Assembly (NCBI RefSeq): GCF_019974135.1
Contig: NZ_AP025017.1
Coordinates: forward strand, 1,736,001-1,800,000
DNA: 64,000 bases
Source: Actinomyces capricornis
Lineage (GTDB): Bacteria > Actinomycetota > Actinomycetes > Actinomycetales > Actinomycetaceae
Reading direction: 5' to 3'
The notes under the pieces are model-generated. The model made no database searches and was not told the origin of the DNA. It saw only the letters and a program-made list of their open reading frames with translations. The translations under genes and the position numbers were made by a program. Shown piece by piece: positions 1-64,000 of this stretch (within the stretch, counting starts at the first letter, position 1; each line of letters begins with the position of its first letter).

Positions 1-117
1 CAGGGACTGGGCCTGTTCACCAGCGCCCAGCTCATGGAGCGGATGGGCGGGCGCATCGAGGCGGACCTGCCCGAGGGCGGGGGCCTGCGCCTCACCCTGA
101 CCCTGCCCCTGGCCTGA
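1..117 (+). CDS. C-terminal end of a sensor histidine kinase (partial)
   Basis: Only the last 38 codons are in the window; the gene starts upstream. The visible stretch begins QGLGLFTSAQLMERMGG and ends in a hydrophobic LTLTLPLA strand. This is the usual end of a HATPase_c domain: the G2 box (GLGL) of the ATP lid, then the helix and final strand. Histidine kinases often sit beside ABC/FtsX transporter pairs like the one that follows, so the kinase may control that pair. The 361-bp gap and its repeats show it is not in the same operon. An anti-sigma or other GHKL ATPase is less likely. Confidence 0.7.
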   Translation, partial: QGLGLFTSAQLMERMGGRIEADLPEGGGLRLTLTLPLA

Positions 118-128
118 CCACCCTCGCG

Positions 129-222
129 CTGCACATCTTCACGCCAGCGCTGCGCCGCAGATCCCCAGGATTCCAAGGCTTGGGGATCTGACTCCGCCCT
201 GGAGGCGCCCGAAGATGTGCAA
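129..222. repeat. MITE-like inverted-repeat element, copy 1
   Basis: The ends are CTGCACATCTTC (129-140) and GAAGATGTGCA (211-221), an 11-bp terminal inverted repeat. Inside is a second perfect hairpin, CAGATCCCCA (158-167) with TGGGGATCTG (181-190). The same ends recur at 233-327 and 53729-53811. It is too short to encode a protein. Confidence 0.7.
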
Positions 223-232
223 CGAGGACCCC

Positions 233-327
233 GCTGCACATCTTCGGTCCGCGATGGGTCCGGCACTGGAAGCAGATCCGCAGGATTCTGCGGTTCCGCG
301 CAGGGGAGGGCCTCTGAGGATGTGCAG
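233..327. repeat. MITE-like inverted-repeat element, copy 2
   Basis: Starts GCTGCACATCTTC and ends GAGGATGTGCAG, the same terminal motif as copy 1 with one change in the right arm. Its inner hairpin is CCGCAG (278-283), loop GATT, CTGCGG (288-293). It lies about 10 bp from copy 1 in the same orientation. Confidence 0.65.
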
Positions 328-478
328 CCCCGGGAGACAGGGCCACCAGGCGGCGGGCCGCCAATCGCAGGCGAATCGTAGGAGTTCTGTCAGGAATCCG
401 CGCCGGCGCTGCCCTACCGTCGCAGTAGGACGCATGCAGCGGGAGATCAGCGCGAGAGCATAGGGAGAGGGGACAGGG

Positions 479-1294
479 ATGCCGCACCGGGATCCGCAGG
501 ACAGGGCCACCGGCAGGCCCAAGGGCAGGCCCCCGGCCGCGGAGGCCCCGGCGCCGATTCTCACCACGAACAAGCTCTCCAAGACCTTCTCGGTGGGAGG
601 CTCCCAGCAGCATGTGCTGCGCAACCTGGACCTGGAGATCGCCCCGGGCTCCTTCACCGTCATCATGGGCCCCTCGGGCGCCGGGAAATCCACGCTCCTC
701 TACGCCCTGTCCGGGCTGGACCGCCCCACGCTGGGGACCGTGGCCCTGGGCGGTGAGGACCTGACCGCGATGAGCGAGGACGCCCTGGCCCGCTTTCGCC
801 GCAGCCACTGCGGCTTCGTCTTTCAGCAGGCCCACCTGCTGGACGGCCTCACCGTCCTGGAGAACCTCCTGACCGTGGGCCTGCTCGCCGGCGCCGACCG
901 CTCCGCCGTCGTCGCCCGGGCCGCCGAGCTCCTGGAGCGGGTGGGCCTGCCGGTGCGGGAGTGGGACAAGGCGCCAGGGATGCTCTCGGGCGGTGAGGCG
1001 CAGCGCGTGGCGATCGCCCGAGCGCTGATGAACCGGCCCACGGTGGTCTTCGCCGATGAGCCCACCGGCCAGCTCGGCTCCGAGCAGTCCGCCGCGGTCC
1101 TGGACCTGCTCAGCGAGGTCCACGACGAGGGCCAGGCCATCGTCATGGTCACCCATGACGTGCGCTCGGCCGCCCGCGCCCAGCGGGTCCTCTACCTGCG
1201 CGACGGGCGGATCGCCGATGAGTGCCCCCTGGCCGGGAGCGCGCAGGAGCGCACCGATGAGCTCACCGGCTTCCTCACCCGGATGGGGTGGTGA
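479..1294 (+). CDS. ABC transporter ATP-binding protein (LolD/MacB type)
   Basis: Nucleotide-binding subunit of an ABC system of the MacB/LolD/BceA group; it would hydrolyse ATP on the cytoplasmic face to power the FtsX-type permease encoded next. Of 271 aa, the Walker A motif GPSGAGKST is at about residues 64-72, a Q-loop near 116, the signature LSGGEAQ at 169-175, Walker B VVFADEP at 189-195 and the switch His (VTHD) near 226. The first 25 residues are a poorly conserved extension, so a later start is possible, but a purine-rich site precedes this ATG. The stop overlaps the start region of the permease, indicating translational coupling. The substrate (antimicrobial peptide, lipid or lipoprotein) cannot be told. 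Confidence 0.9.
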   Translation: MPHRDPQDRATGRPKGRPPAAEAPAPILTTNKLSKTFSVGGSQQHVLRNLDLEIAPGSFTVIMGPSGAGKSTLLYALSGLDRPTLGTVALGGEDLTAMSEDALARFRRSHCGFVFQQAHLLDGLTVLENLLTVGLLAGADRSAVVARAAELLERVGLPVREWDKAPGMLSGGEAQRVAIARALMNRPTVVFADEPTGQLGSEQSAAVLDLLSEVHDEGQAIVMVTHDVRSAARAQRVLYLRDGRIADECPLAGSAQERTDELTGFLTRMGW

Positions 1295-3771
1295 GCATGC
1301 CGGCACAGCAGACGGCGCAGGCGCGAGCGGAGGGCCGGCCGAGAGGAGCGTGGGCCCTGGTGGGCGCAGCCCGGCGCTGCGGCCTGCTGGCCCGCCGCAC
1401 GATCCGCAAGCACCCGGGGCTGGTGGGCGCCACCCTGGCGCTCTCCCTCATCGCGGGCCTGCTCAGCAATATCGCGCTGGTGATGCTCACCCAGCACAGC
1501 GCCTACCTGGAGGCCAAGTCCGCCGAGTGGAGCTCCCCGGATATCGTCGCCGTGCTCCCCCAGGACGAGCGGGCCCAGGCCGTGGAGGACGACCTGCGCG
1601 CCGAGGAGCGCATCGCCGCCCTGGAGGTTGCCGACTGCGTCACGGTCCAGGGCTCCATCGCCTACTCCGGCTCGGTGCTGCCCTCCGGCTTCCTGTTCTA
1701 CGACATCGAGGACACCCCCGCAATGGGCCGCTGGGATGTGGCCTCCCAGGCGGGGCGGCCCATGGCTAACCCGGTCTGGGTGCCCTCCACGCTCCAGGAG
1801 GCTGGAGGCTACGAGCTCGGCGATGAGCTGGTCCTCACCTCCCCCATGGGCAAGCGCACCTTCCACATCCAGGGCTTCGTGGAGTCCACCTACGGTGGGA
1901 GGCCGTCGATGGGGCTGCTCTGGTTCGGGCTGCCGCGCCAGGATCTCCAGGACCTGCAGGCCGAGGCCCAGGCACACATGGCCGCGCTGCGCGCCGAGTG
2001 GGAGGCCTCCGGCCGCGGCGGGGCCCAGTCCCCGGACCTCATCCCGGGGTGGGTGCCCTCCACGCTCATCAAAGCACGGGTCCAGGGCGGCTTCGAGGCC
2101 GGCCGTGAGGTCATCGCCGCCAGCGCCGCGGAGCACGGCGCCACCGGGGTCTGGGACATGGATCGGGAGCTCGTGTCCCTGGATGACCGGACGTCGGTGG
2201 GGGTGGTCGCCGTCATCGTCCTGCTGTTCTCCTCCATGATCACGGCGACGGCCGTGCTCATGCTGGTCTTCATGCTGCGCGGCGCCATCGGGGAGGACCT
2301 GGGGGCGGTGGGCATGCTGCGCGCTGCGGGCTTCACCACCGGCGGCGTCCTGGGTCCCATGGTGCTGTGCCTCGCAGCGGTGGCCGCCGTCGGGGCGGGG
2401 CTGGGGGCGGGGCTGGGGCACATCGTCCTACCCCTGCTGTCGAGGATGCTGCGGGCCCAGACCGGGGTCACCTGGCGGGCGCAGGCCGACCCCCTCCTGC
2501 TCCTGGGCTGCGCCATAGCCCTGGGCACCGTGGTGCTGGTCAGCGGGGCGCTCGTCGCCTGGCGCGCCAGCAGGATCACCACGGTTGAGGCACTGCGCGG
2601 CGGTCAGGCCGACCACTCCTTCACCCGCGCCCGCCTGCCCCTTCAGCGTGCTCGGGGCCCACTGGCGATCCTGCTGGGGATCAAGGCGATGCTCGCGGCC
2701 CCGGGCCGCACCCTGCTCATCACCGTGGTCTCGGCGGCCTGCACGCTGGCCTCGGTCTTCTCCGCCTCAGGGCTGGGGACGCTCTCGGATCGGGACAGCG
2801 CCCTGTCCCTCCTGCTGGGTGGCTCGCTGCCCGATGTCACCGTCGTGGCCCCGGACGGCGAGGCCGTCCAGGAGGCGGTGTCCCGGGCGGCGAGGACCGC
2901 GGGGGTCGAGGCGGCCACGTCCTTCAGTACCAGGTCAGAGACCGTTAACGGGGTGAGCATGCTCTTCCTCATCGTCGACGACGTGGAGGATCTTCCCCGC
3001 AGCCCGGTCTACCAGGGGCGCCCGGCCCGTCACGCCAACGAGATCGTCCTGGGGCCGGGCCTCGCCCAGAGCCTCGGGGTGGAGGTGGGCGAGACCTGGA
3101 GGGCCACCCGGGAGGGGGCCTCCACGGAGTACCTCGTCACGGGACTGGCCAGTGGTGCGGTCAACTTCGGCGCCTTCGCCCTGGTCACGAGACAGGGCTT
3201 CGAGCAGCTCGTGCCCCAGGCGCCCCTGTCCTCCGCCGGCGTGTTCGTCACCGAGGGCGCCGATACCGGGGTCGTCACTGATGCGCTGCAGGAAGAACTC
3301 GGCTCCTCCTTCCAGGTACTCAATACGCGTGACTCCCTGGGGGTGCAGATGGAGGGCTATACCTCGATGGTCCCGCTGCTGTCCCGCACCCTCATGGTCT
3401 TCACGGGCCTGGTGGTGGTGATGGTGGTCGGCCTCATGACCGCCTCCCTGGTGGCGCGCTCGCGGCGGTCCTCCGGGCTGCTCAAGGCGCTGGGGATGAC
3501 GACGCGGCAGGCGGCGGCCCGCGTGCGGTGGAGTGTGCTGCCTCCGGTCATCGCCGGCACTGTGGCGGGGTGCCTGGCGGGTCTGGCGCTGGTGCGGCCT
3601 CTGCTGGGGGCCATGCTCGCCGGTGTGGGGATTCAGCAGATCACCGTGGATATCCCGGTGTGGCCGGCCTATGCCGCGGGGGCGGTCATCCTGGTCACGG
3701 CGATGGTGGCGGTCGTGCTGGCCGTGCGCCCGATCGGGAGAGTGACGGCCTACGTCCTGCTCTCGGAGTAG
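1288..3771 (+). CDS. FtsX-family ABC permease, large form
   Basis: Membrane partner of the preceding ATPase, 827 aa. Hydrophobic segments lie at roughly residues 47-68, 303-330, 350-378, 403-427 and 470-490, with three more in the last 140 residues. Between them are two large soluble stretches (about 70-300 and 500-680), probably extracytoplasmic. This is the duplicated FtsX layout of actinobacterial MacB-like permeases. GTG at 1288, GTG at 1291 (overlapping the ATPase stop as GTGA) and ATG at 1297 are all possible starts. The two genes form a tight operon. Export or lipid/peptide handling is inferred from the family only. Confidence 0.85.
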   Translation: MVSMPAQQTAQARAEGRPRGAWALVGAARRCGLLARRTIRKHPGLVGATLALSLIAGLLSNIALVMLTQHSAYLEAKSAEWSSPDIVAVLPQDERAQAVEDDLRAEERIAALEVADCVTVQGSIAYSGSVLPSGFLFYDIEDTPAMGRWDVASQAGRPMANPVWVPSTLQEAGGYELGDELVLTSPMGKRTFHIQGFVESTYGGRPSMGLLWFGLPRQDLQDLQAEAQAHMAALRAEWEASGRGGAQSPDLIPGWVPSTLIKARVQGGFEAGREVIAASAAEHGATGVWDMDRELVSLDDRTSVGVVAVIVLLFSSMITATAVLMLVFMLRGAIGEDLGAVGMLRAAGFTTGGVLGPMVLCLAAVAAVGAGLGAGLGHIVLPLLSRMLRAQTGVTWRAQADPLLLLGCAIALGTVVLVSGALVAWRASRITTVEALRGGQADHSFTRARLPLQRARGPLAILLGIKAMLAAPGRTLLITVVSAACTLASVFSASGLGTLSDRDSALSLLLGGSLPDVTVVAPDGEAVQEAVSRAARTAGVEAATSFSTRSETVNGVSMLFLIVDDVEDLPRSPVYQGRPARHANEIVLGPGLAQSLGVEVGETWRATREGASTEYLVTGLASGAVNFGAFALVTRQGFEQLVPQAPLSSAGVFVTEGADTGVVTDALQEELGSSFQVLNTRDSLGVQMEGYTSMVPLLSRTLMVFTGLVVVMVVGLMTASLVARSRRSSGLLKALGMTTRQAAARVRWSVLPPVIAGTVAGCLAGLALVRPLLGAMLAGVGIQQITVDIPVWPAYAAGAVILVTAMVAVVLAVRPIGRVTAYVLLSE

Positions 3772-3882
3772 TGGCGGTCGTGGAGGTGGGAGGCGCTGGG
3801 CCGGGCCGGTCGCCGGGTGGGCCTGCTCCTCGTTCCCGGGGGAGCGGGAGGGGCGAAGGGGCAGCGTTGTCAGCGGATTGCG

Positions 3883-3955
3883 GGAGTTGTCGGTGCTTTG
3901 CACCCCTGGGACCCCTGCGATCTGCCGACTTCCCCTGCCATCTGCGGACAACTCC
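3883..3955. repeat. Imperfect intergenic palindrome between convergent genes
   Basis: GGAGTTGTC (3883-3891) pairs with GACAACTCC (3947-3955) between the convergent permease and MFS genes. Short direct repeats (GTTGTC, ATCTGC, GCTTTGC) lie around it. It may act as a two-way terminator, but there is no T-tract. Confidence 0.4.
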
Positions 3956-4063
3956 GCGCTTTGCGGAGGACGCCGGCATGCCGTGGGGCCAAGATTGGTG
4001 GAGCCCCGTATGCCCCCAAGGGTGCTGCTCCCACCCGCCACTGGGGTGTCCGAAGGCCGAGGC

Positions 4064-5374
4064 TCAGTGCGCCCCCAGATGGGAGCCGCTGGTGCGCACC
4101 TGCTGCAGGGTGCGGAGCCTGCCCAGGCACACGAGGAGGGCCACCCAGGCGAAGGCCGTCACCACGAGGAACCCTCCCGTGGAGCCCGCGCTGTCGATGA
4201 CGCGCCCGCCCAGGAGGGAGCCCAGGGATACCCCGATGTTGAGCGAGGTGCCCACCCAGGCCAGGCCCTCGGTGAGCTGGGAGGGGGCCACCGTCACCTG
4301 GATGATGTTGTTGCCGGTGGTGATCGTCGGGGCGATCGCCATGCCCGTGATCATCATGAGCACCCCGAGGATCACCAGCCCCGGGGCCGCCAGGAAGGTT
4401 GAGGTCCCAGCGGCGAAGACCACGAGCCCCACGAGCAGCTGCTTCCACAGGGGCCAGCCCCAGGACCGCGAGCCGTAGACCAGGGCGGCGGTCAGTGAGC
4501 CGGCCGACCAGGCCGCCAGCAGCAGTCCCGCGGCGGAGGGCGCCCCGGCCTCCTCGGTGCGGGAGACCACCGCGATGTCCAGGGCCCCGAACATCGCGCC
4601 CGAGGCCAGGAAGACCAGCACGATCGCCAGCACCGCACTGTGGGCCAGGACCCGGGTCGGTGCGGCCGACGGCGCACCCCCGCCGGCACTGGCCGCCCCG
4701 CGGCCGTCAGGTGCTGCTCCGTCGCCTGCCTCGGCCGCCTCCCCCTCCTGGCCTCCGGCGTGCCCGTGCGCATGGGGCACGGGCTCGGTGGCGCGCTGGG
4801 ACAGGAACCACAGGCCACCGACGATCTGCATGACCAGCGCCGCCGCCCAGCCCGAGGTCACCGGCAGGAACGGGGAGGTGCTCAGTGCGGTGGCCAGCAC
4901 CGGCCCGATGATGAAGGCCACCTCATCGAGGGCGGCCTCCAGGGAGAAGGCCGTGTGGATGTCCTCGGGGGTGTGCAGGAGGGCCGTCCACCGTGCGCGC
5001 ACCAGGGAGCCCATGGAGCCCGCCAGTCCACCGGCCAGGGCGGAGAGCACGACGATGACCACCAGGGGCATCCGCATCGTGGTGGCGGCGATGAGCCCCG
5101 CCAGGGCCGCGCCGGAGGCGAGCGTGGCCGGGACCATCACCCGGGACTGCCCGCGCGCATCGACCAGGCGCGCCAGGAGCGGGGCGCCGATGGCCACCGC
5201 CACGATGTTGACGGCGCTGACCAGCCCGGCGGCGAAGTACTCCTCGTAGATGGACTCCACCGCCAGGATGGTGGAGATCCCCACCATCGACATCGGGAAG
5301 CGCGCGATGAGCCCCGCGGCACTGAAGGACCGGGCCCCGGGGTGGGCGAGGACCCGCGAGTAGGGACTGGCCAT
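4064..5374 (-). CDS. MFS transporter
   Basis: Major facilitator protein of 436 aa, probably an exporter driven by the proton gradient. There are about 12 hydrophobic segments in two halves. The loop between segments 2 and 3 carries LLARLVDARGQSR, a degenerate form of the MFS signature (DRxGRR-like). A Gly/Ala/His-rich stretch near residues 200-240 is the central cytoplasmic linker. The start MASPYSRVLAHPG was chosen because a TAATAT -10 box ends only 5 nt before it, which fits a leaderless transcript; the longer upstream frame would run into the next gene. The substrate is unknown. Confidence 0.85.
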   Translation of the reverse strand: MASPYSRVLAHPGARSFSAAGLIARFPMSMVGISTILAVESIYEEYFAAGLVSAVNIVAVAIGAPLLARLVDARGQSRVMVPATLASGAALAGLIAATTMRMPLVVIVVLSALAGGLAGSMGSLVRARWTALLHTPEDIHTAFSLEAALDEVAFIIGPVLATALSTSPFLPVTSGWAAALVMQIVGGLWFLSQRATEPVPHAHGHAGGQEGEAAEAGDGAAPDGRGAASAGGGAPSAAPTRVLAHSAVLAIVLVFLASGAMFGALDIAVVSRTEEAGAPSAAGLLLAAWSAGSLTAALVYGSRSWGWPLWKQLLVGLVVFAAGTSTFLAAPGLVILGVLMMITGMAIAPTITTGNNIIQVTVAPSQLTEGLAWVGTSLNIGVSLGSLLGGRVIDSAGSTGGFLVVTAFAWVALLVCLGRLRTLQQVRTSGSHLGAH

Positions 5375-5379
5375 AGAAG

Positions 5380-5385
5380 ATATTA
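5380..5385 (-). promoter_or_regulatory. -10 box of a leaderless promoter (MFS gene)
   Basis: TAATAT on the minus strand, 5 nt before the ATG at 5374, with no Shine-Dalgarno sequence between them. Confidence 0.6.
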
Positions 5386-5444
5386 GCGCGTGTTGAGTCA
5401 GTGGTGGGCAGGCGTCTGGTGGCCGGCAGATCGCCGGCGAATGC

Positions 5445-6764
5445 TCAGCGAGCCGTGGTGTCCGAGGTGTCGCGCGACAGGGAGAAGCCCTGGCCGGTGA
5501 ACTGGTTCCAGCACTCGATCCCGGTCTCGGCCGAGGTACAGGCGAAGGTTTTGTTCTTGGCCGATGCGCCGTAGTTGAGGCTGGCGCCCGTGGTCCGGAA
5601 GGCCTCGGCGCACGAGCCCGTGGCCTGCCCCTCCGCGCCGACGGAGGCGGTGAAGGGCTTGGAGCTGTCCGTGCAGGAGGGGTCCTTGCCGACGAAGTTG
5701 TAGCTGTTGATCGTGCAGGACACGGAGGTCTCACCGAGCACGCAGGTGATGTTGCCGCTGGGGGAGGTGAAGGAGCTCAGCTCCACGGCGTCCTCGGGGG
5801 CGGGGGCCTTGATCTGCTGGGAGGGCGTCGCCGAGGGGGTGGGCGAGGCCGTCGGGGCGCTCGTCTTGTCCTCCGCGTCCGGGGCGGCCGGGGCGGTGGT
5901 GCGGGGGGCTTGCGGGCTGGCCGTGGGGTCGTTGTTGTTGCTGGTCAGGTACCAGGTCATGGCGAAGACCAGGAGGGCCAGCACCATGGCGCTGAGGATC
6001 CACAGGAAGAGCCCCGACGGCGCCCCGCCGGAGCGCTCCTCGGTGCCGATGTCCGTGCCGACGCCGAAGACCGTCGCCTCGCTCCCGCCGGCCGCGGCTG
6101 CGGGCCCGGGGCTGATGGGGGAGGCGGCCTGGGTGGCGCCGGCCGCGGCCTGGACGGGCCGGCGGTAGACGGTCTGGGAGGCGGTCTGCTGCTCGGAGGC
6201 CGGCATATCGGCCTGGTAGGGCGACTGCGCGAGGGGGCTGACGGGCCGGGGCTGGTAGCTCGACGGCGCGGGCATCGCCTGGGTGGAGCGGTGGTCGGGG
6301 GAGGAGGCCGAGGACAGGCCCGTACTGTAGGGGGAGGCAGGGCTGTTGATGGGCGCGCTGCCGCCCGCGGCCACCTGCTCGGCGGCGGTGCCGGGCCGGT
6401 TGTCCACGGGGCCGCCGAAGGACTGGCCCATGACATGGCCCTGGCTCTGGAGCCCGGCGGTGCCGGCAGTGGCGGCCGAGCCGGCGGTCCGGGCTGCTGC
6501 TGCGGAGGTGGCCGAGGCCGCGGAGGCGGCCGAGACGGCGGAGGCCGCCGACATGGTCGGGCTGGCGCCGCGCGAGGCCAGGGCCGCATCGACGTCGGGA
6601 TCGCCCAGTGTGCCCAGCCACTTCAGCAGCGCGGGGTAGGTGCGGGGGTTCGCAGCGATGTGCGGGCGCAGCGAGGGGTAGTTCTGCGCCAGCTGGTGCA
6701 GGGTCTCCAGAGGGGCATTGGGGTCCTGGGCGCGGGCGACAAGCTCATCATTGGCCTGTGACAT
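5445..6764 (-). CDS. LRV-domain, single-pass membrane protein with secreted Cys-rich domain
   Basis: 439-aa protein in three parts. Residues 1 to about 65 (MSQANDELVARAQDPNAPLE...) form a helical variant leucine-rich repeat (LRV) type domain. A long Ala/Pro/Ser-rich linker follows. One membrane segment (LFLWILSAMVLALLVFAMTW, near residue 255) leads to an outside region with a TASP-rich linker and a compact C-terminal domain with SPSGNITCVL and six or more cysteines, found in many actinobacterial surface proteins. The start has a good site (GAAGGA, 7 nt away). It is divergent from the PP2C phosphatase, so it may belong to the same phospho-signalling set. Function unknown. Confidence 0.75.
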   Translation of the reverse strand: MSQANDELVARAQDPNAPLETLHQLAQNYPSLRPHIAANPRTYPALLKWLGTLGDPDVDAALASRGASPTMSAASAVSAASAASATSAAAARTAGSAATAGTAGLQSQGHVMGQSFGGPVDNRPGTAAEQVAAGGSAPINSPASPYSTGLSSASSPDHRSTQAMPAPSSYQPRPVSPLAQSPYQADMPASEQQTASQTVYRRPVQAAAGATQAASPISPGPAAAAGGSEATVFGVGTDIGTEERSGGAPSGLFLWILSAMVLALLVFAMTWYLTSNNNDPTASPQAPRTTAPAAPDAEDKTSAPTASPTPSATPSQQIKAPAPEDAVELSSFTSPSGNITCVLGETSVSCTINSYNFVGKDPSCTDSSKPFTASVGAEGQATGSCAEAFRTTGASLNYGASAKNKTFACTSAETGIECWNQFTGQGFSLSRDTSDTTAR

Positions 6765-7050
6765 GCTGGGTCCTTCGCTGGGTCGGGAGTCTGCATCCTG
6801 TGCGATCACCCGGGGTTCCGGGCCATCACGCAGGGGCTGCCATGGGAGCACAGCCCCACCGGGGCGGCGCGGCCGGGGCTCCGGCCTCCTGCAGGAGCGT
6901 ACCCGAGGTAGGTGCTGCGGCCTCCTGCCGGATGTGGATGTGCAGGGGGCCGCGGACCGGTATCGTCGCACCCGGATCGTTATACGGTGACCCATGGCCC
7001 ATGCTCCTGGCAAGGCCGTGCCGTGATCCGGCTGGACAGAAAGGAAGCCG

Positions 7051-7968
7051 ATGACTGAGGCCATCTGGACGGGTAATGATGGCCACACCTCTGGTGAGGC
7101 CATCGAGGGCCTGGCGGCGACCGCGGAGCATGCGGCTGTCGAGGCTGTCGCGTGGGCGTCGCCACAGACTCCTGCTTCATCCCCCCTGTCCATGATCGCG
7201 GGAGCGGCCACCGATGTGGGGCGCCTGCGCACCGTCAATGAGGACGGGTACCTGGCTGTCAGCCCTGCCTTCATCGTCGTTGACGGGATGGGTGGGCATG
7301 CGGCCGGCCAGGCCGCCGCCCAGGCGGCCCTGGAGGAGCTCTACGCCCTGGCGGGGGCGACGATCGCCTCCATTGACCCGATCCTGGAGGCGGTCGCGGC
7401 CGCCCAGGAGGCCATTGTGGCCATCCCCTCCCATGCCGCCTTCCTGCCCGGGGCGACGATCGCCGGGGCGATCATGACGCTCATGGACCCCCGGGACTCG
7501 GATGCCACCACCCCGGGGGGCGAGGCCCAGCCCACCTGGGTGGTCTTCAATATCGGGGACGCCCGGGTCTACCTTCTGCGCGACAACATCATGTCCCAGG
7601 TCACCCGCGACCACTCCCAGGTCCAGGTGCTCATCGACACCGGCCAGCTCACCCCCGAGCAGGCCCGCCGTGACCCGCGCCGCAATGTGGTCACCCGCGC
7701 CCTGGGCGGGGGTATCGCGGATTCGGCTGTCCCCGACCTCTACAGCGTGCCGGTCCAGGCCGGGGACCGCATGCTCGTGTGCTCCGACGGTCTGAGTGAT
7801 GAGCTCGACGACGACGCACTGGCCACGATCCTGGCGGCCGGCTTCCCGCCCCAGCGCACGGCCGAGCTGCTCGTGGCCGCCTCCCTGGAGGAGGGCGGGC
7901 ATGACAACTCCACGGCCGTGGTCGTTGATGCCCTGGCTGCTGACGGCGCGACCCCGGTGCCCGCATGA
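7051..7968 (+). CDS. PP2C-family serine/threonine phosphatase
   Basis: Metal-dependent phosphatase (305 aa) that would remove phosphate from Ser/Thr of regulator or FHA-bound proteins in the cytoplasm. Expected motifs are present: VNEDG near 62-66, VVDGMGGH near 76-83, a central SQVTRDHS, CSDGLSDEL and the late metal ligand GGHDNST. A loop of about 50 residues precedes residue 51 and is not conserved. There is no membrane segment, unlike PstP of mycobacteria. The ribosome site AAGGAAG precedes ATG 7051; a TATACG/TACGGT box near 6981-6988 is a possible -10. ATGA overlap with the next FHA gene suggests coupling. No partner kinase is in the window. Confidence 0.88.
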   Translation: MTEAIWTGNDGHTSGEAIEGLAATAEHAAVEAVAWASPQTPASSPLSMIAGAATDVGRLRTVNEDGYLAVSPAFIVVDGMGGHAAGQAAAQAALEELYALAGATIASIDPILEAVAAAQEAIVAIPSHAAFLPGATIAGAIMTLMDPRDSDATTPGGEAQPTWVVFNIGDARVYLLRDNIMSQVTRDHSQVQVLIDTGQLTPEQARRDPRRNVVTRALGGGIADSAVPDLYSVPVQAGDRMLVCSDGLSDELDDDALATILAAGFPPQRTAELLVAASLEEGGHDNSTAVVVDALAADGATPVPA

Positions 7969-9596
7969 CGGGTACGTCGCAGCGCGGGGCGCGGATCGTG
8001 GGCGGGGCCGGCTCGGGCCCGCCCACGGCCGCAGGCGCCGATGAAGCAGGGGCCGGTCTCCCGCAGGGAGTGAGCCTCACGCGGGAGGGGGCGCTGCGCA
8101 TCGAGGGCCTCGACGGCGTGGTGCTGCTCCTGGAGCCCCGGGCCCACGGGCCAGTGGGCTCCTCCGCCCGTGAGCCCGCAGCCCCGCAGCCGGGGGCCTC
8201 GCAGGACGCGGCCCAGGGGGAGGGGAGCCCGGCGAGGGAGGGCGCGGTGGATCCTGAAGCACGGGCTCCGGAGTCCCTGGGTCCTGAGGTCCTCGATCCT
8301 GAGGCCCTGGAGCTGGCTGCGCGACTCCTGGAGGCCCTGGGGGGCGTCGGCCTGCTCGGCACCGCCACCTCGACCGCGGGGGAGGAGGCGGCTGAGCCGA
8401 CCACCGGGCCTGAGGCTGCCGACCCTGAGCCTGCCGACCCTGAGCCTGCTGGCCCTGAGCCTGACGAGGGCTCGGACGGCGGTGCGGCGGGAGCCCCGGG
8501 CTCACCCGCCACCCAAGAGGCCCAGGACCTGGAGGGCCGCGAGTGCGAGGAGGACGAGGACCCGCAGGTCACGGGCGTGTGGATCGACCCCGACGATCTG
8601 CCCGAGGAGGGGGCCGCGGATGCCGAGGGCGCTGGGGCCACTCCGTATGCGGCACTCCCCGGATCCCCCGCCCGCGAGGGTGAGCAGCCCCCCGCACCGG
8701 TGGGGGCCGCCAGGGCCGCCGACGCAGCCGAGTCCCCCGGGCTCGCCGGTCCTGCGGCGTCCAGCGGCGCGTCGTCGCCCGATTTGGCCCTCGACCTGCC
8801 GGTCTTCGATGGCTTCCCCGAGCCCGAGCCAGGGTCGGGGCGCCGACGCCGCAGCCCGCGCTCGGCCTCCAGCGCCTCGGCGGTGGTGGGGGCCTTATCG
8901 GCGGCCTCAGGGAGCCTCCCACTGCCGGGAGCGCCTCCCGAGCGGCTCGCCCGCGGGGCGCCCGCCCCCAGCCCCCCGCAGACCGGGGGCCCGGGCGGCG
9001 AGGCCTCCGGCAGCGGTGCGGTCGGGGTGCCGATGCAGGCGGGCCCCGGTGCGCCCGCACCGGCGGCGCCCTGGGGGGAGGGGGAGGCGGGCAGGAGCAC
9101 CACCGTCATCCCCGCGGCCCTGGCGGCCCTGGGGGCCGCACCCATCGTGCTGGCCTCGCTGTGCCCGCGTGGGCACGCCAACCCGCCCGACCTGGGCCAG
9201 TGCGTGCGCTGCGGCCACGCCCTCCGCGGTGACTTCCGCCAGGTTCCCAGGCCGGTCCTGGTCACCCTGAGCATCTCCAGTGGTGAGGAGGTGCCGGTGG
9301 CGGGGGACATCGTCGTCGGGCGGGCGCCGCAGCCGCCTGTGGGGGCCGACGCCCACCTGGTGGCGCTGGTGAGCGTCCCGAGCACTACCCACCTGGTCTC
9401 CCGCTCTCACCTCATCTTCACCACCGCGGAGTGGAACGTGTTCGTTCAGGACCTGGGCTCCTCCAACGGCACGGTGCTGGCGCGGCCGGGACATGCCGCT
9501 GTCCTTCTTCCGCCCTATGTGCCCACGCCTCTGCTCGTGGGAGACTTGCTTGACGTGGGGGATGGCGTGACGATCCATGTCGAGGCGCCCCGGTAG
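7965..9596 (+). CDS. FHA-domain protein with zinc-ribbon and long disordered region
   Basis: 543-aa phosphothreonine-binding protein. Residues 1-390 are low complexity (Ala, Pro, Glu, Gly) and probably disordered. A zinc-binding knuckle follows (CPRGHANPPDLGQ then CVRCGH), and residues about 425-543 form an FHA domain with VGRAP, SRSHL and DLGSSNGT, which hold the phosphothreonine-binding Arg, Ser/His and Asn. Starts with ATGA overlap on the PP2C gene. Pairing with a phosphatase suggests it binds phosphoproteins that the phosphatase resets. Confidence 0.85.
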   Translation: MTGTSQRGARIVGGAGSGPPTAAGADEAGAGLPQGVSLTREGALRIEGLDGVVLLLEPRAHGPVGSSAREPAAPQPGASQDAAQGEGSPAREGAVDPEARAPESLGPEVLDPEALELAARLLEALGGVGLLGTATSTAGEEAAEPTTGPEAADPEPADPEPAGPEPDEGSDGGAAGAPGSPATQEAQDLEGRECEEDEDPQVTGVWIDPDDLPEEGAADAEGAGATPYAALPGSPAREGEQPPAPVGAARAADAAESPGLAGPAASSGASSPDLALDLPVFDGFPEPEPGSGRRRRSPRSASSASAVVGALSAASGSLPLPGAPPERLARGAPAPSPPQTGGPGGEASGSGAVGVPMQAGPGAPAPAAPWGEGEAGRSTTVIPAALAALGAAPIVLASLCPRGHANPPDLGQCVRCGHALRGDFRQVPRPVLVTLSISSGEEVPVAGDIVVGRAPQPPVGADAHLVALVSVPSTTHLVSRSHLIFTTAEWNVFVQDLGSSNGTVLARPGHAAVLLPPYVPTPLLVGDLLDVGDGVTIHVEAPR

Positions 9597-9693
9597 CCGC
9601 CCCGCTCGCGGGCGCCTGCCACTGCCCGATCAACCGCAACCGCACTCGCGGTGAGTGCACCTCCGAACCACCACCACACCGGAAGGAGATCTC

Positions 9694-10503
9694 ATGAGCG
9701 ACATGACCTGGACTGAGCTCCCCGAGGTCAGCCCCGACCGCCCCGACGAGCTCGTGCTGGACTTCTCGGGGGAGGTGCACCGCATCGCCACGGATGCCAC
9801 CTTCGTCATCGGCCGGGGCGGCGACCTGGACATCGACGACAACCCCTACCTGCACCGCCGCTTCCTGGTCTTCGCCCACGCCGACGGCCTGTGGTGGATC
9901 GCCAACGAGGGCTCCCGCCTGTCGGCCACCCTGACCGACGGTGAGGGGCTGGTCCAGTCGCGCCTGGCGCCCGGGGCCCGCATGCCCCTGGTCTTCCCCC
10001 GGGTCATCCTCACCTTCTCGGCGGGCCCCACCACCTACGAGATCGACCTCATCACCGCGGGCGAGGACCACTTCAACCACATCGAGGGCGCGCGCCAGTC
10101 CACCGGGCAGACGACGATCGGCGTGACCCCCATGACCCGCTCCCAGCTGCTCCTGGTCCTGGCCCTGTCCGAGCCCGTCCTCAAGCGCGCGGGCACCGGG
10201 GCGGCCGAGATCCCCTCCTCCGCGGCGGCGGCCGCGCGCCTGGGCTGGCCACTGACCAAGTTCAACCGCAAGCTCGACAATGTCTGCGAGAAGCTCGACC
10301 GGGTGGGGGTGCGCGGGCTGCGCGGCGGCCGTGTGGCGGGGGCCGCCTCCAACCGGCGCACCGCCCTGGTGGAGCATGCCGTGTCCACCCTCATGGTCAC
10401 CGCCGAGGACCTCCACCTCATCGATGAGGAGTACGCCGCGAACCAGGAGGCCTCGCGCACCCAGGCCACCACCGCCTCGGTGGAGGATGGCCTGGGCGGA
10501 TGA
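9694..10503 (+). CDS. FHA-like protein with C-terminal winged-helix-like region
   Basis: 269 aa. ATG 9694 is preceded by GGAAGGAGA, so it was preferred over the in-frame codon at 9655. Residues about 25-110 look like a degenerate FHA fold (TFVIGRGGDLDIDDNPYLHRRFLVF); the usual SxxH is replaced by HRRF and the SSNGT turn is missing. Residues about 150-240 contain a helical region with SQLLLVLALSEPVLKR and PLTKFNRKLDNVCEKL, resembling a winged helix. Known as an uncharacterised member of PP2C/FHA/MoxR clusters in Actinobacteria. Role inferred only from its neighbours. Confidence 0.7.
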   Translation: MSDMTWTELPEVSPDRPDELVLDFSGEVHRIATDATFVIGRGGDLDIDDNPYLHRRFLVFAHADGLWWIANEGSRLSATLTDGEGLVQSRLAPGARMPLVFPRVILTFSAGPTTYEIDLITAGEDHFNHIEGARQSTGQTTIGVTPMTRSQLLLVLALSEPVLKRAGTGAAEIPSSAAAAARLGWPLTKFNRKLDNVCEKLDRVGVRGLRGGRVAGAASNRRTALVEHAVSTLMVTAEDLHLIDEEYAANQEASRTQATTASVEDGLGG

Positions 10504-10650
10504 GCCGCCCCTCCACCGGGACCCGCGGCGCGGCGGAGGGCGCGCCTGCGGTGAGGGCCGGAGGTGCGCCGCCGGACGGTGTCGCAGGAGCACGCGATAG
10601 GGATGACGAGGAACCGCGATGGACGACGGGACGGGGAGAGGAACGAGCCT

Positions 10651-11640
10651 GTGAGGACAGAGGAGCTGCGGGATGAGGGGCCGGGCGCCGGGAGCGGCCG
10701 CGAGGCTGTGACCAGCCCGCCCGCCTCCGCATGGACGGCCACCGCCCCCGACCGGATCGAGCCGGGCTCCCACGAGACCGAGGACGGCCGCCTCAACCTC
10801 GACGCCCTGGTGGCCGACTCGCCCGACAGCGGCGAGGACGTCGCCGCCCAGGTGGCGGGGCGCCGGCGTCGCCGCGGCCCCCTGGCGGTGGTCCTGGTGA
10901 TTCTCCTGGTTCTGGGGGCGGCGCTGGCCGGTGGCGCGGTGTGGGCCGAGTATTACGCCCGCGAGCGGATCAGCACCGCGGTCCAGGACGGCCTCTCGGG
11001 ACTGAGCCAGGACGCGAGGGTCTCCACCGAGGGGATCCTCCTGCCCCAGCTCGCCGGCGGCGAACTGCGCCGGGTGGATGTGGAGGCCTCCAAGTTCAGC
11101 CTGGGGCCGGTGCTGGGGGTCCTCTCCGGTAAGCCGAGCCTCGGGCCGGAGGCGGAGCTGGCCTTCGACGACTTCGACGCCTCCATGACCCAGGTGGGCA
11201 CCTCCTCCCCCCATCGGGCCGGGACGATCACCATGAGCGGAACCCTGGACTGGGAGACCGTCTCCATCCTGCTTCAGGCGAGCTCCCAGGGCCTGGAGGG
11301 GGCCACGGCCTCGGCCGGGACGGTGGGGGCCTCCGCCCAGGAGCCGGGGACGATGGCCATCGCGACGTCCCACTACGGCGTCAATGCCTCGGTGGAGGCC
11401 GCCCCCTCGGTCACCCCTGAGGGCAACCTCCTGCTGACGGTGGAGTCGGCGAGTGTGGGCTCCCAGGTCTCGGCCGATGTCCCCGCCGAGTGGCTGGGCT
11501 ATGTGGGGCTGGACAGCACCGAGACGGAGGTGCCCATGAGCCTGCTGCCCCAGGGAGTGAGGCTGTCCAGCGCCGTGGTCACCGCCGAGGGCCTGCGCCT
11601 GACCTTCGAGGGGCGCGACGTCAGCCTCTCCCAGCTGTGA
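10651..11640 (+). CDS. LmeA/DUF2993-type membrane-anchored lipid-binding protein
   Basis: About 329 aa from GTG 10651, which has GGGGAGAGG upstream; ATG 10603 or an earlier codon is also possible. A cytoplasmic Arg-rich turn (RRRRRG) is followed by one membrane helix (PLAVVLVILLVLGAALAGGAVW) and an outside domain of about 240 residues rich in beta-strands, ending VVTAEGLRLTFEGRDVSL. This is the DUF2993 layout; mycobacterial LmeA binds phosphoinositides and acts in lipomannan synthesis. Here it lies between FHA and MoxR genes. Lipid binding is inferred from the family. Confidence 0.75.
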   Translation: MRTEELRDEGPGAGSGREAVTSPPASAWTATAPDRIEPGSHETEDGRLNLDALVADSPDSGEDVAAQVAGRRRRRGPLAVVLVILLVLGAALAGGAVWAEYYARERISTAVQDGLSGLSQDARVSTEGILLPQLAGGELRRVDVEASKFSLGPVLGVLSGKPSLGPEAELAFDDFDASMTQVGTSSPHRAGTITMSGTLDWETVSILLQASSQGLEGATASAGTVGASAQEPGTMAIATSHYGVNASVEAAPSVTPEGNLLLTVESASVGSQVSADVPAEWLGYVGLDSTETEVPMSLLPQGVRLSSAVVTAEGLRLTFEGRDVSLSQL

Positions 11641-12108
11641 GTGGCCATGCCGAGCCCTGGGGAGCCCTTGGGGCGCTGACCGATACCCGCCGTCCCCGGT
11701 CGCCGTGCCGGAGGACCTCATGTGCTGTGTCGGGCGCGTTGCTCTCCGGTGCGGGGCGGACCGTGGGGGAGGCCCTGACGCGATGCCGGCTCCCGCAGCC
11801 ATCGTCACCGGGCTCACACCCCGGTGCCGATCGGCGCGATGGCGCAGCAATGGAGGGGCGGATCACGCGCTGCGCGAAGGCCATGGGGACAATGAACCAC
11901 CCCATGGCGCCATCACCTCGTATACCCTTCCAGGGCGCTTGCGCGCAGTGCTCCACCGCGCGTGCGCATCACCGCGTCCCTGAGCGCCAGGAACGACCAC
12001 AGCAACTACCGGCAGCAATCCGCCGCCCGCCGGCGGCTGCAAGGGAGGGCGGCCCGGGCCGGCACGGCCCGCGCAGCCAGGAAGACCGGCAGGACGACCA
12101 GGAGAACC
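11641..12108. other. 468-bp intergenic region upstream of moxR
   Basis: No supported gene. A perfect inverted repeat GCCATGGGG (11880-11888) / CCCCATGGC (11900-11908) lies about 200 bp before the MoxR start, and a possible -10 (TATACC or TACCCT, 11921-11928) is just downstream. I see no good -35, so a promoter for the MoxR operon here is only plausible. Confidence 0.4.
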
Positions 12109-13554
12109 ATGAGCACGCAGCCCGATCACGGAGCCCAGACCCCGGGGCGGCACCCCGAGCCGCACCACGGGCGGCAGGGGGGCCTCCAGCCGCCCAGCAT
12201 CGCCCCCGGAGGCTATGCGCCCCCGGCCGCGGGGGGTGCACCGGGAGTCGTGGCGCAGGGCTCCGGAGCGCAGGGCCCGGCCTCGCAGGCGGACCGCTCG
12301 ACGCCTGCGCCCGCCGCCGTCCCCGGCGGGACGCCCGGCCCAGCTGCGGCTGGCCCCGCCGCACCCACGCCCCCCTCGCAGGGACTGCTCCAGCCCACCG
12401 GGCAGCAGCCGGTTCCGGACGGCCCCGCGCCGCAGCGCCCCGCCCAGGCCACGGGGGCCGGCATGGGCTACGGCGTGCCCCCGGCCGCGCCCGTGGAGGA
12501 GGCGGCCACCACCGGCCCCCTGCCCTCGCGCGAGGCCCTCAAGCGCGAGGCCCGGGCCGCCTCCACCTCCTCGGGCGGATCCGAGGCCGACGTCGAGAGG
12601 GCCAATGCCCTGCTGGGGACGGTGGCCACGATCTTCGCCCAGCGGGTGGTGGGCCAGGAGCAGCTGCGCGTCGCCCTGGTGACCACGCTCATGGCCGGGG
12701 GCCACATCCTCCTGGAGTCCGTGCCCGGACTGGCCAAGACCACGGCGGCCCAGACCCTGGCCTCCGCCGTCTCCGGCTCCTTCCGCCGCATCCAGTGCAC
12801 CCCCGACCTCATGCCCAACGACATCGTGGGCACCCAGATCCTCAACTACGCCACCGGTGAGATGACCACCCAGCTGGGGCCGGTGCACGCCAACATCGTC
12901 CTGCTCGATGAGATCAACCGCTCCAGCGCCAAGACCCAGTCCGCGATGCTGGAGGCCATGCAGGAGCGCCAGACCTCCATCGGCGGCGTCGTCTACCCCC
13001 TGCCGCACCCCTTCATGGTGCTGGCCACCCAGAACCCCATCGAGGAGGAGGGCACCTACGTCCTGCCCGAGGCGCAGATGGACCGCTTCCTGCTCAAGGA
13101 GGTGCTCAGCTACCCCCGCCCCAGCGAGGAGGCCACGGTGCTCGAGCGCATCTCCTCGGGCTCCTTCGACAAGCCCATCACCACTGAGGCCATCTCCACC
13201 CAGGACGTCGAGTGGCTCCAGGGCGCGGCCGAGCGCGTCTACGTCGACCCCGTCATCAAGCAGTACATCGTGGCCCTCATCAACACCTCCCGCGGCGGCG
13301 GCCCGCGCCCCGTGGCGGGCCTGGAGGCCCAGGTGCGCGTGGGCGCCTCGCCCCGCGGCGGCATCGCCCTGATGAAGGTGGCCCAGGCCATCGCCCTGCA
13401 GGAGGGGCGCACCTACGTCATTCCCGACGACGTGCGCCTGCTGCGCCACAGCGTGCTGCGCCACCGCCTGGTCCTGACCTACGACGCCCTGGCCGACGGG
13501 GTGGCGCCCGAGGCGATCATCGACGCGATCTTCGCCGCGGTGCCCACGCCCTGA
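12109..13554 (+). CDS. MoxR-family AAA+ ATPase
   Basis: 481-aa ATPase of the MoxR family, a chaperone-like enzyme that works with VWA proteins. Start ATG 12109 follows AGGAGAACC; the earlier frame has no site. Residues 1-150 are a Pro/Gly/Ala-rich tail unusual for MoxR (normally about 330 aa). The core has a MoxR-type Walker A, VPGLAKTT (about 204-211), Walker B LLDEINR (about 264-270), the family's QEGTYVLPEAQMDRF-like segment (EEEGTYVLPEAQMDRF) and a C-terminal lid with RGGIALMKVAQAIA. First gene of a MoxR-DUF58-VWA-VWA-TPR cluster equivalent to the Bat/MRP operons. Confidence 0.92.
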   Translation: MSTQPDHGAQTPGRHPEPHHGRQGGLQPPSIAPGGYAPPAAGGAPGVVAQGSGAQGPASQADRSTPAPAAVPGGTPGPAAAGPAAPTPPSQGLLQPTGQQPVPDGPAPQRPAQATGAGMGYGVPPAAPVEEAATTGPLPSREALKREARAASTSSGGSEADVERANALLGTVATIFAQRVVGQEQLRVALVTTLMAGGHILLESVPGLAKTTAAQTLASAVSGSFRRIQCTPDLMPNDIVGTQILNYATGEMTTQLGPVHANIVLLDEINRSSAKTQSAMLEAMQERQTSIGGVVYPLPHPFMVLATQNPIEEEGTYVLPEAQMDRFLLKEVLSYPRPSEEATVLERISSGSFDKPITTEAISTQDVEWLQGAAERVYVDPVIKQYIVALINTSRGGGPRPVAGLEAQVRVGASPRGGIALMKVAQAIALQEGRTYVIPDDVRLLRHSVLRHRLVLTYDALADGVAPEAIIDAIFAAVPTP

Positions 13555-13573
13555 GCCCCGCGGAGGACGCCTC

Positions 13574-14650
13574 GTGATGAGCAGGAAGGACAGGCGCGGC
13601 TCCACGAGCCGCCCCGGCCAGCCGGGCCCGGGCGACGCCGGCGCACCTGGCGTGCCCGAGCCGCCCAGGGAGGCGCCGGGTGAGGAGCCGGGTGAGGAGC
13701 CCCGGACCACGGGCTGGTCGCGGCGTCGGGGCTCCCGCATGGAGCGCCTGCGCGCCGCCCTGACCCTGCCCACCCTGCGGCGGGCCACCGGCCTGCTCGA
13801 CGGGCGGCACAAGTCGATCTTCGTGGGCCGAGGCCAGGACTTCGACGACATGTCCCTCTACCGGCCCGGCGACGACGTCACCGATATCGACTGGAAGTCC
13901 TCGGCCCGGGTGGGTCAGCCCGTCATCAAGCGCTACCAGCGCGAGTCCATGGTGCCGCTCATCCTGGCGGTGGACACCGGGAGGACGATGGCCGCCCAGG
14001 CCCCCGGCGGCCAGGACAAGCGCGACCTGGCCCTGGGCGTGGCCGAGGTCTTCACCTACCTGGCCCGCATGCGCGGGGACTCGGTGGCGCTGGTCGCCGG
14101 GGACGCGACCCGCACCATCTCGCGGCCCGCCCGCAGCGGGGCCAAGCACGCCGAGACCCTCCTGGCGCTCCTGGCGCGCACCTTCGAGGCCCTCGACGGC
14201 CCCGACGGGCGCCTGCTGCCCCAGGCGCCGGCCTCCAGCCTGCCCAGGCTCATGGAGCGCGTGGCCACCTGGCACCGCCGCCGCAGCCTGGTCATCCTCA
14301 TCACCGACACCTCCCACCCCGGCCCCGAGAGCGCCGTGTGGCTGCGCCGCCTGTCGATGCTCCACGAGGTCATTGTCGTCCAGGTCGACGACGACGACCC
14401 GCTGCGCGCCGACGGCGGCCGGGCCTGGGACATCGACGCCCCCGTGGAGGTGCCCGCCTTCCTGCGCCACGACCCCCTGCTCAGGTCGCAGCTGGAGCTG
14501 GCCGCCACCTGGCGGCGGGACGCCGCCGAGGACCTGCTGGATGCCCGCCACCTGGAGCACGGAACCATTACGGACGAGCAGACCCTTATCGACTCCCTGG
14601 CCGATCTTCTCCAGCGCGAGCGGGCCGCCGTGGCCCGGGGGAGGCGGTGA
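13574..14650 (+). CDS. DUF58 protein (MoxR partner)
   Basis: 358 aa. The conserved DUF58 signature is clear: GRGQDFDDMSLYRPGDDVTDIDWKSSAR, followed by a VWA-like fold (LILAVDTGRTM, VLITDTS). There are no membrane segments, whereas many DUF58 proteins have two. The first 55 residues are Pro/Glu-rich and probably disordered. GTG 13574 or ATG 13577 could be the start; GAGGA lies 5-8 nt before. It follows moxR by 19 bp and the next gene by 2 bp. DUF58 proteins are always found beside MoxR; the molecular role is unknown. Confidence 0.88.
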   Translation: MMSRKDRRGSTSRPGQPGPGDAGAPGVPEPPREAPGEEPGEEPRTTGWSRRRGSRMERLRAALTLPTLRRATGLLDGRHKSIFVGRGQDFDDMSLYRPGDDVTDIDWKSSARVGQPVIKRYQRESMVPLILAVDTGRTMAAQAPGGQDKRDLALGVAEVFTYLARMRGDSVALVAGDATRTISRPARSGAKHAETLLALLARTFEALDGPDGRLLPQAPASSLPRLMERVATWHRRRSLVILITDTSHPGPESAVWLRRLSMLHEVIVVQVDDDDPLRADGGRAWDIDAPVEVPAFLRHDPLLRSQLELAATWRRDAAEDLLDARHLEHGTITDEQTLIDSLADLLQRERAAVARGRR

Positions 14651-14652
14651 GC

Positions 14653-15174
14653 ATGTCCCCCCATCCCCCCGTGCTCATGCCGGCCTGGCTGGCCATCGTG
14701 GCCACGATCTGCCTCATCGTCGTGGTGGCCTGGCTCCTGTTCGTCCTCCTGACCACCCGGCGCGACACCTCGACCCAGGTCGGGGACATCCCCATGGCCC
14801 CGGGCGAGCGGCGCCAGTGGGTGGAGCGGCTCGATGAGATCACCGGGCGCTGGCGGGCCGGGGAGCTGGATGTGCGCGGCCTCCACCTGGAGCTGGCGGC
14901 CCTGGTGCGCGGCTTCGCCGAGGCGCGCAGCGGCCAGGAGATCACCACCGCCACGGTCACCGAGATCCTGGCCATGGCCGACACCACCGGCCCGCGCTCG
15001 GTGATGGCCCGGCTGCGCCAGGTGCGCAGCGCCGGGCGACCCCTGGACGCCAACCCCCTGGGGCGCGTGGGCGAGCTCCTGGCGATCTGGGAGCAGCCCT
15101 CCTTCGACCGGGAGCCCGAGGCCGTCGCCCAGGAGGCCCTCGACCACGCCGGGGAGGTGGTCCACCGATGGTGA
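14653..15174 (+). CDS. Small membrane protein of the MoxR/VWA operon
   Basis: 173 aa from ATG 14653, preceded by GGGGGAGG at good spacing; GTG 14647 would overlap the DUF58 stop. One N-terminal membrane helix (AWLAIVATICLIVVVAWLLFVLL, residues about 9-31), then a soluble helical domain of about 130 residues with ELAALVRGFAEARSG. It sits where many Bat operons encode a DUF4381-like membrane protein, and its overall shape matches, but the sequence identity is not clear to me. The last codons overlap the next VWA gene. Confidence 0.75.
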   Translation: MSPHPPVLMPAWLAIVATICLIVVVAWLLFVLLTTRRDTSTQVGDIPMAPGERRQWVERLDEITGRWRAGELDVRGLHLELAALVRGFAEARSGQEITTATVTEILAMADTTGPRSVMARLRQVRSAGRPLDANPLGRVGELLAIWEQPSFDREPEAVAQEALDHAGEVVHRW

Positions 15175-16232
15175 TGCCATGGCTACTGGCCCTGCTGCTC
15201 CTCGCGGCGGCGGGCGTCGTGTTGCTCGTGCTCCTGCGGCCCGGAAGCGGGCCCCAGCGCCCCTCCCGGGACGCGCAGGACGGCGGCCCCCGGCGCCTGG
15301 CCAACTCCGTGAGCCTGTTCGACCTGCCGCAGGTGCGCTCCCGCATCAGCCAGCGCCGCTGGCTGCATGCCGCGATGGCGGGCCTCATCGTCGTCGCCCT
15401 GGTGGCGGCCTCGGCCATCGCCGCCAGGCCCGTGCGCGAGGTGGAGCGCACCGACCGCCTGGCCAACCGCGACATCGTGCTGTGCCTGGACGTGTCCACC
15501 TCCATGGTGGGCGTGGACGCCTCGGTGCTCAAGACCTTCGCCGACCTCGTCGAGTCCTTCGACGGCGAGCGCGTGGCCCTGGTGGCCTGGAACTCCTCGG
15601 CCCAGACCATCGTGCCCCTGACCGACGACTACGAGCTGCTCCAGACCGAGATGGAGGACCTGGCCGACGTGCTGGATATCGACCCGGAGAATCCGACCTC
15701 CCTGCAGGCCACGCGCTACGCCCTGGAGCTGGGCGGCACCATCGATACCTCCCTGGACGCCTCCTCCCTGGCCGGCGACGGCCTGGCCTCCTGTGCCACG
15801 GCCTTCGACAACCAGGGGCTGGACCGCTCCCGCTCCATCATCTTCGCCACCGACAACCAGGTCATCGACCCTTATCACGAGCAGATCTACCCCCTGCCCG
15901 ACGCCACCGAGCTGCTCGCCGAGCGCCAGATCCGCCTGTTCTCCATCTTCGGAGCCGACGAGCGGTACAGCGGCGACTGGGAGGCGGAGAAGACCCTGGA
16001 TGAGGGCCGCGAGGAGCTCAAGACCCTCACTGAGGGACTGGACGGCCGCTTCTACGAGGTCGAGGACTCCGGCGCCGGCGGCGATATCGTCGAGCAGCTG
16101 GAATCCACGCAGGTCGCCGAGCTGGGGGGCAACACCGAGGTCAAGCGCACCGATGTGCCCGAGACTCTGAGCATCCTGCTGTCCTTCACGGTGCTGGCCC
16201 TCCTGGGCCTGGTCGCATGGAGGCGGGCATGA
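15168..16232 (+). CDS. VWA-domain membrane protein (BatA-like), first copy
   Basis: 354 aa. Membrane helices at about residues 5-23, 65-86 and near the C-terminus ([18 protein letters not shown]) flank a von Willebrand A domain whose MIDAS motif DVSTS starts near residue 107, with further metal ligands expected around T165-T185 and ATDNQ. This topology matches BatA: two N-terminal helices, VWA outside, one C-terminal helix. It overlaps the preceding gene by 7 nt and the next VWA gene by 4 nt. Probably acts with MoxR in envelope assembly or stress tolerance. Confidence 0.88.
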
Positions 16233-17311
16233 CCCTGCGACCGATGCTGCCCATGGTGCTCGTCATCCTCATGGCCCTGGCCATGGGGGTTCTGCTGGGC
16301 CTGGCCCGGTGGCGCATGCGCGGCCTGGAGGCCGAGCCCGGCGCCCGTGCCGCCTGGTGGCGCCGCGCGGGGATGGCCGCCCTGGTGATCGCCATCATCG
16401 CGGGCCCCTCCGTGCGCGCCTCGGAGGCCATCACCGTGTCCAATGTGGAGATCTACATGCTGGTGGACCGCACCGGCTCCATGGCCGCCGAGGACTGGGC
16501 CGGCGATCCCCCCGAGGGCGTGGAGAATCCCACCGCCACCCGCCTGGACGGGGTGAGGGCGGATATGGCATCCATCCGCCAGGCCTTCCCCTCCGCCCGC
16601 TACTCCATCATCGCCCTGGACTCCGCGGCGGCGGTCGAGTTGCCCCTGACCACCGACGTCGACGCCGTGGACTCCTGGGTGGGGTCACTGACCCAGGAGA
16701 TCACCGAGCGCTCCAGCGGCTCCTCCCTGGAGACCGCGCTGCCCCAGCTCTCCCAGCTGCTCGCCCAGTCCTATGAGGCCAACCCGCAGAACATCCGGCT
16801 GGTCTACATCCTCTCCGACGGCGAGGCCACCGACGGCGGCCTGGCCGCCCAGGAGGCCCAGTCCCAGGGCTGGAACTGGCAGGCCATGGCCCCGGTGGTC
16901 GACGGCGGCGCCGTCCTGGGCTACGGGACCGCCGAGGGCGGGCAGATGCGCTCCTACGACGGCAGCCCCGCCACCGGCGAGCACACGAATGCCGACTACA
17001 TCCCCGACGATCAGAGCGGTCAGCCCGGCATCTCAGTCATCGACGAGGCCGCCCTGGAGGCCCTGGCCCAGGACCTGGGCCTGGAGTACTTCCACCGCAC
17101 CGGCGGCCCCGACGACGACGCCCCCGAGTCCTTCACCGACCTCGACATCCAGGCCGTCCTGAGCGATGGGCGCGTCGCCAAGGGCTCCAGGCACTACCTG
17201 GTGTGGCCCCTGGCCCTCGTGCTCAGCGGTCTGCTCATCTGGGAGCTGGTGGACCTGGCGAGGGCCGACCGCCGTCTGCGGCTGATCCTGAGACCCAGGA
17301 GGCAGGCATGA
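16229..17311 (+). CDS. VWA-domain membrane protein, second copy
   Basis: 360 aa from ATG 16229, which overlaps the upstream stop as ATGA and has GGAGG 6 nt before it. Helices at about 6-25 and 45-60 precede a VWA domain with an altered MIDAS, DRTGSM (about 79-84), and YILSDGEATDGG. A C-terminal helix (YLVWPLALVLSGLLIWELV) anchors the other end. In Bat operons the second VWA protein is BatB. The Asp-Arg-Thr-Gly-Ser form keeps the Asp and both hydroxyl positions, so metal binding is likely. The next gene also overlaps by 4 nt. Confidence 0.87.
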   Translation: MTLRPMLPMVLVILMALAMGVLLGLARWRMRGLEAEPGARAAWWRRAGMAALVIAIIAGPSVRASEAITVSNVEIYMLVDRTGSMAAEDWAGDPPEGVENPTATRLDGVRADMASIRQAFPSARYSIIALDSAAAVELPLTTDVDAVDSWVGSLTQEITERSSGSSLETALPQLSQLLAQSYEANPQNIRLVYILSDGEATDGGLAAQEAQSQGWNWQAMAPVVDGGAVLGYGTAEGGQMRSYDGSPATGEHTNADYIPDDQSGQPGISVIDEAALEALAQDLGLEYFHRTGGPDDDAPESFTDLDIQAVLSDGRVAKGSRHYLVWPLALVLSGLLIWELVDLARADRRLRLILRPRRQA

Positions 17312-18357
17312 GCGAGAACCAGCACCACCAGCCCCAGGGCCCCGGCGACCAGGAGCGCTTCCGTCCCCGGCCCGGGCAGGGTGCGCCGGAGGAGGCGGCC
17401 CCGGCCGCCGCCCCAGTCGCCGCCTCGGCCCCCTCGCCGAGCGGAGGGGCTGAGCCGGCTGAGCGCACCGAGCCCCGGCAGGACGGGCCCGGCCCGGAGG
17501 ACCCGCAGCTGCGCGCGGCCCGGAGGCGCCGTCGTCGCAGGCTCCTGCTCCTGGGGGCGGCCCCGGCGCTCCTGGCCACTGCCGTGGCCCTGTGGTGCGG
17601 GACGGTCTTCGGCCTGAGCATGGCCGCCAGCCACGCCCTGACCCGGGGCGACCACGGGACCGCAGTCTCCCGCTACCGCACCGTGGCCGCCATCAACCCG
17701 TGGCTGGAGCAGTGGCGCGTCCACTACAACCTGGGAACCGCCCTGTATGTGGCGGCCGACCTGGACGGCGCGCAGGCGTCCCTGGAGACCGCGCTGAGCG
17801 AGGTCCCCACCGCGGAGGAGGCCGACCCCGCCACCGGGCTGAAGCCGGAGGGCTCACCGGAGTGCCGGGTGCGCTACAACCTGTTCCTCACCCATACGGC
17901 CAAGGCCGCGGCGGCCCAGGACAGTGGTGACACCGGCCAGGCCGAGCAGTCCGCCGCTGCGGCCCAGGAGGCCATGGGGCAGTGCCCCCCGCCGCCCCCG
18001 CCCTCGCAGGACCCCTCGGCTCCGCCGTCCCAGGATCCCTCGCAGCAGCCATCGCAGCCGCCATCGGCCCCGCCCTCCCAGGACCCGTCCCAGGATCCGT
18101 CGGCCTCGCCGTCGCAGGAGCCCTCGCAGAGCCCCTCCGGCCCACCCTCGCAGGACCCCTCGGCTCCGCCGTCCCAGGATTCCTCGGCCAGCCCCTCGGC
18201 CAGCTCGTCCAGCTCCTCCAGCCCCTCGGCCAGCGCCTCCTCCAGCCCGGATGAGCGGGCCGAGCGCCTGCGGCGGCGCAACAATGACGAGCCTGAGAAC
18301 GGGGCGAGCCACAAGGGCGAGAGCCAGCAGCCCCAGGACGGGACCAAGCCCTGGTAG
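17308..18357 (+). CDS. TPR-containing membrane protein with Pro/Ser/Gln tail (BatC-like)
   Basis: 349 aa from ATG 17308, with AGGAGG upstream and ATGA overlap. A disordered, charged N-terminus (1-75) leads to one membrane helix (LLLLGAAPALLATAVALWCG). Two or three tetratricopeptide helices follow (AAINPWLEQWRVHYNLGTALYVAADLDGAQASLETAL). The last 120 residues are repeats of PSQDPS, then Ser-rich, then a charged end. The tail's DNA is correspondingly repetitive at 18000-18240. The gene position and TPR content match BatC. Last gene of the cluster, convergent with the TetR gene. Confidence 0.8.
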   Translation: MSENQHHQPQGPGDQERFRPRPGQGAPEEAAPAAAPVAASAPSPSGGAEPAERTEPRQDGPGPEDPQLRAARRRRRRRLLLLGAAPALLATAVALWCGTVFGLSMAASHALTRGDHGTAVSRYRTVAAINPWLEQWRVHYNLGTALYVAADLDGAQASLETALSEVPTAEEADPATGLKPEGSPECRVRYNLFLTHTAKAAAAQDSGDTGQAEQSAAAAQEAMGQCPPPPPPSQDPSAPPSQDPSQQPSQPPSAPPSQDPSQDPSASPSQEPSQSPSGPPSQDPSAPPSQDSSASPSASSSSSSSPSASASSSPDERAERLRRRNNDEPENGASHKGESQQPQDGTKPW

Positions 18358-18463
18358 TGGGCGCCGCGGGCTGGCGGTAGTTCCGCGGCTCAGCGCGCCG
18401 GCGTCGCGGGCGCCCAGCGGCGGCCGGCGCCGTCAGCTGTCCACGCTCCCAGCGCCCGTGCCC

Positions 18464-19165
18464 TCAGCCCGCGGCGCTGCGGTGGGTGTGCGGCACCGAC
18501 TCCTGGCAGTCCTGTCCCTCCACCGGTTCTGTGGCGTAGGGGCGGGGGATCTCGGGCACCCCGTGCGCGGGCAGGGCCGCGCCCACGGCGCGCAGCACGA
18601 AGGCGTCCAGGCTCTCCAGGTAGGCCTTGCGGGCCTCCGGCTCGCTGGGGGTGGGGCGCCCTCCCATGATGGTGGCGTTGAGCAGGGGGATCACCTGAGA
18701 CGGGTCCTGGGGCGGGATGAGCCCCTGGTCCATGGCCTCGGTGAGGATCGAGGAGAGCATTTGGGCCATGAGGGTGCCGTGGGCGCGCAGGCGCCCCGCG
18801 GTTCCCCGGGAGACGGCGTCGGCCAGGGGGCCGGTGGTGGGGAAGTGGTAGTGGCGCTTGATGAGGGCCTGCTGGCGCACGTAGATGCGCAGGCGGTCGA
18901 TGGGGTCCTCGGTCCCGGCCAGCGCGAGGGACAGCTCCTCGGCATAGCGGCCCGCCTCATGCTCCATGAAGGCCAGGAGCAGGTCCTCCTTGTCCGCGAA
19001 GTGGTTGTAGACGGCGGTGCGGCCCACGCCCGCGTGGGTGGCGACGTCGGACAGGGTGATCTTGTCGAAGCTGCGCTGGCTCATGAGCTCGGACAGCGCG
19101 CTGAACAGCGCTGTGCGCGTGCGCTCACGATGCTCCGCCAGCGAGGAGCCCATGATCTTCGGCAT
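18464..19165 (-). CDS. TetR-family transcriptional regulator
   Basis: 233 aa. N-terminal helix-turn-helix at about residues 36-56 (ITLSDVATHAGVGRTAVYNHF), typical of TetR, then an all-helical ligand/dimer domain of about 150 residues with no recognisable effector family. The end is Pro/His-rich and divergent. Start 19165 follows a TAGGGT -10 box by 6 nt, so it is probably leaderless; an internal ATG 15 nt later is less likely. The target is unclear: the gene reads the same way as the Nudix gene, which lies just upstream of it. Confidence 0.88.
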   Translation of the reverse strand: MPKIMGSSLAEHRERTRTALFSALSELMSQRSFDKITLSDVATHAGVGRTAVYNHFADKEDLLLAFMEHEAGRYAEELSLALAGTEDPIDRLRIYVRQQALIKRHYHFPTTGPLADAVSRGTAGRLRAHGTLMAQMLSSILTEAMDQGLIPPQDPSQVIPLLNATIMGGRPTPSEPEARKAYLESLDAFVLRAVGAALPAHGVPEIPRPYATEPVEGQDCQESVPHTHRSAAG

Positions 19166-19171
19166 GCGGCT

Positions 19172-19177
19172 ACCCTA
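19172..19177 (-). promoter_or_regulatory. -10 box of a leaderless promoter (TetR gene)
   Basis: TAGGGT on the minus strand, 6 nt before the ATG at 19165. Confidence 0.55.
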
Positions 19178-19207
19178 ACCCGCGAGGTGACGTGAGCGCT
19201 AGAAACG

Positions 19208-19915
19208 TCAGGAAATGGCGGGGCCGGCATGTGGGCCAGGGGCTCGGCAGGACGTCAGGGCCTGGATGGCCTGCGCGATGGGGATATCCGCCTCCAGCCA
19301 GTCCAGCTCGGCGAGCCGGTCGATAGGCGTCCACTGCAGGTGCAGATGATCATCCCCGGCAGTGCCCCGATCCTCGGGGTCGGCCGGCTCGGCCAGCCAC
19401 ACCCGGATGCGGTAGCCCTTCATCGCCGGCCATGCGGGCGCTCGGTCGAGGCCGTCGGGGGCCGGGGGGCGGGTCCGGTGCTGATCGGCCGGCGAGGACG
19501 GTGCAGGTCCGGGTGGGCTGATGGGCGCGGGGACCGCCAGGTCGGCCGGTGGGTGCAGCTCATCGCCCAGCCGCACCCGCAGGCTGATCTCCTCGGCCAG
19601 CTCGCGGGTCAGTGCCTGGAGCGGGGACTCCCCGGGCTCCACCTTGCCGCCGGGCAGCTCGAAGCGGCCCGCGAGCTCGGCGGGGTAGGCGCGGGCGGCG
19701 CACAGCAGCCTCGTGGGCTTGCTGAGGCGGTCGACCACGGCCGCCGCCACGACCAGGCGCGAGTGCGCCCCGGGCGCAGGGGCGGCGCCGGGCCCCGCTG
19801 AGACCGGGGGGCGCCGAGCCGCCGGCGGGGCGGCCTCAGGCAGGGGCGCATGGGGGCCGGGCCCGGTCGCTGGAGGCGGGCAGGTCTCGGCGTCAGGGTG
19901 CGGGGGCTGCGGCAT
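19208..19915 (-). CDS. Nudix hydrolase (MutT-like)
   Basis: 235 aa. Hydrolases of this family cleave nucleoside diphosphates linked to another group; MutT-like members clean 8-oxo-dGTP. The Nudix box reads GGKVEPGESPLQALTRELAEEISL: the catalytic RELxEE is intact, but the conserved Gly after EE is Ser. It is preceded by RFELPGG as in MutT. The first 55 residues are Pro/Ala-rich and an inserted Pro-rich loop lies around 135-165. Start chosen at 19915 because TAGGGT ends 7 nt before it. Substrate not assigned. Confidence 0.85.
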   Translation of the reverse strand: MPQPPHPDAETCPPPATGPGPHAPLPEAAPPAARRPPVSAGPGAAPAPGAHSRLVVAAAVVDRLSKPTRLLCAARAYPAELAGRFELPGGKVEPGESPLQALTRELAEEISLRVRLGDELHPPADLAVPAPISPPGPAPSSPADQHRTRPPAPDGLDRAPAWPAMKGYRIRVWLAEPADPEDRGTAGDDHLHLQWTPIDRLAELDWLEADIPIAQAIQALTSCRAPGPHAGPAIS

Positions 19916-19922
19916 GCACGCG

Positions 19923-19928
19923 ACCCTA
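19923..19928 (-). promoter_or_regulatory. -10 box of a leaderless promoter (Nudix gene)
   Basis: TAGGGT on the minus strand, 7 nt before ATG 19915; identical hexamer to the TetR promoter. Confidence 0.55.
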
Positions 19929-19963
19929 CCTGCGGGGCTGCGGCGCGGCTGGGGACGACCTGG

Positions 19964-19969
19964 CAGACT
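19964..19969 (+). promoter_or_regulatory. Possible -10 box of a leaderless promoter (M50 gene)
   Basis: CAGACT, 7 nt before GTG 19977; spacing fits but the hexamer lacks the usual first T. No Shine-Dalgarno sequence is present. Confidence 0.35.
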
Positions 19970-19976
19970 GCGGGGC

Positions 19977-20696
19977 GTGAATCCTGAGACCTGGAACGAG
20001 ATCGTCGCCCACACCTGGCCCGGCGCGGCGCCCGAGCCCTGGGCCCTGTGGCCGGCCCTGGCGCTCCTGGTGCTGGTCTTCGCCTGGCCGCAGGCGCGCC
20101 GCTGGGGGCGGACCCTGGTGACCATCGTCCACGAGGCGGGGCACGCCGCCGTCGGCCTCATGGTGGGGCGGCGCTTCCACGGCTTCGTGGTGGGCAAGGA
20201 CCTGTCGGGGCATGCGGTCACCAGTGGCAAGTCCCGCGGGCCGGGACGGGTGCTCACCAGCTGGGCCGGGTACCCGGCGCCCGCGGTGCTCGGGGCCCTG
20301 GTGGTCCTTGGCGCCCTGCGGGGGTGGGCTGGGATGATCCTGGTGCTATCGCTGGTGCTGCTCGTGGCCCTGCTGGTGATGTCCCGCTCCCTGCGCACCG
20401 CCGTCCTGGTGATCCTGGTGGGGATCGCGGCGGGCCTGCTGTGGTGGTGGGGCGGGCCCTGGCGCGATGGCACGGTGGCCGGGATGGGCCTGATCCTGCT
20501 CGTGGGGGCCTGGGACTCCCTGCGGGACGTGGCCGTCTCCCGCGATGGCGGCCAGGACCACCGCACCCTGGCCCAACTCACGCCCATGCCCGCAGGATTC
20601 TGGCTGCTGACGTGGTTCCTCGTCGATCTCGCCGCGACGGGTGCGGTGGTCAATGCCGTCCGCGTCCTCGTCGGGTCTCCGGGAATCGGGGTGTAG
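19977..20696 (+). CDS. M50-family membrane metalloprotease-like protein
   Basis: 239 aa. A first membrane helix (LWPALALLVLVFAW) is followed by TIVHEAGHAAVGLMVG, the HExxH zinc site of M50 proteases, near residues 57-61. At least four more hydrophobic segments follow. This matches the short M50B-like actinobacterial family (PF13398-type) rather than full-length RseP, as no PDZ domain is present. Start GTG 19977 opens the conserved part; codons further upstream are in the divergent Nudix gene. A role in site-2-type proteolysis is inferred. Confidence 0.8.
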   Translation: MNPETWNEIVAHTWPGAAPEPWALWPALALLVLVFAWPQARRWGRTLVTIVHEAGHAAVGLMVGRRFHGFVVGKDLSGHAVTSGKSRGPGRVLTSWAGYPAPAVLGALVVLGALRGWAGMILVLSLVLLVALLVMSRSLRTAVLVILVGIAAGLLWWWGGPWRDGTVAGMGLILLVGAWDSLRDVAVSRDGGQDHRTLAQLTPMPAGFWLLTWFLVDLAATGAVVNAVRVLVGSPGIGV

Positions 20697-20933
20697 GCCG
20701 CGAGCGGGCCTCCTGCAGTTGAGGCGGTGGTGCCCTCCCAGGCGCGGGGGCGCAGGTCCCATCGCCGGCCCCGGCCCACCGAAGCCCCCGCTCACCGTCC
20801 ACGACTCCCGAGGAGGCCCACCCGGCCCGGGTGAGCCTGAGTCGTGATGCGCTCGGACTGGGGCGGTTGTCCCCTGGTGCTCTACCCTGCATCCTGCCGC
20901 CCCCTCCCTACCCGAGCATCTCAAGGAGAACCC

Positions 20934-22157
20934 ATGATCATCACCCGCAGGGCGCTGGGCCTGTCCGCCGCGACTGCCGCGGTCACCGCCCTGTCCGGCT
21001 GCAGCCTGTTCCGCAGTGATGAGGAGGCCCCCACAGAGGAGTCCTCCCTCGTCCTGCTCGTGGAGAGCTCGGGCCAGGCCGAGACCGCGGTGCTGCGCGA
21101 CGCGGTGGAGGCCTTCACCGATGAAACCGGTATCGCGGTGGCGCTCCAGGTGGCCACTGACCTGGACCAGGAGCTGAGCCAGGGCCTGGCCGGCGACAAC
21201 CCCGTGGATGTCTTCCATCTCACCCCCGAGCTCCTGGCCGCTCATGCGGGGGCCGGCTCGCTGCACCCCTACGGGGACCAGCTGACCATCAAGGACGATC
21301 TCTTCCCCTCCCTGGTCGCCGCGGCCACCTACCGGGGCGTCTTCTACGGGGCGCCCACGCCCGCAGCCACCCTCGCCCTGTTCATCAACACCGACCTGTG
21401 GGCCACGGCAGGGCTCACCGAGGCGGACTACCCCACCACCTGGGAGGAGCTGGAGCAGGTCGGCTCGGCCTTCGCCGGGGGCCAGGGCGTGGGCCTGGTC
21501 CTGGGGCCGCAGTACTCCCGCCTGGGGGCCTTCATGGTCCAGGCGGGCGGCGGGCTGACCGATGCCGAGGGCGCGATCACCGCCAACTCCGAGGGATCGG
21601 TGGCGGGGCTCGCCCAGGTCAAGAGCCTGCTGGAGGCCGGCGCCGCCACCCTGGCCCCCGACCTGGAGGCCTCCTCGGGCGGGGAGGCCTTCGGTGCGGG
21701 GCAGGCGGCGATGACCATCGAGAGCAGCGCTCTGGCGGGGGCGCTGGCCTCCCAGCACCCGGAGCTGGGCTATGCCGTCGTCGAGCTGCCCGCGGGGCCC
21801 GCCGGGCAGGGCTCCCTGCAGTTCTCGCGCGTCTACGGGATCGCGGAGGCCTCTGCCCGCAAGGAGGCGGCCATCGCCCTGGTGGAGTTCCTGACCTCGG
21901 CTGAGCAGCAGGCGTCCCTGGCGGCCGCCTCCGGGGCCGTGCCCTCATCCATGTCCGCGGCCACCTCCTGGAGCAAGGACCACCCTGACCTGGCCGCCTT
22001 CTCCGCCGCTGTGCCCTACGCGGTGGGCATGCCCGCGCTGGCGGGCGCCACCGATGTGCTGTCCGACCTGGACGCCCAGCTCGCCGGCCTGGCCGGTGCC
22101 GAGCCCCGGGCCATCCTGGACACCATCCAGGTCGATCTGGAGGCGGTCACGGCCTGA
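20934..22157 (+). CDS. Extracellular solute-binding lipoprotein (orphan)
   Basis: 407 aa from ATG 20934, with AAGGAGA 5 nt upstream. Signal peptide with lipobox LSGC (Cys at about residue 23), so a lipid-anchored binding protein on the outer face of the membrane. The rest is a family-1 type binding fold (VDVFHLTPELLAAHAGAGSL, YGAPTPAATLALFINTDLW, TTWEELEQVG), usual for sugar importers. No permease or ATPase gene lies next to it. A hairpin follows the stop and the sialidase gene comes next, so a sialic acid or glycan role is possible but not shown. Confidence 0.85.
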   Translation: MIITRRALGLSAATAAVTALSGCSLFRSDEEAPTEESSLVLLVESSGQAETAVLRDAVEAFTDETGIAVALQVATDLDQELSQGLAGDNPVDVFHLTPELLAAHAGAGSLHPYGDQLTIKDDLFPSLVAAATYRGVFYGAPTPAATLALFINTDLWATAGLTEADYPTTWEELEQVGSAFAGGQGVGLVLGPQYSRLGAFMVQAGGGLTDAEGAITANSEGSVAGLAQVKSLLEAGAATLAPDLEASSGGEAFGAGQAAMTIESSALAGALASQHPELGYAVVELPAGPAGQGSLQFSRVYGIAEASARKEAAIALVEFLTSAEQQASLAAASGAVPSSMSAATSWSKDHPDLAAFSAAVPYAVGMPALAGATDVLSDLDAQLAGLAGAEPRAILDTIQVDLEAVTA

Positions 22158-22179
22158 GGCTGCGCCGCCGGTGCTCTCG

Positions 22180-22223
22180 CCCCGGCCCGGGCATCCGATG
22201 CCGAGTCGTGACCCGGACCGGGG
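22180..22223 (+). terminator. Candidate terminator after the solute-binding gene
   Basis: CCCCGGCCCGGG (22180-22191) pairs with CCCGGACCGGGG (22212-22223), 11 of 12 bases, around a 20-nt loop. No T-tract follows, as is common in this GC-rich DNA. Confidence 0.4.
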
Positions 22224-22411
22224 CGGCCCGCAGGCCGTCGTCATCACATAGTCACAGGCGGATCGGGCCCATCGTGGCGGATTCCTCGCCTTTCCTGCGC
22301 TGGAGTTTGTAGGATCGAGATCATCCGTTATCGTACGTAGGACGTCAGACGTTATCTGTCTGCGATCTTCCCTGGGGGCGACGATGCTCCCCATCCCGAA
22401 GGGACCTATGT

Positions 22412-25393
22412 ATGACAAGGAAGAGGCCCATCAGTCTCAGACGGCTGCCCGCGCTCCTGGGCTCGCTGGCTCTGGCGCTCACCGGTGCCATCGCCGCGGC
22501 GCCACCCGCCCACGCGACTCCCACCACCGACGGCATGGCGGATATCGCCATCACCCAGGTCAACGCTCCGCAGGACGGCATCTACGCGGTCGGCGATGTC
22601 ATGACCTTCGACATCGCGGTGACCAACACCAGTGACCAGGAGCGGTCCTTCGCGCCTACGAGCACCAACCTGTCCGGCGGCGTCTCGAAGTGCCGCTGGA
22701 GGTCCATCGCCGCGCGAGCCACCAAGACCGACTGCACCGGCCTGGCCACCCACACCGTCACCGCCGAGGACATCGCCGCCGGCGGCTTCACCCCGGAGAT
22801 CACCTACGAGATCAAGGCCCCCGGATACTCGGGCGCCGTCCTGAACACCCCTGAGAGCATCAAGGGCGCCACCAGCCCCGTCACCGCCGCCTCCCTGCGC
22901 GTGGAGTCCTTCACCCCGGCCTCGCCCAAGGACTCCTACACGGTGGGGGAGACCGTCAGCTACACGGTGCGCGTGCGCTCCCTGTCCCCCCAGACCATCA
23001 CCGTGGGCGCCACCGGCTCCTCCTTCGACGACCTGGGCTCCCAGTGCAACTGGCGCAACCTCGCCCCGGGGGAGCGCGCCGTCTACAACTGCAAGGCGCT
23101 GACCCACACCCTGACCCAGGCCGACGCCGATTACGGCACCTGGACGCCGCAGATCACCCTGACGGCCACCGGCCCCGACGGCGCTCTCCTGCAGACCCTG
23201 ACCGCCAGCGGCCAGGCGCTGACCGTCGTCGCCGATCGCCCGCAGGCCGAGCCCGCCGAGGCCCCCAACGCCGACCCTGGCCTGGAGGCCTTCCTCACCG
23301 ATCCCCAGCAGCTGGCCGCCAACACGGCCACCGACAACTACCGCATCCCTGCCATCGCCACCGCGCCCAACGGCGACCTCCTGGTCTCCTACGACGAGCG
23401 GCCCAAGGACAACGGCAACGGCGGAGGCGACGCGCCCAACCCCAACCACATCGTCCAGCGGCGCTCCACCGACGGCGGCCAGACCTGGTCCGCCCCCACC
23501 TACATCCACCAGGGCACTGAGACCGGCCAGAAGGTGGGATACTCCGACCCCAGCTACGTGGTGGACTACGCCACCGGCACCATCTTCAACTTCCACGTCA
23601 AGTCCTACGACCAGGGCTGGGGCGGCTCCCGCGCCGGCACCGACCCCGAAGACCGCGGCGTCATCCATGCCGAGGTCTCCACCTCCACCGACAACGGCTG
23701 GAGCTGGACCCACCGCACCATCACCGCCGAGATCACCCCCGACGCCTCCTGGATCTCGCGCTTCGCCGCCTCCGGCCAGGGGATTCAGATCCAGCGCGGC
23801 GAGCACGCCGGGCGCCTGGTGCAGCAGTACACGATCAAGACCTCCAGCGGGCAGGTGAGCGCGGTCTCCGTCTACTCCGACGACCACGGCGCCTCCTGGC
23901 ACGCGGGCCGGCCGGCGGGCACCGGTATGGATGAGAACAAGGTGGTCGAGCTCTCCGACGGCACCCTCATGCTTAACTCCCGCGTCTCGGACGGCAGCGG
24001 CTACCGCAAGGTGGCCACCTCCACCGACGGCGGCCAGACCTGGAGCGAGCCCCGCTCGGACACCGGCCTGCCGGACTCGGTGGACAACGCCCAGATCATC
24101 CGGGCCTTCCCCGGCGCCGCGCCCGACGACCCGCGGGCCAAGGTCCTCCTGCTGAGCCACTCGCCCAACCCCGTGCCCTGGAGCCGTGACCGCGGCACCA
24201 TCTCCATGTCCTGCGACGACGGCGCCACCTGGGCCACCAGCCGCATCTTCAACGAGGCCTTCATCGGCTACAGCACCATCGCCGTGCAGGCCAACGGCAG
24301 CATCGGCCTGCTCAGCGAGGACGGGAACTACGGCGGCATCTGGTACCGCAGCTTCTCCACCGCCTGGCTGGACAACGCCTGCACCCAGGTCCGGGCCTCG
24401 GCGAGAGCCTCGGCCCCGAGCATCTCCCCGGGCTCGGAGGCCACCGTCACCGTGACCCTGACCAACCCCGGCGGCCAGGACCTCACGGGAGTGAGCGTGG
24501 GCCTTCCCCAGGTCGAGGGGGCCGTCGAGGGGATCACGGTCACGCCCAGCGGGGCAGGCCCCGACACCGTCGCTGCGGGAGACGAGGCCACCTACGAGTT
24601 CACCGTGAGCACCGCCGGAGCCGCCGGCCGGGTCGAGCTGGTCTTCCCGATCGCCTGGGACGGCGGAACCGCCCAGGCCTCCGTCTCCCTGGACAGCGTC
24701 CCCGGCCCGGCTCCCAGCCCCTCGCCCAGCCCCTCACCGAGCGCCGCGCCCGAGGAGCAGCCCACGGCCGCACCGACCGCCGAGGCCACCTCGGGGCCCA
24801 GCGGCGCCCCCACTAACGGGGCGACGGATGAGGCCACGGCCGAGCCGAGCGCCGATACCACCGGCGGGCCCAGTGCCGCTCCCGATGGCCGGCCCACGCA
24901 GGTGCCGAGCCTGGAGCCGAGCCGGGGGCCGGAGGCGGGATCGAGCACGACGCCGGGCGATGGGTCGAACGCCGGCCCTGCGGCCCCGCCCAGTGACGGC
25001 CCCGGCGGCCAGCCGAGCCCCGGCCCCAGCAGGATGCCCGACGACCAGGCGTCGTCGCAGCCCAGCGCCGCGCCCACCCGGCAGCCCAGTGCCCAGGCCT
25101 CCACCCCCGGCCCGCAGGCGAGCGCCTCCTCGACGGCACCGTCCCCCTCGGCGTCGTCGAGCACGCAGCCCGAGGAGATCAACAGGCCCTCCGACGGTGC
25201 GATGGCGCAGCCGACGCCGGGAGGCGGGCAGGGCCCCGCGCCCTCGCCGTCAGTGACGGCCAGTGCTGCGAGCGGTGCGCCGAGCAGCTCACTGGCCCGC
25301 ACCGGCGCGGCCCTGCTGCCGGGGCTCGGCCTGGCGGCGATCGCCCTCCTGGGCGGCTACCTGGTCCTGCGCGCCCGGCGCTCGCGGGGGTGA
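22412..25393 (+). CDS. nanH: Cell-wall-anchored exo-alpha-sialidase
   Basis: 993-aa sialidase that releases sialic acid from host glycoproteins at the cell surface. A signal peptide (MTRKRPISLRRLPALLGSLA... cut near AHA) is followed by two related beta-rich domains (about 45-270). The catalytic GH33 propeller begins at YRIP (about residue 309) and has five Asp boxes near 352, 426, 489, 537 and 600 (for example STDGGQTW). A CARDB-like beta domain (665-760), a long Pro/Ser/Ala wall-spanning region and a sorting signal LARTG (about 962) with membrane helix and RARRSRG tail follow. This order matches Actinomyces NanH. AAGGGA precedes ATG 22412. Confidence 0.93.
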   Translation: MTRKRPISLRRLPALLGSLALALTGAIAAAPPAHATPTTDGMADIAITQVNAPQDGIYAVGDVMTFDIAVTNTSDQERSFAPTSTNLSGGVSKCRWRSIAARATKTDCTGLATHTVTAEDIAAGGFTPEITYEIKAPGYSGAVLNTPESIKGATSPVTAASLRVESFTPASPKDSYTVGETVSYTVRVRSLSPQTITVGATGSSFDDLGSQCNWRNLAPGERAVYNCKALTHTLTQADADYGTWTPQITLTATGPDGALLQTLTASGQALTVVADRPQAEPAEAPNADPGLEAFLTDPQQLAANTATDNYRIPAIATAPNGDLLVSYDERPKDNGNGGGDAPNPNHIVQRRSTDGGQTWSAPTYIHQGTETGQKVGYSDPSYVVDYATGTIFNFHVKSYDQGWGGSRAGTDPEDRGVIHAEVSTSTDNGWSWTHRTITAEITPDASWISRFAASGQGIQIQRGEHAGRLVQQYTIKTSSGQVSAVSVYSDDHGASWHAGRPAGTGMDENKVVELSDGTLMLNSRVSDGSGYRKVATSTDGGQTWSEPRSDTGLPDSVDNAQIIRAFPGAAPDDPRAKVLLLSHSPNPVPWSRDRGTISMSCDDGATWATSRIFNEAFIGYSTIAVQANGSIGLLSEDGNYGGIWYRSFSTAWLDNACTQVRASARASAPSISPGSEATVTVTLTNPGGQDLTGVSVGLPQVEGAVEGITVTPSGAGPDTVAAGDEATYEFTVSTAGAAGRVELVFPIAWDGGTAQASVSLDSVPGPAPSPSPSPSPSAAPEEQPTAAPTAEATSGPSGAPTNGATDEATAEPSADTTGGPSAAPDGRPTQVPSLEPSRGPEAGSSTTPGDGSNAGPAAPPSDGPGGQPSPGPSRMPDDQASSQPSAAPTRQPSAQASTPGPQASASSTAPSPSASSSTQPEEINRPSDGAMAQPTPGGGQGPAPSPSVTASAASGAPSSSLARTGAALLPGLGLAAIALLGGYLVLRARRSRG

Positions 25394-25399
25394 ATCCCT

Positions 25400-25427
25400 C
25401 ATCGGGGCTCGGCCGTGAGCCCCGATG
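25400..25427 (+). terminator. Terminator hairpin after nanH
   Basis: CATCGGGGCTC (25400-25410), loop GGCCGT, GAGCCCCGATG (25417-25427): a perfect 11-bp stem 7 bp after the stop codon. Confidence 0.65.
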
Positions 25428-25432
25428 ATCTC

Positions 25433-25470
25433 GGGGAGGGGTGGAGCACGGGTGCGCTCCACCCCTCCCC
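25433..25470. terminator. Second hairpin downstream of nanH
   Basis: GGGGAGGGGTGGAGC (25433-25447) pairs perfectly with GCTCCACCCCTCCCC (25456-25470) around an 8-nt loop. It could back up the nanH terminator; the 150 bp beyond it hold no supported gene. Confidence 0.55.
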
Positions 25471-25625
25471 GCTGCCTGCGCGGCGGTGGCAGCGGCACCC
25501 GTATGAGGGCTCGTGGCAGGAGGGCCCGCTGCTGGCGGAGGACGGCGGGCCGGAGACGACCCGGGACGGCCGCGGTCATCGGGGCGGGGCGCCGGCGAAC
25601 GAGGGGAGGTGAGGGAAGATGAACG

Positions 25626-25652
25626 ATGGCCGGCCCCTGGGGGGCCGGCCAT
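25626..25652 (-). terminator. Terminator of the tRNA-Gly gene
   Basis: ATGGCCGGCCCC (25626-25637) / GGGGCCGGCCAT (25641-25652), a perfect 12-bp stem with a 3-nt loop, 4 bp beyond the CCA end of the tRNA on the minus strand. Confidence 0.6.
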
Positions 25653-25656
25653 CTGC

Positions 25657-25730
25657 TGGAGCGGGTGACGGGAATCGAACCCGCGCTGTCAGCTTGGGAA
25701 GCTGAAGTTCTACCATTGAACTACACCCGC
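25657..25730 (-). tRNA. tRNA-Gly (anticodon CCC)
   Basis: Reads GCGGGTGTAGTTCAATGGTA at its 5' end on the minus strand. The acceptor stem GCGGGTG pairs with CACCCGC, followed by T and an encoded CCA. The anticodon stem TCAGC/GCTGA encloses loop TTCCCAA, giving anticodon CCC (codon GGG). The T arm GCGGGTTCGATTCCCG is standard. A possible promoter upstream has TTGTCA (25785-25790) and TATGCT (25760-25765), spaced 19 bp. Confidence 0.95.
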
Positions 25731-25814
25731 GTGCTGCGCCTCCTGGGAGGTGCTGGTGAAGCATACCCTACATGCCCCCGGGGCTGACAAATCGGCGTCG
25801 GGGCCGGACTCTGC

Positions 25815-25820
25815 GATCAT
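25815..25820 (+). promoter_or_regulatory. Possible -10 box of a leaderless promoter (TM2 gene)
   Basis: GATCAT, 6 nt before ATG 25827, with no ribosome-binding site; TGCGAT 3 bp earlier is an alternative. Confidence 0.35.
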
Positions 25821-25826
25821 TCGTCC

Positions 25827-26477
25827 ATGACCAGCCCCAGCACTCCCAGCCCTCAGCAAGAGCCCTGGACCGAGGCCTACCCGGTCCAGGAGGTCACCAG
25901 CGCCTACCCGGTCCTCCTGGCCGGTGGCGGGGCGCAGGACCACGCCCCCTCCGCCCCCTCCATGGCATTGGACGGGCCCGGGCCCTCGTCCGGCTACGCG
26001 CCCTCGGCGCTGGTGCCCTTCGAGCCCGCCCCCTACGCCCCGGGCCCGGGAGCGCCGGTCGACCCCTACGCCGCGGCACCCCTCGGCGGTGCCGGCCTGC
26101 CGCCCCAGGGGGCCGGCTACGCCGTCGCCTACGGTCCGCCGTCGGCCGCGCCCTATGCCGGCGCCTACGGCCCGGCGCTGGGCGTTCCCTACGCCGCCCC
26201 TTATGCGGGCCCCGGCGCCTACGGCGCCCCCGTGGCGCCCAAGTCCAAGGTGGTCGTCTTCGTGCTCGCCTTCTTCCTGGGGGTCCTGGGCGTCCACAAC
26301 TTCTACCTGGGGCGCACCGGCAAGGGAGTGGCCCAGTTGCTCATCACCCTGATATCCGCAGGATTCCTCGCCCTACCGGTGTGGATCTGGGCCTTCATCG
26401 AGGCGATCTGCGTGTGCGCGGCCCAGCCCGGCTCCTACCCCTGGGGCGTTGACGCCCACGGCATCCCCGTGACCTGA
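25827..26477 (+). CDS. TM2-domain membrane protein
   Basis: 216 aa. Residues 1-130 are a Pro/Ala/Tyr/Gly-rich, probably disordered tail with repeats of the APYAxxY type. The C-terminus is a TM2 domain (PF05154 type): a basic turn, then VVVFVLAFFLGVLGVHNFYLGRTGKGVAQLLITL and a second helix. The HNFYLG and GxxQLL motifs are diagnostic. Function of TM2 proteins in bacteria is unknown; the cytoplasmic tail may bind partners. It is monocistronic, between the tRNA and dcd. Confidence 0.82.
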   Translation: MTSPSTPSPQQEPWTEAYPVQEVTSAYPVLLAGGGAQDHAPSAPSMALDGPGPSSGYAPSALVPFEPAPYAPGPGAPVDPYAAAPLGGAGLPPQGAGYAVAYGPPSAAPYAGAYGPALGVPYAAPYAGPGAYGAPVAPKSKVVVFVLAFFLGVLGVHNFYLGRTGKGVAQLLITLISAGFLALPVWIWAFIEAICVCAAQPGSYPWGVDAHGIPVT

Positions 26478-26528
26478 GGATGGCGCCCGCGGCGGGGCCC
26501 GCGCTCGCCGCCCCGGCGCCGCACCTGG

Positions 26529-26534
26529 CACAAT
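26529..26534 (+). promoter_or_regulatory. -10 box of a leaderless promoter (dcd)
   Basis: CACAAT, 6 nt before GTG 26541; no Shine-Dalgarno sequence. Confidence 0.45.
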
Positions 26535-26540
26535 CGCCCC

Positions 26541-27155
26541 GTGCTGCTCTCCGACCGTGACATCCGCGCCGAGCTCGACACCGGCCGCATCGCCCTGGAG
26601 CCTTACGACCCGCAGATGATCCAGCCCGCCTCCATCGATGTGCGCCTGGACCGCTGGTTCCGCCTGTTCGACAACCACCGCTACCCGGTCATCGACCCCT
26701 CCGCCGAGCAGGAGGACCTCACCCACCTGGTGGATGTGGGCCCCGATGAGCCCTTCGTCCTCCACCCCGGCGAGTTCGTCCTGGGGGCCACCTATGAGCG
26801 CATCACCCTGCCCGATGACGTGGCCGCCCGCCTGGAGGGCAAGTCCAGCCTGGGCCGCCTGGGCCTGCTGACCCATTCCACCGCGGGCTTCATCGACCCC
26901 GGCTTCACCGGGCACGTCACCCTGGAGCTGTCCAACACTGCGACCATGCCCATCATGCTGTGGCCGGGCATGAAGGTGGGGCAGCTGTGCTTCTTCCGCC
27001 TCTCGAGCCCCGCCCAGGCCCCCTACGGCTCGGGCGCCGCGGGCTCGCGCTACCAGGGGCAGCGCGGCCCCACCGCCTCGCGCTCCCACCTGTCCTTCCA
27101 CCGGCTGCGGATCACCGACGCCGGGCACCGCACCGATCCTGAGGAGAGCGCATGA
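26541..27155 (+). CDS. dcd: dCTP deaminase (probably dUMP-forming)
   Basis: 204 aa. Makes dUTP, or dUMP directly, from dCTP for thymidylate synthesis. The N-terminus [11 protein letters not shown], the segment [21 protein letters not shown] and [18 protein letters not shown] with its catalytic Glu are all conserved. The mycobacterial enzyme of this length does both deamination and diphosphate removal, and the same is likely here. GTG 26541 appears leaderless. The 4-nt ATGA overlap with the next gene suggests joint translation, though that partner has no known link to nucleotide metabolism. Confidence 0.93.
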
Positions 27156-28285
27156 GCGAGCCCACCGACCTGGCAGTCTCCCTGCCCACCGACACCGGCA
27201 CCTTCTCCGCCGGCTCCATGCTGCCCGTGGGGCGCCTGGACACCCACCACCTCCTGCTGCTGGCCGACGACGTCACCCCCGACGAGGTCGAAGCCCTGGC
27301 CCTGTCCCAGGACATCCAGGCCGGATGGGTGGGGGTCTCCAACCTCCAGCTCTTCCCGGGAGCCTCCCTCCAGGGCCCCTGGAATGTCGATGCGGAGATG
27401 CGCGCCCTGCTGGGGGCACCGGAGTGGACCACCCAGCTCATGGTCCTGGACTGCCCGCGCGTGCGGGCCGGGGCGATGCCCCCCGAGCTGGCCGGCAAGG
27501 ACCCCCTGGCCGATGCCTTCCCCCTGGCCCAGCCCACCGGCGCCGAGCTGGTGGCCCTCACCCGCCTGCGGGCGATCGCCCGCCGCCTGGCCGGCGCGCT
27601 ACGGGTGGTGCCGGGAGCGCCGGAGGGCGCTGCCCCGGTCCTCATCGAGCCCAGTCCGGAGGTCTCCGCCTCCCTGACCGTCTACGCCCCGGTGTGGATC
27701 GGCCCGGAGGATCTGGCCGGCCTCCTGGGGGAGATCGCCCCCGGGGTGCGCCCCGCCCTCCACGCGGTCGAGCCGGCGCGGGTCATCGGCCTGGACGCCG
27801 TGGACCCCGACAAGCTGGAGCGGCTCGTGGAGCGCATCGGGGCGGATGTCTTCGAGGAGGCCTGGCGCACCTCGCAGAAGGTGCGCGCCGAGGCCGAGGC
27901 CGAGGAGGCCCGGGCGGCGGCCTCCGGCGAGGTCATCGAGGAGGAGCGCGACGGCTACGCCGTCGTGGCCCCGATCGATGCCCAGCGCGAGGGCTGGGGG
28001 AGCATCGAGGTGCAGGTGGGGGCTACCGACGGGCTCCCCCTGGCGGTGCGCGGTGAGAGCTGGGCACGCGGCGCCGTGCTGTCCTACGACCTGAGGTGGA
28101 AGCCGGTGGAGCCGGGGGACGCCTACGAGGAGACGGTCTCGCGCGCCCGGCGCCGCGAGCGCCAGGCCGCCCGCGACCTGGTCGAGGAGCTGGCCACCGT
28201 CCTGGTCAAGGCCGTCTCCGGGGTAGCGGTGGACGACGACGGCTTCCTGGTCTCCCTGGGCGAGGAGCCCGAGCCCGGCCAGTAG
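27152..28285 (+). CDS. Conserved protein of unknown function, coupled to dcd
   Basis: 377 aa, not recognised. No signal peptide or membrane helix is seen, so probably cytoplasmic. It begins with a long segment containing [21 protein letters not shown], has an Ala/Glu/Arg-rich likely coiled region near 245-265 ([24 protein letters not shown]), and ends with a charged helix ([21 protein letters not shown]) and an acidic tail. The start overlaps the dcd stop as ATGA. Codon use matches its neighbours. Confidence 0.7.
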
Positions 28286-28347
28286 CGCCGACGCGGTAGG
28301 TCATCGACTCCGAGGGGCGCCGTCGCGCCCGTGCTCATGCGTCTGTC

Positions 28348-29172
28348 TCAGGAGTGCTGGGGGTCGCGCAGGGCCCCGGGCCGGCGGCGCTCGACCAGGA
28401 GGCGGCGGGCCTGATCGGCCCGGTCCTCATCCCAGGTCCAGCCGGTGAAGCCCCGGGCGTCCTCCAGGGCCCGGCCCCAGGCGGGGGGCTCCCCGCGCCG
28501 GGCCCCCACCGCCAGGTAGTGCCGCAGCAGCCCGGCGGCGGCCATGGCGTCGTCGAGGGCCGAGTGGTGCCGGTCGATGGCCACCCCGGCCGCCTGGCAG
28601 CAGGCGGTCAGGCGGCGCGAGGGGGTGTCCATGAAGTGGCGCGACCACTCCATCGTGCACACGCGCGGCACGCGGGCCCCGCGCCGCAGCAGCCCGAGCC
28701 CTCCCAGCGCCTGGGTGAGGAAGCCCAGGTCGAAGCGGGCGTTGTGGGCCACCACGGCGCGGCCCGCCAGCTCCCTGACGAGCAGGTCGGCGACCTGCCC
28801 CAGGGCGGGGGCGCCGATGAGGTCCTCGGCCACCAGCCCGTGGATGCGGGTGGGGCCCACCGCCGTGTCGGCCCCGGGGTCGATGAGGGTGGACCAGTGG
28901 TGCTCGGGGCGGCCCTGCGCATCGGTGAGGACCAGGCCGATCTCGATGATGGCATCCGTGGCGGGGGACAGGCCCGTGGTCTCCAGGTCGACGACGGCGT
29001 AGCCCACCGTGCCGGCCTCGCCTCCCGGGGCGCCCGCCGCTGCGGTGGCGGGCACGGGGCCGGCGACTCTGGCGCCCGGGGCGCTCGGGAGCGGGCTCAC
29101 GGGCGCCCCGGTCTGGTCGGGCAGGGGCCGCAGGGGCCCGCGGTCAGCGGGGGGACGGTGGTAGAAGGGCAT
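28348..29172 (-). CDS. DnaQ-like 3'-5' exonuclease (DEDDh family)
   Basis: 274 aa. Degrades DNA or RNA from the 3' end, as in DNA polymerase III epsilon or small proofreading/repair exonucleases. Exo I VDLETTGLS carries the first Asp and Glu (about 62 and 64), Exo II HNARFDLGFL the second Asp, and Exo III HSALDDAMA the catalytic His and last Asp. The first 55 residues are Pro-rich and not conserved. Start 29172 follows a TAGGCT box by 7 nt; ATG 29178 lies inside that spacer and is unlikely. There is no polymerase or helicase domain. Confidence 0.88.
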   Translation of the reverse strand: MPFYHRPPADRGPLRPLPDQTGAPVSPLPSAPGARVAGPVPATAAAGAPGGEAGTVGYAVVDLETTGLSPATDAIIEIGLVLTDAQGRPEHHWSTLIDPGADTAVGPTRIHGLVAEDLIGAPALGQVADLLVRELAGRAVVAHNARFDLGFLTQALGGLGLLRRGARVPRVCTMEWSRHFMDTPSRRLTACCQAAGVAIDRHHSALDDAMAAAGLLRHYLAVGARRGEPPAWGRALEDARGFTGWTWDEDRADQARRLLVERRRPGALRDPQHS

Positions 29173-29179
29173 CCCCATG

Positions 29180-29185
29180 AGCCTA
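29180..29185 (-). promoter_or_regulatory. -10 box of a leaderless promoter (exonuclease gene)
   Basis: TAGGCT on the minus strand, 7 nt before ATG 29172. Confidence 0.5.
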
Positions 29186-29297
29186 GCGGCATCGGGGTGC
29201 TGGGACGGCAGGGCGGTCCCGTTGCGGTGGGGCCCACGGGTGGGGGCGCTCCCCAGTGGTGAGGCCCGTGCGGCGGTGCTTCGTGAGGTGCGGGCCC

Positions 29298-30362
29298 TCA
29301 GCGGACGGCCCGCGTCCCGCCCTCCGGCGCGGGGCTGTCGGAGGCTGGTGAGGAGTCGCGGATGATCAGGCTCGGGGCGGCGCACTGGACCGCCCGGCTG
29401 TCCTCCCGGGGCCGGCTGCCCTCCTGGGACAGGTGCTCCAGCAGCAGGCGTGTGGCGGTGTCCCCCATGATCGCAGGCTCCCGGTGCACGGAGGTCAGCG
29501 AGGGGCTCAGCGCCCGGCACAGGGGGGAGTCCTCCAGGGAGACCAGGGCGATATCGGCCCCGGGGCGCCGTCCCTCCTCGCGCAGGGCGGTCAGCCCGCC
29601 GACGGCCAGGACCTCGTTGTCGTAGACGATGGCGTCGGGGGTGCGGGGCCCGGCGATGAGCTCGGTGGTGGCCTGGGCCCCGGAGCGCTCGGTGTAGTCC
29701 GGGGCCGTGGAGACCATGATCTCCACGCCGCGGCTGCGCCCCAGTGAGGCCATGGCGGCGCCGCGCCGCTCGGTGTGCAGCAGGGTGGACATGCCCGACA
29801 TGTAGGCGATCCGGCGTCGCCCCTGCTCCAGGAGGTGGGTGATGACGATCTCGATCATCCCCTCCTCGTCCCCGATGACCGAGGGCATGCCGGCCTCGTC
29901 GCGTTCGCCCACCAGGACGTAGGGCAGGCCGAGCTCGGCCAGGGAGGCCAGGCGCGGGTCCTCGCGGCGCGGGTCGACCACCACCACGCCGTCGACCCGG
30001 TGCTGGGACCACCAAGTGCGGTAGGTGGCGATCTCCTGGGCGGGGTCGGTGACGATCTGCAGCAGCAGCGCCACGCCGGCCGAGGTCAGGGCCGCCTGCA
30101 TGCCCAGGATGAACTCGAAGAAGAAGCGCTCGGCGGCCACGGACTGGCTGGGGCGGGCGATGACCAGGCCGATGGCGCCGGCCCGGGAGGCCGACAGGGC
30201 CCGAGCCGCCGCGTTGGGGGTCCAGCCCATCTCGTTGGCCACGGCCAGGATGCGGCGGCGGGTGGTCTGCGAGACCCCGCTGCGGCCGTTGAGGGCGAAG
30301 GAGACGGCCGAGGGGGAGACGCCGGCGACGGTGGCGATGTCGCGGATCGTGGGGCGTTCCAT
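29298..30362 (-). CDS. LacI-family regulator of the mannosidase/sugar-uptake cluster
   Basis: 354 aa. N-terminal LacI helix-turn-helix and hinge (TIRDIATVAGVSPSAVSFALNGRSGVS, residues about 5-31), then a periplasmic-binding-type effector domain (GAIGLVIARPSQSVAAERFFFE, VVVVDPRRED, GDEEGMIEIVITHLLEQGRRRIAYMSG). Start ATG 30362 follows an AATACT box by 6 nt. It is divergent from the alpha-mannosidase gene. A near-palindromic 16-bp site lies over that promoter and recurs before the importer, so it probably represses both until a mannose-containing sugar is present. Confidence 0.9.
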   Translation of the reverse strand: MERPTIRDIATVAGVSPSAVSFALNGRSGVSQTTRRRILAVANEMGWTPNAAARALSASRAGAIGLVIARPSQSVAAERFFFEFILGMQAALTSAGVALLLQIVTDPAQEIATYRTWWSQHRVDGVVVVDPRREDPRLASLAELGLPYVLVGERDEAGMPSVIGDEEGMIEIVITHLLEQGRRRIAYMSGMSTLLHTERRGAAMASLGRSRGVEIMVSTAPDYTERSGAQATTELIAGPRTPDAIVYDNEVLAVGGLTALREEGRRPGADIALVSLEDSPLCRALSPSLTSVHREPAIMGDTATRLLLEHLSQEGSRPREDSRAVQCAAPSLIIRDSSPASDSPAPEGGTRAVR

Positions 30363-30368
30363 GGTGGG

Positions 30369-30374
30369 AGTATT
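30369..30374 (-). promoter_or_regulatory. -10 box of a leaderless promoter (LacI gene)
   Basis: AATACT on the minus strand, 6 nt before ATG 30362. Confidence 0.45.
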
Positions 30375-30433
30375 CCACTGCAGCGGCGGTGATGGGGCTG
30401 GTGGACTCTCTTGTTTTCCCAGCGGGAATCCCC

Positions 30434-30462
30434 TTGCCCGCATCACTAATGCGGTTTAGTCT
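30434..30462 (+). promoter_or_regulatory. Promoter of the mannosidase operon
   Basis: TTGCCC (30434-30439), a 17-nt spacer and TAGTCT (30457-30462). The LacI-type operator lies between and over the -10. Confidence 0.6.
30445..30460. promoter_or_regulatory. LacI-type operator 1
   Basis: ACTAATGCGGTTTAGT. It fits 14 of 16 positions of the ideal palindrome ACTAAACCGGTTTAGT and covers the -10 box, as expected for repression. A related site is at 35149-35164. Confidence 0.6.
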
Positions 30463-30527
30463 AGGCTCGGTTGAGAACAGAGCCCCTCCCCGCGGCTCGC
30501 GCTCATCGTCTGCCAATGGAGGCCGCC

Positions 30528-33500
30528 GTGCACGACAACCGTCCCATGCTCCTCAAGCACATCGACCGCATCCTCGATGAGCGCATCCGCCCGGCGATCC
30601 TGCACGACCTCGCCCCGGTGGAGGTGGAGGCCTGGGAGCTGGTGGACCGCGAGGGCCCCGTGGCCGGGGTCCCCGGGGCGGGCGAGCCCATCGCCCCGCA
30701 GCGGGCCATGGCGCCCGGGGCCCCCTACCGGCCCGTGAGCCTGCCCGCCGCCTGGGGCCCGGCCTGGGGCACCACCTGGTTCCGCCTGCGCGTGGCCCTG
30801 CCCGCCCACCTCCGCACCGGCGGCCCGGGCCTGGAAGGCCTCGAGCTCGACCTGGACCTGGGCTGGGCCGACCACTCCCCGGGATTCCAGTGCGAGGCCC
30901 TGGTGCGCAGCGCCTCGGGGGAGGTGGTCAAGGCGGTCAACCCCCGCAACCGCTGGGTGCCGCTGCTCCCGGGGATGATCGATGAGCAGGGCGTCGCGCT
31001 GGTCTACCTGGAGGCCGCCTCCAACCCCCTCCTGCTCGACATCCACCCCTTCCTGCCCACCGAGGAGGGATCCCGATCCACCCAGTCCCATGAGCCCCTC
31101 TACACCTTCCGCCGCGCCGCCCTGGTGGAGGTCCGCCACGAGGTGCGCGACCTGGCGGCCGACGTCGAGGTGCTGGAGGGCCTGGCCCGCGTGCTGCCGG
31201 AGTCCTCGCCCCGGGCCTGGCAGTTGCTCACCGGCCTCTCGCGCGCCCTGGACCACCTGGACCTGGCCGATGTGCCGGGCACCGCCGCCCGGGTGCGGGG
31301 GATGCTCACCCCGCTGCTGGAGGCCCCCGCCCACGGCGATGCCATCACCCTGGGGGCGGTGGGCCACGCCCACATCGACTCGGCCTGGCTGTGGCCCGTG
31401 CGCGAGACCCGCCGCAAGGTCGCCCGCACCCTGGCCAATGCGCTGCGGCTGCTCGACGACGGCGCCCCCATGGTCTTCGCCCTCCCGGCGGCCCAGCACC
31501 TGGCCTGGCTCCAGCAGGACGAGCCCGCCCTGTTCGAGCGGGTGCGCCGGCATGTGGCGGCCGGCCGGATCGTGCCGGTGGGCGGCATGTGGGTGGAGCC
31601 CGACGCCGTCCTGCCCTCGGGGGAGTCCCTGGCGCGCCAGCTGACCGAGGGCACCGCCTTCTTCCGCCAGGAGCTGGGGGCCCAGTGCCACGAGATCTGG
31701 CTGCCCGACTCCTTCGGCTACAGCGCCAGCCTCCCCCAGCTGGCCCACCTGGCCGGCTACGACAGCTTCCTGACCCAGAAGATCAGCTGGAACCAGGTCG
31801 ATGACTTCCCCCACCACACGCTGTGGTGGGAGGGCATCGACGGCACCCGGATCTTCACCCACTTCCCACCGGCCGACACCTACGGCGCCGAGGTCGGCGC
31901 CGAGGAGCTCGAGCGTGCCCAGAGCGGATTCAAGGACAAGGGGCGCACCGACGTCGAGCTCTTCCTCTACGGCTACGGCGACGGCGGGGGAGGGCCCACC
32001 CGCGAGATGCTCCAGCGGATCGAGCGCACCGCCAGCCTGGCCGGCTCGCCGCGCATGGAGCACATGAGCCCCCGGGAGTTCTTCGAGCGCGCCCGCGCCC
32101 AGTACCCCGACGCCCCGGTGTGGGTGGGCGAGCTCTACCTGGAGAAGCACCGCGGCACCCTGACCACCCAGGCGGCCACCAAGCGCGGCAACCGCCGGGC
32201 CGAGGCCGCCCTGCGCGAGGCCGAGACCTGGTGCACCACCGCCTGGGTGCGGGGCCTGCTGCCCGCGGGCTACCCCCACACCCTCCTGCGCGACCTGTGG
32301 CGCGCCACGCTGCTGTGCCAGTTCCACGACATCCTGCCGGGCTCCTCCATCGCCTGGGTCTATGAGGATGCGCGCGCCGCCCAGGACAGCGTCATCGCCA
32401 CCGCCCTGGCCCTGTCCCAGACCGCGCGCCGCGCCCTGGCCACGGGCGTCCCCGTGCGCGACGGCGACCCGGGGGAGCCCCCGGCCCGCCCCCGCAGGTG
32501 CGCCCAGACGCCCGGGCCCGCCGATGAGGGGGATGGGGCCGATCCCCTCGACCCGGCCGATCCCGACCAGGCCGGTGCGCCGGGCCCCACCATCGCCTTC
32601 AACACCGCACCGGTGGGGCGGGACCACGGCGGGGCGGGGCTGGCCCCCATGGGCGCGGCCCTCCTGCCGGCGGGCGCGCCCCGGGGGGCCGGGGGCCCGG
32701 GGCCCACCATCGAGCGCACCGGGCAGGGCGTCGTGGTCGACAACGGGCTCCTGCGCGCCCGCTTCACCCCCGATGGCGCGGTGGCCTCCCTGCTGGTCCG
32801 CCACGACGGCGCCCCGGCGCAGGAGGTCGTCCCGCCGGGCCAGCGCCTCGGGGTCCTCCAGATCGCCCAGGACCTGCCCAATGAGTGGGACGCCTGGGAC
32901 CTCGACCCCTTCTACCGGGGGTCCCTGCGCGAGCTGGCCGGGAGCCTGGAGGCGGTGGAGGAGCGCGACGGCGTGGTGCGCGTCGTCGTCGAGGTCGCCT
33001 TCGGCGCCTCCCGCGCCTGGCTGCGGTGGACCCTGGCGGCGGGCAGCAGCGTCCTGGGCCTGGATGCGGAGGTGGACTGGCGCGAGAGCGAGAAGGTCCT
33101 CAAGCTCGCGCTGCCGGTGGATGTCCACACCGATCACGCCGTCTACGGCTCCCAGTTCGGCCACCTGAGGCGCCCCACCCACGAGAACACCTCCTGGGAG
33201 GCCTACCGCTTCGAGGTCTGCGCCCACAAGTGGCTGCACGTGGGCGAGCCGGGCCGCGGTCTGGGCGTGGCCAACGACTCCACCTACGGCTGGGACATCA
33301 CCCGCCACAGCCGGCAGGGGGCGGGCACCTGGTCCCTGGTGCGCGCCACCCTCCTGCGCGCCCCGCGCTTCCCCGATCCGCGGGCCGACCGCGGCGTGCA
33401 CCGCTTCGGCTTCCGCCTCCTGGCCTGCCCCACCCCCGACGCCGTGCGCGAGGAGGCCTACCGCCTGGACCTGCCCGTGCGCGAGCTGGCGCTGCCCGCC

Positions 33501-33863
33501 GGGACCGGGCTGGCAGGCCTGGAGGAACGGGTGGCGCCCCTGGTGCGGGCCACCGGCGCCGTCGTGGAGTCCCTCCACGCCGCCGACGACGGCAGTGGGG
33601 ATGTCCTGGTGCGCCTCTACGAGGCCCGCGGGGCCCGCAGCCGCGTCATCCTGAGCGCCCCCGAGATGGGCGGGGCGGTCGGCGCCGACCTGCACGGGGC
33701 GCCTTCGGAGCGTGGCGTGCGGGTCGAGCCCGCGGGGGCGCAGGCCCCGGGCGGGAGGCAGGCCGGTGGGGCCCAGGGGGCCTGGGCCTTCGAGCTGCAC
33801 CCCTTCGGGGTGGCCACGATCCGCCTGAGCCCCAGGCGGCCGGTGACGGGGGAAGGCGAGTGA
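30528..33863 (+). CDS. Alpha-mannosidase, glycoside hydrolase family 38
   Basis: About 1111 aa from GTG 30528, which has GGAGG 5 nt upstream; ATG 30516 is the alternative. Cleaves terminal alpha-mannose from N-glycan-derived oligosaccharides. The N-terminal domain is followed by the GH38 catalytic barrel: GHAHIDSAWLWPVRET with the zinc His and Asp (about 282-288), and LPDSFGYSASLPQ with the nucleophile Asp (about 393). The middle helical and C-terminal beta domains are present (AKWL-type WEAYRFEVCAHKWLHV). No signal peptide, so it acts inside the cell on imported sugars. Its stop overlaps the next gene's start (TGATG). Confidence 0.92.
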   Translation: MHDNRPMLLKHIDRILDERIRPAILHDLAPVEVEAWELVDREGPVAGVPGAGEPIAPQRAMAPGAPYRPVSLPAAWGPAWGTTWFRLRVALPAHLRTGGPGLEGLELDLDLGWADHSPGFQCEALVRSASGEVVKAVNPRNRWVPLLPGMIDEQGVALVYLEAASNPLLLDIHPFLPTEEGSRSTQSHEPLYTFRRAALVEVRHEVRDLAADVEVLEGLARVLPESSPRAWQLLTGLSRALDHLDLADVPGTAARVRGMLTPLLEAPAHGDAITLGAVGHAHIDSAWLWPVRETRRKVARTLANALRLLDDGAPMVFALPAAQHLAWLQQDEPALFERVRRHVAAGRIVPVGGMWVEPDAVLPSGESLARQLTEGTAFFRQELGAQCHEIWLPDSFGYSASLPQLAHLAGYDSFLTQKISWNQVDDFPHHTLWWEGIDGTRIFTHFPPADTYGAEVGAEELERAQSGFKDKGRTDVELFLYGYGDGGGGPTREMLQRIERTASLAGSPRMEHMSPREFFERARAQYPDAPVWVGELYLEKHRGTLTTQAATKRGNRRAEAALREAETWCTTAWVRGLLPAGYPHTLLRDLWRATLLCQFHDILPGSSIAWVYEDARAAQDSVIATALALSQTARRALATGVPVRDGDPGEPPARPRRCAQTPGPADEGDGADPLDPADPDQAGAPGPTIAFNTAPVGRDHGGAGLAPMGAALLPAGAPRGAGGPGPTIERTGQGVVVDNGLLRARFTPDGAVASLLVRHDGAPAQEVVPPGQRLGVLQIAQDLPNEWDAWDLDPFYRGSLRELAGSLEAVEERDGVVRVVVEVAFGASRAWLRWTLAAGSSVLGLDAEVDWRESEKVLKLALPVDVHTDHAVYGSQFGHLRRPTHENTSWEAYRFEVCAHKWLHVGEPGRGLGVANDSTYGWDITRHSRQGAGTWSLVRATLLRAPRFPDPRADRGVHRFGFRLLACPTPDAVREEAYRLDLPVRELALPAGTGLAGLEERVAPLVRATGAVVESLHAADDGSGDVLVRLYEARGARSRVILSAPEMGGAVGADLHGAPSERGVRVEPAGAQAPGGRQAGGAQGAWAFELHPFGVATIRLSPRRPVTGEGE

Positions 33864-35095
33864 TGATGCGCTTCGGAGTCAACTACACCCCGCGCGTGGG
33901 CTGGTTCCACTCCTGGCTGGACCTGGATGCGGGCCTGGTGGCCGAGGACATGGAGGCCATTGCGGCCCTGGGGGCGGACCATGTGCGGATCTTCCCGCTG
34001 TGGCCCCTCCTCCAGCCCAACCGCGGCCTCATCCGCCCCCGCGCCATCGACGACGTCCTGAGCGTGGTCGACGCCGCCGGCCGCGCCGGGCTGCGGGTGA
34101 CCGTGGACGCCCTCCAGGGCCACCTGTCCTCCTTCGACTTCCTGCCCTCCTGGGTCACCACCTGGCACGGGCGCAACCTGTTCACCGACCCCGAGGTGCT
34201 CGGCGCCCAGGCCGCCCTCGTGCGCACCCTGGCCGCCGAGCTGCGCGGGCGCCCGCATGCCGAGGGGCTGAGCCTGGGCAACGAGTTCATCCAGTTCGCC
34301 GCCCACCGCCACCCCGCCAGGAGCGAGCTGACCCCCCAGCAGGCGCAGGACTGGGCCCGCTGCCTCATGGGCGCGGCGCGGCAGGCCTGGCCCGAGGCCC
34401 GCCTGACCCACAGCTTCGACGACGACCTGTGGTTCGACGACACCCACCCCTTCCAGCCCGCCCACGCCGTGGGCCTGGGGGATGCGACCACGGTGCACTC
34501 CTGGGTGTTCATGGCCGTGGGCCCCCGCTACGGCCCCGGGCACCCGGCCCTGACGCTCTTCGCCCGCTACCTGGTGGAGCTGGCCCGCGCCTGGGGCGGG
34601 CCGGGGCGCCCCATCTGGCTCCAGGAGGTCGGCGCGCCCAGCACCCACGTCGCCCCCGAGGAGGCGCCCGGCTTCGTTGAGCAGACCATCGCCCACCTCA
34701 CCGGCCTGGACGGCCACCCGCCCGCGCCGGGACTGGAGGCCATCACCTGGTGGTGCTCCCACGACGTCAGCCGTGATCTGGCCGACTTCCCCGAGCTCGA
34801 GCACACCCTGGGCCTCATCGACTCCGAGGGCAGGGTCAAGCCCGCGGGCGAGGCCTTCCGGCGGACCGCCGAGCGCGTGCGCGCCCTGCCCACGGCGGCA
34901 CCCGAGCAGGGGGGCGGGGCGGCGCCGGGCCGGACCGCCGCGCGCACCATGACCCTGCCCAGCGCCAGCCCCTCGTACCGATCCCTGAGCGCCCCTGCGG
35001 GGGAGTTCTTCGACCGGTGGGTCGGGGAGGCGGCCCGGGGCCCCGCCCCGGCCCTGGCCCTGCCGCCCGGCGCGGCTCCGGCCGCCGCGGAGTGA
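33863..35095 (+). CDS. GH5-like glycoside hydrolase (mannanase/cellulase type)
   Basis: 410 aa; ATG 33863 or 33866, coupled to the mannosidase stop. A (beta/alpha)8 clan-A barrel is indicated by MRFGVNYTPRVGWFHSW at the start, DHVRIFPLWPLL, the acid/base in SLGNEF (Glu about 140) and the nucleophile in WLQEVGAP (Glu about 255). No signal peptide, so cytoplasmic. It probably hydrolyses a beta-linked mannose or glucose disaccharide of the same glycan as the GH38 enzyme, such as the core Man-beta-GlcNAc, but substrate specificity is a guess. The last 60 residues are Pro/Ala-rich and poorly conserved. Confidence 0.8.
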   Translation: MMRFGVNYTPRVGWFHSWLDLDAGLVAEDMEAIAALGADHVRIFPLWPLLQPNRGLIRPRAIDDVLSVVDAAGRAGLRVTVDALQGHLSSFDFLPSWVTTWHGRNLFTDPEVLGAQAALVRTLAAELRGRPHAEGLSLGNEFIQFAAHRHPARSELTPQQAQDWARCLMGAARQAWPEARLTHSFDDDLWFDDTHPFQPAHAVGLGDATTVHSWVFMAVGPRYGPGHPALTLFARYLVELARAWGGPGRPIWLQEVGAPSTHVAPEEAPGFVEQTIAHLTGLDGHPPAPGLEAITWWCSHDVSRDLADFPELEHTLGLIDSEGRVKPAGEAFRRTAERVRALPTAAPEQGGGAAPGRTAARTMTLPSASPSYRSLSAPAGEFFDRWVGEAARGPAPALALPPGAAPAAAE

Positions 35096-35148
35096 AGGAT
35101 ACGGCAAGCGCGATGGGAAGGAGAGAAGGAGTAGAGCACCGCAGCACT

Positions 35149-35164
35149 GCTAAACCGATGTAGT
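35149..35164. promoter_or_regulatory. LacI-type operator 2 with -10 box of the importer operon
   Basis: GCTAAACCGATGTAGT matches ACTAAACCGGTTTAGT at 12 of 16 positions and shares CTAAACCG with operator 1 (reverse strand). It overlaps a TAGTAT -10 candidate at 35161-35166. No clear -35 is visible. Confidence 0.55.
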
Positions 35165-35222
35165 ATCTTCCACCTAGGCAATGACGCCGCAGTTTCCTCC
35201 AACGACGAAGGGAATCCCTCCG

Positions 35223-36527
35223 ATGAACCTCCCCTACCGCCCCTCGCGCCGCGGGGTCCTGCTCGGCCTGTCCGCCGGCGCCGTCGCCGGCCTGGCCGCC
35301 TGCACCGGATCCACCGGCACCTCCTCCTCCGGTGGCTCGGGCTCCACCGATGGCAGTGTCTCCGGTGAGATCACCTTCCAGACCTGGTCGCTGAAGAACG
35401 ACCGTTTCACCCCCTACTTCGAGGATCTGGTCAAGGCCTTCCAGGAGGCCCACCCGGGCGTGAGCGTCAACTGGATCGACCAGCCCGGGGACGGCTACGA
35501 GGACAAGATCCTCCAGCAGGCCAACTCCGGGGAGCTGCCCGATGTCATCAACCTGCCCCCCGAGTTCGCCTACAAGCTCGCCCAGGTCGACCAGCTCACC
35601 GACCTGGGGGCCGCTGACGCCGCGCTCCTGGACGGGTACGTCGAGGCCGCCGCCGAGGCCTACGCCTTCCCCGGGATCGAGGGGCACTACGGCTACCCCT
35701 GGTACCTGGGCACCGACCTCAATTGGTACAACACCGAGCTGCTGTCCTCGGCGGGCGTGGACACCGCCAAGCTGCCCACCACGCTCGACGAGCTCTTCGA
35801 GATGGCCTCGACGGTGGCCAAGGCCACCAACGGCGAGGTCAAGATGATCTCCGACGTCCCGCGCACCGGCACCCTGTCGGCCGCCGGGGTGGAGATCTAC
35901 AAGGACGGCGCCTTCGTGTTCAACACCGCCGAGGCCGTCAAGGTCGTCGAGCGCTACAAGAAGGCCTATGAGGAGGGCGCCATGCCCGCCGAGGCCCTCA
36001 ACGCCGACTACCTGGGCAACAAGGACCTCTACATGCAGGGCAAGGCCGCCTGGACCACCGGGGCCGCCGGCTTCGCCTCCGACATGGCCAAGGACGCCCC
36101 CACCGTCCTGGAGAAGTCAGTGGTCACCCCGCGCATCGGCCACCCGCCGCTGTTCATCCAGGGCATCTGCGTCTCCCAGGCCTCCAAGGCCCCGCAGGCG
36201 GCACTGGCCTTCGCCCAGTTCGTCACCAGCACCGAGAACCAGATCGCCTTCCTCAAGATCGCCCAGGGCTTCTTCCCCGGCACCAAGGAGGGCAACGAGT
36301 CCCCCGAGGCCTTCACCGACGTCGTCGACAACGAGCTGCAGAAGACCGCCATCACGGAGGCCTCCGCCGTCATCGACGAGGCGCGGCCCGAGTACCCCAT
36401 CCAGTTCACCTACGACATGGACACCTACCTCAAGCAGCAGATGGCCCTGGCCGTCAAGGGCGAGATCGGCATCCAGGAGGCGCTGGACAAGTCCGTGGAG
36501 TACGCCAACGCCAACCAGGCCGGCTGA
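35223..36527 (+). CDS. Sugar ABC transporter solute-binding lipoprotein
   Basis: 434 aa. Lipid-anchored receptor: twin-Arg-like RRGVLLGLSAGAVAGLAAC with lipobox LAAC (Cys about 24), a Gly/Ser linker, then the family-1 binding fold (ITFQTWSLKND, VNWIDQPGDGYEDKILQQANSGELPDVINL). Start ATG 35223 was chosen over an upstream in-frame ATG (35181) because only it gives a short signal peptide. Two permease genes follow, but there is no ATPase; a shared MsiK-type ATPase elsewhere would be expected. Likely ligand is a mannose-containing oligosaccharide, from the operon context. Confidence 0.9.
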   Translation: MNLPYRPSRRGVLLGLSAGAVAGLAACTGSTGTSSSGGSGSTDGSVSGEITFQTWSLKNDRFTPYFEDLVKAFQEAHPGVSVNWIDQPGDGYEDKILQQANSGELPDVINLPPEFAYKLAQVDQLTDLGAADAALLDGYVEAAAEAYAFPGIEGHYGYPWYLGTDLNWYNTELLSSAGVDTAKLPTTLDELFEMASTVAKATNGEVKMISDVPRTGTLSAAGVEIYKDGAFVFNTAEAVKVVERYKKAYEEGAMPAEALNADYLGNKDLYMQGKAAWTTGAAGFASDMAKDAPTVLEKSVVTPRIGHPPLFIQGICVSQASKAPQAALAFAQFVTSTENQIAFLKIAQGFFPGTKEGNESPEAFTDVVDNELQKTAITEASAVIDEARPEYPIQFTYDMDTYLKQQMALAVKGEIGIQEALDKSVEYANANQAG

Positions 36528-36584
36528 GCCGGGAAGACCGCGATTCCCCCAGCCCCACCCATGACGTCAGGAGAATGACACGCG

Positions 36585-37649
36585 ATGAGAACGCACCGCT
36601 GGTTCGTGCCCTACCTGCTGCTGGCACCGGCGATCCTGTGGGTCGTGGTGTTCTCGATCTGGCCGTTCCTCAACACGGTCGTGCTGTCCTTCACCGATGC
36701 GCGCCCGCTGCGCACCCCGCAGTTCGTCGGCATGGAGAACTTCACCCGGCTCCTGGCCGACGAGCGCTTCGGCTACGCCATGGTCACCAGCCTGGTCTAC
36801 GTCCTGGTCTGCGTGCCCCTGCTGACCTTCCTGCCACTGGGCCTGGCGCTGCTGGTGCAGCGGCGGCTGCCGGGAATCGCGGTCTTCCGCACCACCTACT
36901 ACTTCCCCGTCATCGCCTCGGTGGTGGTCGTGGGCATCATCTGGGCCTGGGTCTTCGACACCAAGGGCATCATCAACGAGTCCCTGGCCTTCACCGGGCT
37001 GACCGACCAGCCCATCGAGTTCCTCATCGACCGCTGGCTCATCCTGCTCTCGGCGATCTCCCTGACCGTGTGGAAGGGGCTGGGCTACTACATGGTGGTC
37101 TACCTGGCCGCCCTGACCGCGGTGGACCGCGAGCTCCACGAGGCCGCCGCCCTGGACGGGGCCGGGGCCTGGCGGCGCTTCTGGACGGTGACGGTGCCCG
37201 CGGTGCGCCCCGCCATGCTCCTCATCTCCGCGCTCATCACCGTGGCGGCCATGAGGATCTTCTCCGAGATCTACGTGCTCACCAACGGCTCCGGGGGGCC
37301 GGGCGGCCAGGCGCAGTCCCTGGTCATGCTCATCCAGCTCACCGGCAAGGGACTCAACGGCAACCTGGGCTACGCCTCGGCCATCTCCGTGGTCCTCTTC
37401 CTGCTGACCATCGGCCCCCTGGCCCTGGTGGGCTGGATCAACCAGGGTGGCGAGATCCGCCAGGCCCTGGCCCAGCGCCGCCGCACCCGCGCCGTCAGGC
37501 GCGACACCAGGACTGCGCAGGGCGGTGCCGCCCCGGCGGGCCCCGACGGCCCGGCCCCCGGCGGCGGGAGCGCGACCACGACCACCCGCGCCACCGGCGC
37601 CGTCGGCTCCGCCAGTGCGGTGGCGGGCCCCCAGGATGGTGAGCACTGA
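36585..37649 (+). CDS. Sugar ABC transporter permease (MalF-like)
   Basis: 354 aa with six membrane helices. It begins WFVPYLLLAPAILWVVVFSIWP, as MalF/UgpA-type permeases do, and carries the EAA loop EAAALDGAGAWRRFWTVTVP near residue 187. The last 60 residues after the final helix are an Arg/Ala/Gly-rich tail. AGGAGA precedes ATG 36585. The stop overlaps the second permease (TGATG), so both are made in equal amounts. Confidence 0.92.
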   Translation: MRTHRWFVPYLLLAPAILWVVVFSIWPFLNTVVLSFTDARPLRTPQFVGMENFTRLLADERFGYAMVTSLVYVLVCVPLLTFLPLGLALLVQRRLPGIAVFRTTYYFPVIASVVVVGIIWAWVFDTKGIINESLAFTGLTDQPIEFLIDRWLILLSAISLTVWKGLGYYMVVYLAALTAVDRELHEAAALDGAGAWRRFWTVTVPAVRPAMLLISALITVAAMRIFSEIYVLTNGSGGPGGQAQSLVMLIQLTGKGLNGNLGYASAISVVLFLLTIGPLALVGWINQGGEIRQALAQRRRTRAVRRDTRTAQGGAAPAGPDGPAPGGGSATTTTRATGAVGSASAVAGPQDGEH

Positions 37650-38572
37650 TGGCACACGCCCCCACCAGCACTGGTCGCCCGGCCCCGCGGCGTCGGCTCA
37701 CCGGGCCGGAGCGGCCCTGGAGGCGCCGCGGCGAGACCGGCTTCAACAAGCCCAGCCTCGCGGGGGTCCTCACCCGCTACGCCCTCATGACCCTCATCAT
37801 GGTGCTGACCGTCGGTCCCTTCCTGTGGCAGCTGTCCACCTCCCTCAAGGGCCCCATGGAGGACATCTACTCCTTCCCGCCCGACCTGGTGCCCAACGAC
37901 CCCACCCTGGCCAACTACGGGGAGGTCATGCGCACCATCCCCGTCATCTCCTACGCCTGGCACTCCCTGCTGGTGTCCGTGGCCACGGTCATCACCAACG
38001 TCGTCTTCGCCACCATGGCGGGCTACGCCCTGGTGGCCATGCGCTTCCGCGGCAAGGGGGTGCTCATGGCCCTCATCCTGTCCACGCTGCTGCTGCCCGG
38101 GGAGGTCACCCTGACCTCCCAGTACCTGACCGTGAAGTCCCTGGGGCTGGCCAACACCCTGGCGGGCGTCTTCCTGCCCACGGCCATCACCTCCATCAAC
38201 GTCCTGCTCATGGCCACCGCCGCCCGCGCCATCCCCCAGGCCATCCTGGATGCAGCCGCCATCGACGGCGCCTCCACCCTCCAGCGCCTGCGGCACATCG
38301 TGTGGCCCAATGTGCGCGGGATGGCCTCGGTGGTGGCGCTCATGTCCTTCATCCAGGCCTGGGACGACTTCCTGTGGCCCCTGGTGGTCCTGTCCGACCC
38401 CGCCAAGTACACCCTGACCGTGGGCATGCAGTACCTCAACTCGGCCTTCGGCTCCAACCCCCGCGTGGTGGCGGCGGGGACGATCATCGCCCTGACCCCG
38501 GTCATCATCCTGTTCGTCGCCGCCCAGAAGCAGTTCTTCCGCGGCGTGGAGGCCGGCGGGGTCAAGGGCTGA
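37649..38572 (+). CDS. Sugar ABC transporter permease (MalG-like)
   Basis: 307 aa. The N-terminal 35 residues are Arg/Pro-rich and cytoplasmic, followed by six helices typical of MalG/UgpE. The EAA-loop equivalent is AILDAAAIDGASTLQRLRHIVWP (about 194-216). It forms the heterodimeric channel with the upstream permease. Last gene of the mannosidase-associated importer set. Confidence 0.92.
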   Translation: MAHAPTSTGRPAPRRRLTGPERPWRRRGETGFNKPSLAGVLTRYALMTLIMVLTVGPFLWQLSTSLKGPMEDIYSFPPDLVPNDPTLANYGEVMRTIPVISYAWHSLLVSVATVITNVVFATMAGYALVAMRFRGKGVLMALILSTLLLPGEVTLTSQYLTVKSLGLANTLAGVFLPTAITSINVLLMATAARAIPQAILDAAAIDGASTLQRLRHIVWPNVRGMASVVALMSFIQAWDDFLWPLVVLSDPAKYTLTVGMQYLNSAFGSNPRVVAAGTIIALTPVIILFVAAQKQFFRGVEAGGVKG

Positions 38573-38640
38573 TCCGGGGTCACTCCAGGGATGAGCCCGG
38601 CCGGGGGCCGTAGGATCGGGGCACGAGCACAGGAGGATCC

Positions 38641-39438
38641 ATGACCGATGCCGCCCGCGCGCTGCGCACCCCGCAGACCACGCCCCTGACCAATGAGACC
38701 ATCGCCACCCTCATGGCGCACCGCACCATCCGGGCCTTCACCGACGAGCCCCTGGATGAGGCGACCATGACCACCGTGCTGGACGCGGCCCGCCACGCCG
38801 CCACCTCCTCCTTCCTCCAGCAGACCACCATCATCCGCGTCACCGACCCCGCCGTGCGCGAGGCGATCCACGGCGCCTCCGGCCAGCCCTACGTGGGAGG
38901 CGCCCGCGGGGAGCTGCTCGTCTGCGTCGTCGACCTGCACCGCAACGCCGTCATCCGCCAGCGGGCCGGGGCGGACCTGGAGCCCCTGGAGCGCATGAGC
39001 GTCTTCCTCCAGGCCGTGGAGGACACGCTCATCGCCGCCCAGTCCATGGTGGTGGCCGCCGAGTCCCTGGGGCTGGGCACCGTCTACCTGGGGTCCATCC
39101 AGGGCGACGCCCCCGCCGTCATCCGCGCCCTGGACCTGCCCGAGCGTACCTTCCCCCTGCTGGGACTCATCGTGGGCCACCCCGACCAGGACCCCCAGTA
39201 CAAGCCCCGCCTGCCGCGGGAGATCACCACCGGCCTCAACACCTACCCGCGGCTGGAGACCCACGAGCAGGCCCTGGCCGACTACGACCGGCTCGTCCAG
39301 GACTACTACGACCTGCGGGATGCCGGCGCGCGCCTGGACTCCTTCACCCGCATCATCGCCACCAAGCTCGGGGTGGGCGCCGCCGCGACCGCGCCGACCC
39401 TGGAGATCCTCCACGCCCAGCGCCTGGCCCTGCACTGA
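38641..39438 (+). CDS. NADPH-dependent nitroreductase (NfsA-like)
   Basis: 265 aa. FMN enzyme that reduces nitro compounds, quinones or flavins. HRTIRAFTDEPLDEATMTTVLDAARHAATSSFLQQ carries the FMN-binding Arg and Ser positions of the NfsA/FRP family, and ESLGLGTVYLGSIQGD and LLGLIVGHP are also typical. AGGAGG precedes ATG 38641, and TAGGAT at 38611-38616 is a likely -10 box. Monocistronic. Physiological substrate unknown. Confidence 0.87.
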   Translation: MTDAARALRTPQTTPLTNETIATLMAHRTIRAFTDEPLDEATMTTVLDAARHAATSSFLQQTTIIRVTDPAVREAIHGASGQPYVGGARGELLVCVVDLHRNAVIRQRAGADLEPLERMSVFLQAVEDTLIAAQSMVVAAESLGLGTVYLGSIQGDAPAVIRALDLPERTFPLLGLIVGHPDQDPQYKPRLPREITTGLNTYPRLETHEQALADYDRLVQDYYDLRDAGARLDSFTRIIATKLGVGAAATAPTLEILHAQRLALH

Positions 39439-39477
39439 GGCCGGGCCTGCCGCGTTGTGCCGGCTCACCCGGGCTCT

Positions 39478-39545
39478 GCTGGCTCCCCCGCATTCCGCTG
39501 GCTCAGCAGGCGGCGTGTCAGCCAGCGGAATGCGGGTGAGCCAGC
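39478..39545. repeat. Long intergenic inverted repeat
   Basis: Two 26-bp arms (39478-39503 and 39520-39545) match at 25 positions around a 16-nt loop. Each arm starts and ends with the 7-mer GCTGGCT or its complement, with CCCGCATTCC in the middle. It lies between two genes read the same way and could act as a terminator for the nitroreductase gene. Confidence 0.7.
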
Positions 39546-39586
39546 GAGTCCCGTACGACCCGACGATCAGGAGTCACAGCACTGCC

Positions 39587-40450
39587 ATGAGTACCCGCAC
39601 ATCACCGACATCACCGAGCGGTTCGGAGGTCGTCCGGGCCCTGCCCGCCCTGGAGGCCCTCGACTTCCCCCACGCCCTGGTGGCCACCGGCGGTGGGCGC
39701 ACGCTCATCGAGGCCGGCGCGGTCGATGAGGTCTTCCCCCTGGCCTCGGTGACCAAGCCGATTGTTGCCTGGGCGGCGTTGGTCGCCGTCGAGCGGGGGA
39801 TGCTGGACCTGGACGATGAGGTGGGGCCGCCGGCGCCGGCGGGCGCCACGATCGGGCATCTGCTGGCCCACGCCTCCGGGATCGCCTTCGACTCCGACGC
39901 CCACCTGGCCGAGCCGGGTGCGCGCCGCATCTACTCCAACCGGGGTATCGAGATCCTGGGGGAGCGGCTGGAGGAGGCCACGGCCATGCCCCTGGAGGCC
40001 TGGGTGGAGTCTGTGGTCCTGGAGCCCCTGGGGATGGCCAGTGTCATGATCCCCGGCTCGCCCGCGTACTCCGGCGAGGGCAGCCCCCGCGACCTGGCGG
40101 CCTTCGCCCGCGAGCTGGCCGCGCCCCGCCTGGTCTCCCCGGCGCTCGCGGCCCGGGCCTGCGCCCCGGTCCTGCCGGGGCTCGACGGCGTCCTGCCCGG
40201 GTATGGGCGCCAGTCACCCAACGACTTCGGCCTGGGGGTGGAGGTGCGTGGGGCCAAGGCGCCGCACTGGACGGGCCGCGCCAACAGCGAGCGGACCTTC
40301 GGGCACTTCGGGCAGTCGGGCTCCTTCCTGTGGGTCGATCCCGTGGCGGGGCGCCAGGCGGTCTTCCTGGGGGCCGAGCCCTTTGGCGCCGTGCACCAGC
40401 GGGTCTGGCCGGAACTGAGCGACCAGGTGCTGGCCTTGGGTGGTGGGTGA
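39587..40450 (+). CDS. Serine hydrolase, beta-lactamase/DD-peptidase fold
   Basis: 287 aa. The class C-type Ser-x-x-Lys site is LASVTKP (Ser about 60) and the second motif Tyr-x-Asn is YSNRG. The third motif is probably HFGQSGS near residue 245. No signal peptide or lipobox is present, so it acts in the cytoplasm, as do many esterase-like family members. Start ATG 39587 begins the conserved part. Likely an esterase or peptidase; true beta-lactamase activity is unlikely without export. Confidence 0.8.
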   Translation: MSTRTSPTSPSGSEVVRALPALEALDFPHALVATGGGRTLIEAGAVDEVFPLASVTKPIVAWAALVAVERGMLDLDDEVGPPAPAGATIGHLLAHASGIAFDSDAHLAEPGARRIYSNRGIEILGERLEEATAMPLEAWVESVVLEPLGMASVMIPGSPAYSGEGSPRDLAAFARELAAPRLVSPALAARACAPVLPGLDGVLPGYGRQSPNDFGLGVEVRGAKAPHWTGRANSERTFGHFGQSGSFLWVDPVAGRQAVFLGAEPFGAVHQRVWPELSDQVLALGGG

Positions 40451-40522
40451 GCCCCGGCCCGGTTCTCGGTGTCGGGAAACGGGAGGCAGGCCGAACTGGG
40501 GTGATGGCGGTGGGGACGGCTC

Positions 40523-40741
40523 TTAGCCTGGTGTTGAGTTGTTACCGGTGGGAGGCGTGATGGTGGGTTGGGGTGTGTAGGCGGTTCTGGTCAGGAGGGT
40601 GGGGGCGCGTTTCTTGACGATTTGGGCCAGGTGCGGGGCGAGGCCGCGTGCGGCGGAGTCGTCCTTGAGCCATGGCGTGTCGATGACGACGGCGCTGTCG
40701 CCCTCGAACCAGCCCGCGCTGGCGTCGCCGTTGCCTGTCCG
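40523..40741 (-). pseudogene. B3: truncated third copy of membrane protein B
   Basis: The last 70 codons match the C-terminal parts of B1 and B2 (AGWFEGDSAVVIDTPWLKDDSAA, LAPHLAQIVKKRAPTLLTRT). The first two thirds, including the membrane helix, are missing. The break falls at GGACAGG, which is shared with the end of the IS scar beside it. The final Pro/Thr-rich end differs from B1 and B2 (TPPTGNNSTPG), so this was a distinct allele. No start codon or anchor remains. Confidence 0.8.
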
Positions 40742-40760
40742 AGAAACACCACCCACCCCA
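40734..40760 (-). mobile_element. Solo end (scar) of the type-1 IS3-family element
   Basis: On the minus strand this reads TGGGGTGGGTGGTGTTTCTC then GGACAGG, the terminal inverted repeat of the element at 41935-44634 with one change. No other IS sequence remains; the B3 fragment begins right where it ends. Suggests an insertion followed by deletion. Confidence 0.65.
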
Positions 40761-40770
40761 GAACCCCGCT

Positions 40771-41901
40771 TCAGTGTTTCCTGGTGTCTGGTTGGTGTCT
40801 GTTGAGGAGAATGTCGTGGAAGTAGGTGGAGGTGATGCTTGTGTCTGGGGGTAGGTGGATGGCCCAGGTGGTATAGGCCTGGCGGGTGGTGGTGTTGGTG
40901 GTGGTGAGGGTGGCTGTGGAGATGTCGTTGGGGTTGTCCATGTGCAGCCAGGGTTGGTTGTGGGCGAGGGTGGTGGGGATGAGGTTGTTCTTCAGGGCGA
41001 CGAGTGCGGCGGCGGCTCCGGTGTTGACTGAGCTGCTGGCGGCGTTGTCTCCGGATCCTGCTTTTTGGGCGTGTTTGTCGAGTCGGGCGAGGAGGTCGAT
41101 GTTGGTGTCGAAGGCTCTGGCGATGGCTTCTTCTTTGTCGTAGTTGGTGTAGGTGTCGATTCGTTTGTCGATGGTGGCTTGGGCTCGGTTGGAGGCGTAG
41201 GTGATGGTGCCTGCGGCGATGGTGGCCACGGTGGTGGTGTCTTTGGAGGCCTCGTTGATGAGCGTGGTCATATCGACGCCCAACTGTGTCGTATTCTGGC
41301 CGGTCTTGTTCTCCTGGCCCGGCACGATCATCGGGGCTGTTTGGTAGGGCTCACTTTCATCAACTCCTACAATACCGGGGTCATCCTCCGAAAAGACGGA
41401 TAGGAGTGTGAGTTCGGCGCCGCAGTTGGCCAGGATGGTGCCCACTGCCTGCCTGCCGGTGGTGGATAGGTAGGTGTGGTGCTGGGCCAGCAGCGTGATG
41501 CCCTGGGCGGTGACCCAGGAGGCCTTTTCATCGGTGTGCTGGGGGCTGGGGGTGCGCAGGGTGGCGACTTGGGCCAGGGCCTGGGCCAGGGCGTTGATGC
41601 CCTGGGAGCCCCAGTGGCGGTGGTGGAGGCCCTCCCAGCGGGTCAGGGCCTGGTCTGAGGGCGACCAGGCCTGGTCCTGGCTGGTGGTTGGCGGCTCGGG
41701 GGCGAAGTAGTCCAGTGCTGCGTTGGGGTCGGTGCTGAGCTGTTCGAGGCGGTGGGCCAGGGGATCCCTGACGCGCAGGTACCACCATGCGCCGCTGGTG
41801 ATGAGGGCCAGGACCAGCAGGGAGGCGATCACCCCCGCCCAGTGGCTCTTGAAGAGCAACCAGGACCGGGAGTCCGTCTCTGATAGTGACAGCGACCTCA
41901 T
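40771..41901 (-). CDS. A2: membrane-anchored protein related to the large WXG-like protein
   Basis: 376 aa. Short basic N-terminus, one membrane helix (WAGVIASLLVLALITSGAWWYL, residues about 22-43), then an outside domain. This domain aligns with about residues 300-560 of the 678-aa protein encoded at 47305-49341: NAALDYFAPE with EAALTYLVPN, ASWVTAQGITLLAQ with AAWITGNGITYLAD, and a shared helical region after it. Nearly identical to A1 except at residues about 189-205, the start of the loop after ELTLLSV, and the last 8 residues. Function unknown. Separated from B2, its normal neighbour, by the IS insertion. Confidence 0.8.
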   Translation of the reverse strand: MRSLSLSETDSRSWLLFKSHWAGVIASLLVLALITSGAWWYLRVRDPLAHRLEQLSTDPNAALDYFAPEPPTTSQDQAWSPSDQALTRWEGLHHRHWGSQGINALAQALAQVATLRTPSPQHTDEKASWVTAQGITLLAQHHTYLSTTGRQAVGTILANCGAELTLLSVFSEDDPGIVGVDESEPYQTAPMIVPGQENKTGQNTTQLGVDMTTLINEASKDTTTVATIAAGTITYASNRAQATIDKRIDTYTNYDKEEAIARAFDTNIDLLARLDKHAQKAGSGDNAASSSVNTGAAAALVALKNNLIPTTLAHNQPWLHMDNPNDISTATLTTTNTTTRQAYTTWAIHLPPDTSITSTYFHDILLNRHQPDTRKH

Positions 41902-42027
41902 GGGCGCTACTCTACTCGCCTTCGTGGTTGGCCCTGGAGTGCTGGGTGTTTTTCGGACTGTGGTTGTTATGTGGGTCAGGCTGCTTTCTGGTGTCCCAGG
42001 AGTTGGCGTTCGACCTCGTTGGGTGTG

Positions 42028-43447
42028 GGGCCTTACCCCCGTTGTGTGGACACGAGGTGTGTTTCATGCGGCGTTTTTCAGTGTAGCGGCGGCGGTGTTC
42101 TCGTAGGTGTCCGGAGGGATGTTGCCGATCGCGCTGTGGCGTCTTCGGGTGTTGTAGCGGCTGGCCCAGTGGAACACGCTCCTGTAGGCCGTCTCAACGT
42201 TGGGGAAGGCCTTGTGATCGGCGAGGAGCTCTCGCTTAAGAGTGGCATTGAAGGACTCGGCCAGGGCGTTGTCGGCTGACGAGCCGATGGCGCCCATGGA
42301 CTGGGTCAGGACCAGCTGCTCGCACAGGGCGGTGTAGGCCTTAGAGGTGTAGACCGAGCCGTGATCGCAGTGGAACACCGCCCCGGCAAGGCTGCCTGGT
42401 TGGGCGCAGGCATCCTTCAAGGCTTCCTCGACCAGCTCGGTGCGCATGTGGTCGCCCATCGCCCAGCCCACAAGCTTGCGCGAGCCCAGATCAATGACCG
42501 AGGCGAAGTACCCAGTGCTGCCGTCCTGGATTGGCAGATAGGAGGGGGCACCTCCCACGAAGTGGGGGAATATCGCCGACATACCGCCGGTATCGGCTCC
42601 CCGATGCGGAAGTCCCGACTGATGAGATCATCGAAGCGGCGGCCTGCCTGATCAGGGCGTGTGGTTCTCACCCGGCGGCGCAGGCGGGTGCCGGCCAGCA
42701 CGGCGCAGGCCATCACCCGGGCAACTCGTTTGTGACCCGCCCGCTGGCCTGCCGGTACGCCTTCGTTGAGCTCGGCGGTGATCCTGGGGGCTCCCTAAGC
42801 GCGGTCCCCGCCCTGGGCGGGGTCCTGCAGGGCCCGGATGCGCGCGGCCAGGGCCGCGTCTTCCCGGGCTCGCACCGCCCGCTTGGAGGCGCCCGCCCGC
42901 CATGCGCGGGCACGAGGAGCGGGCCGATGGCGATGATCTGGCACAACCGCTTCACGCCCCAGGCGCCCCTTGTGATCCCGGGCGAACTGGAAGCGGTTCA
43001 CCAGTTCGTCTCCCCCGCGAAACATGCTTGGCCGCCTGACGCAGGATGTCCCGTTCGGTGGTCAGCTTGGCCGCCTGGGCCCGCAAGGCCCTGTTCTCGG
43101 CTTCCAGGCGGGCGATCGCCTCGGCCGGGCTCTCCTGAGGATCTGGGGCTCGGTCAGTGCCCCCACTACCAGCGCCCGGCTTCAACGGGCTGGGAGCAGG
43201 CGCCCCACCCGGCACCGGTCTTGCGCCCCGTGCCATGCAACGCCAGCCACTGGCGCAGCGCCCCGCGGGTGATGCCCAGATCCTCGGCGATGCTGCGCAC
43301 CGTGGCCCCCGGCGTCGTCTCGTACAAGTCCACGCCCCCGACGCCGCAAGCTCCTTGGTGTAGGTCTTCCTGGCCCCAGCCAGATCATCTCGCTCTCCCC
43401 AGCCCCAAGGCCGGAATCAGCGTGTCCAACAACCAGGGTCAAGGCCC
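42028..43447 (-). mobile_element. Type-2 IS3-family element nested in the type-1 transposase gene
   Basis: 1420 bp. The ends are GGGCCTTACCCCCGTTG (left) and, reversed, GGGCCTTGACCCTGGTTG (right). A 3-bp direct repeat GTG flanks it exactly (42025-42027 and 43448-43450). Removing it and one GTG rejoins the type-1 transposase as GYRT-PNEVERQLLGHQ. This orders the events: type-1 inserted first, type-2 later. Confidence 0.85.
42064..43420 (-). pseudogene. Degraded transposase (OrfA/OrfB) of the type-2 IS3 element
   Basis: Fragments in several frames rebuild a normal IS3 pair. OrfA: a helix-turn-helix VRSIAEDLGITRGALRQWLAL (about 43320-43250) and coiled coil ARLEAENRALRAQAAKLTTERDILRQAAK (43150-43030). 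OrfB: VNRFQFARDHKG, KRLCQIIAIG, WRAGASKRAVRAREDAALAARIRAL, then an intact stretch from YLPIQDGSTGYFASVIDLGSRK to the end at 42064 with the last DDE residues (DHGSVYTS; NALAESFNATLKREL). At least five frame changes and a roughly 26-bp insertion near 42543-42572 make it inactive. Confidence 0.8.
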
Positions 43448-44566
43448 GTGCGGTATCCCAGGGCTGAGTGCAGGCGGGTGTGATTGTAGGTCAGCTCGAT
43501 CCATGAGGCAATATCGTTCATGGCTTTCTTGCGTGTGGGGTAGACCATGCGGTGGGCCCTCTCGTTCTTGAGTGTGGCATTGAAGGACTCTGCCCAGGCG
43601 TTATCCCAGCACACCCCGGTCCGCCCTACCGAGGCCCGGATGCCATACCTGTTCAGATGTGCCGAGAACTGCTCGGAGGTGTATTGAGAGCTCCGGTCGG
43701 AGTGGAAGATCGTCTCACCTCGGATAATAGGGCAGTTGCGCACGGCCATATCGATGGCCTCGCATACCAGGGAGGTTCTCATGTGATCAGCCATCGCATA
43801 GCCAACGACTTTCTTTGTGGCGCAGTCCCCGGCGGTGGCCAGGTAGACGAATCCCTCCCAGGTGCGGATATAGGTGATGTCCCCCACCCATTTCCTTCCC
43901 GGTGCCTTGGCGGCGGTAGTCGCGTTCCACCAGATCGGGCCTGGAGTTCACATCTGCGGCCGGGGTGGTGGTGCGGACCTTTCGGCGCGGCCTGGCGGCG
44001 ATCAGGCCGGCCTGGCGCATGAGGTAGCGCACCGTGTCACTGTGCACCACCACGCCGCGCCGTCCTAGGCGGGCAGTGATGCGCCGATACCCGTAGGTGC
44101 CATCAGAGGCCTCGAATTCAGCCCTGACTAAAGCCTCCAGCTCTTTTCTTCTGATATCCCGGCGAGACTGGGGGTGGCCTCTCCAGGAGTAGTATCCCGA
44201 GCGTGATACCCTCGCCCAGCGGCACATCGATGAGATGGGGTAGTTGCCTTCTTCGCGATTGATGAGATCGTACTTCTGACTCACTGCTGTTCCTTCGCGA
44301 AGAAGGCCGCCGCTTTTTTTCAGGAACTCGTTCTCCTGTTGCAGTTCGCGGACCTGCTTTTTCAGGCGGGCTACCTCTACAGCCTCAGCCGCTGCCTGCC
44401 TTTCCTCTTCGCTGCCGTGCTCCTTCTTGTGTTTCGCGACCCAGTTGCCCACGGTCTGGGGTACCAGGTCGTAGGAGGCGGCCACCGATGCGATCGACCG
44501 TTCTTTGTCGATCACCTCGCGCACCACCTGTGCCTTGAACTCCTCAGAGTACTTCGCCCTTGACAT
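43448..44566 (-). pseudogene. Transposase of the type-1 IS3 element, fused and frameshifted
   Basis: OrfA (MSRAKYSEEFKAQVVREVIDKERSIASVAASYDLVPQTVGNW, then a leucine-zipper-like KKQVRELQQENEFLKK) runs directly into OrfB (VSQKYDLINREEGNYPISSM) because the slippery run is A7; with A6, OrfA would end at FFAKEQQ and need -1 frameshifting. OrfB is then broken near 43908-43916, where an extra base changes the expected RAKAPGRKWVGDITYI. The 3' part (GDITYIRTWEGFVYL ... AESFNATLKNERAHR) continues in another frame to 43448, and the last codons (PNEVERQLLGHQKAA) lie at 41976-42024, beyond the nested IS. Confidence 0.85.
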
Positions 44567-44669
44567 GGCTCCATCCTATCGGATCAAAAGGGAGACGAAA
44601 ATATCCCCCTGTCCGAGAAACACCACCCACTCCACCTGAATGTCTACGGTGTGGTTGTGGTTCAATCGG

Positions 44670-45341
44670 TTATTGGGGTGAGGGTGTTGTGTCTGGTGGG
44701 CTCGGTGGTGGGGTGGGGGTGTAGCCTGTTCTGGTCAGGAGGGTGGGGGCGCGTTTCTTGACGATCTGCGCCAGGTGCGGGGCGAGGTCGTGTGCGGCGG
44801 AGTCGTCCTTGAGCCATGGCGTGTCGATGACGACAGCGCTGTCGCCTTCGAACCAGCCCGCGCCGGCGTTGCCATTTCCTGTCCAGTGCACAACAGTGGC
44901 GTTGCTGCCCGGGTTAATGCCGGGGACCTGCTCGCTGACTGCGCCGGGGATGGCGGCCCGTGATTCCAGGACTGTCATGCCGGTCTTCTTGGTCATGTTG
45001 CGGTCGGCCTGACGAGTGACCTCCACGGACACAGCCGCCCGATTCTCGCCATAAACGTAACATACCCAGTACGATTCTTCTTGCCATTCGGGTCCGTTGG
45101 CGGGGGCCCACGTGCCATGTGAGACCTCGCCGACGATGGGCTTCACGTCCTGGGTGGTCAGTGCCAGGCAGTAGGGCTCCCAATATCCGTAGTAGCGGCC
45201 CCATGCCCAGAAGGCGCCCCCACTGGCTGATACCAGGCAGACCACTACCAGGCTTGTGAGCCAGGGGTATGTCAGGGTGAAATGCTTGGCCCGCTGGGCA
45301 AGCAACCTGAGCCAGTCATTGGGATGCTCTTCCCTTGCCAC
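44670..45341 (-). CDS. B2: single-pass membrane protein of the repeat array
   Basis: 223 aa from GTG 45341. About 23 residues inside, one helix (YPWLTSLVVVCLVSASGGAFWAWG), then an outside domain with two cysteines (EPYCLALTT, YWVCYVY) that may form a disulphide, the segment GAGWFEGDSAVVIDTPWLKDDSA and a Pro/Thr-rich tail. It matches B1 almost exactly except for short clusters at residues 2-13, about 78-83, 102-110 and 171-175. The start overlaps a leftover piece of a large-gene 3' end. No known family recognised. B2's partner A2 now lies beyond the IS pair. Confidence 0.78.
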   Translation of the reverse strand: MAREEHPNDWLRLLAQRAKHFTLTYPWLTSLVVVCLVSASGGAFWAWGRYYGYWEPYCLALTTQDVKPIVGEVSHGTWAPANGPEWQEESYWVCYVYGENRAAVSVEVTRQADRNMTKKTGMTVLESRAAIPGAVSEQVPGINPGSNATVVHWTGNGNAGAGWFEGDSAVVIDTPWLKDDSAAHDLAPHLAQIVKKRAPTLLTRTGYTPTPPPSPPDTTPSPQ

Positions 45342-45405
45342 TTTCGATCCCTCCCTCGAATAGAGTCATGAGCTCCGCCGCCGGGACGCTTGGATCCGCC
45401 ATCCG
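45316..45405 (-). pseudogene. Leftover 3' end of a second copy of the large WXG-like gene
   Basis: In frame: MADPSVPAAELMTLFEGGIESGKGRASQ and stop (45402-45316), against MADPSIPAAELMDLFEGGIKDGKNTASE at the end of the intact gene. Upstream of it the similarity ends sharply at GGATCCGCCATCC (plus strand). It overlaps the B2 start just as the intact gene overlaps B1. It shows that the duplicated unit was large gene-B-A and that nearly all of the second large gene has been lost. Confidence 0.8.
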
Positions 45406-45464
45406 GAGCCCTGGATGGAGTGAGTCGCGGTGTGGTTGTTATGTGGTCAACGCCAGGCAGTTCG

Positions 45465-46592
45465 TCAGTGTGTGTTTGAAGGTTGGTGTCTGTTGAGAAG
45501 GATGTCGTGGAAGTAGGTGGAGGTGATGGCTGTGTCTGGGGGTAGGTGGATGGCCCAGGTGGTATAGGCCTGGCGGGTGGTGGTGTTGGTGGTGGTGAGG
45601 GTGGCTGTGGAGATGTCGTTGGGGTTGTCCATGTGCAGCCAGGGTTGGTTGTGGGCGAGGGTGGTGGGGATGAGGTTGTTCTTCAGGGCGACGAGTGCGG
45701 CGGCGGCTCCGGTGTTGACTGAGCTGCTGGCGGCGTTGTCTCCGGATCCTGCTTTTTGGGCGTGTTTGTCGAGTCGGGCGAGGAGGTCGATGTTGGTGTC
45801 GAAGGCTCTGGCGATGGCTTCTTCTTTGTCGTAGTTGGTGTAGGTGTCGATTCGTTTGTCGATGGTGGCTTGGGCTCGGTTGGAGGCGTAGGTGATGGTG
45901 CCTGCGGCGATGGTGGCCACGGCGGTGGTGTCCTTGGAGGCCTCGTTGATGAGCGTGGTCATATCGACGCCCAACTGTGTCGTATTCTGGCCGGTCTTGT
46001 TCTCCTGGCCCGGGACGATCATCGGGGTGGTCTGATAGGGCTCGCTATCATTAACTTTCCCTGCGTCAGGCCTGTCTTCTGGGAGGACGGATAGGAGTGT
46101 GAGTTCGGCGCCGCAGTTGGCCAGGATGGTGCCCACTGCCTGCCTGCCGGTGGTGGATAGGTAGGTGTGGTGCTGGGCCAGCAGCGTGATGCCCTGGGCG
46201 GTGACCCAGGAGGCCTTTTCATCGGTGTGCTGGGGGCTGGGGGTGCGCAGGGTGGCGACTTGGGCCAGGGCCTGGGCCAGGGCGTTGATGCCCTGGGAGC
46301 CCCAGTGGCGGTGGTGCAGGCCCTCCCAGCGGGTCAGGGCCTGGTCTGAGGGCGACCAGGCCTGGTCCTGGCTGGTGGTTGGCGGCTCGGGGGCGAAGTA
46401 GTCCAGTGCTGCGTTGGGGTCGGTGCTGAGCTGTTCGAGGTGGGGGGCCAGGGGGTCCCTGACGCGCAGGTACCACCATGCGCCGCTGGTGATGAGGGCC
46501 AGGACCAGCAGGGAGGCGATCACCCCCGCCCAGTGGCTCTTGAAGAGCAACCAGGACCGGGAGTCCGTCTCTGATAGTGACAGCGACCTCAT
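45465..46592 (-). CDS. A1: membrane-anchored protein related to the large WXG-like protein
   Basis: 375 aa, intact copy directly after B1. Same design as A2: helix at about 22-43, then an outside domain collinear with residues about 300-560 of the 678-aa protein. Differs from A2 mainly in one patch (SVLPEDRPDAGKVNDSEPYQ instead of SVFSEDDPGIVGVDESEPYQ) and in its end (HQPSNTH). Such near-identity over 1.1 kb of DNA points to recent duplication or gene conversion. No enzyme motif is visible. A decoy, receptor or anti-toxin role is a guess from the layout. Confidence 0.8.
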   Translation of the reverse strand: MRSLSLSETDSRSWLLFKSHWAGVIASLLVLALITSGAWWYLRVRDPLAPHLEQLSTDPNAALDYFAPEPPTTSQDQAWSPSDQALTRWEGLHHRHWGSQGINALAQALAQVATLRTPSPQHTDEKASWVTAQGITLLAQHHTYLSTTGRQAVGTILANCGAELTLLSVLPEDRPDAGKVNDSEPYQTTPMIVPGQENKTGQNTTQLGVDMTTLINEASKDTTAVATIAAGTITYASNRAQATIDKRIDTYTNYDKEEAIARAFDTNIDLLARLDKHAQKAGSGDNAASSSVNTGAAAALVALKNNLIPTTLAHNQPWLHMDNPNDISTATLTTTNTTTRQAYTTWAIHLPPDTAITSTYFHDILLNRHQPSNTH

Positions 46593-46658
46593 GGGCGCTA
46601 CTCTACTCGCCTTCGTGGTTGGCCCTGAATGTCTACGGTGTGGTTGTGGTTCAATCGG

Positions 46659-47330
46659 TTATTGGGGTGAGGGTGTTTTGTCTGGTGGGCTCGGTGGTGG
46701 GGTGGGGGTGTAGCCTGTTCTGGTCAGGAGGGTGGGGGCGCGTTTCTTGACGATCTGCGCCAGGTGCGGGGCGAGGTCGTGTGCGGCGGAGTCGTCCTTG
46801 AGCCTTCGTGTCTCGATGACGACGGCGCTGTCGCCTTCGAACCAGCCCGCGCCGGCGTTGCCATTTCCTGTCCAGTGCACAACAGTGGCGTTGCTGCCCG
46901 GGTTAATGCCGGGGACCTGCTCGCTGACTGCGCCGGGGATGGCGGCCCGTGATTCCAGGACTGTCATGCCGGTCTTCTTGGTCATATTGCGGTCGGCCTG
47001 ACGAGTGACCTCCACGGAGAGGGCAACTCGATTATGACTGGAGATGTGGCATACCCAGTACGATTCTTCTTGCCATTCGGGTCCGTTGGCGGGGGCCCAT
47101 GTTCCGCGTTTGACCTCGCCGAGGAAGGGTTTCACGTCCTGGGTGGTCAGTGCCAGGCAGTAGGGCTCCCAATATCCGTAGTAGCGGCCCCATGCCCAGA
47201 AGGCGCCCCCACTGGCTGATACCAGGCAGACCACTACCAGGCTTGTGAGCCAGGGGTATGTCAGGGTGAAATGCTTGGCCCGCTGGGCAAGCGACCTGCG
47301 CCGGTCATTCGGAGGCCGTGTTCTTACCAT
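46659..47330 (-). CDS. B1: single-pass membrane protein of the repeat array
   Basis: 223 aa, type-II topology like B2: basic start MVRTRPPNDRRRSLAQRAKHF, helix YPWLTSLVVVCLVSASGGAF, outside domain with cysteines at EPYCLALTT and YWVCHISSH, Pro-rich C-terminus. Its first 26 bp overlap the last codons of the large gene, so they are co-translated. The A1 gene follows by about 65 bp. Changes relative to B2 are clustered in four short patches, while the rest is identical, a pattern typical of a specificity-determining surface. Not recognised as any known family. Confidence 0.78.
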   Translation of the reverse strand: MVRTRPPNDRRRSLAQRAKHFTLTYPWLTSLVVVCLVSASGGAFWAWGRYYGYWEPYCLALTTQDVKPFLGEVKRGTWAPANGPEWQEESYWVCHISSHNRVALSVEVTRQADRNMTKKTGMTVLESRAAIPGAVSEQVPGINPGSNATVVHWTGNGNAGAGWFEGDSAVVIETRRLKDDSAAHDLAPHLAQIVKKRAPTLLTRTGYTPTPPPSPPDKTPSPQ

Positions 47331-49341
47331 CTTTTATCCCTCCCTCGAATAGGTCCATGAGCTCGGCCGCCGGGATGCTCGGATCCGCCATCCAGGCATT
47401 GAAGTCCTTTTGATTCTTCTCCGACCCCATCACCGATTCGATATCGATCCGATGATCCGGCCCCATCCAGTCGAATTTTGTGGAGTAGTCGACCGGTGGG
47501 TCGTCATGATTGATATAGGCGCCATCAGGGAGTCTGTCGTTGTTGGCAAGCTGGGCGATCATCGACTGATTGATCGCGGTCTTTGATTCGGTCTCCATAT
47601 CCTTGACGGTCTCGATTCGCGATAGGGCTGCGTTGTTACTGGCCTCTGTCAGGCCTGGTGTGATCGCTGAAATTCCGACTGACATTCCCTGGGCTGCCGG
47701 ATGGGGCACTGCTGAGAGCCCCGCACTGAAGCCGCCTAGGATGCTGGAACTGACGATCTCTGTCTGTTTATCCTGAAGACTTCGAGAATCGATGGCCGAC
47801 TGGGAGATGAAGCCGAGCAATTGGCCGTCCCTGCGAGCGCCGTCCTTGAGGGTGCCATCCATGTCACTGCCGTCACCGAGAATAGCTCTCGGGTAGGCGT
47901 CGATGATCGCTTGGGTGCGTGCTGTCGAGTGGCGCCCAGCGGCGTTGGAGAGGGTGGTCAGTGCGGCGTCATCAGAGCCGACAATCCCGGTTAGCTTACT
48001 GATGTCCGCTGAATGATCCCCCTGAAGGCCGGCAGGAAATTGAGAATAGAAGGGCGAGGTTTCTTGTGTGCTGGAGTTAGTTGCGTGCTCCTCGACTTCC
48101 CGCATGGAGTTCCCGATAATAATGGCAATATTCTTCTTCTCCTTGGGTGAGTAGTCAGTACCCTGGTCGGCGAGGTATGTGATGCCATTTCCGGTGATCC
48201 AGGCTGCCCGCTCATCAGTGGATCCCTCGGCGTCGAGCACCCGGAGCGCTGAGGCGCCCCCAATTGCTCCGGTAAATCCTAGGCGCCCCTCGGGGCTCCA
48301 GTTCCGGGAGGAGAGGCGATCCCACCGCTCCTGTGCGGCAGCTCCTGGGAGCCAGTAGCCATCAGCGCCCATCTCGCCGTTGGGAACCAGATATGTCAAT
48401 GCGGCTTCGGGATTGTTGCCCATTGCGGTGAGGACGCCGGCCATTGGATCTGGGATTGAGGTTTTATTGGGGTGAACTTGATCGTGGGCGCGGATAGCGT
48501 CGTAGGGGCGCTCCTCCAGCCGATCGGCGAGATCGACCAGGAATTCCGTGCCGAAGTATGTCTCGGGGGCGGTCAGAAGATGATTGAGCCTTGTTGTCAT
48601 CAGAATGGTGTCGTCACCCTGAGTGGCCTCGTCGTACATCTTCGCCAGAGAGGCGCCACTGCCCTCGTTCTGCGTGGCGGCGGCTAGATTATGTGCCAGT
48701 ACAGGGATGTGCGCTGGGTCCAGATCGTTCTGCAGGTTCAAATACCCCTCGGGCGTCCATGTCGTCACAAAAGTGAGGCCATATGTTAGGACGTCCTGAT
48801 GCTTGGATATCTCAGCCATGATCTCATCGACTGTGCGCCCCTTGCTCGACTTCCCGTTCTCGATGGCCTCAATGAGCTCCGCCGATTCCGCCCTGGCGTT
48901 CTCCACGGACTTCGAGTTGTACTCCCGCACGTTCGTGGCCGTGTCCATGTTGTTCCAATAGGCCTCGGTGTCCACGGTGCCCTCCGGAGGGTCAGGCAGG
49001 TAGTAGTAGTAGCTGAGGGTCCCGTCGTCGTTGGTCATGGTCACGCCGGAGGAGTTGAGGTTCCGGGCCTCCTGGCTGCGAGTGCGCAACTCTTCAGCAA
49101 GGTCGCGCAGTCCCTGTGCCGCCGCGTTGAATGTCGTTGCGGCACCGAAGCCAAAGGGGGAGGCTTGCACCGGAGCTACCGAGAATGCTTCCGTTGCAGT
49201 CACGACCGAGGGCACAGGATCATGGTTGTCGGAACTCGTGTTGTCGATATTCTTCCGCTCCTCCTCCACCGCCCCGGAGCGCTCCTCAAGGTTGCTGGCG
49301 ACAGTGTCCACCTTGTCGGGGTCGATCTTAATGAAAGCCAC
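47305..49341 (-). CDS. Large WXG100/LXG-like secreted protein candidate
   Basis: 678 aa from GTG 49341, which has AAAGGAG 7 nt before it. Residues 1-105 are helical and look like a WXG100/LXG start (FIKIDPDKVDTVASNLEERSGAVEEERKNI, then FNAAAQGLRDLAEELRTRSQEARNL). A middle part (about 110-300) has TWTPEGYLNLQNDLDPAHIPVLAHNL. A third part (about 300-560) is the domain shared with A1 and A2. The last 110 residues include a Gly/Ala/Ser-rich stretch (SSSILGGFSAGLSAVPHP) that may insert in membranes. No signal peptide and no known toxin motif. Base composition is lower in GC than neighbours, suggesting transfer. It may be exported by type VII secretion. Confidence 0.72.
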   Translation of the reverse strand: MAFIKIDPDKVDTVASNLEERSGAVEEERKNIDNTSSDNHDPVPSVVTATEAFSVAPVQASPFGFGAATTFNAAAQGLRDLAEELRTRSQEARNLNSSGVTMTNDDGTLSYYYYLPDPPEGTVDTEAYWNNMDTATNVREYNSKSVENARAESAELIEAIENGKSSKGRTVDEIMAEISKHQDVLTYGLTFVTTWTPEGYLNLQNDLDPAHIPVLAHNLAAATQNEGSGASLAKMYDEATQGDDTILMTTRLNHLLTAPETYFGTEFLVDLADRLEERPYDAIRAHDQVHPNKTSIPDPMAGVLTAMGNNPEAALTYLVPNGEMGADGYWLPGAAAQERWDRLSSRNWSPEGRLGFTGAIGGASALRVLDAEGSTDERAAWITGNGITYLADQGTDYSPKEKKNIAIIIGNSMREVEEHATNSSTQETSPFYSQFPAGLQGDHSADISKLTGIVGSDDAALTTLSNAAGRHSTARTQAIIDAYPRAILGDGSDMDGTLKDGARRDGQLLGFISQSAIDSRSLQDKQTEIVSSSILGGFSAGLSAVPHPAAQGMSVGISAITPGLTEASNNAALSRIETVKDMETESKTAINQSMIAQLANNDRLPDGAYINHDDPPVDYSTKFDWMGPDHRIDIESVMGSEKNQKDFNAWMADPSIPAAELMDLFEGGIKDGKNTASE

Positions 49342-49410
49342 GGCAGAACTCCTTTGCATTCATTTATCGCGAGAGACAAGAAATGTGGGTGAGGTGGATT
49401 GGCAGCATAC

Positions 49411-49725
49411 TCAGGAGCGCGGCCACTGCGCCTCGGGTGAATCCTTGTCGACATATTCGAGACCACTGTAGATAATGGCGTTCTTCGCGCTGGTGATATC
49501 CTGCGTCAGAGTGGATAGAATCGTGTCCACTGCGCCGACGCGTGTGGAGATCTTCGAGCGATAATCGTCCGCCACTGGTGAGGACCACACCTCCTCAGCC
49601 AGGCCATCGTCAACAGTGTCAGAGATTGCGCCCGACGATGATGAGGACCACAGGCTGAGGTTGGTCCGGGAGAGCGTGACCCGGTCTTCCACCGCCTCGA
49701 TCGCCACCAACTTAGGATTCCTCAC
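49411..49725 (-). CDS. Small WXG100-like protein
   Basis: 104 aa from GTG 49725 (its GTGA overlaps the stop of the short ORF before it); GAAGG lies 4-5 nt upstream. Predicted as a helical hairpin: two amphipathic helices joined near EEVWSSPVADDYRSK, where Trp-Ser-Ser replaces Trp-x-Gly. This size and design match Esx-type partners that pair with a larger WXG or LXG protein for type VII export. The large gene follows by about 70 bp. Assignment rests on shape, not a clear motif. Confidence 0.6.
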   Translation of the reverse strand: MRNPKLVAIEAVEDRVTLSRTNLSLWSSSSSGAISDTVDDGLAEEVWSSPVADDYRSKISTRVGAVDTILSTLTQDITSAKNAIIYSGLEYVDKDSPEAQWPRS

Positions 49726-49802
49726 TTGGCCTTCCGGGCCCCCTCGTCATCGGCCATGGCGGAATATCCTTCCCACGGCTGTTCATCGACTTCGCTGAGC
49801 AT
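49722..49802 (-). CDS. 26-codon ORF leading the WXG-like operon
   Basis: Encodes MLSEVDEQPWEGYSAMADDE then GARKAK. AAGGA lies 7 nt before the ATG at 49802, a TATAGT -10 box lies further upstream, and the stop overlaps the next start as GTGA. These features support translation, perhaps as a coupling leader. The peptide is acidic then basic with no recognised domain. It is too short to judge by codon use. Confidence 0.45.
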   Translation of the reverse strand: MLSEVDEQPWEGYSAMADDEGARKAK

Positions 49803-49823
49803 ACATCATCCTTACGCCATGCG

Positions 49824-49829
49824 ACTATA
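49824..49829 (-). promoter_or_regulatory. Candidate -10 box of the WXG-like operon
   Basis: TATAGT on the minus strand, about 22 nt before the 26-codon ORF. No convincing -35 is seen 16-18 nt upstream. Confidence 0.45.
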
Positions 49830-49955
49830 GCGGTCAGTCGTGACGATCGCTGAATGCGACGGGCTCTGCGTGTGCTCGCGCTTTATTTATCACGATCACA
49901 AGGGCGCGACCTCATATGCATGAACGTCTCAGGTAGATGTCAGCATATATTCAGA

Positions 49956-50774
49956 TTAATGATGATCCACGTCCACGATCACCGGCACGTGGTCCGAGGC
50001 GCCCTTGCCCTTGCGCTCATCGCGGTCGATGGCGGCGCTGAGCACCCGTCCGGCCAGTGCGGGGGAGGCGTAGACGAAGTCGATGCGCATCCCCTCGTTC
50101 CTGGGGAAGCGCAGCTTCTGGTAGTCCCAGTAGGTGTAGTTGGTCACCCGCTGGCGGGTCACTTCCTCCATGCCCACCGACTCGAAGGCGGCGAAGGCCT
50201 CCCGCTCAGGCGCCGAGACATGCGTCGCCCCCTCGAAGGCCCCCATATCCCACACGTCCTCATCGTGCGGCGCCACATTCCAGTCCCCCACCAGGGCCAG
50301 GGGCAGGTCCGGTGCCTCGCCCAGCCAGGACCCCGCCGCCTCGCGCAGGCGCTGGAGCCACTGGAGCTTGTAGGCGTAGTGCGGGTGGGTGAGCTCGCGG
50401 CCATTGGGCACATACAGGCTCCACAGCCGCACCGGGGACCCGGAGCCGGCGGACCCGCCCACGCTCGCCCCCAGTGCGCGGGCCTCCACCACGGGATCGG
50501 CCCCCTCCTTGGCCGCCCAGGCGGGTTGGTGGGGGAAGGAGGTGACGACGTCGTCGAGCCCCACCCGCGAGGCGATCGCCACCCCGTTCCACTGGTCCAG
50601 TCCGTGGACGGCCAGCTCGTAGCCGGCGGCCTGGAAGGGCTCGCGGGGGAACTGCTCGGGGCGGCACTTGATCTCCTGCATCGCCAGGGCATCGATGCCC
50701 TCGCGCTCCAGGAAGGCCAGGACGCGATCGACGCGGGTACGGATGGAGTTGACATTCCACGTGGCAAGGCGCAT
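49956..50774 (-). CDS. xth: Exodeoxyribonuclease III (AP endonuclease)
   Basis: 272 aa. Cleaves DNA at abasic sites and removes 3' blocking groups in base excision repair. MRLATWNVNSIRTRVDRVLAFLE, QEIKC with the metal Glu, LVGDWNVAP with the Asp and Asn, and the final GASDHVPV with the catalytic Asp-His are all conserved. Start 50774 follows a TACCCT box by 6 nt. The gene is convergent-free and monocistronic, divergent from the SDR gene. Confidence 0.93.
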   Translation of the reverse strand: MRLATWNVNSIRTRVDRVLAFLEREGIDALAMQEIKCRPEQFPREPFQAAGYELAVHGLDQWNGVAIASRVGLDDVVTSFPHQPAWAAKEGADPVVEARALGASVGGSAGSGSPVRLWSLYVPNGRELTHPHYAYKLQWLQRLREAAGSWLGEAPDLPLALVGDWNVAPHDEDVWDMGAFEGATHVSAPEREAFAAFESVGMEEVTRQRVTNYTYWDYQKLRFPRNEGMRIDFVYASPALAGRVLSAAIDRDERKGKGASDHVPVIVDVDHH

Positions 50775-50780
50775 GACGGC

Positions 50781-50786
50781 AGGGTA
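50781..50786 (-). promoter_or_regulatory. -10 box of a leaderless promoter (xth)
   Basis: TACCCT on the minus strand, 6 nt before ATG 50774. Confidence 0.55.
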
Positions 50787-50876
50787 GTCCGCCGCCGCCC
50801 GCGCTGACGCCGGTGCCGCCCCGTTCGCCGTCGGCGTCGGCCACTCAGTAGGGACCTGGGGCAGGACCGCCCCATA

Positions 50877-50882
50877 TAGCCT
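50877..50882 (+). promoter_or_regulatory. -10 box of a leaderless promoter (SDR gene)
   Basis: TAGCCT, 6 nt before ATG 50889. Confidence 0.5.
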
Positions 50883-50888
50883 GCGGTC

Positions 50889-51662
50889 ATGGGAACCGCA
50901 CTTGTCACCGGGGCCACCAGTGGGCTCGGACTGGAGTTCGCCTGGCAGCTCGCCCAGGCCCACCACGACCTCGTCCTGGTCGCGCGCACCGATGATCGGC
51001 TGCGGGCGGTGGCCGAGGAGCTGCGGCAGTTCGCCGGCGTCCAGGCCGAGGTCCTGCCCGCCGATCTGGCTGACCGCGCCGACCTGGAGCGGGTGGCCCA
51101 GCGCCTGCGCGACCGCGAGCATCCCGTGGGCCTGCTGGTCAACAACGCGGGCTTCGGCCTGGGCCAGGGCTTCGTAGGAGGCGACCTCGCGCGCGAGGAG
51201 CGCGCCCTGGATGTCATGGTCCGGGCGGTCCTGGTCCTGTCCCACGCCGCTTCCGAGGGGATGGTCGAGCGCGGTCGCGGGGCCATCCTCAACGTCTCCT
51301 CCATGACCGCGCGCACGGCCATGGGCACCTACGCCGCCCACAAGGCCTGGGTGCTCAGCTTCACCGAGGGGCTCGCCTCGGACCTCGCCGGCACCGGGGT
51401 GAGTGCCACCGCGCTGTGCCCGGGGCTGGTGCACACCGGCTTCCACAGCGCCGCCGGCGTGGACGAGGGGAGCTGGAAGGGCCCGGTATGGCTCGACGCC
51501 GAGCGCGTGGCCGAGGAGGGGCTGGCGGCCGTGCGGCGCGGCCAGGTCATCTGCACCCCCAGCCTGCGCTACCGGGGGGCCAGTGCGCTCCTGCGCACCG
51601 CTCCGCGCTGGCTGGTGCGGCGCGTGGCGGGGACCGGCGCGGCCGGCCATCCCCGGGTCTAG
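50889..51662 (+). CDS. Short-chain dehydrogenase/reductase
   Basis: 257 aa NAD(P)-dependent oxidoreductase of the classical SDR group. Cofactor motif TGATSGLG (TGxxxGxG) at about 7-14, an Arg at the end of strand 2 (VARTD) that favours NADP, NNAG at about 84-87, the catalytic Ser in NVSSMTA and YAAHK (Tyr-x-x-x-Lys) near 144-148. The C-terminal part ends in a basic, possibly membrane-associated segment (TAPRWLVRRVAG). Substrate unknown. Not in an operon with the thiol peroxidase gene, which has its own promoter. Confidence 0.88.
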   Translation: MGTALVTGATSGLGLEFAWQLAQAHHDLVLVARTDDRLRAVAEELRQFAGVQAEVLPADLADRADLERVAQRLRDREHPVGLLVNNAGFGLGQGFVGGDLAREERALDVMVRAVLVLSHAASEGMVERGRGAILNVSSMTARTAMGTYAAHKAWVLSFTEGLASDLAGTGVSATALCPGLVHTGFHSAAGVDEGSWKGPVWLDAERVAEEGLAAVRRGQVICTPSLRYRGASALLRTAPRWLVRRVAGTGAAGHPRV

Positions 51663-51753
51663 GGCGGGGTCTGGCTGGGAGGCCGGCCCGCCAGTCTCTC
51701 AGCGGCCAGCGGAAACCCGGCGCTCAGCACTGGCGCGGGGGTCGCAGACCTGG

Positions 51754-51759
51754 GACGAT
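51754..51759 (+). promoter_or_regulatory. -10 box of a leaderless promoter (tpx)
   Basis: GACGAT, 6 nt before ATG 51766; no ribosome site is present. Confidence 0.45.
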
Positions 51760-51765
51760 CGGCCC

Positions 51766-52263
51766 ATGGCTTCAATCACTTTCCAGGGAACCCCGGCGAA
51801 CACCGTCGGCGAGCTCCCCGCCGTGGGCAGTGCTGCCCCCTCCTTCGACCTTGTTGGCGCTGAGCTCGACGCCGTCACCAGCGACTCCCTGCGGGGACGC
51901 CGAGTGGTGCTCAACATCTTCCCCTCCGTGGACACCGGCGTGTGCGCGGCCTCGGTGCGCCAGTTCAACCAGCTCGCCTCCGAGCTGGCGGACACCACGG
52001 TCGTCTGCGTCTCGGCCGACCTGCCCTTCGCGGCCGCCCGCTTCTGCGGGGCCGAGGGGCTGGACAACGTCATCACCGCCTCGACCTTCCGATCCACCTT
52101 CGGCGACGACTACGGGGTCGCCATGGCCGACTCCCCCCTGGCCGGGCTGATGTCCCGCGCCATCGTCGTGCTCGACGCCGAGGGCACGGTCCTGTACACC
52201 GAGCAGGTGCCGGAGATCGGCCAGGAGCCCGACTACGACGCCGCCGTGGCCGCCCTGTCCTGA
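51766..52263 (+). CDS. tpx: Thiol peroxidase (atypical 2-Cys peroxiredoxin)
   Basis: 165 aa. Reduces hydrogen and organic peroxides using thioredoxin. The peroxidatic Cys is in SVDTGVCAAS (about residue 60), the resolving Cys in PFAAARFCGAEG (about 94), and the active-site Thr and Arg positions (VDT, STFRS) are present, as in Tpx. The segment ASITFQGTPANTVGELPAVGS is the family's start. ATG 51766 is leaderless by spacing. The gene ends 12 bp before the 68-bp palindrome. Confidence 0.94.
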   Translation: MASITFQGTPANTVGELPAVGSAAPSFDLVGAELDAVTSDSLRGRRVVLNIFPSVDTGVCAASVRQFNQLASELADTTVVCVSADLPFAAARFCGAEGLDNVITASTFRSTFGDDYGVAMADSPLAGLMSRAIVVLDAEGTVLYTEQVPEIGQEPDYDAAVAALS

Positions 52264-52275
52264 TCCTCCCCACTT

Positions 52276-52343
52276 TTCGACAATTTGCATGAGATCGGCC
52301 TTTTCCAGCGCTGGAAAAGGCCGATCTCATGCAAATTGTCGAA
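52276..52343. repeat. Perfect 68-bp palindrome upstream of pyrE
   Basis: The left arm 52276-52309 and right arm 52310-52343 are exact reverse complements over 34 bp with no spacer (centre CCAGC/GCTGG). The arms run TTCGACAATTTGCATGAG towards the centre. It is more AT-rich than its surroundings. It starts 12 bp after the tpx stop and ends 11 bp before the -10 box of pyrE, covering the place where a -35 would be. Confidence 0.9.
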
Positions 52344-52354
52344 GGTTGCGGGGG

Positions 52355-52360
52355 TACGAT
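52355..52360 (+). promoter_or_regulatory. -10 box of a leaderless promoter (pyrE)
   Basis: TACGAT, 7 nt before GTG 52368, placed 11 bp after the end of the 68-bp palindrome. Confidence 0.55.
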
Positions 52361-52367
52361 CGGTGGT

Positions 52368-52937
52368 GTGAGCACCAATGATTCCCACCGCGCCCGTCTG
52401 GCCGGCCTTGTCAGCGAGCTCGCCGTCGTGCGCGGCGCCGTCACCCTCGCCTCCGGACTGGAGTCCGACTTCTACGTCGACATGCGCCGGGCCACGCTCC
52501 ACCACGAGGCCGCCCCCCTCATCGGCCACGTCATGCTCGACATGCTGGAGGAGGCGGGCCTGGGCACCGACGAGATCGACGCCGTGGGCGGGCTGACCAT
52601 GGGCGCCGACCCGGTGGCCACCGCCATGCTCCATGCCGCCGCCTCGCGCGGCCTGGACCTCGACGCCTTCGTGGTGCGCAAGGCCGCCAAGGACCACGGG
52701 ATGAAGCGCCGCATCGAGGGGCCGGAGGTCGCCGGGCGCGAGGTCGTGGTCCTGGAGGACACCTCCACCACCGGGGGCTCGCCCCTGGAGGCGGTCGAGG
52801 CCCTGCGCGAGGCCGGGGCCACGGTGCGGGCCGTGGCCGTCGTCGTGGACCGCGACACCGGCGCCCGCGAGCGCATCGAGGCCACAGGCCTGCCCTACCA
52901 CGCCGCGCTGGGCCTGGCCGATCTCGGGCTGGCGTGA
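52368..52937 (+). CDS. pyrE: Orotate phosphoribosyltransferase
   Basis: 189 aa. Joins orotate to PRPP to make OMP, the fifth step of pyrimidine synthesis. The PRPP-binding motif VVVLEDTSTTGGSPLEA is at about 124-140, and ASGLESDFYVDMRR and GGLTMGADPVATAML are typical of PyrE. GTG 52368 was preferred over an ATG 39 nt upstream, because that one lies inside the palindrome and before the -10 box. The stop overlaps the methyltransferase start (GTGA). Confidence 0.93.
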   Translation: MSTNDSHRARLAGLVSELAVVRGAVTLASGLESDFYVDMRRATLHHEAAPLIGHVMLDMLEEAGLGTDEIDAVGGLTMGADPVATAMLHAAASRGLDLDAFVVRKAAKDHGMKRRIEGPEVAGREVVVLEDTSTTGGSPLEAVEALREAGATVRAVAVVVDRDTGARERIEATGLPYHAALGLADLGLA

Positions 52938-53716
52938 GCCCACGACGGCGCGCACTCGCGCCCCTGCCCGAGGGGGAGCACGACCCAGCCGCACCTGCCC
53001 GCCGCGGGCCGGGCCGGCACAGCGGCCCGAGCGGGCCGACCGGGTTCGAGGCGCAGCGGGCCCCCGGCGAGCCAGAGGCCGATACCCCTGCCGACAGCCG
53101 TGACATCGGCGTGGGACCATGGCCCGGGGGAGCGCAGGCCTGGCCCACCGACCCCCGCTACGACCCCGTGCTGCTCGCCGAGGGCGACCGGCGAAACGTC
53201 GTCGACCGCTACCGGTACTGGACGGTGGAGGCGATCCGCGCCGACCTGGCCGCGCGGGCCCACCGCCTGCACATCGCCATCGAGAACGTCAGCCAGGACC
53301 TCAACATCGGCTCCATCGTGCGCAGCGCCAACGCCTTCAACGTGGGCCGGGTCCACATCATCGGCAGGCGCCGCTGGAACAAGCGCGGCGCCATGGTCAC
53401 CAACCGCTACTTGGATGTGCGCCACCACACCGAGCCCGGTGCTCTGCTGGCCTGGGCGCGCGACGAGGGCTACGAGGTGGTCGGCATCGACAACGGCCCG
53501 GGGGCCGGGCAGCTGGAGGCCGCCGTGCTGCCCGAGCGCTGCCTCATGGTCTTCGGCTCCGAGGGGGAGGGGATCAGCCCGGAGCTGGCCGCCGGCTGCG
53601 CGCGGATGCTGCGCATCGGCCAGTACGGCTCGACCCGCTCCATCAACGTGGCCGCCGCGGCCGCTGTGGCCATGCACACCTGGGTCCTCCAGCATGCGGG
53701 CCCGGCCCCCGACTGA
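52934..53716 (+). CDS. SpoU/TrmH-family RNA 2'-O-methyltransferase
   Basis: 260 aa. Transfers methyl from SAM to a ribose 2'-OH in tRNA or rRNA. The three SPOUT motifs are present: NIGSIVRSANAFNVGRVHIIG, MVFGSEGEGIS, and YGSTRSINVAAAAAVAMHTW that forms the knot. The first 85 residues are disordered and Pro/Gly/Arg-rich, longer than usual. Start GTG 52934 overlaps pyrE, so the two are coupled. Which RNA position is modified cannot be told. Confidence 0.88.
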   Translation: MSPRRRALAPLPEGEHDPAAPARRGPGRHSGPSGPTGFEAQRAPGEPEADTPADSRDIGVGPWPGGAQAWPTDPRYDPVLLAEGDRRNVVDRYRYWTVEAIRADLAARAHRLHIAIENVSQDLNIGSIVRSANAFNVGRVHIIGRRRWNKRGAMVTNRYLDVRHHTEPGALLAWARDEGYEVVGIDNGPGAGQLEAAVLPERCLMVFGSEGEGISPELAAGCARMLRIGQYGSTRSINVAAAAAVAMHTWVLQHAGPAPD

Positions 53717-53728
53717 GGCCACCCCGGG

Positions 53729-53811
53729 CTGCACATCTTCGGATGGGGAGCCGACGTGATCATGTGGAGAGGTCGGGATCCCCGGCCCGCGTGCGCCCTG
53801 AAGACGTGCAG
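53729..53811. repeat. MITE-like inverted-repeat element, copy 3
   Basis: CTGCACATCTTC (53729-53740) and GAAGACGTGCAG (53800-53811) are the same ends as the two copies at 129-327, with one change. It is 83 bp and lies 12 bp after the methyltransferase stop. Confidence 0.7.
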
Positions 53812-53933
53812 CGGGGGGAGGGCCGGGGGCGCGCCGGGCGGGCCCGGGACCATCAGCCGGTACACCTGGCTCCAGAATCATGGAAGAATCAGCACCGCAC
53901 CACTGAACCATCACGAATACCAGGAGGCACCCA

Positions 53934-54983
53934 GTGGCCATTGCAACCCCGGAGTCCTACGCCGACATGCTTGACCGCGCCAAGGCTGGCAAGTACGCCA
54001 TCCCCGCGATCAACGTCACCTCCTCCCAGACACTGTCCGCCGCCCTCAAGGGCTTCGCCGACGCCGAGTCTGACGGCATCGTCCAGATCTCCAACGGTGG
54101 TGCGGCCTACTGGTCCGGCTCCTCGCGCGCCGACAAGGTCAAGGGCTCCATCGCCTTCGCCGCCTACGCCCGCGCCGTGGGCGACCTCTACCCCGGCACC
54201 ATCGCCCTGCACACCGACCACTGCCCCAAGGCCATGCTGGAGCCCTGGATCCTCCCGCTGCTGGAGATCGAGGCCGAGCAGGTCAAGCGCGGTGAGCAGC
54301 CGATGTTCAACTCCCACATGTGGGACGGTTCGGCCGAGTCCCTGGACGACAACATCGAGATCGCCGTGGACATGCTGGCCCGCGCCAAGGCCGCCAACGT
54401 CATCCTCGAGATCGAGATCGGCGCCGTGGGCGGCGAGGAGGACGGCATCACCGGCGACGAGAACGCCAACCTCTACACCACTGCCGACGACGCCTGGCGC
54501 GCCATCGAGGCCCTGGGCCTGGGCGAGAACGGCCGCTACATCACCGCCCTGACCTTCGGCAACGTGCACGGCTCCTACAAGCCCGGCCACGTCAAGCTGC
54601 GCCCCGAGATCCTGGGCGAGATCCAGGACGAGTGCGCCAAGCGCCTGGGCGACCGCCTGTCCAGCAAGGTCGGGGACAAGGCCTCCCCCTTCGACCTGGT
54701 CATGCACGGCGGCTCCGGCTCCACCGACGAGGAGATCGCCACCGCGGTGCGCAACGGCGTCATCAAGATGAACGTCGACACCGACACCCAGTACGCCTAC
54801 ACCCGCCCCGTCGTGGACTGGATGCTCACCAACTACGAGGGTGTGCTGAAGATCGACGGCGAGGTCGGCAACAAGAAGAAGTATGACCCCCGCGCCTGGG
54901 GCAAGGCCGCCGAGGAGGGCATGGCCGCCCGCGTGGTCGAGGCCTGCGAGCGCCTGGGCTCGGTGGGCTCGGCCAAGCGCTGA
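53934..54983 (+). CDS. fbaA: Class II fructose-bisphosphate aldolase
   Basis: 349 aa. Cleaves fructose 1,6-bisphosphate in glycolysis, or forms it in gluconeogenesis, using Zn. The start AIATPESYADMLDRAKAGKYAIPAINVTSSQT matches actinobacterial enzymes. Conserved elements are HTDHCPK with the zinc His and catalytic Asp, EIEIGAVGGEEDG, NVHGSYKPG and MHGGSGST. GTG 53934 has AGGAGG upstream. A strong hairpin follows the stop. With PEP carboxykinase at 61135 it would allow both directions of carbon flow. Confidence 0.95.
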   Translation: MAIATPESYADMLDRAKAGKYAIPAINVTSSQTLSAALKGFADAESDGIVQISNGGAAYWSGSSRADKVKGSIAFAAYARAVGDLYPGTIALHTDHCPKAMLEPWILPLLEIEAEQVKRGEQPMFNSHMWDGSAESLDDNIEIAVDMLARAKAANVILEIEIGAVGGEEDGITGDENANLYTTADDAWRAIEALGLGENGRYITALTFGNVHGSYKPGHVKLRPEILGEIQDECAKRLGDRLSSKVGDKASPFDLVMHGGSGSTDEEIATAVRNGVIKMNVDTDTQYAYTRPVVDWMLTNYEGVLKIDGEVGNKKKYDPRAWGKAAEEGMAARVVEACERLGSVGSAKR

Positions 54984-56579
<1,596 letters not shown>

Positions 56580-56652
56580 GTGTACTGACCGGTTGTCTGG
56601 TTACGGGGCTGTCGTACCGCGGGGGCGCCGCGGCCGCGGCCGGGGCTGATAC

Positions 56653-56717
56653 GCGAGTGCGGGGTACAGAATGCGAGTACCCCGCACTCGCTGCCTGTAC
56701 CCCGCACTCGCATTCTG
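56653..56717. repeat. Nested intergenic inverted repeats between purA and the LppM-like genes
   Basis: GCGAGTGCGGGGTAC (56653-56667) pairs perfectly with GTACCCCGCACTCGC at 56677-56691, and the latter is repeated exactly at 56697-56711. A second pair, CAGAATGCGAGT (56667-56678) and ACTCGCATTCTG (56706-56717), allows a different fold. The region lies between convergent genes. Confidence 0.7.
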
Positions 56718-56749
56718 CGACGGCGTGTGATGACCCGTGGGCGCCTGAC

Positions 56750-57799
56750 CTACTGCTGGAAGCGGGAGGGGTCCTCCGGCTGCTGCCAGGGCTGGGGCTG
56801 CTGGGGCTGCGGTACTGCACTGTCGGGTGCCTGGGGTGCGGCGGGCCACGGCTGCTGGGGAGCCTGCGGCACCGGCCCCTGACCGGGGGTCTCCTGCCAG
56901 GCCCCGGGCTGCTGGGGGAGCCCGCCGTCGACCGGCGCGGCGGGGCTCTGGGGGCCGATCGGCGCCGCTGCGGCGGCCTGGGGCTGCGGTGTGGCGCTGT
57001 CGGGCATCTGGGGCGCGGCGGGGAACGGTCCGGCGGCCTGCGGGGCACCGGGGTCGGGCAGGACGGCCGGCCCGGGCTGGGGCGCCGCACTCGGGGGGAG
57101 CCCGGCAGCGTCCCCTGCGGCAGCGCCGGCCTTCCTCCGGCCGAGCAGGACGATCGCCACGATGGCCCCGGCAATCACCAGCACCCCGATCACCCCGAGG
57201 ATGATCCACAGCCACGGAATGCCCGAGGGCGAGTCCTGGCCGCGCACGACGTGGCCGCCAATGGAGTCGAAGGACACCGAGTTGCCCGTGACCGTTCCGC
57301 CGTCGGACTCGGTGACCTCCCCGGGGAAGGTGACGGTCAGGCTCATCCTGACCTCATCAGAGCCGGCGAAATCGCTGGTGTCCACGACATACTCGTCGTC
57401 CTCATGGGTGATGAGGCCCTTGGTCTGGGAGATCGGCTCGGAGCCCGTGACCTTGCAGGTGCGCATGCCGTCCTCCTCGGTGAACTCGGCCGTTCCGTTG
57501 CTGAGCCGGGTGCCGCCCGAGGAGAAGGACTCGATCGAGCACTGGTCCTGCGTGATCCGCGGCGTGCTCGACCGGTCGATGAACACCATCTTCAGGGAGT
57601 AGGTGTCATCGGAGTTGATGGTGATATCGAAGGAGATGTCGTAGTCGTCCTGCGTGCTGCTGCTCGCCGCCAGGGCGTGCCCGAGGGGGGAGGGCAGGGT
57701 CAGGACCAGCGCCAGCATGAGGGGCAGGACCAGTGGAAGGGACTGCGCGAGCGCGCGGAGCGCACGGTGGGCGCGGCGCACGGAGGACACGGGGTTCAT
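56750..57799 (-). CDS. LppM-like membrane protein with long Pro/Gln tail (copy 1)
   Basis: 349 aa from ATG 57799. Signal sequence (about 12-40), then an outside LppM-like domain with repeated beta elements: DISFDITINSDDTYSLKMVFID, a disulphide-type pair of cysteines, THEDDEYVVDTS and MSLTVTFPGEVTESDGGTV. One helix follows (LWIILGVIGVLVIAGAIVAIVLL), then about 120 cytoplasmic residues rich in Pro, Ala and Gln. First described for mycobacterial LppM; the role may be in lipid or envelope handling. Last of four related genes on this strand; identical leaderless promoter to copy 2. Confidence 0.78.
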   Translation of the reverse strand: MNPVSSVRRAHRALRALAQSLPLVLPLMLALVLTLPSPLGHALAASSSTQDDYDISFDITINSDDTYSLKMVFIDRSSTPRITQDQCSIESFSSGGTRLSNGTAEFTEEDGMRTCKVTGSEPISQTKGLITHEDDEYVVDTSDFAGSDEVRMSLTVTFPGEVTESDGGTVTGNSVSFDSIGGHVVRGQDSPSGIPWLWIILGVIGVLVIAGAIVAIVLLGRRKAGAAAGDAAGLPPSAAPQPGPAVLPDPGAPQAAGPFPAAPQMPDSATPQPQAAAAAPIGPQSPAAPVDGGLPQQPGAWQETPGQGPVPQAPQQPWPAAPQAPDSAVPQPQQPQPWQQPEDPSRFQQ

Positions 57800-57805
57800 G
57801 GCACC

Positions 57806-57811
57806 ACCGTA
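57806..57811 (-). promoter_or_regulatory. -10 box of a leaderless promoter (LppM-like copy 1)
   Basis: TACGGT then GGTGCC then ATG 57799 on the minus strand; the same 15 bases occur at copy 2. Confidence 0.6.
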
Positions 57812-57909
57812 GCCGCAGCGTGATCTTCCTGTGAATTCAGCGGGGCTCACTCCACTGCGGATCCCCACTGGATCCCCAGTGCGGACGACCATTGCGCGGC
57901 GGTGAAGGC

Positions 57910-57946
57910 CTCGGGCCCCGACCAGCGGTGCTGGTCGGGGCCCGAG
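57910..57946 (-). terminator. Terminator of LppM-like copy 2
   Basis: CTCGGGCCCCGACCAG (57910-57925), a 5-nt loop and CTGGTCGGGGCCCGAG (57931-57946): a perfect 16-bp stem about 30 bp after the stop of the gene at 57977. Confidence 0.7.
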
Positions 57947-57976
57947 GACGGCGGGGCGGCTGAGGGCCGGATCGGC

Positions 57977-58744
57977 TCACTGCTGCGGGTACTGGCCCTG
58001 GGGCGGGTACTGCCCACCGGGCTGCTGTGGGAACGGAGGCTGCCCACCGGGAGCGCCGGGCTGACCGGGCGCCGCATAGGGCTGGGCGAACTGAGGCTGC
58101 GAGTTCTGCTTCTTCCTACCCTTGAGCACGATGGCCACGATGGCGCCCACCACAGCGGCCACAATGACCAGGCCGATGAGGATCCACATCCACGGCAGGC
58201 CGGCGGAGTCCTTGCCGCGCACCACCTGCTGGTTGAGCTTGTCGAAGGACACGGTGTTGCCCTCCACCGTGCCTCCGGCCGCCTCGGTGACCTCACCGGG
58301 GAAGGTCACCGAGTAGGCGATCTCGACGCTGCCGGTGTCGCCCGAGGTGGAGCTCATGTCCACGACGTACTCGTCGCCCTCGTGGGTGATCACTCCATCG
58401 CTGTCCGAGATCGGCCCGCTTCCCTCGATGATGCAGGTGCGCTTGCCGCCCTCCTCGGTGAAGGTGGTCGTGGCATTATCGGGCACATTCCCGCTGCTGC
58501 TGGAGGACTCCTGGGCGGCCGTGCAGTTCTCCTCGGTGAAGATCGCCGGATCGGAGCTGTCCACAATGGTGACCTTGGCGTCATAGGTGTCATCCGGCTT
58601 GACCGTGAGATCGATGGAGATCGTGTAGTCGATACCCATGCCGGATGCCGCATGAGCCGGAGCCACGGTCAGCGTGGAGACGAGGAGGAGCAGGAGCGCG
58701 GCGATGACGGCCCGCGCGCTGCGCATTGGGGAGGAGAGAGTCAT
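57977..58744 (-). CDS. LppM-like membrane protein (copy 2)
   Basis: 255 aa from ATG 58744. Signal peptide (VIAALLLLLVSTLTVAPAHA) followed by the LppM-like domain (YTISIDLTVKPDDTYDAKVTIVD, THEGDEYVVDMS, IAYSVTFPGEVTEAAGGTVEGNTVSFD), a helix (MWILIGLVIVAAVVGAIVAIVL), a basic turn GRKKQ and a short Gln/Pro/Gly tail. Closest relative of copy 1. Own promoter and terminator, so it can be expressed alone. Confidence 0.78.
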   Translation of the reverse strand: MTLSSPMRSARAVIAALLLLLVSTLTVAPAHAASGMGIDYTISIDLTVKPDDTYDAKVTIVDSSDPAIFTEENCTAAQESSSSSGNVPDNATTTFTEEGGKRTCIIEGSGPISDSDGVITHEGDEYVVDMSSTSGDTGSVEIAYSVTFPGEVTEAAGGTVEGNTVSFDKLNQQVVRGKDSAGLPWMWILIGLVIVAAVVGAIVAIVLKGRKKQNSQPQFAQPYAAPGQPGAPGGQPPFPQQPGGQYPPQGQYPQQ

Positions 58745-58750
58745 GGCACC

Positions 58751-58756
58751 ACCGTA
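58751..58756 (-). promoter_or_regulatory. -10 box of a leaderless promoter (LppM-like copy 2)
   Basis: TACGGT, 6 nt before ATG 58744 on the minus strand. Confidence 0.6.
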
Positions 58757-58871
58757 ACGGCCCGGACGGCGCCTGGGAAGGCTCTGCCGATGGTGCATGC
58801 TCCCCACAGCCCGCGCCCCGAGCCCGGTCGCGCAGCCAGGCCGCGATCCCCGCCGCACGGCCCCGGCGGGG

Positions 58872-60050
58872 CTAGTTGTACTGACCGGGGACGTCCGGAG
58901 GACGGTACGGCTCGCTGTGGGGATCGCTGTAGGGCAGCGGCGCCTGGGGCATGTGGCCCGCCTGCGCGGGCGGCGGCACCTGGTAGACGGACGGCGCCTT
59001 GTCCCGGAAGGCGCCATCCGCTCCGGGTCCCGGGGGTGTGTGCTGGACGGGCTGGTAGGGGCCGGCGGGGGAGGGGGAGATGTACCCGGGTGTGGGGGAC
59101 TGGGGGTAGGGCTCGTCGAGCGGGACCTGGGCGGAGCCGGCCCCCATCGCGGCCTCGGGCAGGCCAGGTGAGTCCCCCGTGGTCGGGGGCTGACCCGGCT
59201 GGAGGAACTGGCTGTAACCGGCGCTGGCCGGCGCGGAGGCGACAGGCGGGTACTGGCCCTGAGGAGCCGGTGCGGTCAGCGGGTAGACCGAGGACGGGGA
59301 CGCGCCGGAGGCTGATGGGGCTGAGGGGGCCTGTTCCTGCATGAGGTGGCGGAGAGCAGTGCGCTCGGCCCGCTTGCGCCGGCGGTTGGCCATGATGCTG
59401 ACCACCGTGAGCGCCGTCATGAGGAGGACAAGGGCGGTGACGACGACGGACGCGACCGTCACGGAGAAGACCGAGCCGTCGTGCCCCCGCGCCTCCAGCC
59501 TCTCCGAGGAGCTGGTCACTCCCCGCCAGGTGACGGTGCTGCCATCGATCTCCCCATTGGCGGAGCTCACCTGACCGGGGAAGGTCACCGAGACGTTCGC
59601 CGTCATTCCCGCGGCGGCCTCGGCGCCCCCCGCCTGGGACAGTGCCGAGGGGGACAGGGAGAACACGTACTCGCGCCCCTCATGGGCCACGCTCCAAGCC
59701 GTTCCCTGGTCATCCAGCTCGGACAGGGGGATGGCCGAGCCGCTGATCTCGCAGGCCGGGCTCTTGCCGTGGGTGGTGTAGGTGTAGGTGGTTCGGGTCC
59801 CCGGGGGCAGGGGTGAGGAGTAGGAGGACATCGTCTCCTGTGTGCAGGTCTCCTCCGTGATGAGCTCCAGGCCGGAGGAGTCCCAGACCGTGTAGGTCAG
59901 GTCCACCGTGTCGTCGTCGTGGATGACGACGTCGTACTCCACCCCGCAGGCGGACAGCAGGACGAGGGCGAGCATCGCCGTCGCCCAGCCGAGGGGGCGT
60001 ATCCGGGTGGGCCGGCCGGGCCTGTGCTGAGCCGAGCGGTGAGTCCTCAT
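58872..60050 (-). CDS. LppM-like lipoprotein with cytoplasmic tail (copy 3)
   Basis: 392 aa. The lipobox is LLSACGVEYD (Cys about 35). The LppM-like domain follows (VIHDDDTVDLTYTVWDSSG, YSSPLPPGTRTTYTYTT, ANVSVTFPGQVSSANGEIDGSTVTW), then a helix (VTVASVVVTALVLLMTALTVV), a basic turn NRRRKRAER and about 150 residues rich in Pro, Ser and Gln. Having both a lipid anchor and a C-terminal helix is unusual. ATG 60050 follows TAGACT by 6 nt. Confidence 0.76.
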   Translation of the reverse strand: MRTHRSAQHRPGRPTRIRPLGWATAMLALVLLSACGVEYDVVIHDDDTVDLTYTVWDSSGLELITEETCTQETMSSYSSPLPPGTRTTYTYTTHGKSPACEISGSAIPLSELDDQGTAWSVAHEGREYVFSLSPSALSQAGGAEAAAGMTANVSVTFPGQVSSANGEIDGSTVTWRGVTSSSERLEARGHDGSVFSVTVASVVVTALVLLMTALTVVSIMANRRRKRAERTALRHLMQEQAPSAPSASGASPSSVYPLTAPAPQGQYPPVASAPASAGYSQFLQPGQPPTTGDSPGLPEAAMGAGSAQVPLDEPYPQSPTPGYISPSPAGPYQPVQHTPPGPGADGAFRDKAPSVYQVPPPAQAGHMPQAPLPYSDPHSEPYRPPDVPGQYN

Positions 60051-60056
60051 ACTCCG

Positions 60057-60062
60057 AGTCTA
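60057..60062 (-). promoter_or_regulatory. -10 box of a leaderless promoter (LppM-like copy 3)
   Basis: TAGACT on the minus strand, 6 nt before ATG 60050. Confidence 0.55.
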
Positions 60063-60183
60063 GAGCGAGTGAATCAAGGGGCAATCGTCTTCGGCGCGGT
60101 CTCACGGCCCCTGGGCGTCTCCACGACTGGACGCGGAGCGGCGGGCCGTCAGTGGGATGCGGGAGCGCCGGCACCCGCGGCGC

Positions 60184-60885
60184 TCAGGAGCGGGCCCGCC
60201 GGCGCCGCCGCACCGCCGCCACTCCCACGCCGGCGCCCGCCAGCACCAGGGCGCCTGTCAGCCAGCTGCCGGCGCGCTTCCACCACGGCACGCCGCGCGC
60301 CTGCTGGGCGTAGCCCGAGGCGCTCACCCCATCGACCAGGACGTCGGCGTCCTCCCAGGTCACGGTGCTGCCGTTGATCCGGCCGCCGCCGTCGGCCCGC
60401 GTGACGGCGCCGGGGAAGGACACCGAGGCGCGGGCCTTGACCACGGAGTTGAAGGAGCCGTCCTGGCCCTGGGCGGCGCCCTGGGAGGAGTCCGCCCCGA
60501 AGGCGGGGATCGTGACGGTGTAGAGATCCCCGTCGCGCACCACCAGGGCGCCCTCGGCGGCCTGGGAGGCGTCGGGAACCTTGACGCCGGTGATGGTCAC
60601 CAGGCAGCCGTTGCCCTCCTGCCCGGTGAGGACCTCAGTGTCCACCGAGGTGCCCTCGGGGATGTTCATGGCGGTGGGGTCCTCGTAGGCCGAGCAGTCA
60701 GGGGAGGGCCCGAAGGTGGAGCCCGTGGTGTCCCGCATCTCCAGGACGACGTCGTAGGCTCCCTGGGCCGAGATGGTCATGTCCATCGTCGCGGTGCACC
60801 CGGCCAGCGCCAGGCAGGCCGGGACCACCAGGGCGGCGCGCATGCCGAGGCGGGGCAGTCGGGTCAGGCGGGCGCGGCGGAGCAT
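60184..60885 (-). CDS. LppM-like lipoprotein (copy 4)
   Basis: 233 aa from ATG 60885; an upstream GTG (60894) lies inside the -10 box and was rejected. Signal with lipobox LALAGCTATM (Cys about 30). Conserved parts: ISAQGAYDVVLEMRDTTG, VVRDGDLYTVTIPAFG, ARASVSFPGAVTRADGGGRINGSTVTWE, then a single helix (WLTGALVLAGAGVGVAAV) and an Arg-rich end. The shortest of the four copies, without a long tail, and so nearest to mycobacterial LppM. It is divergent from PEP carboxykinase. Confidence 0.78.
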   Translation of the reverse strand: MLRRARLTRLPRLGMRAALVVPACLALAGCTATMDMTISAQGAYDVVLEMRDTTGSTFGPSPDCSAYEDPTAMNIPEGTSVDTEVLTGQEGNGCLVTITGVKVPDASQAAEGALVVRDGDLYTVTIPAFGADSSQGAAQGQDGSFNSVVKARASVSFPGAVTRADGGGRINGSTVTWEDADVLVDGVSASGYAQQARGVPWWKRAGSWLTGALVLAGAGVGVAAVRRRRRARS

Positions 60886-60892
60886 GCCCAGC

Positions 60893-60898
60893 ACGCTA
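60893..60898 (-). promoter_or_regulatory. -10 box of a leaderless promoter (LppM-like copy 4)
   Basis: TAGCGT on the minus strand, 7 nt before ATG 60885. Confidence 0.5.
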
Positions 60899-61134
60899 CA
60901 CGCAGGCCGCGCGGGCCGCCCGGCGCAGCACCCCCGGACCTTCTCTCAGGGCGGACAGGGGCGGTTCCCCGCCGTCGAGCACCCCGAAATCCGTGGGTGT
61001 GGGCGAAAGCACGGCGCATCGGGCCGTTTGAGCGGCCGGGTTGGGACCTTCGGGGATGTGACCTTTTCCGCCGCGTGCGCAAGGATGGGGCCTGACCCCA
61101 TGATGTCGACACCTAACCCAAGGAAGGGACCCTC

Positions 61135-62979
<1,845 letters not shown>

Positions 62980-63037
62980 GCGAGACTCGGCCAGGGGCGG
63001 TGCTCTGAACACGGCACCTGGCCGATGTCCCGCATAG

Positions 63038-63084
63038 CAATGGCGCCCGGCCCTTCCGATGAAGGAGGTGGCCGGGCGCCATTG
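63038..63084 (+). terminator. Terminator of pckG
   Basis: CAATGGCGCCCGGCC (63038-63052) pairs perfectly with GGCCGGGCGCCATTG (63070-63084); the 17-nt loop can form its own small CTTC/GAAG hairpin. Confidence 0.65.
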
Positions 63085-63166
63085 GCGACTCCAGCGGGGT
63101 GCGCGCTGCCGGGGCTGCCCGCGGATTACCGGACTTGCGGGCAGGGGATGCTCCTGCTGCGGTGGA

Positions 63167-64000
63167 TCAACCGTGATGCATGAACAGGAGCGTCTCGAAG
63201 GGGAGGATCTCAATGCTCGGCCTGACTGAGGAGATGTAGACACCGGTCTCCCCGAGCCTGAACAGCCGATCGAGGCTGCCTCCAAGGGTCATGGAGGTGC
63301 GAGCGCGAGTGCTGATAGGGGCGCCGTAGCGGGCTTCCAGCGCATCAGACAGTTGCGTGATGTACGCGATCGTGTCATCGGCGGAGATGAACGTGCGCTC
63401 CTCCATCGGCGATGCGCAGGGTGTGATCTCCCATCTTCCGCGCTGCTCCATGGCGCTCCACTTGTGGCCGACGAGGGCGGGCTGGGCGTGGATCGTGCCG
63501 GGCTGTGCACCGCGTGCCGTCAGGATCTCCATGGTCGACTCTCCTCGGCTCACCTGGTCGAGGATCTCCATGACCTCGGTGACCTGGAGCCCGAGCTCGA
63601 GCGGTACGAAGGTCGGTGGAGCCAGGACTCTGCGTGGGGCTGAGCGCTCGGGGGCGCCCGCCGCGATGAGTGCCTGGAGCTCCTCGAGGCTGATGCCCTC
63701 AGGGGGCTCGTCATCGAGGCTGTCGGCCTCCTCCAGGAGGTCTTCATGCCCGTGGCCGATGCTCTCGATGCAGTAGTCGAAGCCCATGGTGGCGAAGAAG
63801 GACATGGCGCGTGCCAGAGGAACCCCCGGAGTCAGGCCTGTGAGCACCTTGGTGATGCTGACCGTGTAGGTATCGATGAGGTCGCGAGGGATGCGTATGT
63901 TCCCTATCGGCCTATGGACGTCGATGTGCTGCACCAGGATGCCCTCCTGGTCGGGGAAGAGCTCGATCGTTCCCCACGGGGCTTCATCCGCTCCGTTCCA
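63167..64000 (-). CDS. Protein of unknown function, 5' end beyond the window
   Basis: 278 codons are visible; the frame stays open to the window edge (WNGADEAPWGTIELFPDQEG...), so the GTG at 63934 is probably internal. No signal peptide, helix or known motif is seen in this part. Features are an acidic stretch near the middle (EEADSLDDEPPEGISLEELQAL), a segment RRVLAPPTFVPLELGLQVTEV, and a C-terminus with SIEILPFETLLFMHHG. It is convergent with pckG, 82 bp after its terminator. Confidence 0.6.
   Translation of the reverse strand, partial: WNGADEAPWGTIELFPDQEGILVQHIDVHRPIGNIRIPRDLIDTYTVSITKVLTGLTPGVPLARAMSFFATMGFDYCIESIGHGHEDLLEEADSLDDEPPEGISLEELQALIAAGAPERSAPRRVLAPPTFVPLELGLQVTEVMEILDQVSRGESTMEILTARGAQPGTIHAQPALVGHKWSAMEQRGRWEITPCASPMEERTFISADDTIAYITQLSDALEARYGAPISTRARTSMTLGGSLDRLFRLGETGVYISSVRPSIEILPFETLLFMHHG

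Follow-up and report, generated by a model that had tools for sequence, protein, structure and literature searches.

A low-GC accessory island of Actinomyces capricornis carries a DUF6571 protein and a presumed WXG-like partner in a candidate polymorphic type VII effector cassette

We analyzed a 64,000-nucleotide stretch (hereinafter the window) of the closed 3.17 Mb genome of Actinomyces capricornis and found a low-GC locus that, on balance and with moderate confidence, we interpret as a polymorphic effector cassette, one of several in Actinomyces that would rely on an EssC-like type VII ATPase. Its large protein, D, is probably a type VII-exported, and probably antibacterial, effector; within the same interpretation the B proteins would confer immunity, and the A proteins would be tethered relatives of the effector. 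The preliminary description had already likened the array to effector/immunity cassettes, a likeness strengthened by the conserved order of W and D, the linkage and co-occurrence with an EssC-like ATPase, and the co-variation of the C-terminal part of D with the gene downstream.

All genes of the locus lie on the minus strand and comprise, in order of transcription, W, D, B, A, a scrap of D, a second B, transposase ORFs, a second A and a fragment of B. The WXG-like small protein W (49411..49725, 104 aa), the presumed export partner of D, belongs to a family found upstream of D. The gene for D (47305..49359) reads as 678 aa from a GTG at 49341 or 684 aa from an ATG at 49359, and its product matches the Pfam family DUF6571 (PF20211; E 5.3e-65, 220.7 bits against a Pfam cut-off of 27 bits). 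Overlapping the 3' end of D is the first copy of B (46659..47330), the presumed cognate immunity protein, for which a TM anchor and, from an AlphaFold2 model, an alpha/beta domain are predicted. The first A (45465..46592, 375 aa) joins a TM anchor, judged from its sequence pattern, to the C-terminal half of DUF6571 (E 2.4e-19, 69.8 bits, profile positions 328-580). It is followed by a scrap of the D 3' end (45322..45405; 75% identity to D residues 650-677, also evident as a DNA repeat), which stands in front of a second B (44670..45341) that is 90% identical to the first. Transposase ORFs with rve, HTH_Tnp_1 and HTH_21 Pfam matches (42064..44566), which we take to be of the IS3 type, separate this B from the second A (40771..41901, 376 aa, 96% identical to the first), and a B fragment (40523..40756; 71% identity to B residues 143-218) closes the array.

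The locus occupies a stretch of about 9.5 kb (40448..49965) with a GC content of 62.1%, compared to 72.4% in the remaining window. In G003, the closest relative compared, the DNA match ends at window position 40447 and restarts at 49966 with about 0.5 kb in between, and two proteins flanking the site match their window counterparts at 97% and 98% identity. The stretch is thus an accessory island missing from G003, as anticipated from its lower GC, transposases and duplications. The duplications exceed chance by far, and the duplicated unit proved to be other than the large gene-B-A block initially proposed: the DNA repeats comprise the D tail plus B (770 bp at 93.1%) and, separately, A (1153 bp at 96.6%), along with a repeat of the B fragment (180 bp at 92%). 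The present array may have been built by recombination at the D tail combined with transposon insertion. Elsewhere in the window (56750-60894), four adjacent minus-strand genes with signal- or lipoprotein-like starts resemble tandem paralogues by eye. The same genome holds a second W-D-B-A-B locus (L009:7152-15980, contig C1 at about 71-80 kb); part of this locus is bracketed by two oppositely oriented 203-aa ORFs that look identical (7152-7763 and 12034-12645), and insertions may have split one of its B genes and its A.

The AlphaFold2 model of D (pLDDT 78.3, pTM 0.76) predicts an all-helical protein with an N-terminal helical hairpin, behind which a YxxP[DE] motif is found in 39 of 49 D proteins, and the C-terminal module holds a hydrophobic segment rich in Ala and Val. 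Neither the model nor structure comparison revealed a recognizable toxin fold, and no catalytic motif was recognized; DUF6571 is the only Pfam match above cut-off, with no match to the LXG domain. An alignment to the solved structure HP0062 (E ~1) was set aside as not significant. The glycine zipper GxxxGxxxG occurs in 4 of 49 D segments, a count reached in 34 of 500 shuffles, and the simple GxxxG is not enriched (255 of 500 shuffles reach its count); a looser [GAS] pattern is enriched (174 against 140 +/- 12; 1 of 500 shuffles). We regard this glycine-zipper-like signal in the segment sequences as a weak hint.

No described function for DUF6571 was found, and the family name is absent from the literature searched. 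Matches occur in 27 of the 49 genomes of the genus (26 above the family cut-off, the sole match in G018 being below it), with up to 19 matches, as distinct from genes, per genome, and individual genomes encode several distinct D proteins. Among 200 genomes of the family, they are found in 20 of the 37 listed members of the genus and in 3 of about 163 others, and across the phylum in only 3 of 296 genomes, the window's own being one. Two distant genomes of the phylum, as well as G095, G181 and G194, show matches to the C-terminal part only. A housekeeping role was rejected because matches are absent from 22 of the 49 genus genomes and are rare outside the genus. G181, a genome from beyond the genus, encodes a DUF6571 protein of 896 aa, and behind it come four lipoprotein-like ORFs (655-675 aa) with the same C-terminal part (L144:4990-15558).

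A set of 51 full-length D genes from 20 genomes, including two repeats from overlapping loci, covers many, though not all, of the DUF6571 loci of the genus. W lies directly upstream in 49 of these, at a distance of -3 to 136 bp (G031 and G032 hold the two exceptions), and the gene set recurs, so that the order seen in the window is shared by other Actinomyces. The suggestion that a WXG100-like protein leads the locus holds in part: a WXG-like gene does head it, but its motif over 20 aligned members is W-x-[SG] with an invariant Trp (W-x-S in the window), and neither W nor the 20 members match Pfam WXG100 at E<=0.1, or W any other Pfam or NCBIfam family. Against solved structures, an ESAT-6-like protein appeared for W at E 0.22, ranked below ten apolipoprotein chains, and was discarded as not significant; a YxxxD/E-type signal, present in 11 of 62 W proteins, was likewise rejected.

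The ATPase to which we tentatively assign these cassettes, group (i), is an EssC-like protein of about 1550 aa encoded behind Tad-type genes, which in the window's genome comprise T2SSE, two T2SSF and two TadE matches in Pfam. The best NCBIfam model for two group (i) proteins is EssC (TIGR03928), at 512 and 531 bits, under its 778-bit cut-off. Scored against the copy in the window's genome, full-length group (i) proteins reach at least 1641 bits, other EssC-like ATPases 388-549 and EccC-type ones 207-233. Among the matches listed, which extend down to E ~1e-29 and by which absence is defined, group (i) was found in 22 of 27 DUF6571-positive and 0 of 22 negative genomes (p 1.6e-9, a statistic that ignores kinship); the positives without it are G003, G004, G016, G018 and G045. 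EccC above cut-off showed no association with DUF6571 (14 of 27 positives, 8 of 22 negatives, p 0.39).

Gene neighborhoods show the same link. In 12 of the 22 genomes with a listed group (i) protein, the ATPase is directly followed on its own strand by W and then D; G011 is one of the genomes in which W is so placed, and in G029 the D match falls in a short frame. W and D also lie about 2 kb behind a broken ATPase in G014, on the other strand within 12 kb of it in G009, G023, G033, G034 and G041, and as a piece of D or a W within 3 kb in G012 and G028. Neither is found near the ATPase of the window's genome, which lies at 2.22 Mb, about 440 kb from the locus, or in the stretch around that of G002, where a DUF6571 match is situated about 19 kb away on the same contig. 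The linkage to eccC or essC genes proposed as a check is accordingly present for an EssC-like gene, with D adjoining it in those 12 genomes, and absent from the immediate surroundings of the window locus. Between the Tad set and the ATPase, the group (i) loci listed share a membrane protein of 864-891 aa in the same order (L065:749-13600, C1 at about 2.21-2.23 Mb in the window's genome) that has no informative Pfam or NCBIfam match. A second type of EssC-like ATPase, scoring 388-549 bits to group (i) and with different neighbors, occurs in G047, G045 and G018 (L081, L083 and L084); one has an FHA domain, and L081 and L083 contain a WXG-like gene of 97-98 aa.

Comparison of the N-terminal (residues 1-200) and C-terminal (330-713) parts of D revealed that the protein is modular, with W co-varying with the first and the downstream tethered gene with the second. 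Seven of 20 D pairs with at least 55% identity in the N-part fall below 40% in the C-part (6 of 17 without repeats), whereas the reverse, a close C-part with an unrelated N-part, was seen in 0 of 8 pairs (0 of 6 without repeats). Neighboring D genes of G048 share 99% of the N-part and 25% of the C-part, and the D at 72355 in the window's own genome shares 57% and 21%, respectively, with the window D. In matrix correlations over 47 D, W tracks the N-part (partial 0.48, p 0.0003) and not the C-part (partial -0.03, p 0.74; raw 0.13, p 0.007). The downstream gene, over 30 D, tracks the C-part (partial 0.42, p 0.0003) more than the N-part (0.10, p 0.066). Gene calls throughout come from a simple caller that overlooks some low-GC genes, and several of the 48 downstream genes in this set are doubtful; with two doubtful calls removed (28 D), the partial values are 0.52 for C and 0.11 (p 0.049) for N, and after thinning to 24 D they are 0.57 and -0.04. 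The all-module correlation of the downstream gene is 0.34 and its raw correlation with the N-part 0.25 (both p 0.0003). The co-variation is confounded by adjacency, because each gene tracks the part of D next to it. Subject to that confounder, the loci display two hallmarks of polymorphic toxin/immunity systems, namely a conserved N-part with an exchanged C-part and a downstream gene whose type tracks the latter.

That downstream gene often overlaps D by 4 bases and codes for a protein of 200-250 aa with a TM or lipobox pattern, of which many types exist, and B-type genes occur in copies. B itself, as previously stated, belongs to no Pfam or NCBIfam family, its matches being at chance level or to membrane segments; its AlphaFold2 model (pLDDT 72.3) gives alignments of Mog1/PsbP-like type, a tentative resemblance at the level of the predicted fold. 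In G034, G023 and G009 (L135, L134 and L136), lipoprotein-like ORFs of 824-829 aa behind W-D-B fuse a B-type start to a DUF6571 part.

The A proteins had been thought to match no family, and this does not hold, as A, like D, is a DUF6571 protein; the suspected relationship between A and the large secreted-type protein is thereby upheld. The second A is unlisted for DUF6571 at E<=1 in the Pfam search, and both copies match a profile derived from D. Weak matches of A to DUF7721, Colicin_V and thiolases lay far under the respective cut-offs and were dropped. Of 32 collected ORFs with only the C-terminal half of DUF6571, 26 have a full D no more than 12 kb upstream on their own strand, and 23 bear a TM or lipobox pattern, anchors here being judged from simple sequence patterns. 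At the position of the D hydrophobic segment, the first A has only 17 residues, and the segment is reduced to 17 or fewer in 16 of the 32 A proteins against 0 of 49 D. Its loss as a general trait of A was rejected, given that just half show it and the A proteins of G031 mostly retain the segment. Identity of the window A proteins to the window D is only 23-24%, below the 33% they share with the D at 72355, and an A at 77096 in the same genome is nearest to the window D (36%); these values run against a simple picture.

We envisage a helical export complex made up of W and the N-terminal hairpin of D, with YxxP[DE] as the likely signal and the ATPase at 2.22 Mb as the exporter. Once outside, the C-terminal module would strike neighboring related cells, with the membrane or envelope as the likely target because the module is all-helical, without a recognized catalytic motif, and contains the hydrophobic Ala/Val-rich segment. 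B, tethered outside the membrane, would bind its cognate C-terminal module and shield the producer, the pairing itself showing in the co-variation. The A proteins may be membrane-tethered relatives of C-terminal modules, arrayed as decoys or spares against other variants. A more specific version, which we consider rather unlikely, is that A proteins are tethered effector modules, the hydrophobic segment missing from half, and that they protect the cell by pairing up with D arriving from outside and poisoning an assembly at the membrane, with B as a second, type-matched line.

Other explanations deserve weighing. D could be a type VII-exported surface or envelope protein of the PE/PPE kind, serving adhesion, recognition or uptake, with A as its anchored versions, B as an assembly partner, and the diversity driven by immune or phage pressure. 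This possibility, unlikely in our estimate, would fit an all-helical D with no recognized toxin fold, the rows of anchored A that follow D (26 of 32) and the several distinct D per genome; it accounts less readily for B types that track the C-terminal module and for B-type genes being present in copies, like immunity genes.

Two further readings question the function or the export route. It is quite improbable that W-D-B-A is type VII-linked in general while the island in this genome is a decaying, functionless mobile element: the D scrap, the B fragment, the transposase ORFs, the lack of the island in G003 and the lack of a nearby ATPase would agree with this, but the frames of W, D, two A and two B are open and complete, and a group (i) ATPase is present elsewhere in the genome. 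That type VII export does not apply to D and its relatives at all, the association with the ATPase reflecting shared ancestry, appears very improbable. The direct adjacency of D and ATPase in 12 of 22 genomes with a listed group (i) protein, the predicted helical-hairpin N-terminus, and the YxxP[DE] motif in 39 of 49 D together with the lack of association with EccC speak against it, even if the co-occurrence statistic ignores phylogeny and five DUF6571-positive genomes have no group (i) among the matches listed (the match in G018 being below cut-off).

Should the effector reading be right, Actinomyces would hold variable type VII effectors and tethered immunity proteins in large numbers, extending such systems beyond the Firmicutes, in which they were worked out. 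DUF6571, a family of undescribed role, would become a set of testable effector/partner pairs and offer a case of an effector's own module reused as a tethered protein. Were the A-based protection also true, its combination with an EssC-like ATPase behind Tad genes would amount to a new kind of actinobacterial type VII antagonism system. A search of titles and abstracts found no papers on a type VII system with EssC, WXG100 or a polymorphic toxin in Actinomyces; in the portion of PMC9436818 consulted, 'Actinomyces' denotes the mycobacterial type.

Among characterized systems, going by the sections of the cited papers available to us, the nearest parallel is TslA/TilA of Staphylococcus aureus (PMC10730906). 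TslA is a type VII-exported phospholipase of reversed domain order with small helical partners encoded behind it, and TilA an extracellular immunity lipoprotein with variable tandem gene copies; an exported effector, small helical partners, and tethered immunity in tandem copies are thus shared with the cassette proposed here. Unlike TslA, D has no recognized enzyme fold and W is encoded in front; for A, which is related to the C-terminal half of the effector itself, we noticed no counterpart in those sections. W is paralleled by Lap1/Lap2, a pair of small helical proteins whose genes precede those of LXG effectors such as TelC and TelD and which bind the effector N-terminus (PMC9600955), and in both cases immunity genes lie near the effector. 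D differs from LXG toxins in its lack of an LXG match and, in the loci examined, in having a single W rather than two partners. EsxX with ExiCD/ExiAB (PMC12744356) and TelE (PMC10434224) have a non-enzymatic, membrane-acting C-terminal part, a possible parallel to the hydrophobic segment of D, and a further likeness is membrane-located immunity acting against the outside form; D is set apart by the glycine zipper GxxxGxxxG, found in only 4 of its 49 segments. Finally, the esaG, tsaI and tipC arrays (PMC9484751) likewise consist of several non-identical immunity genes in a row, whose copies evolve by recombining with one another, whereas the arrays of Actinomyces mix B genes with the effector-derived A genes.
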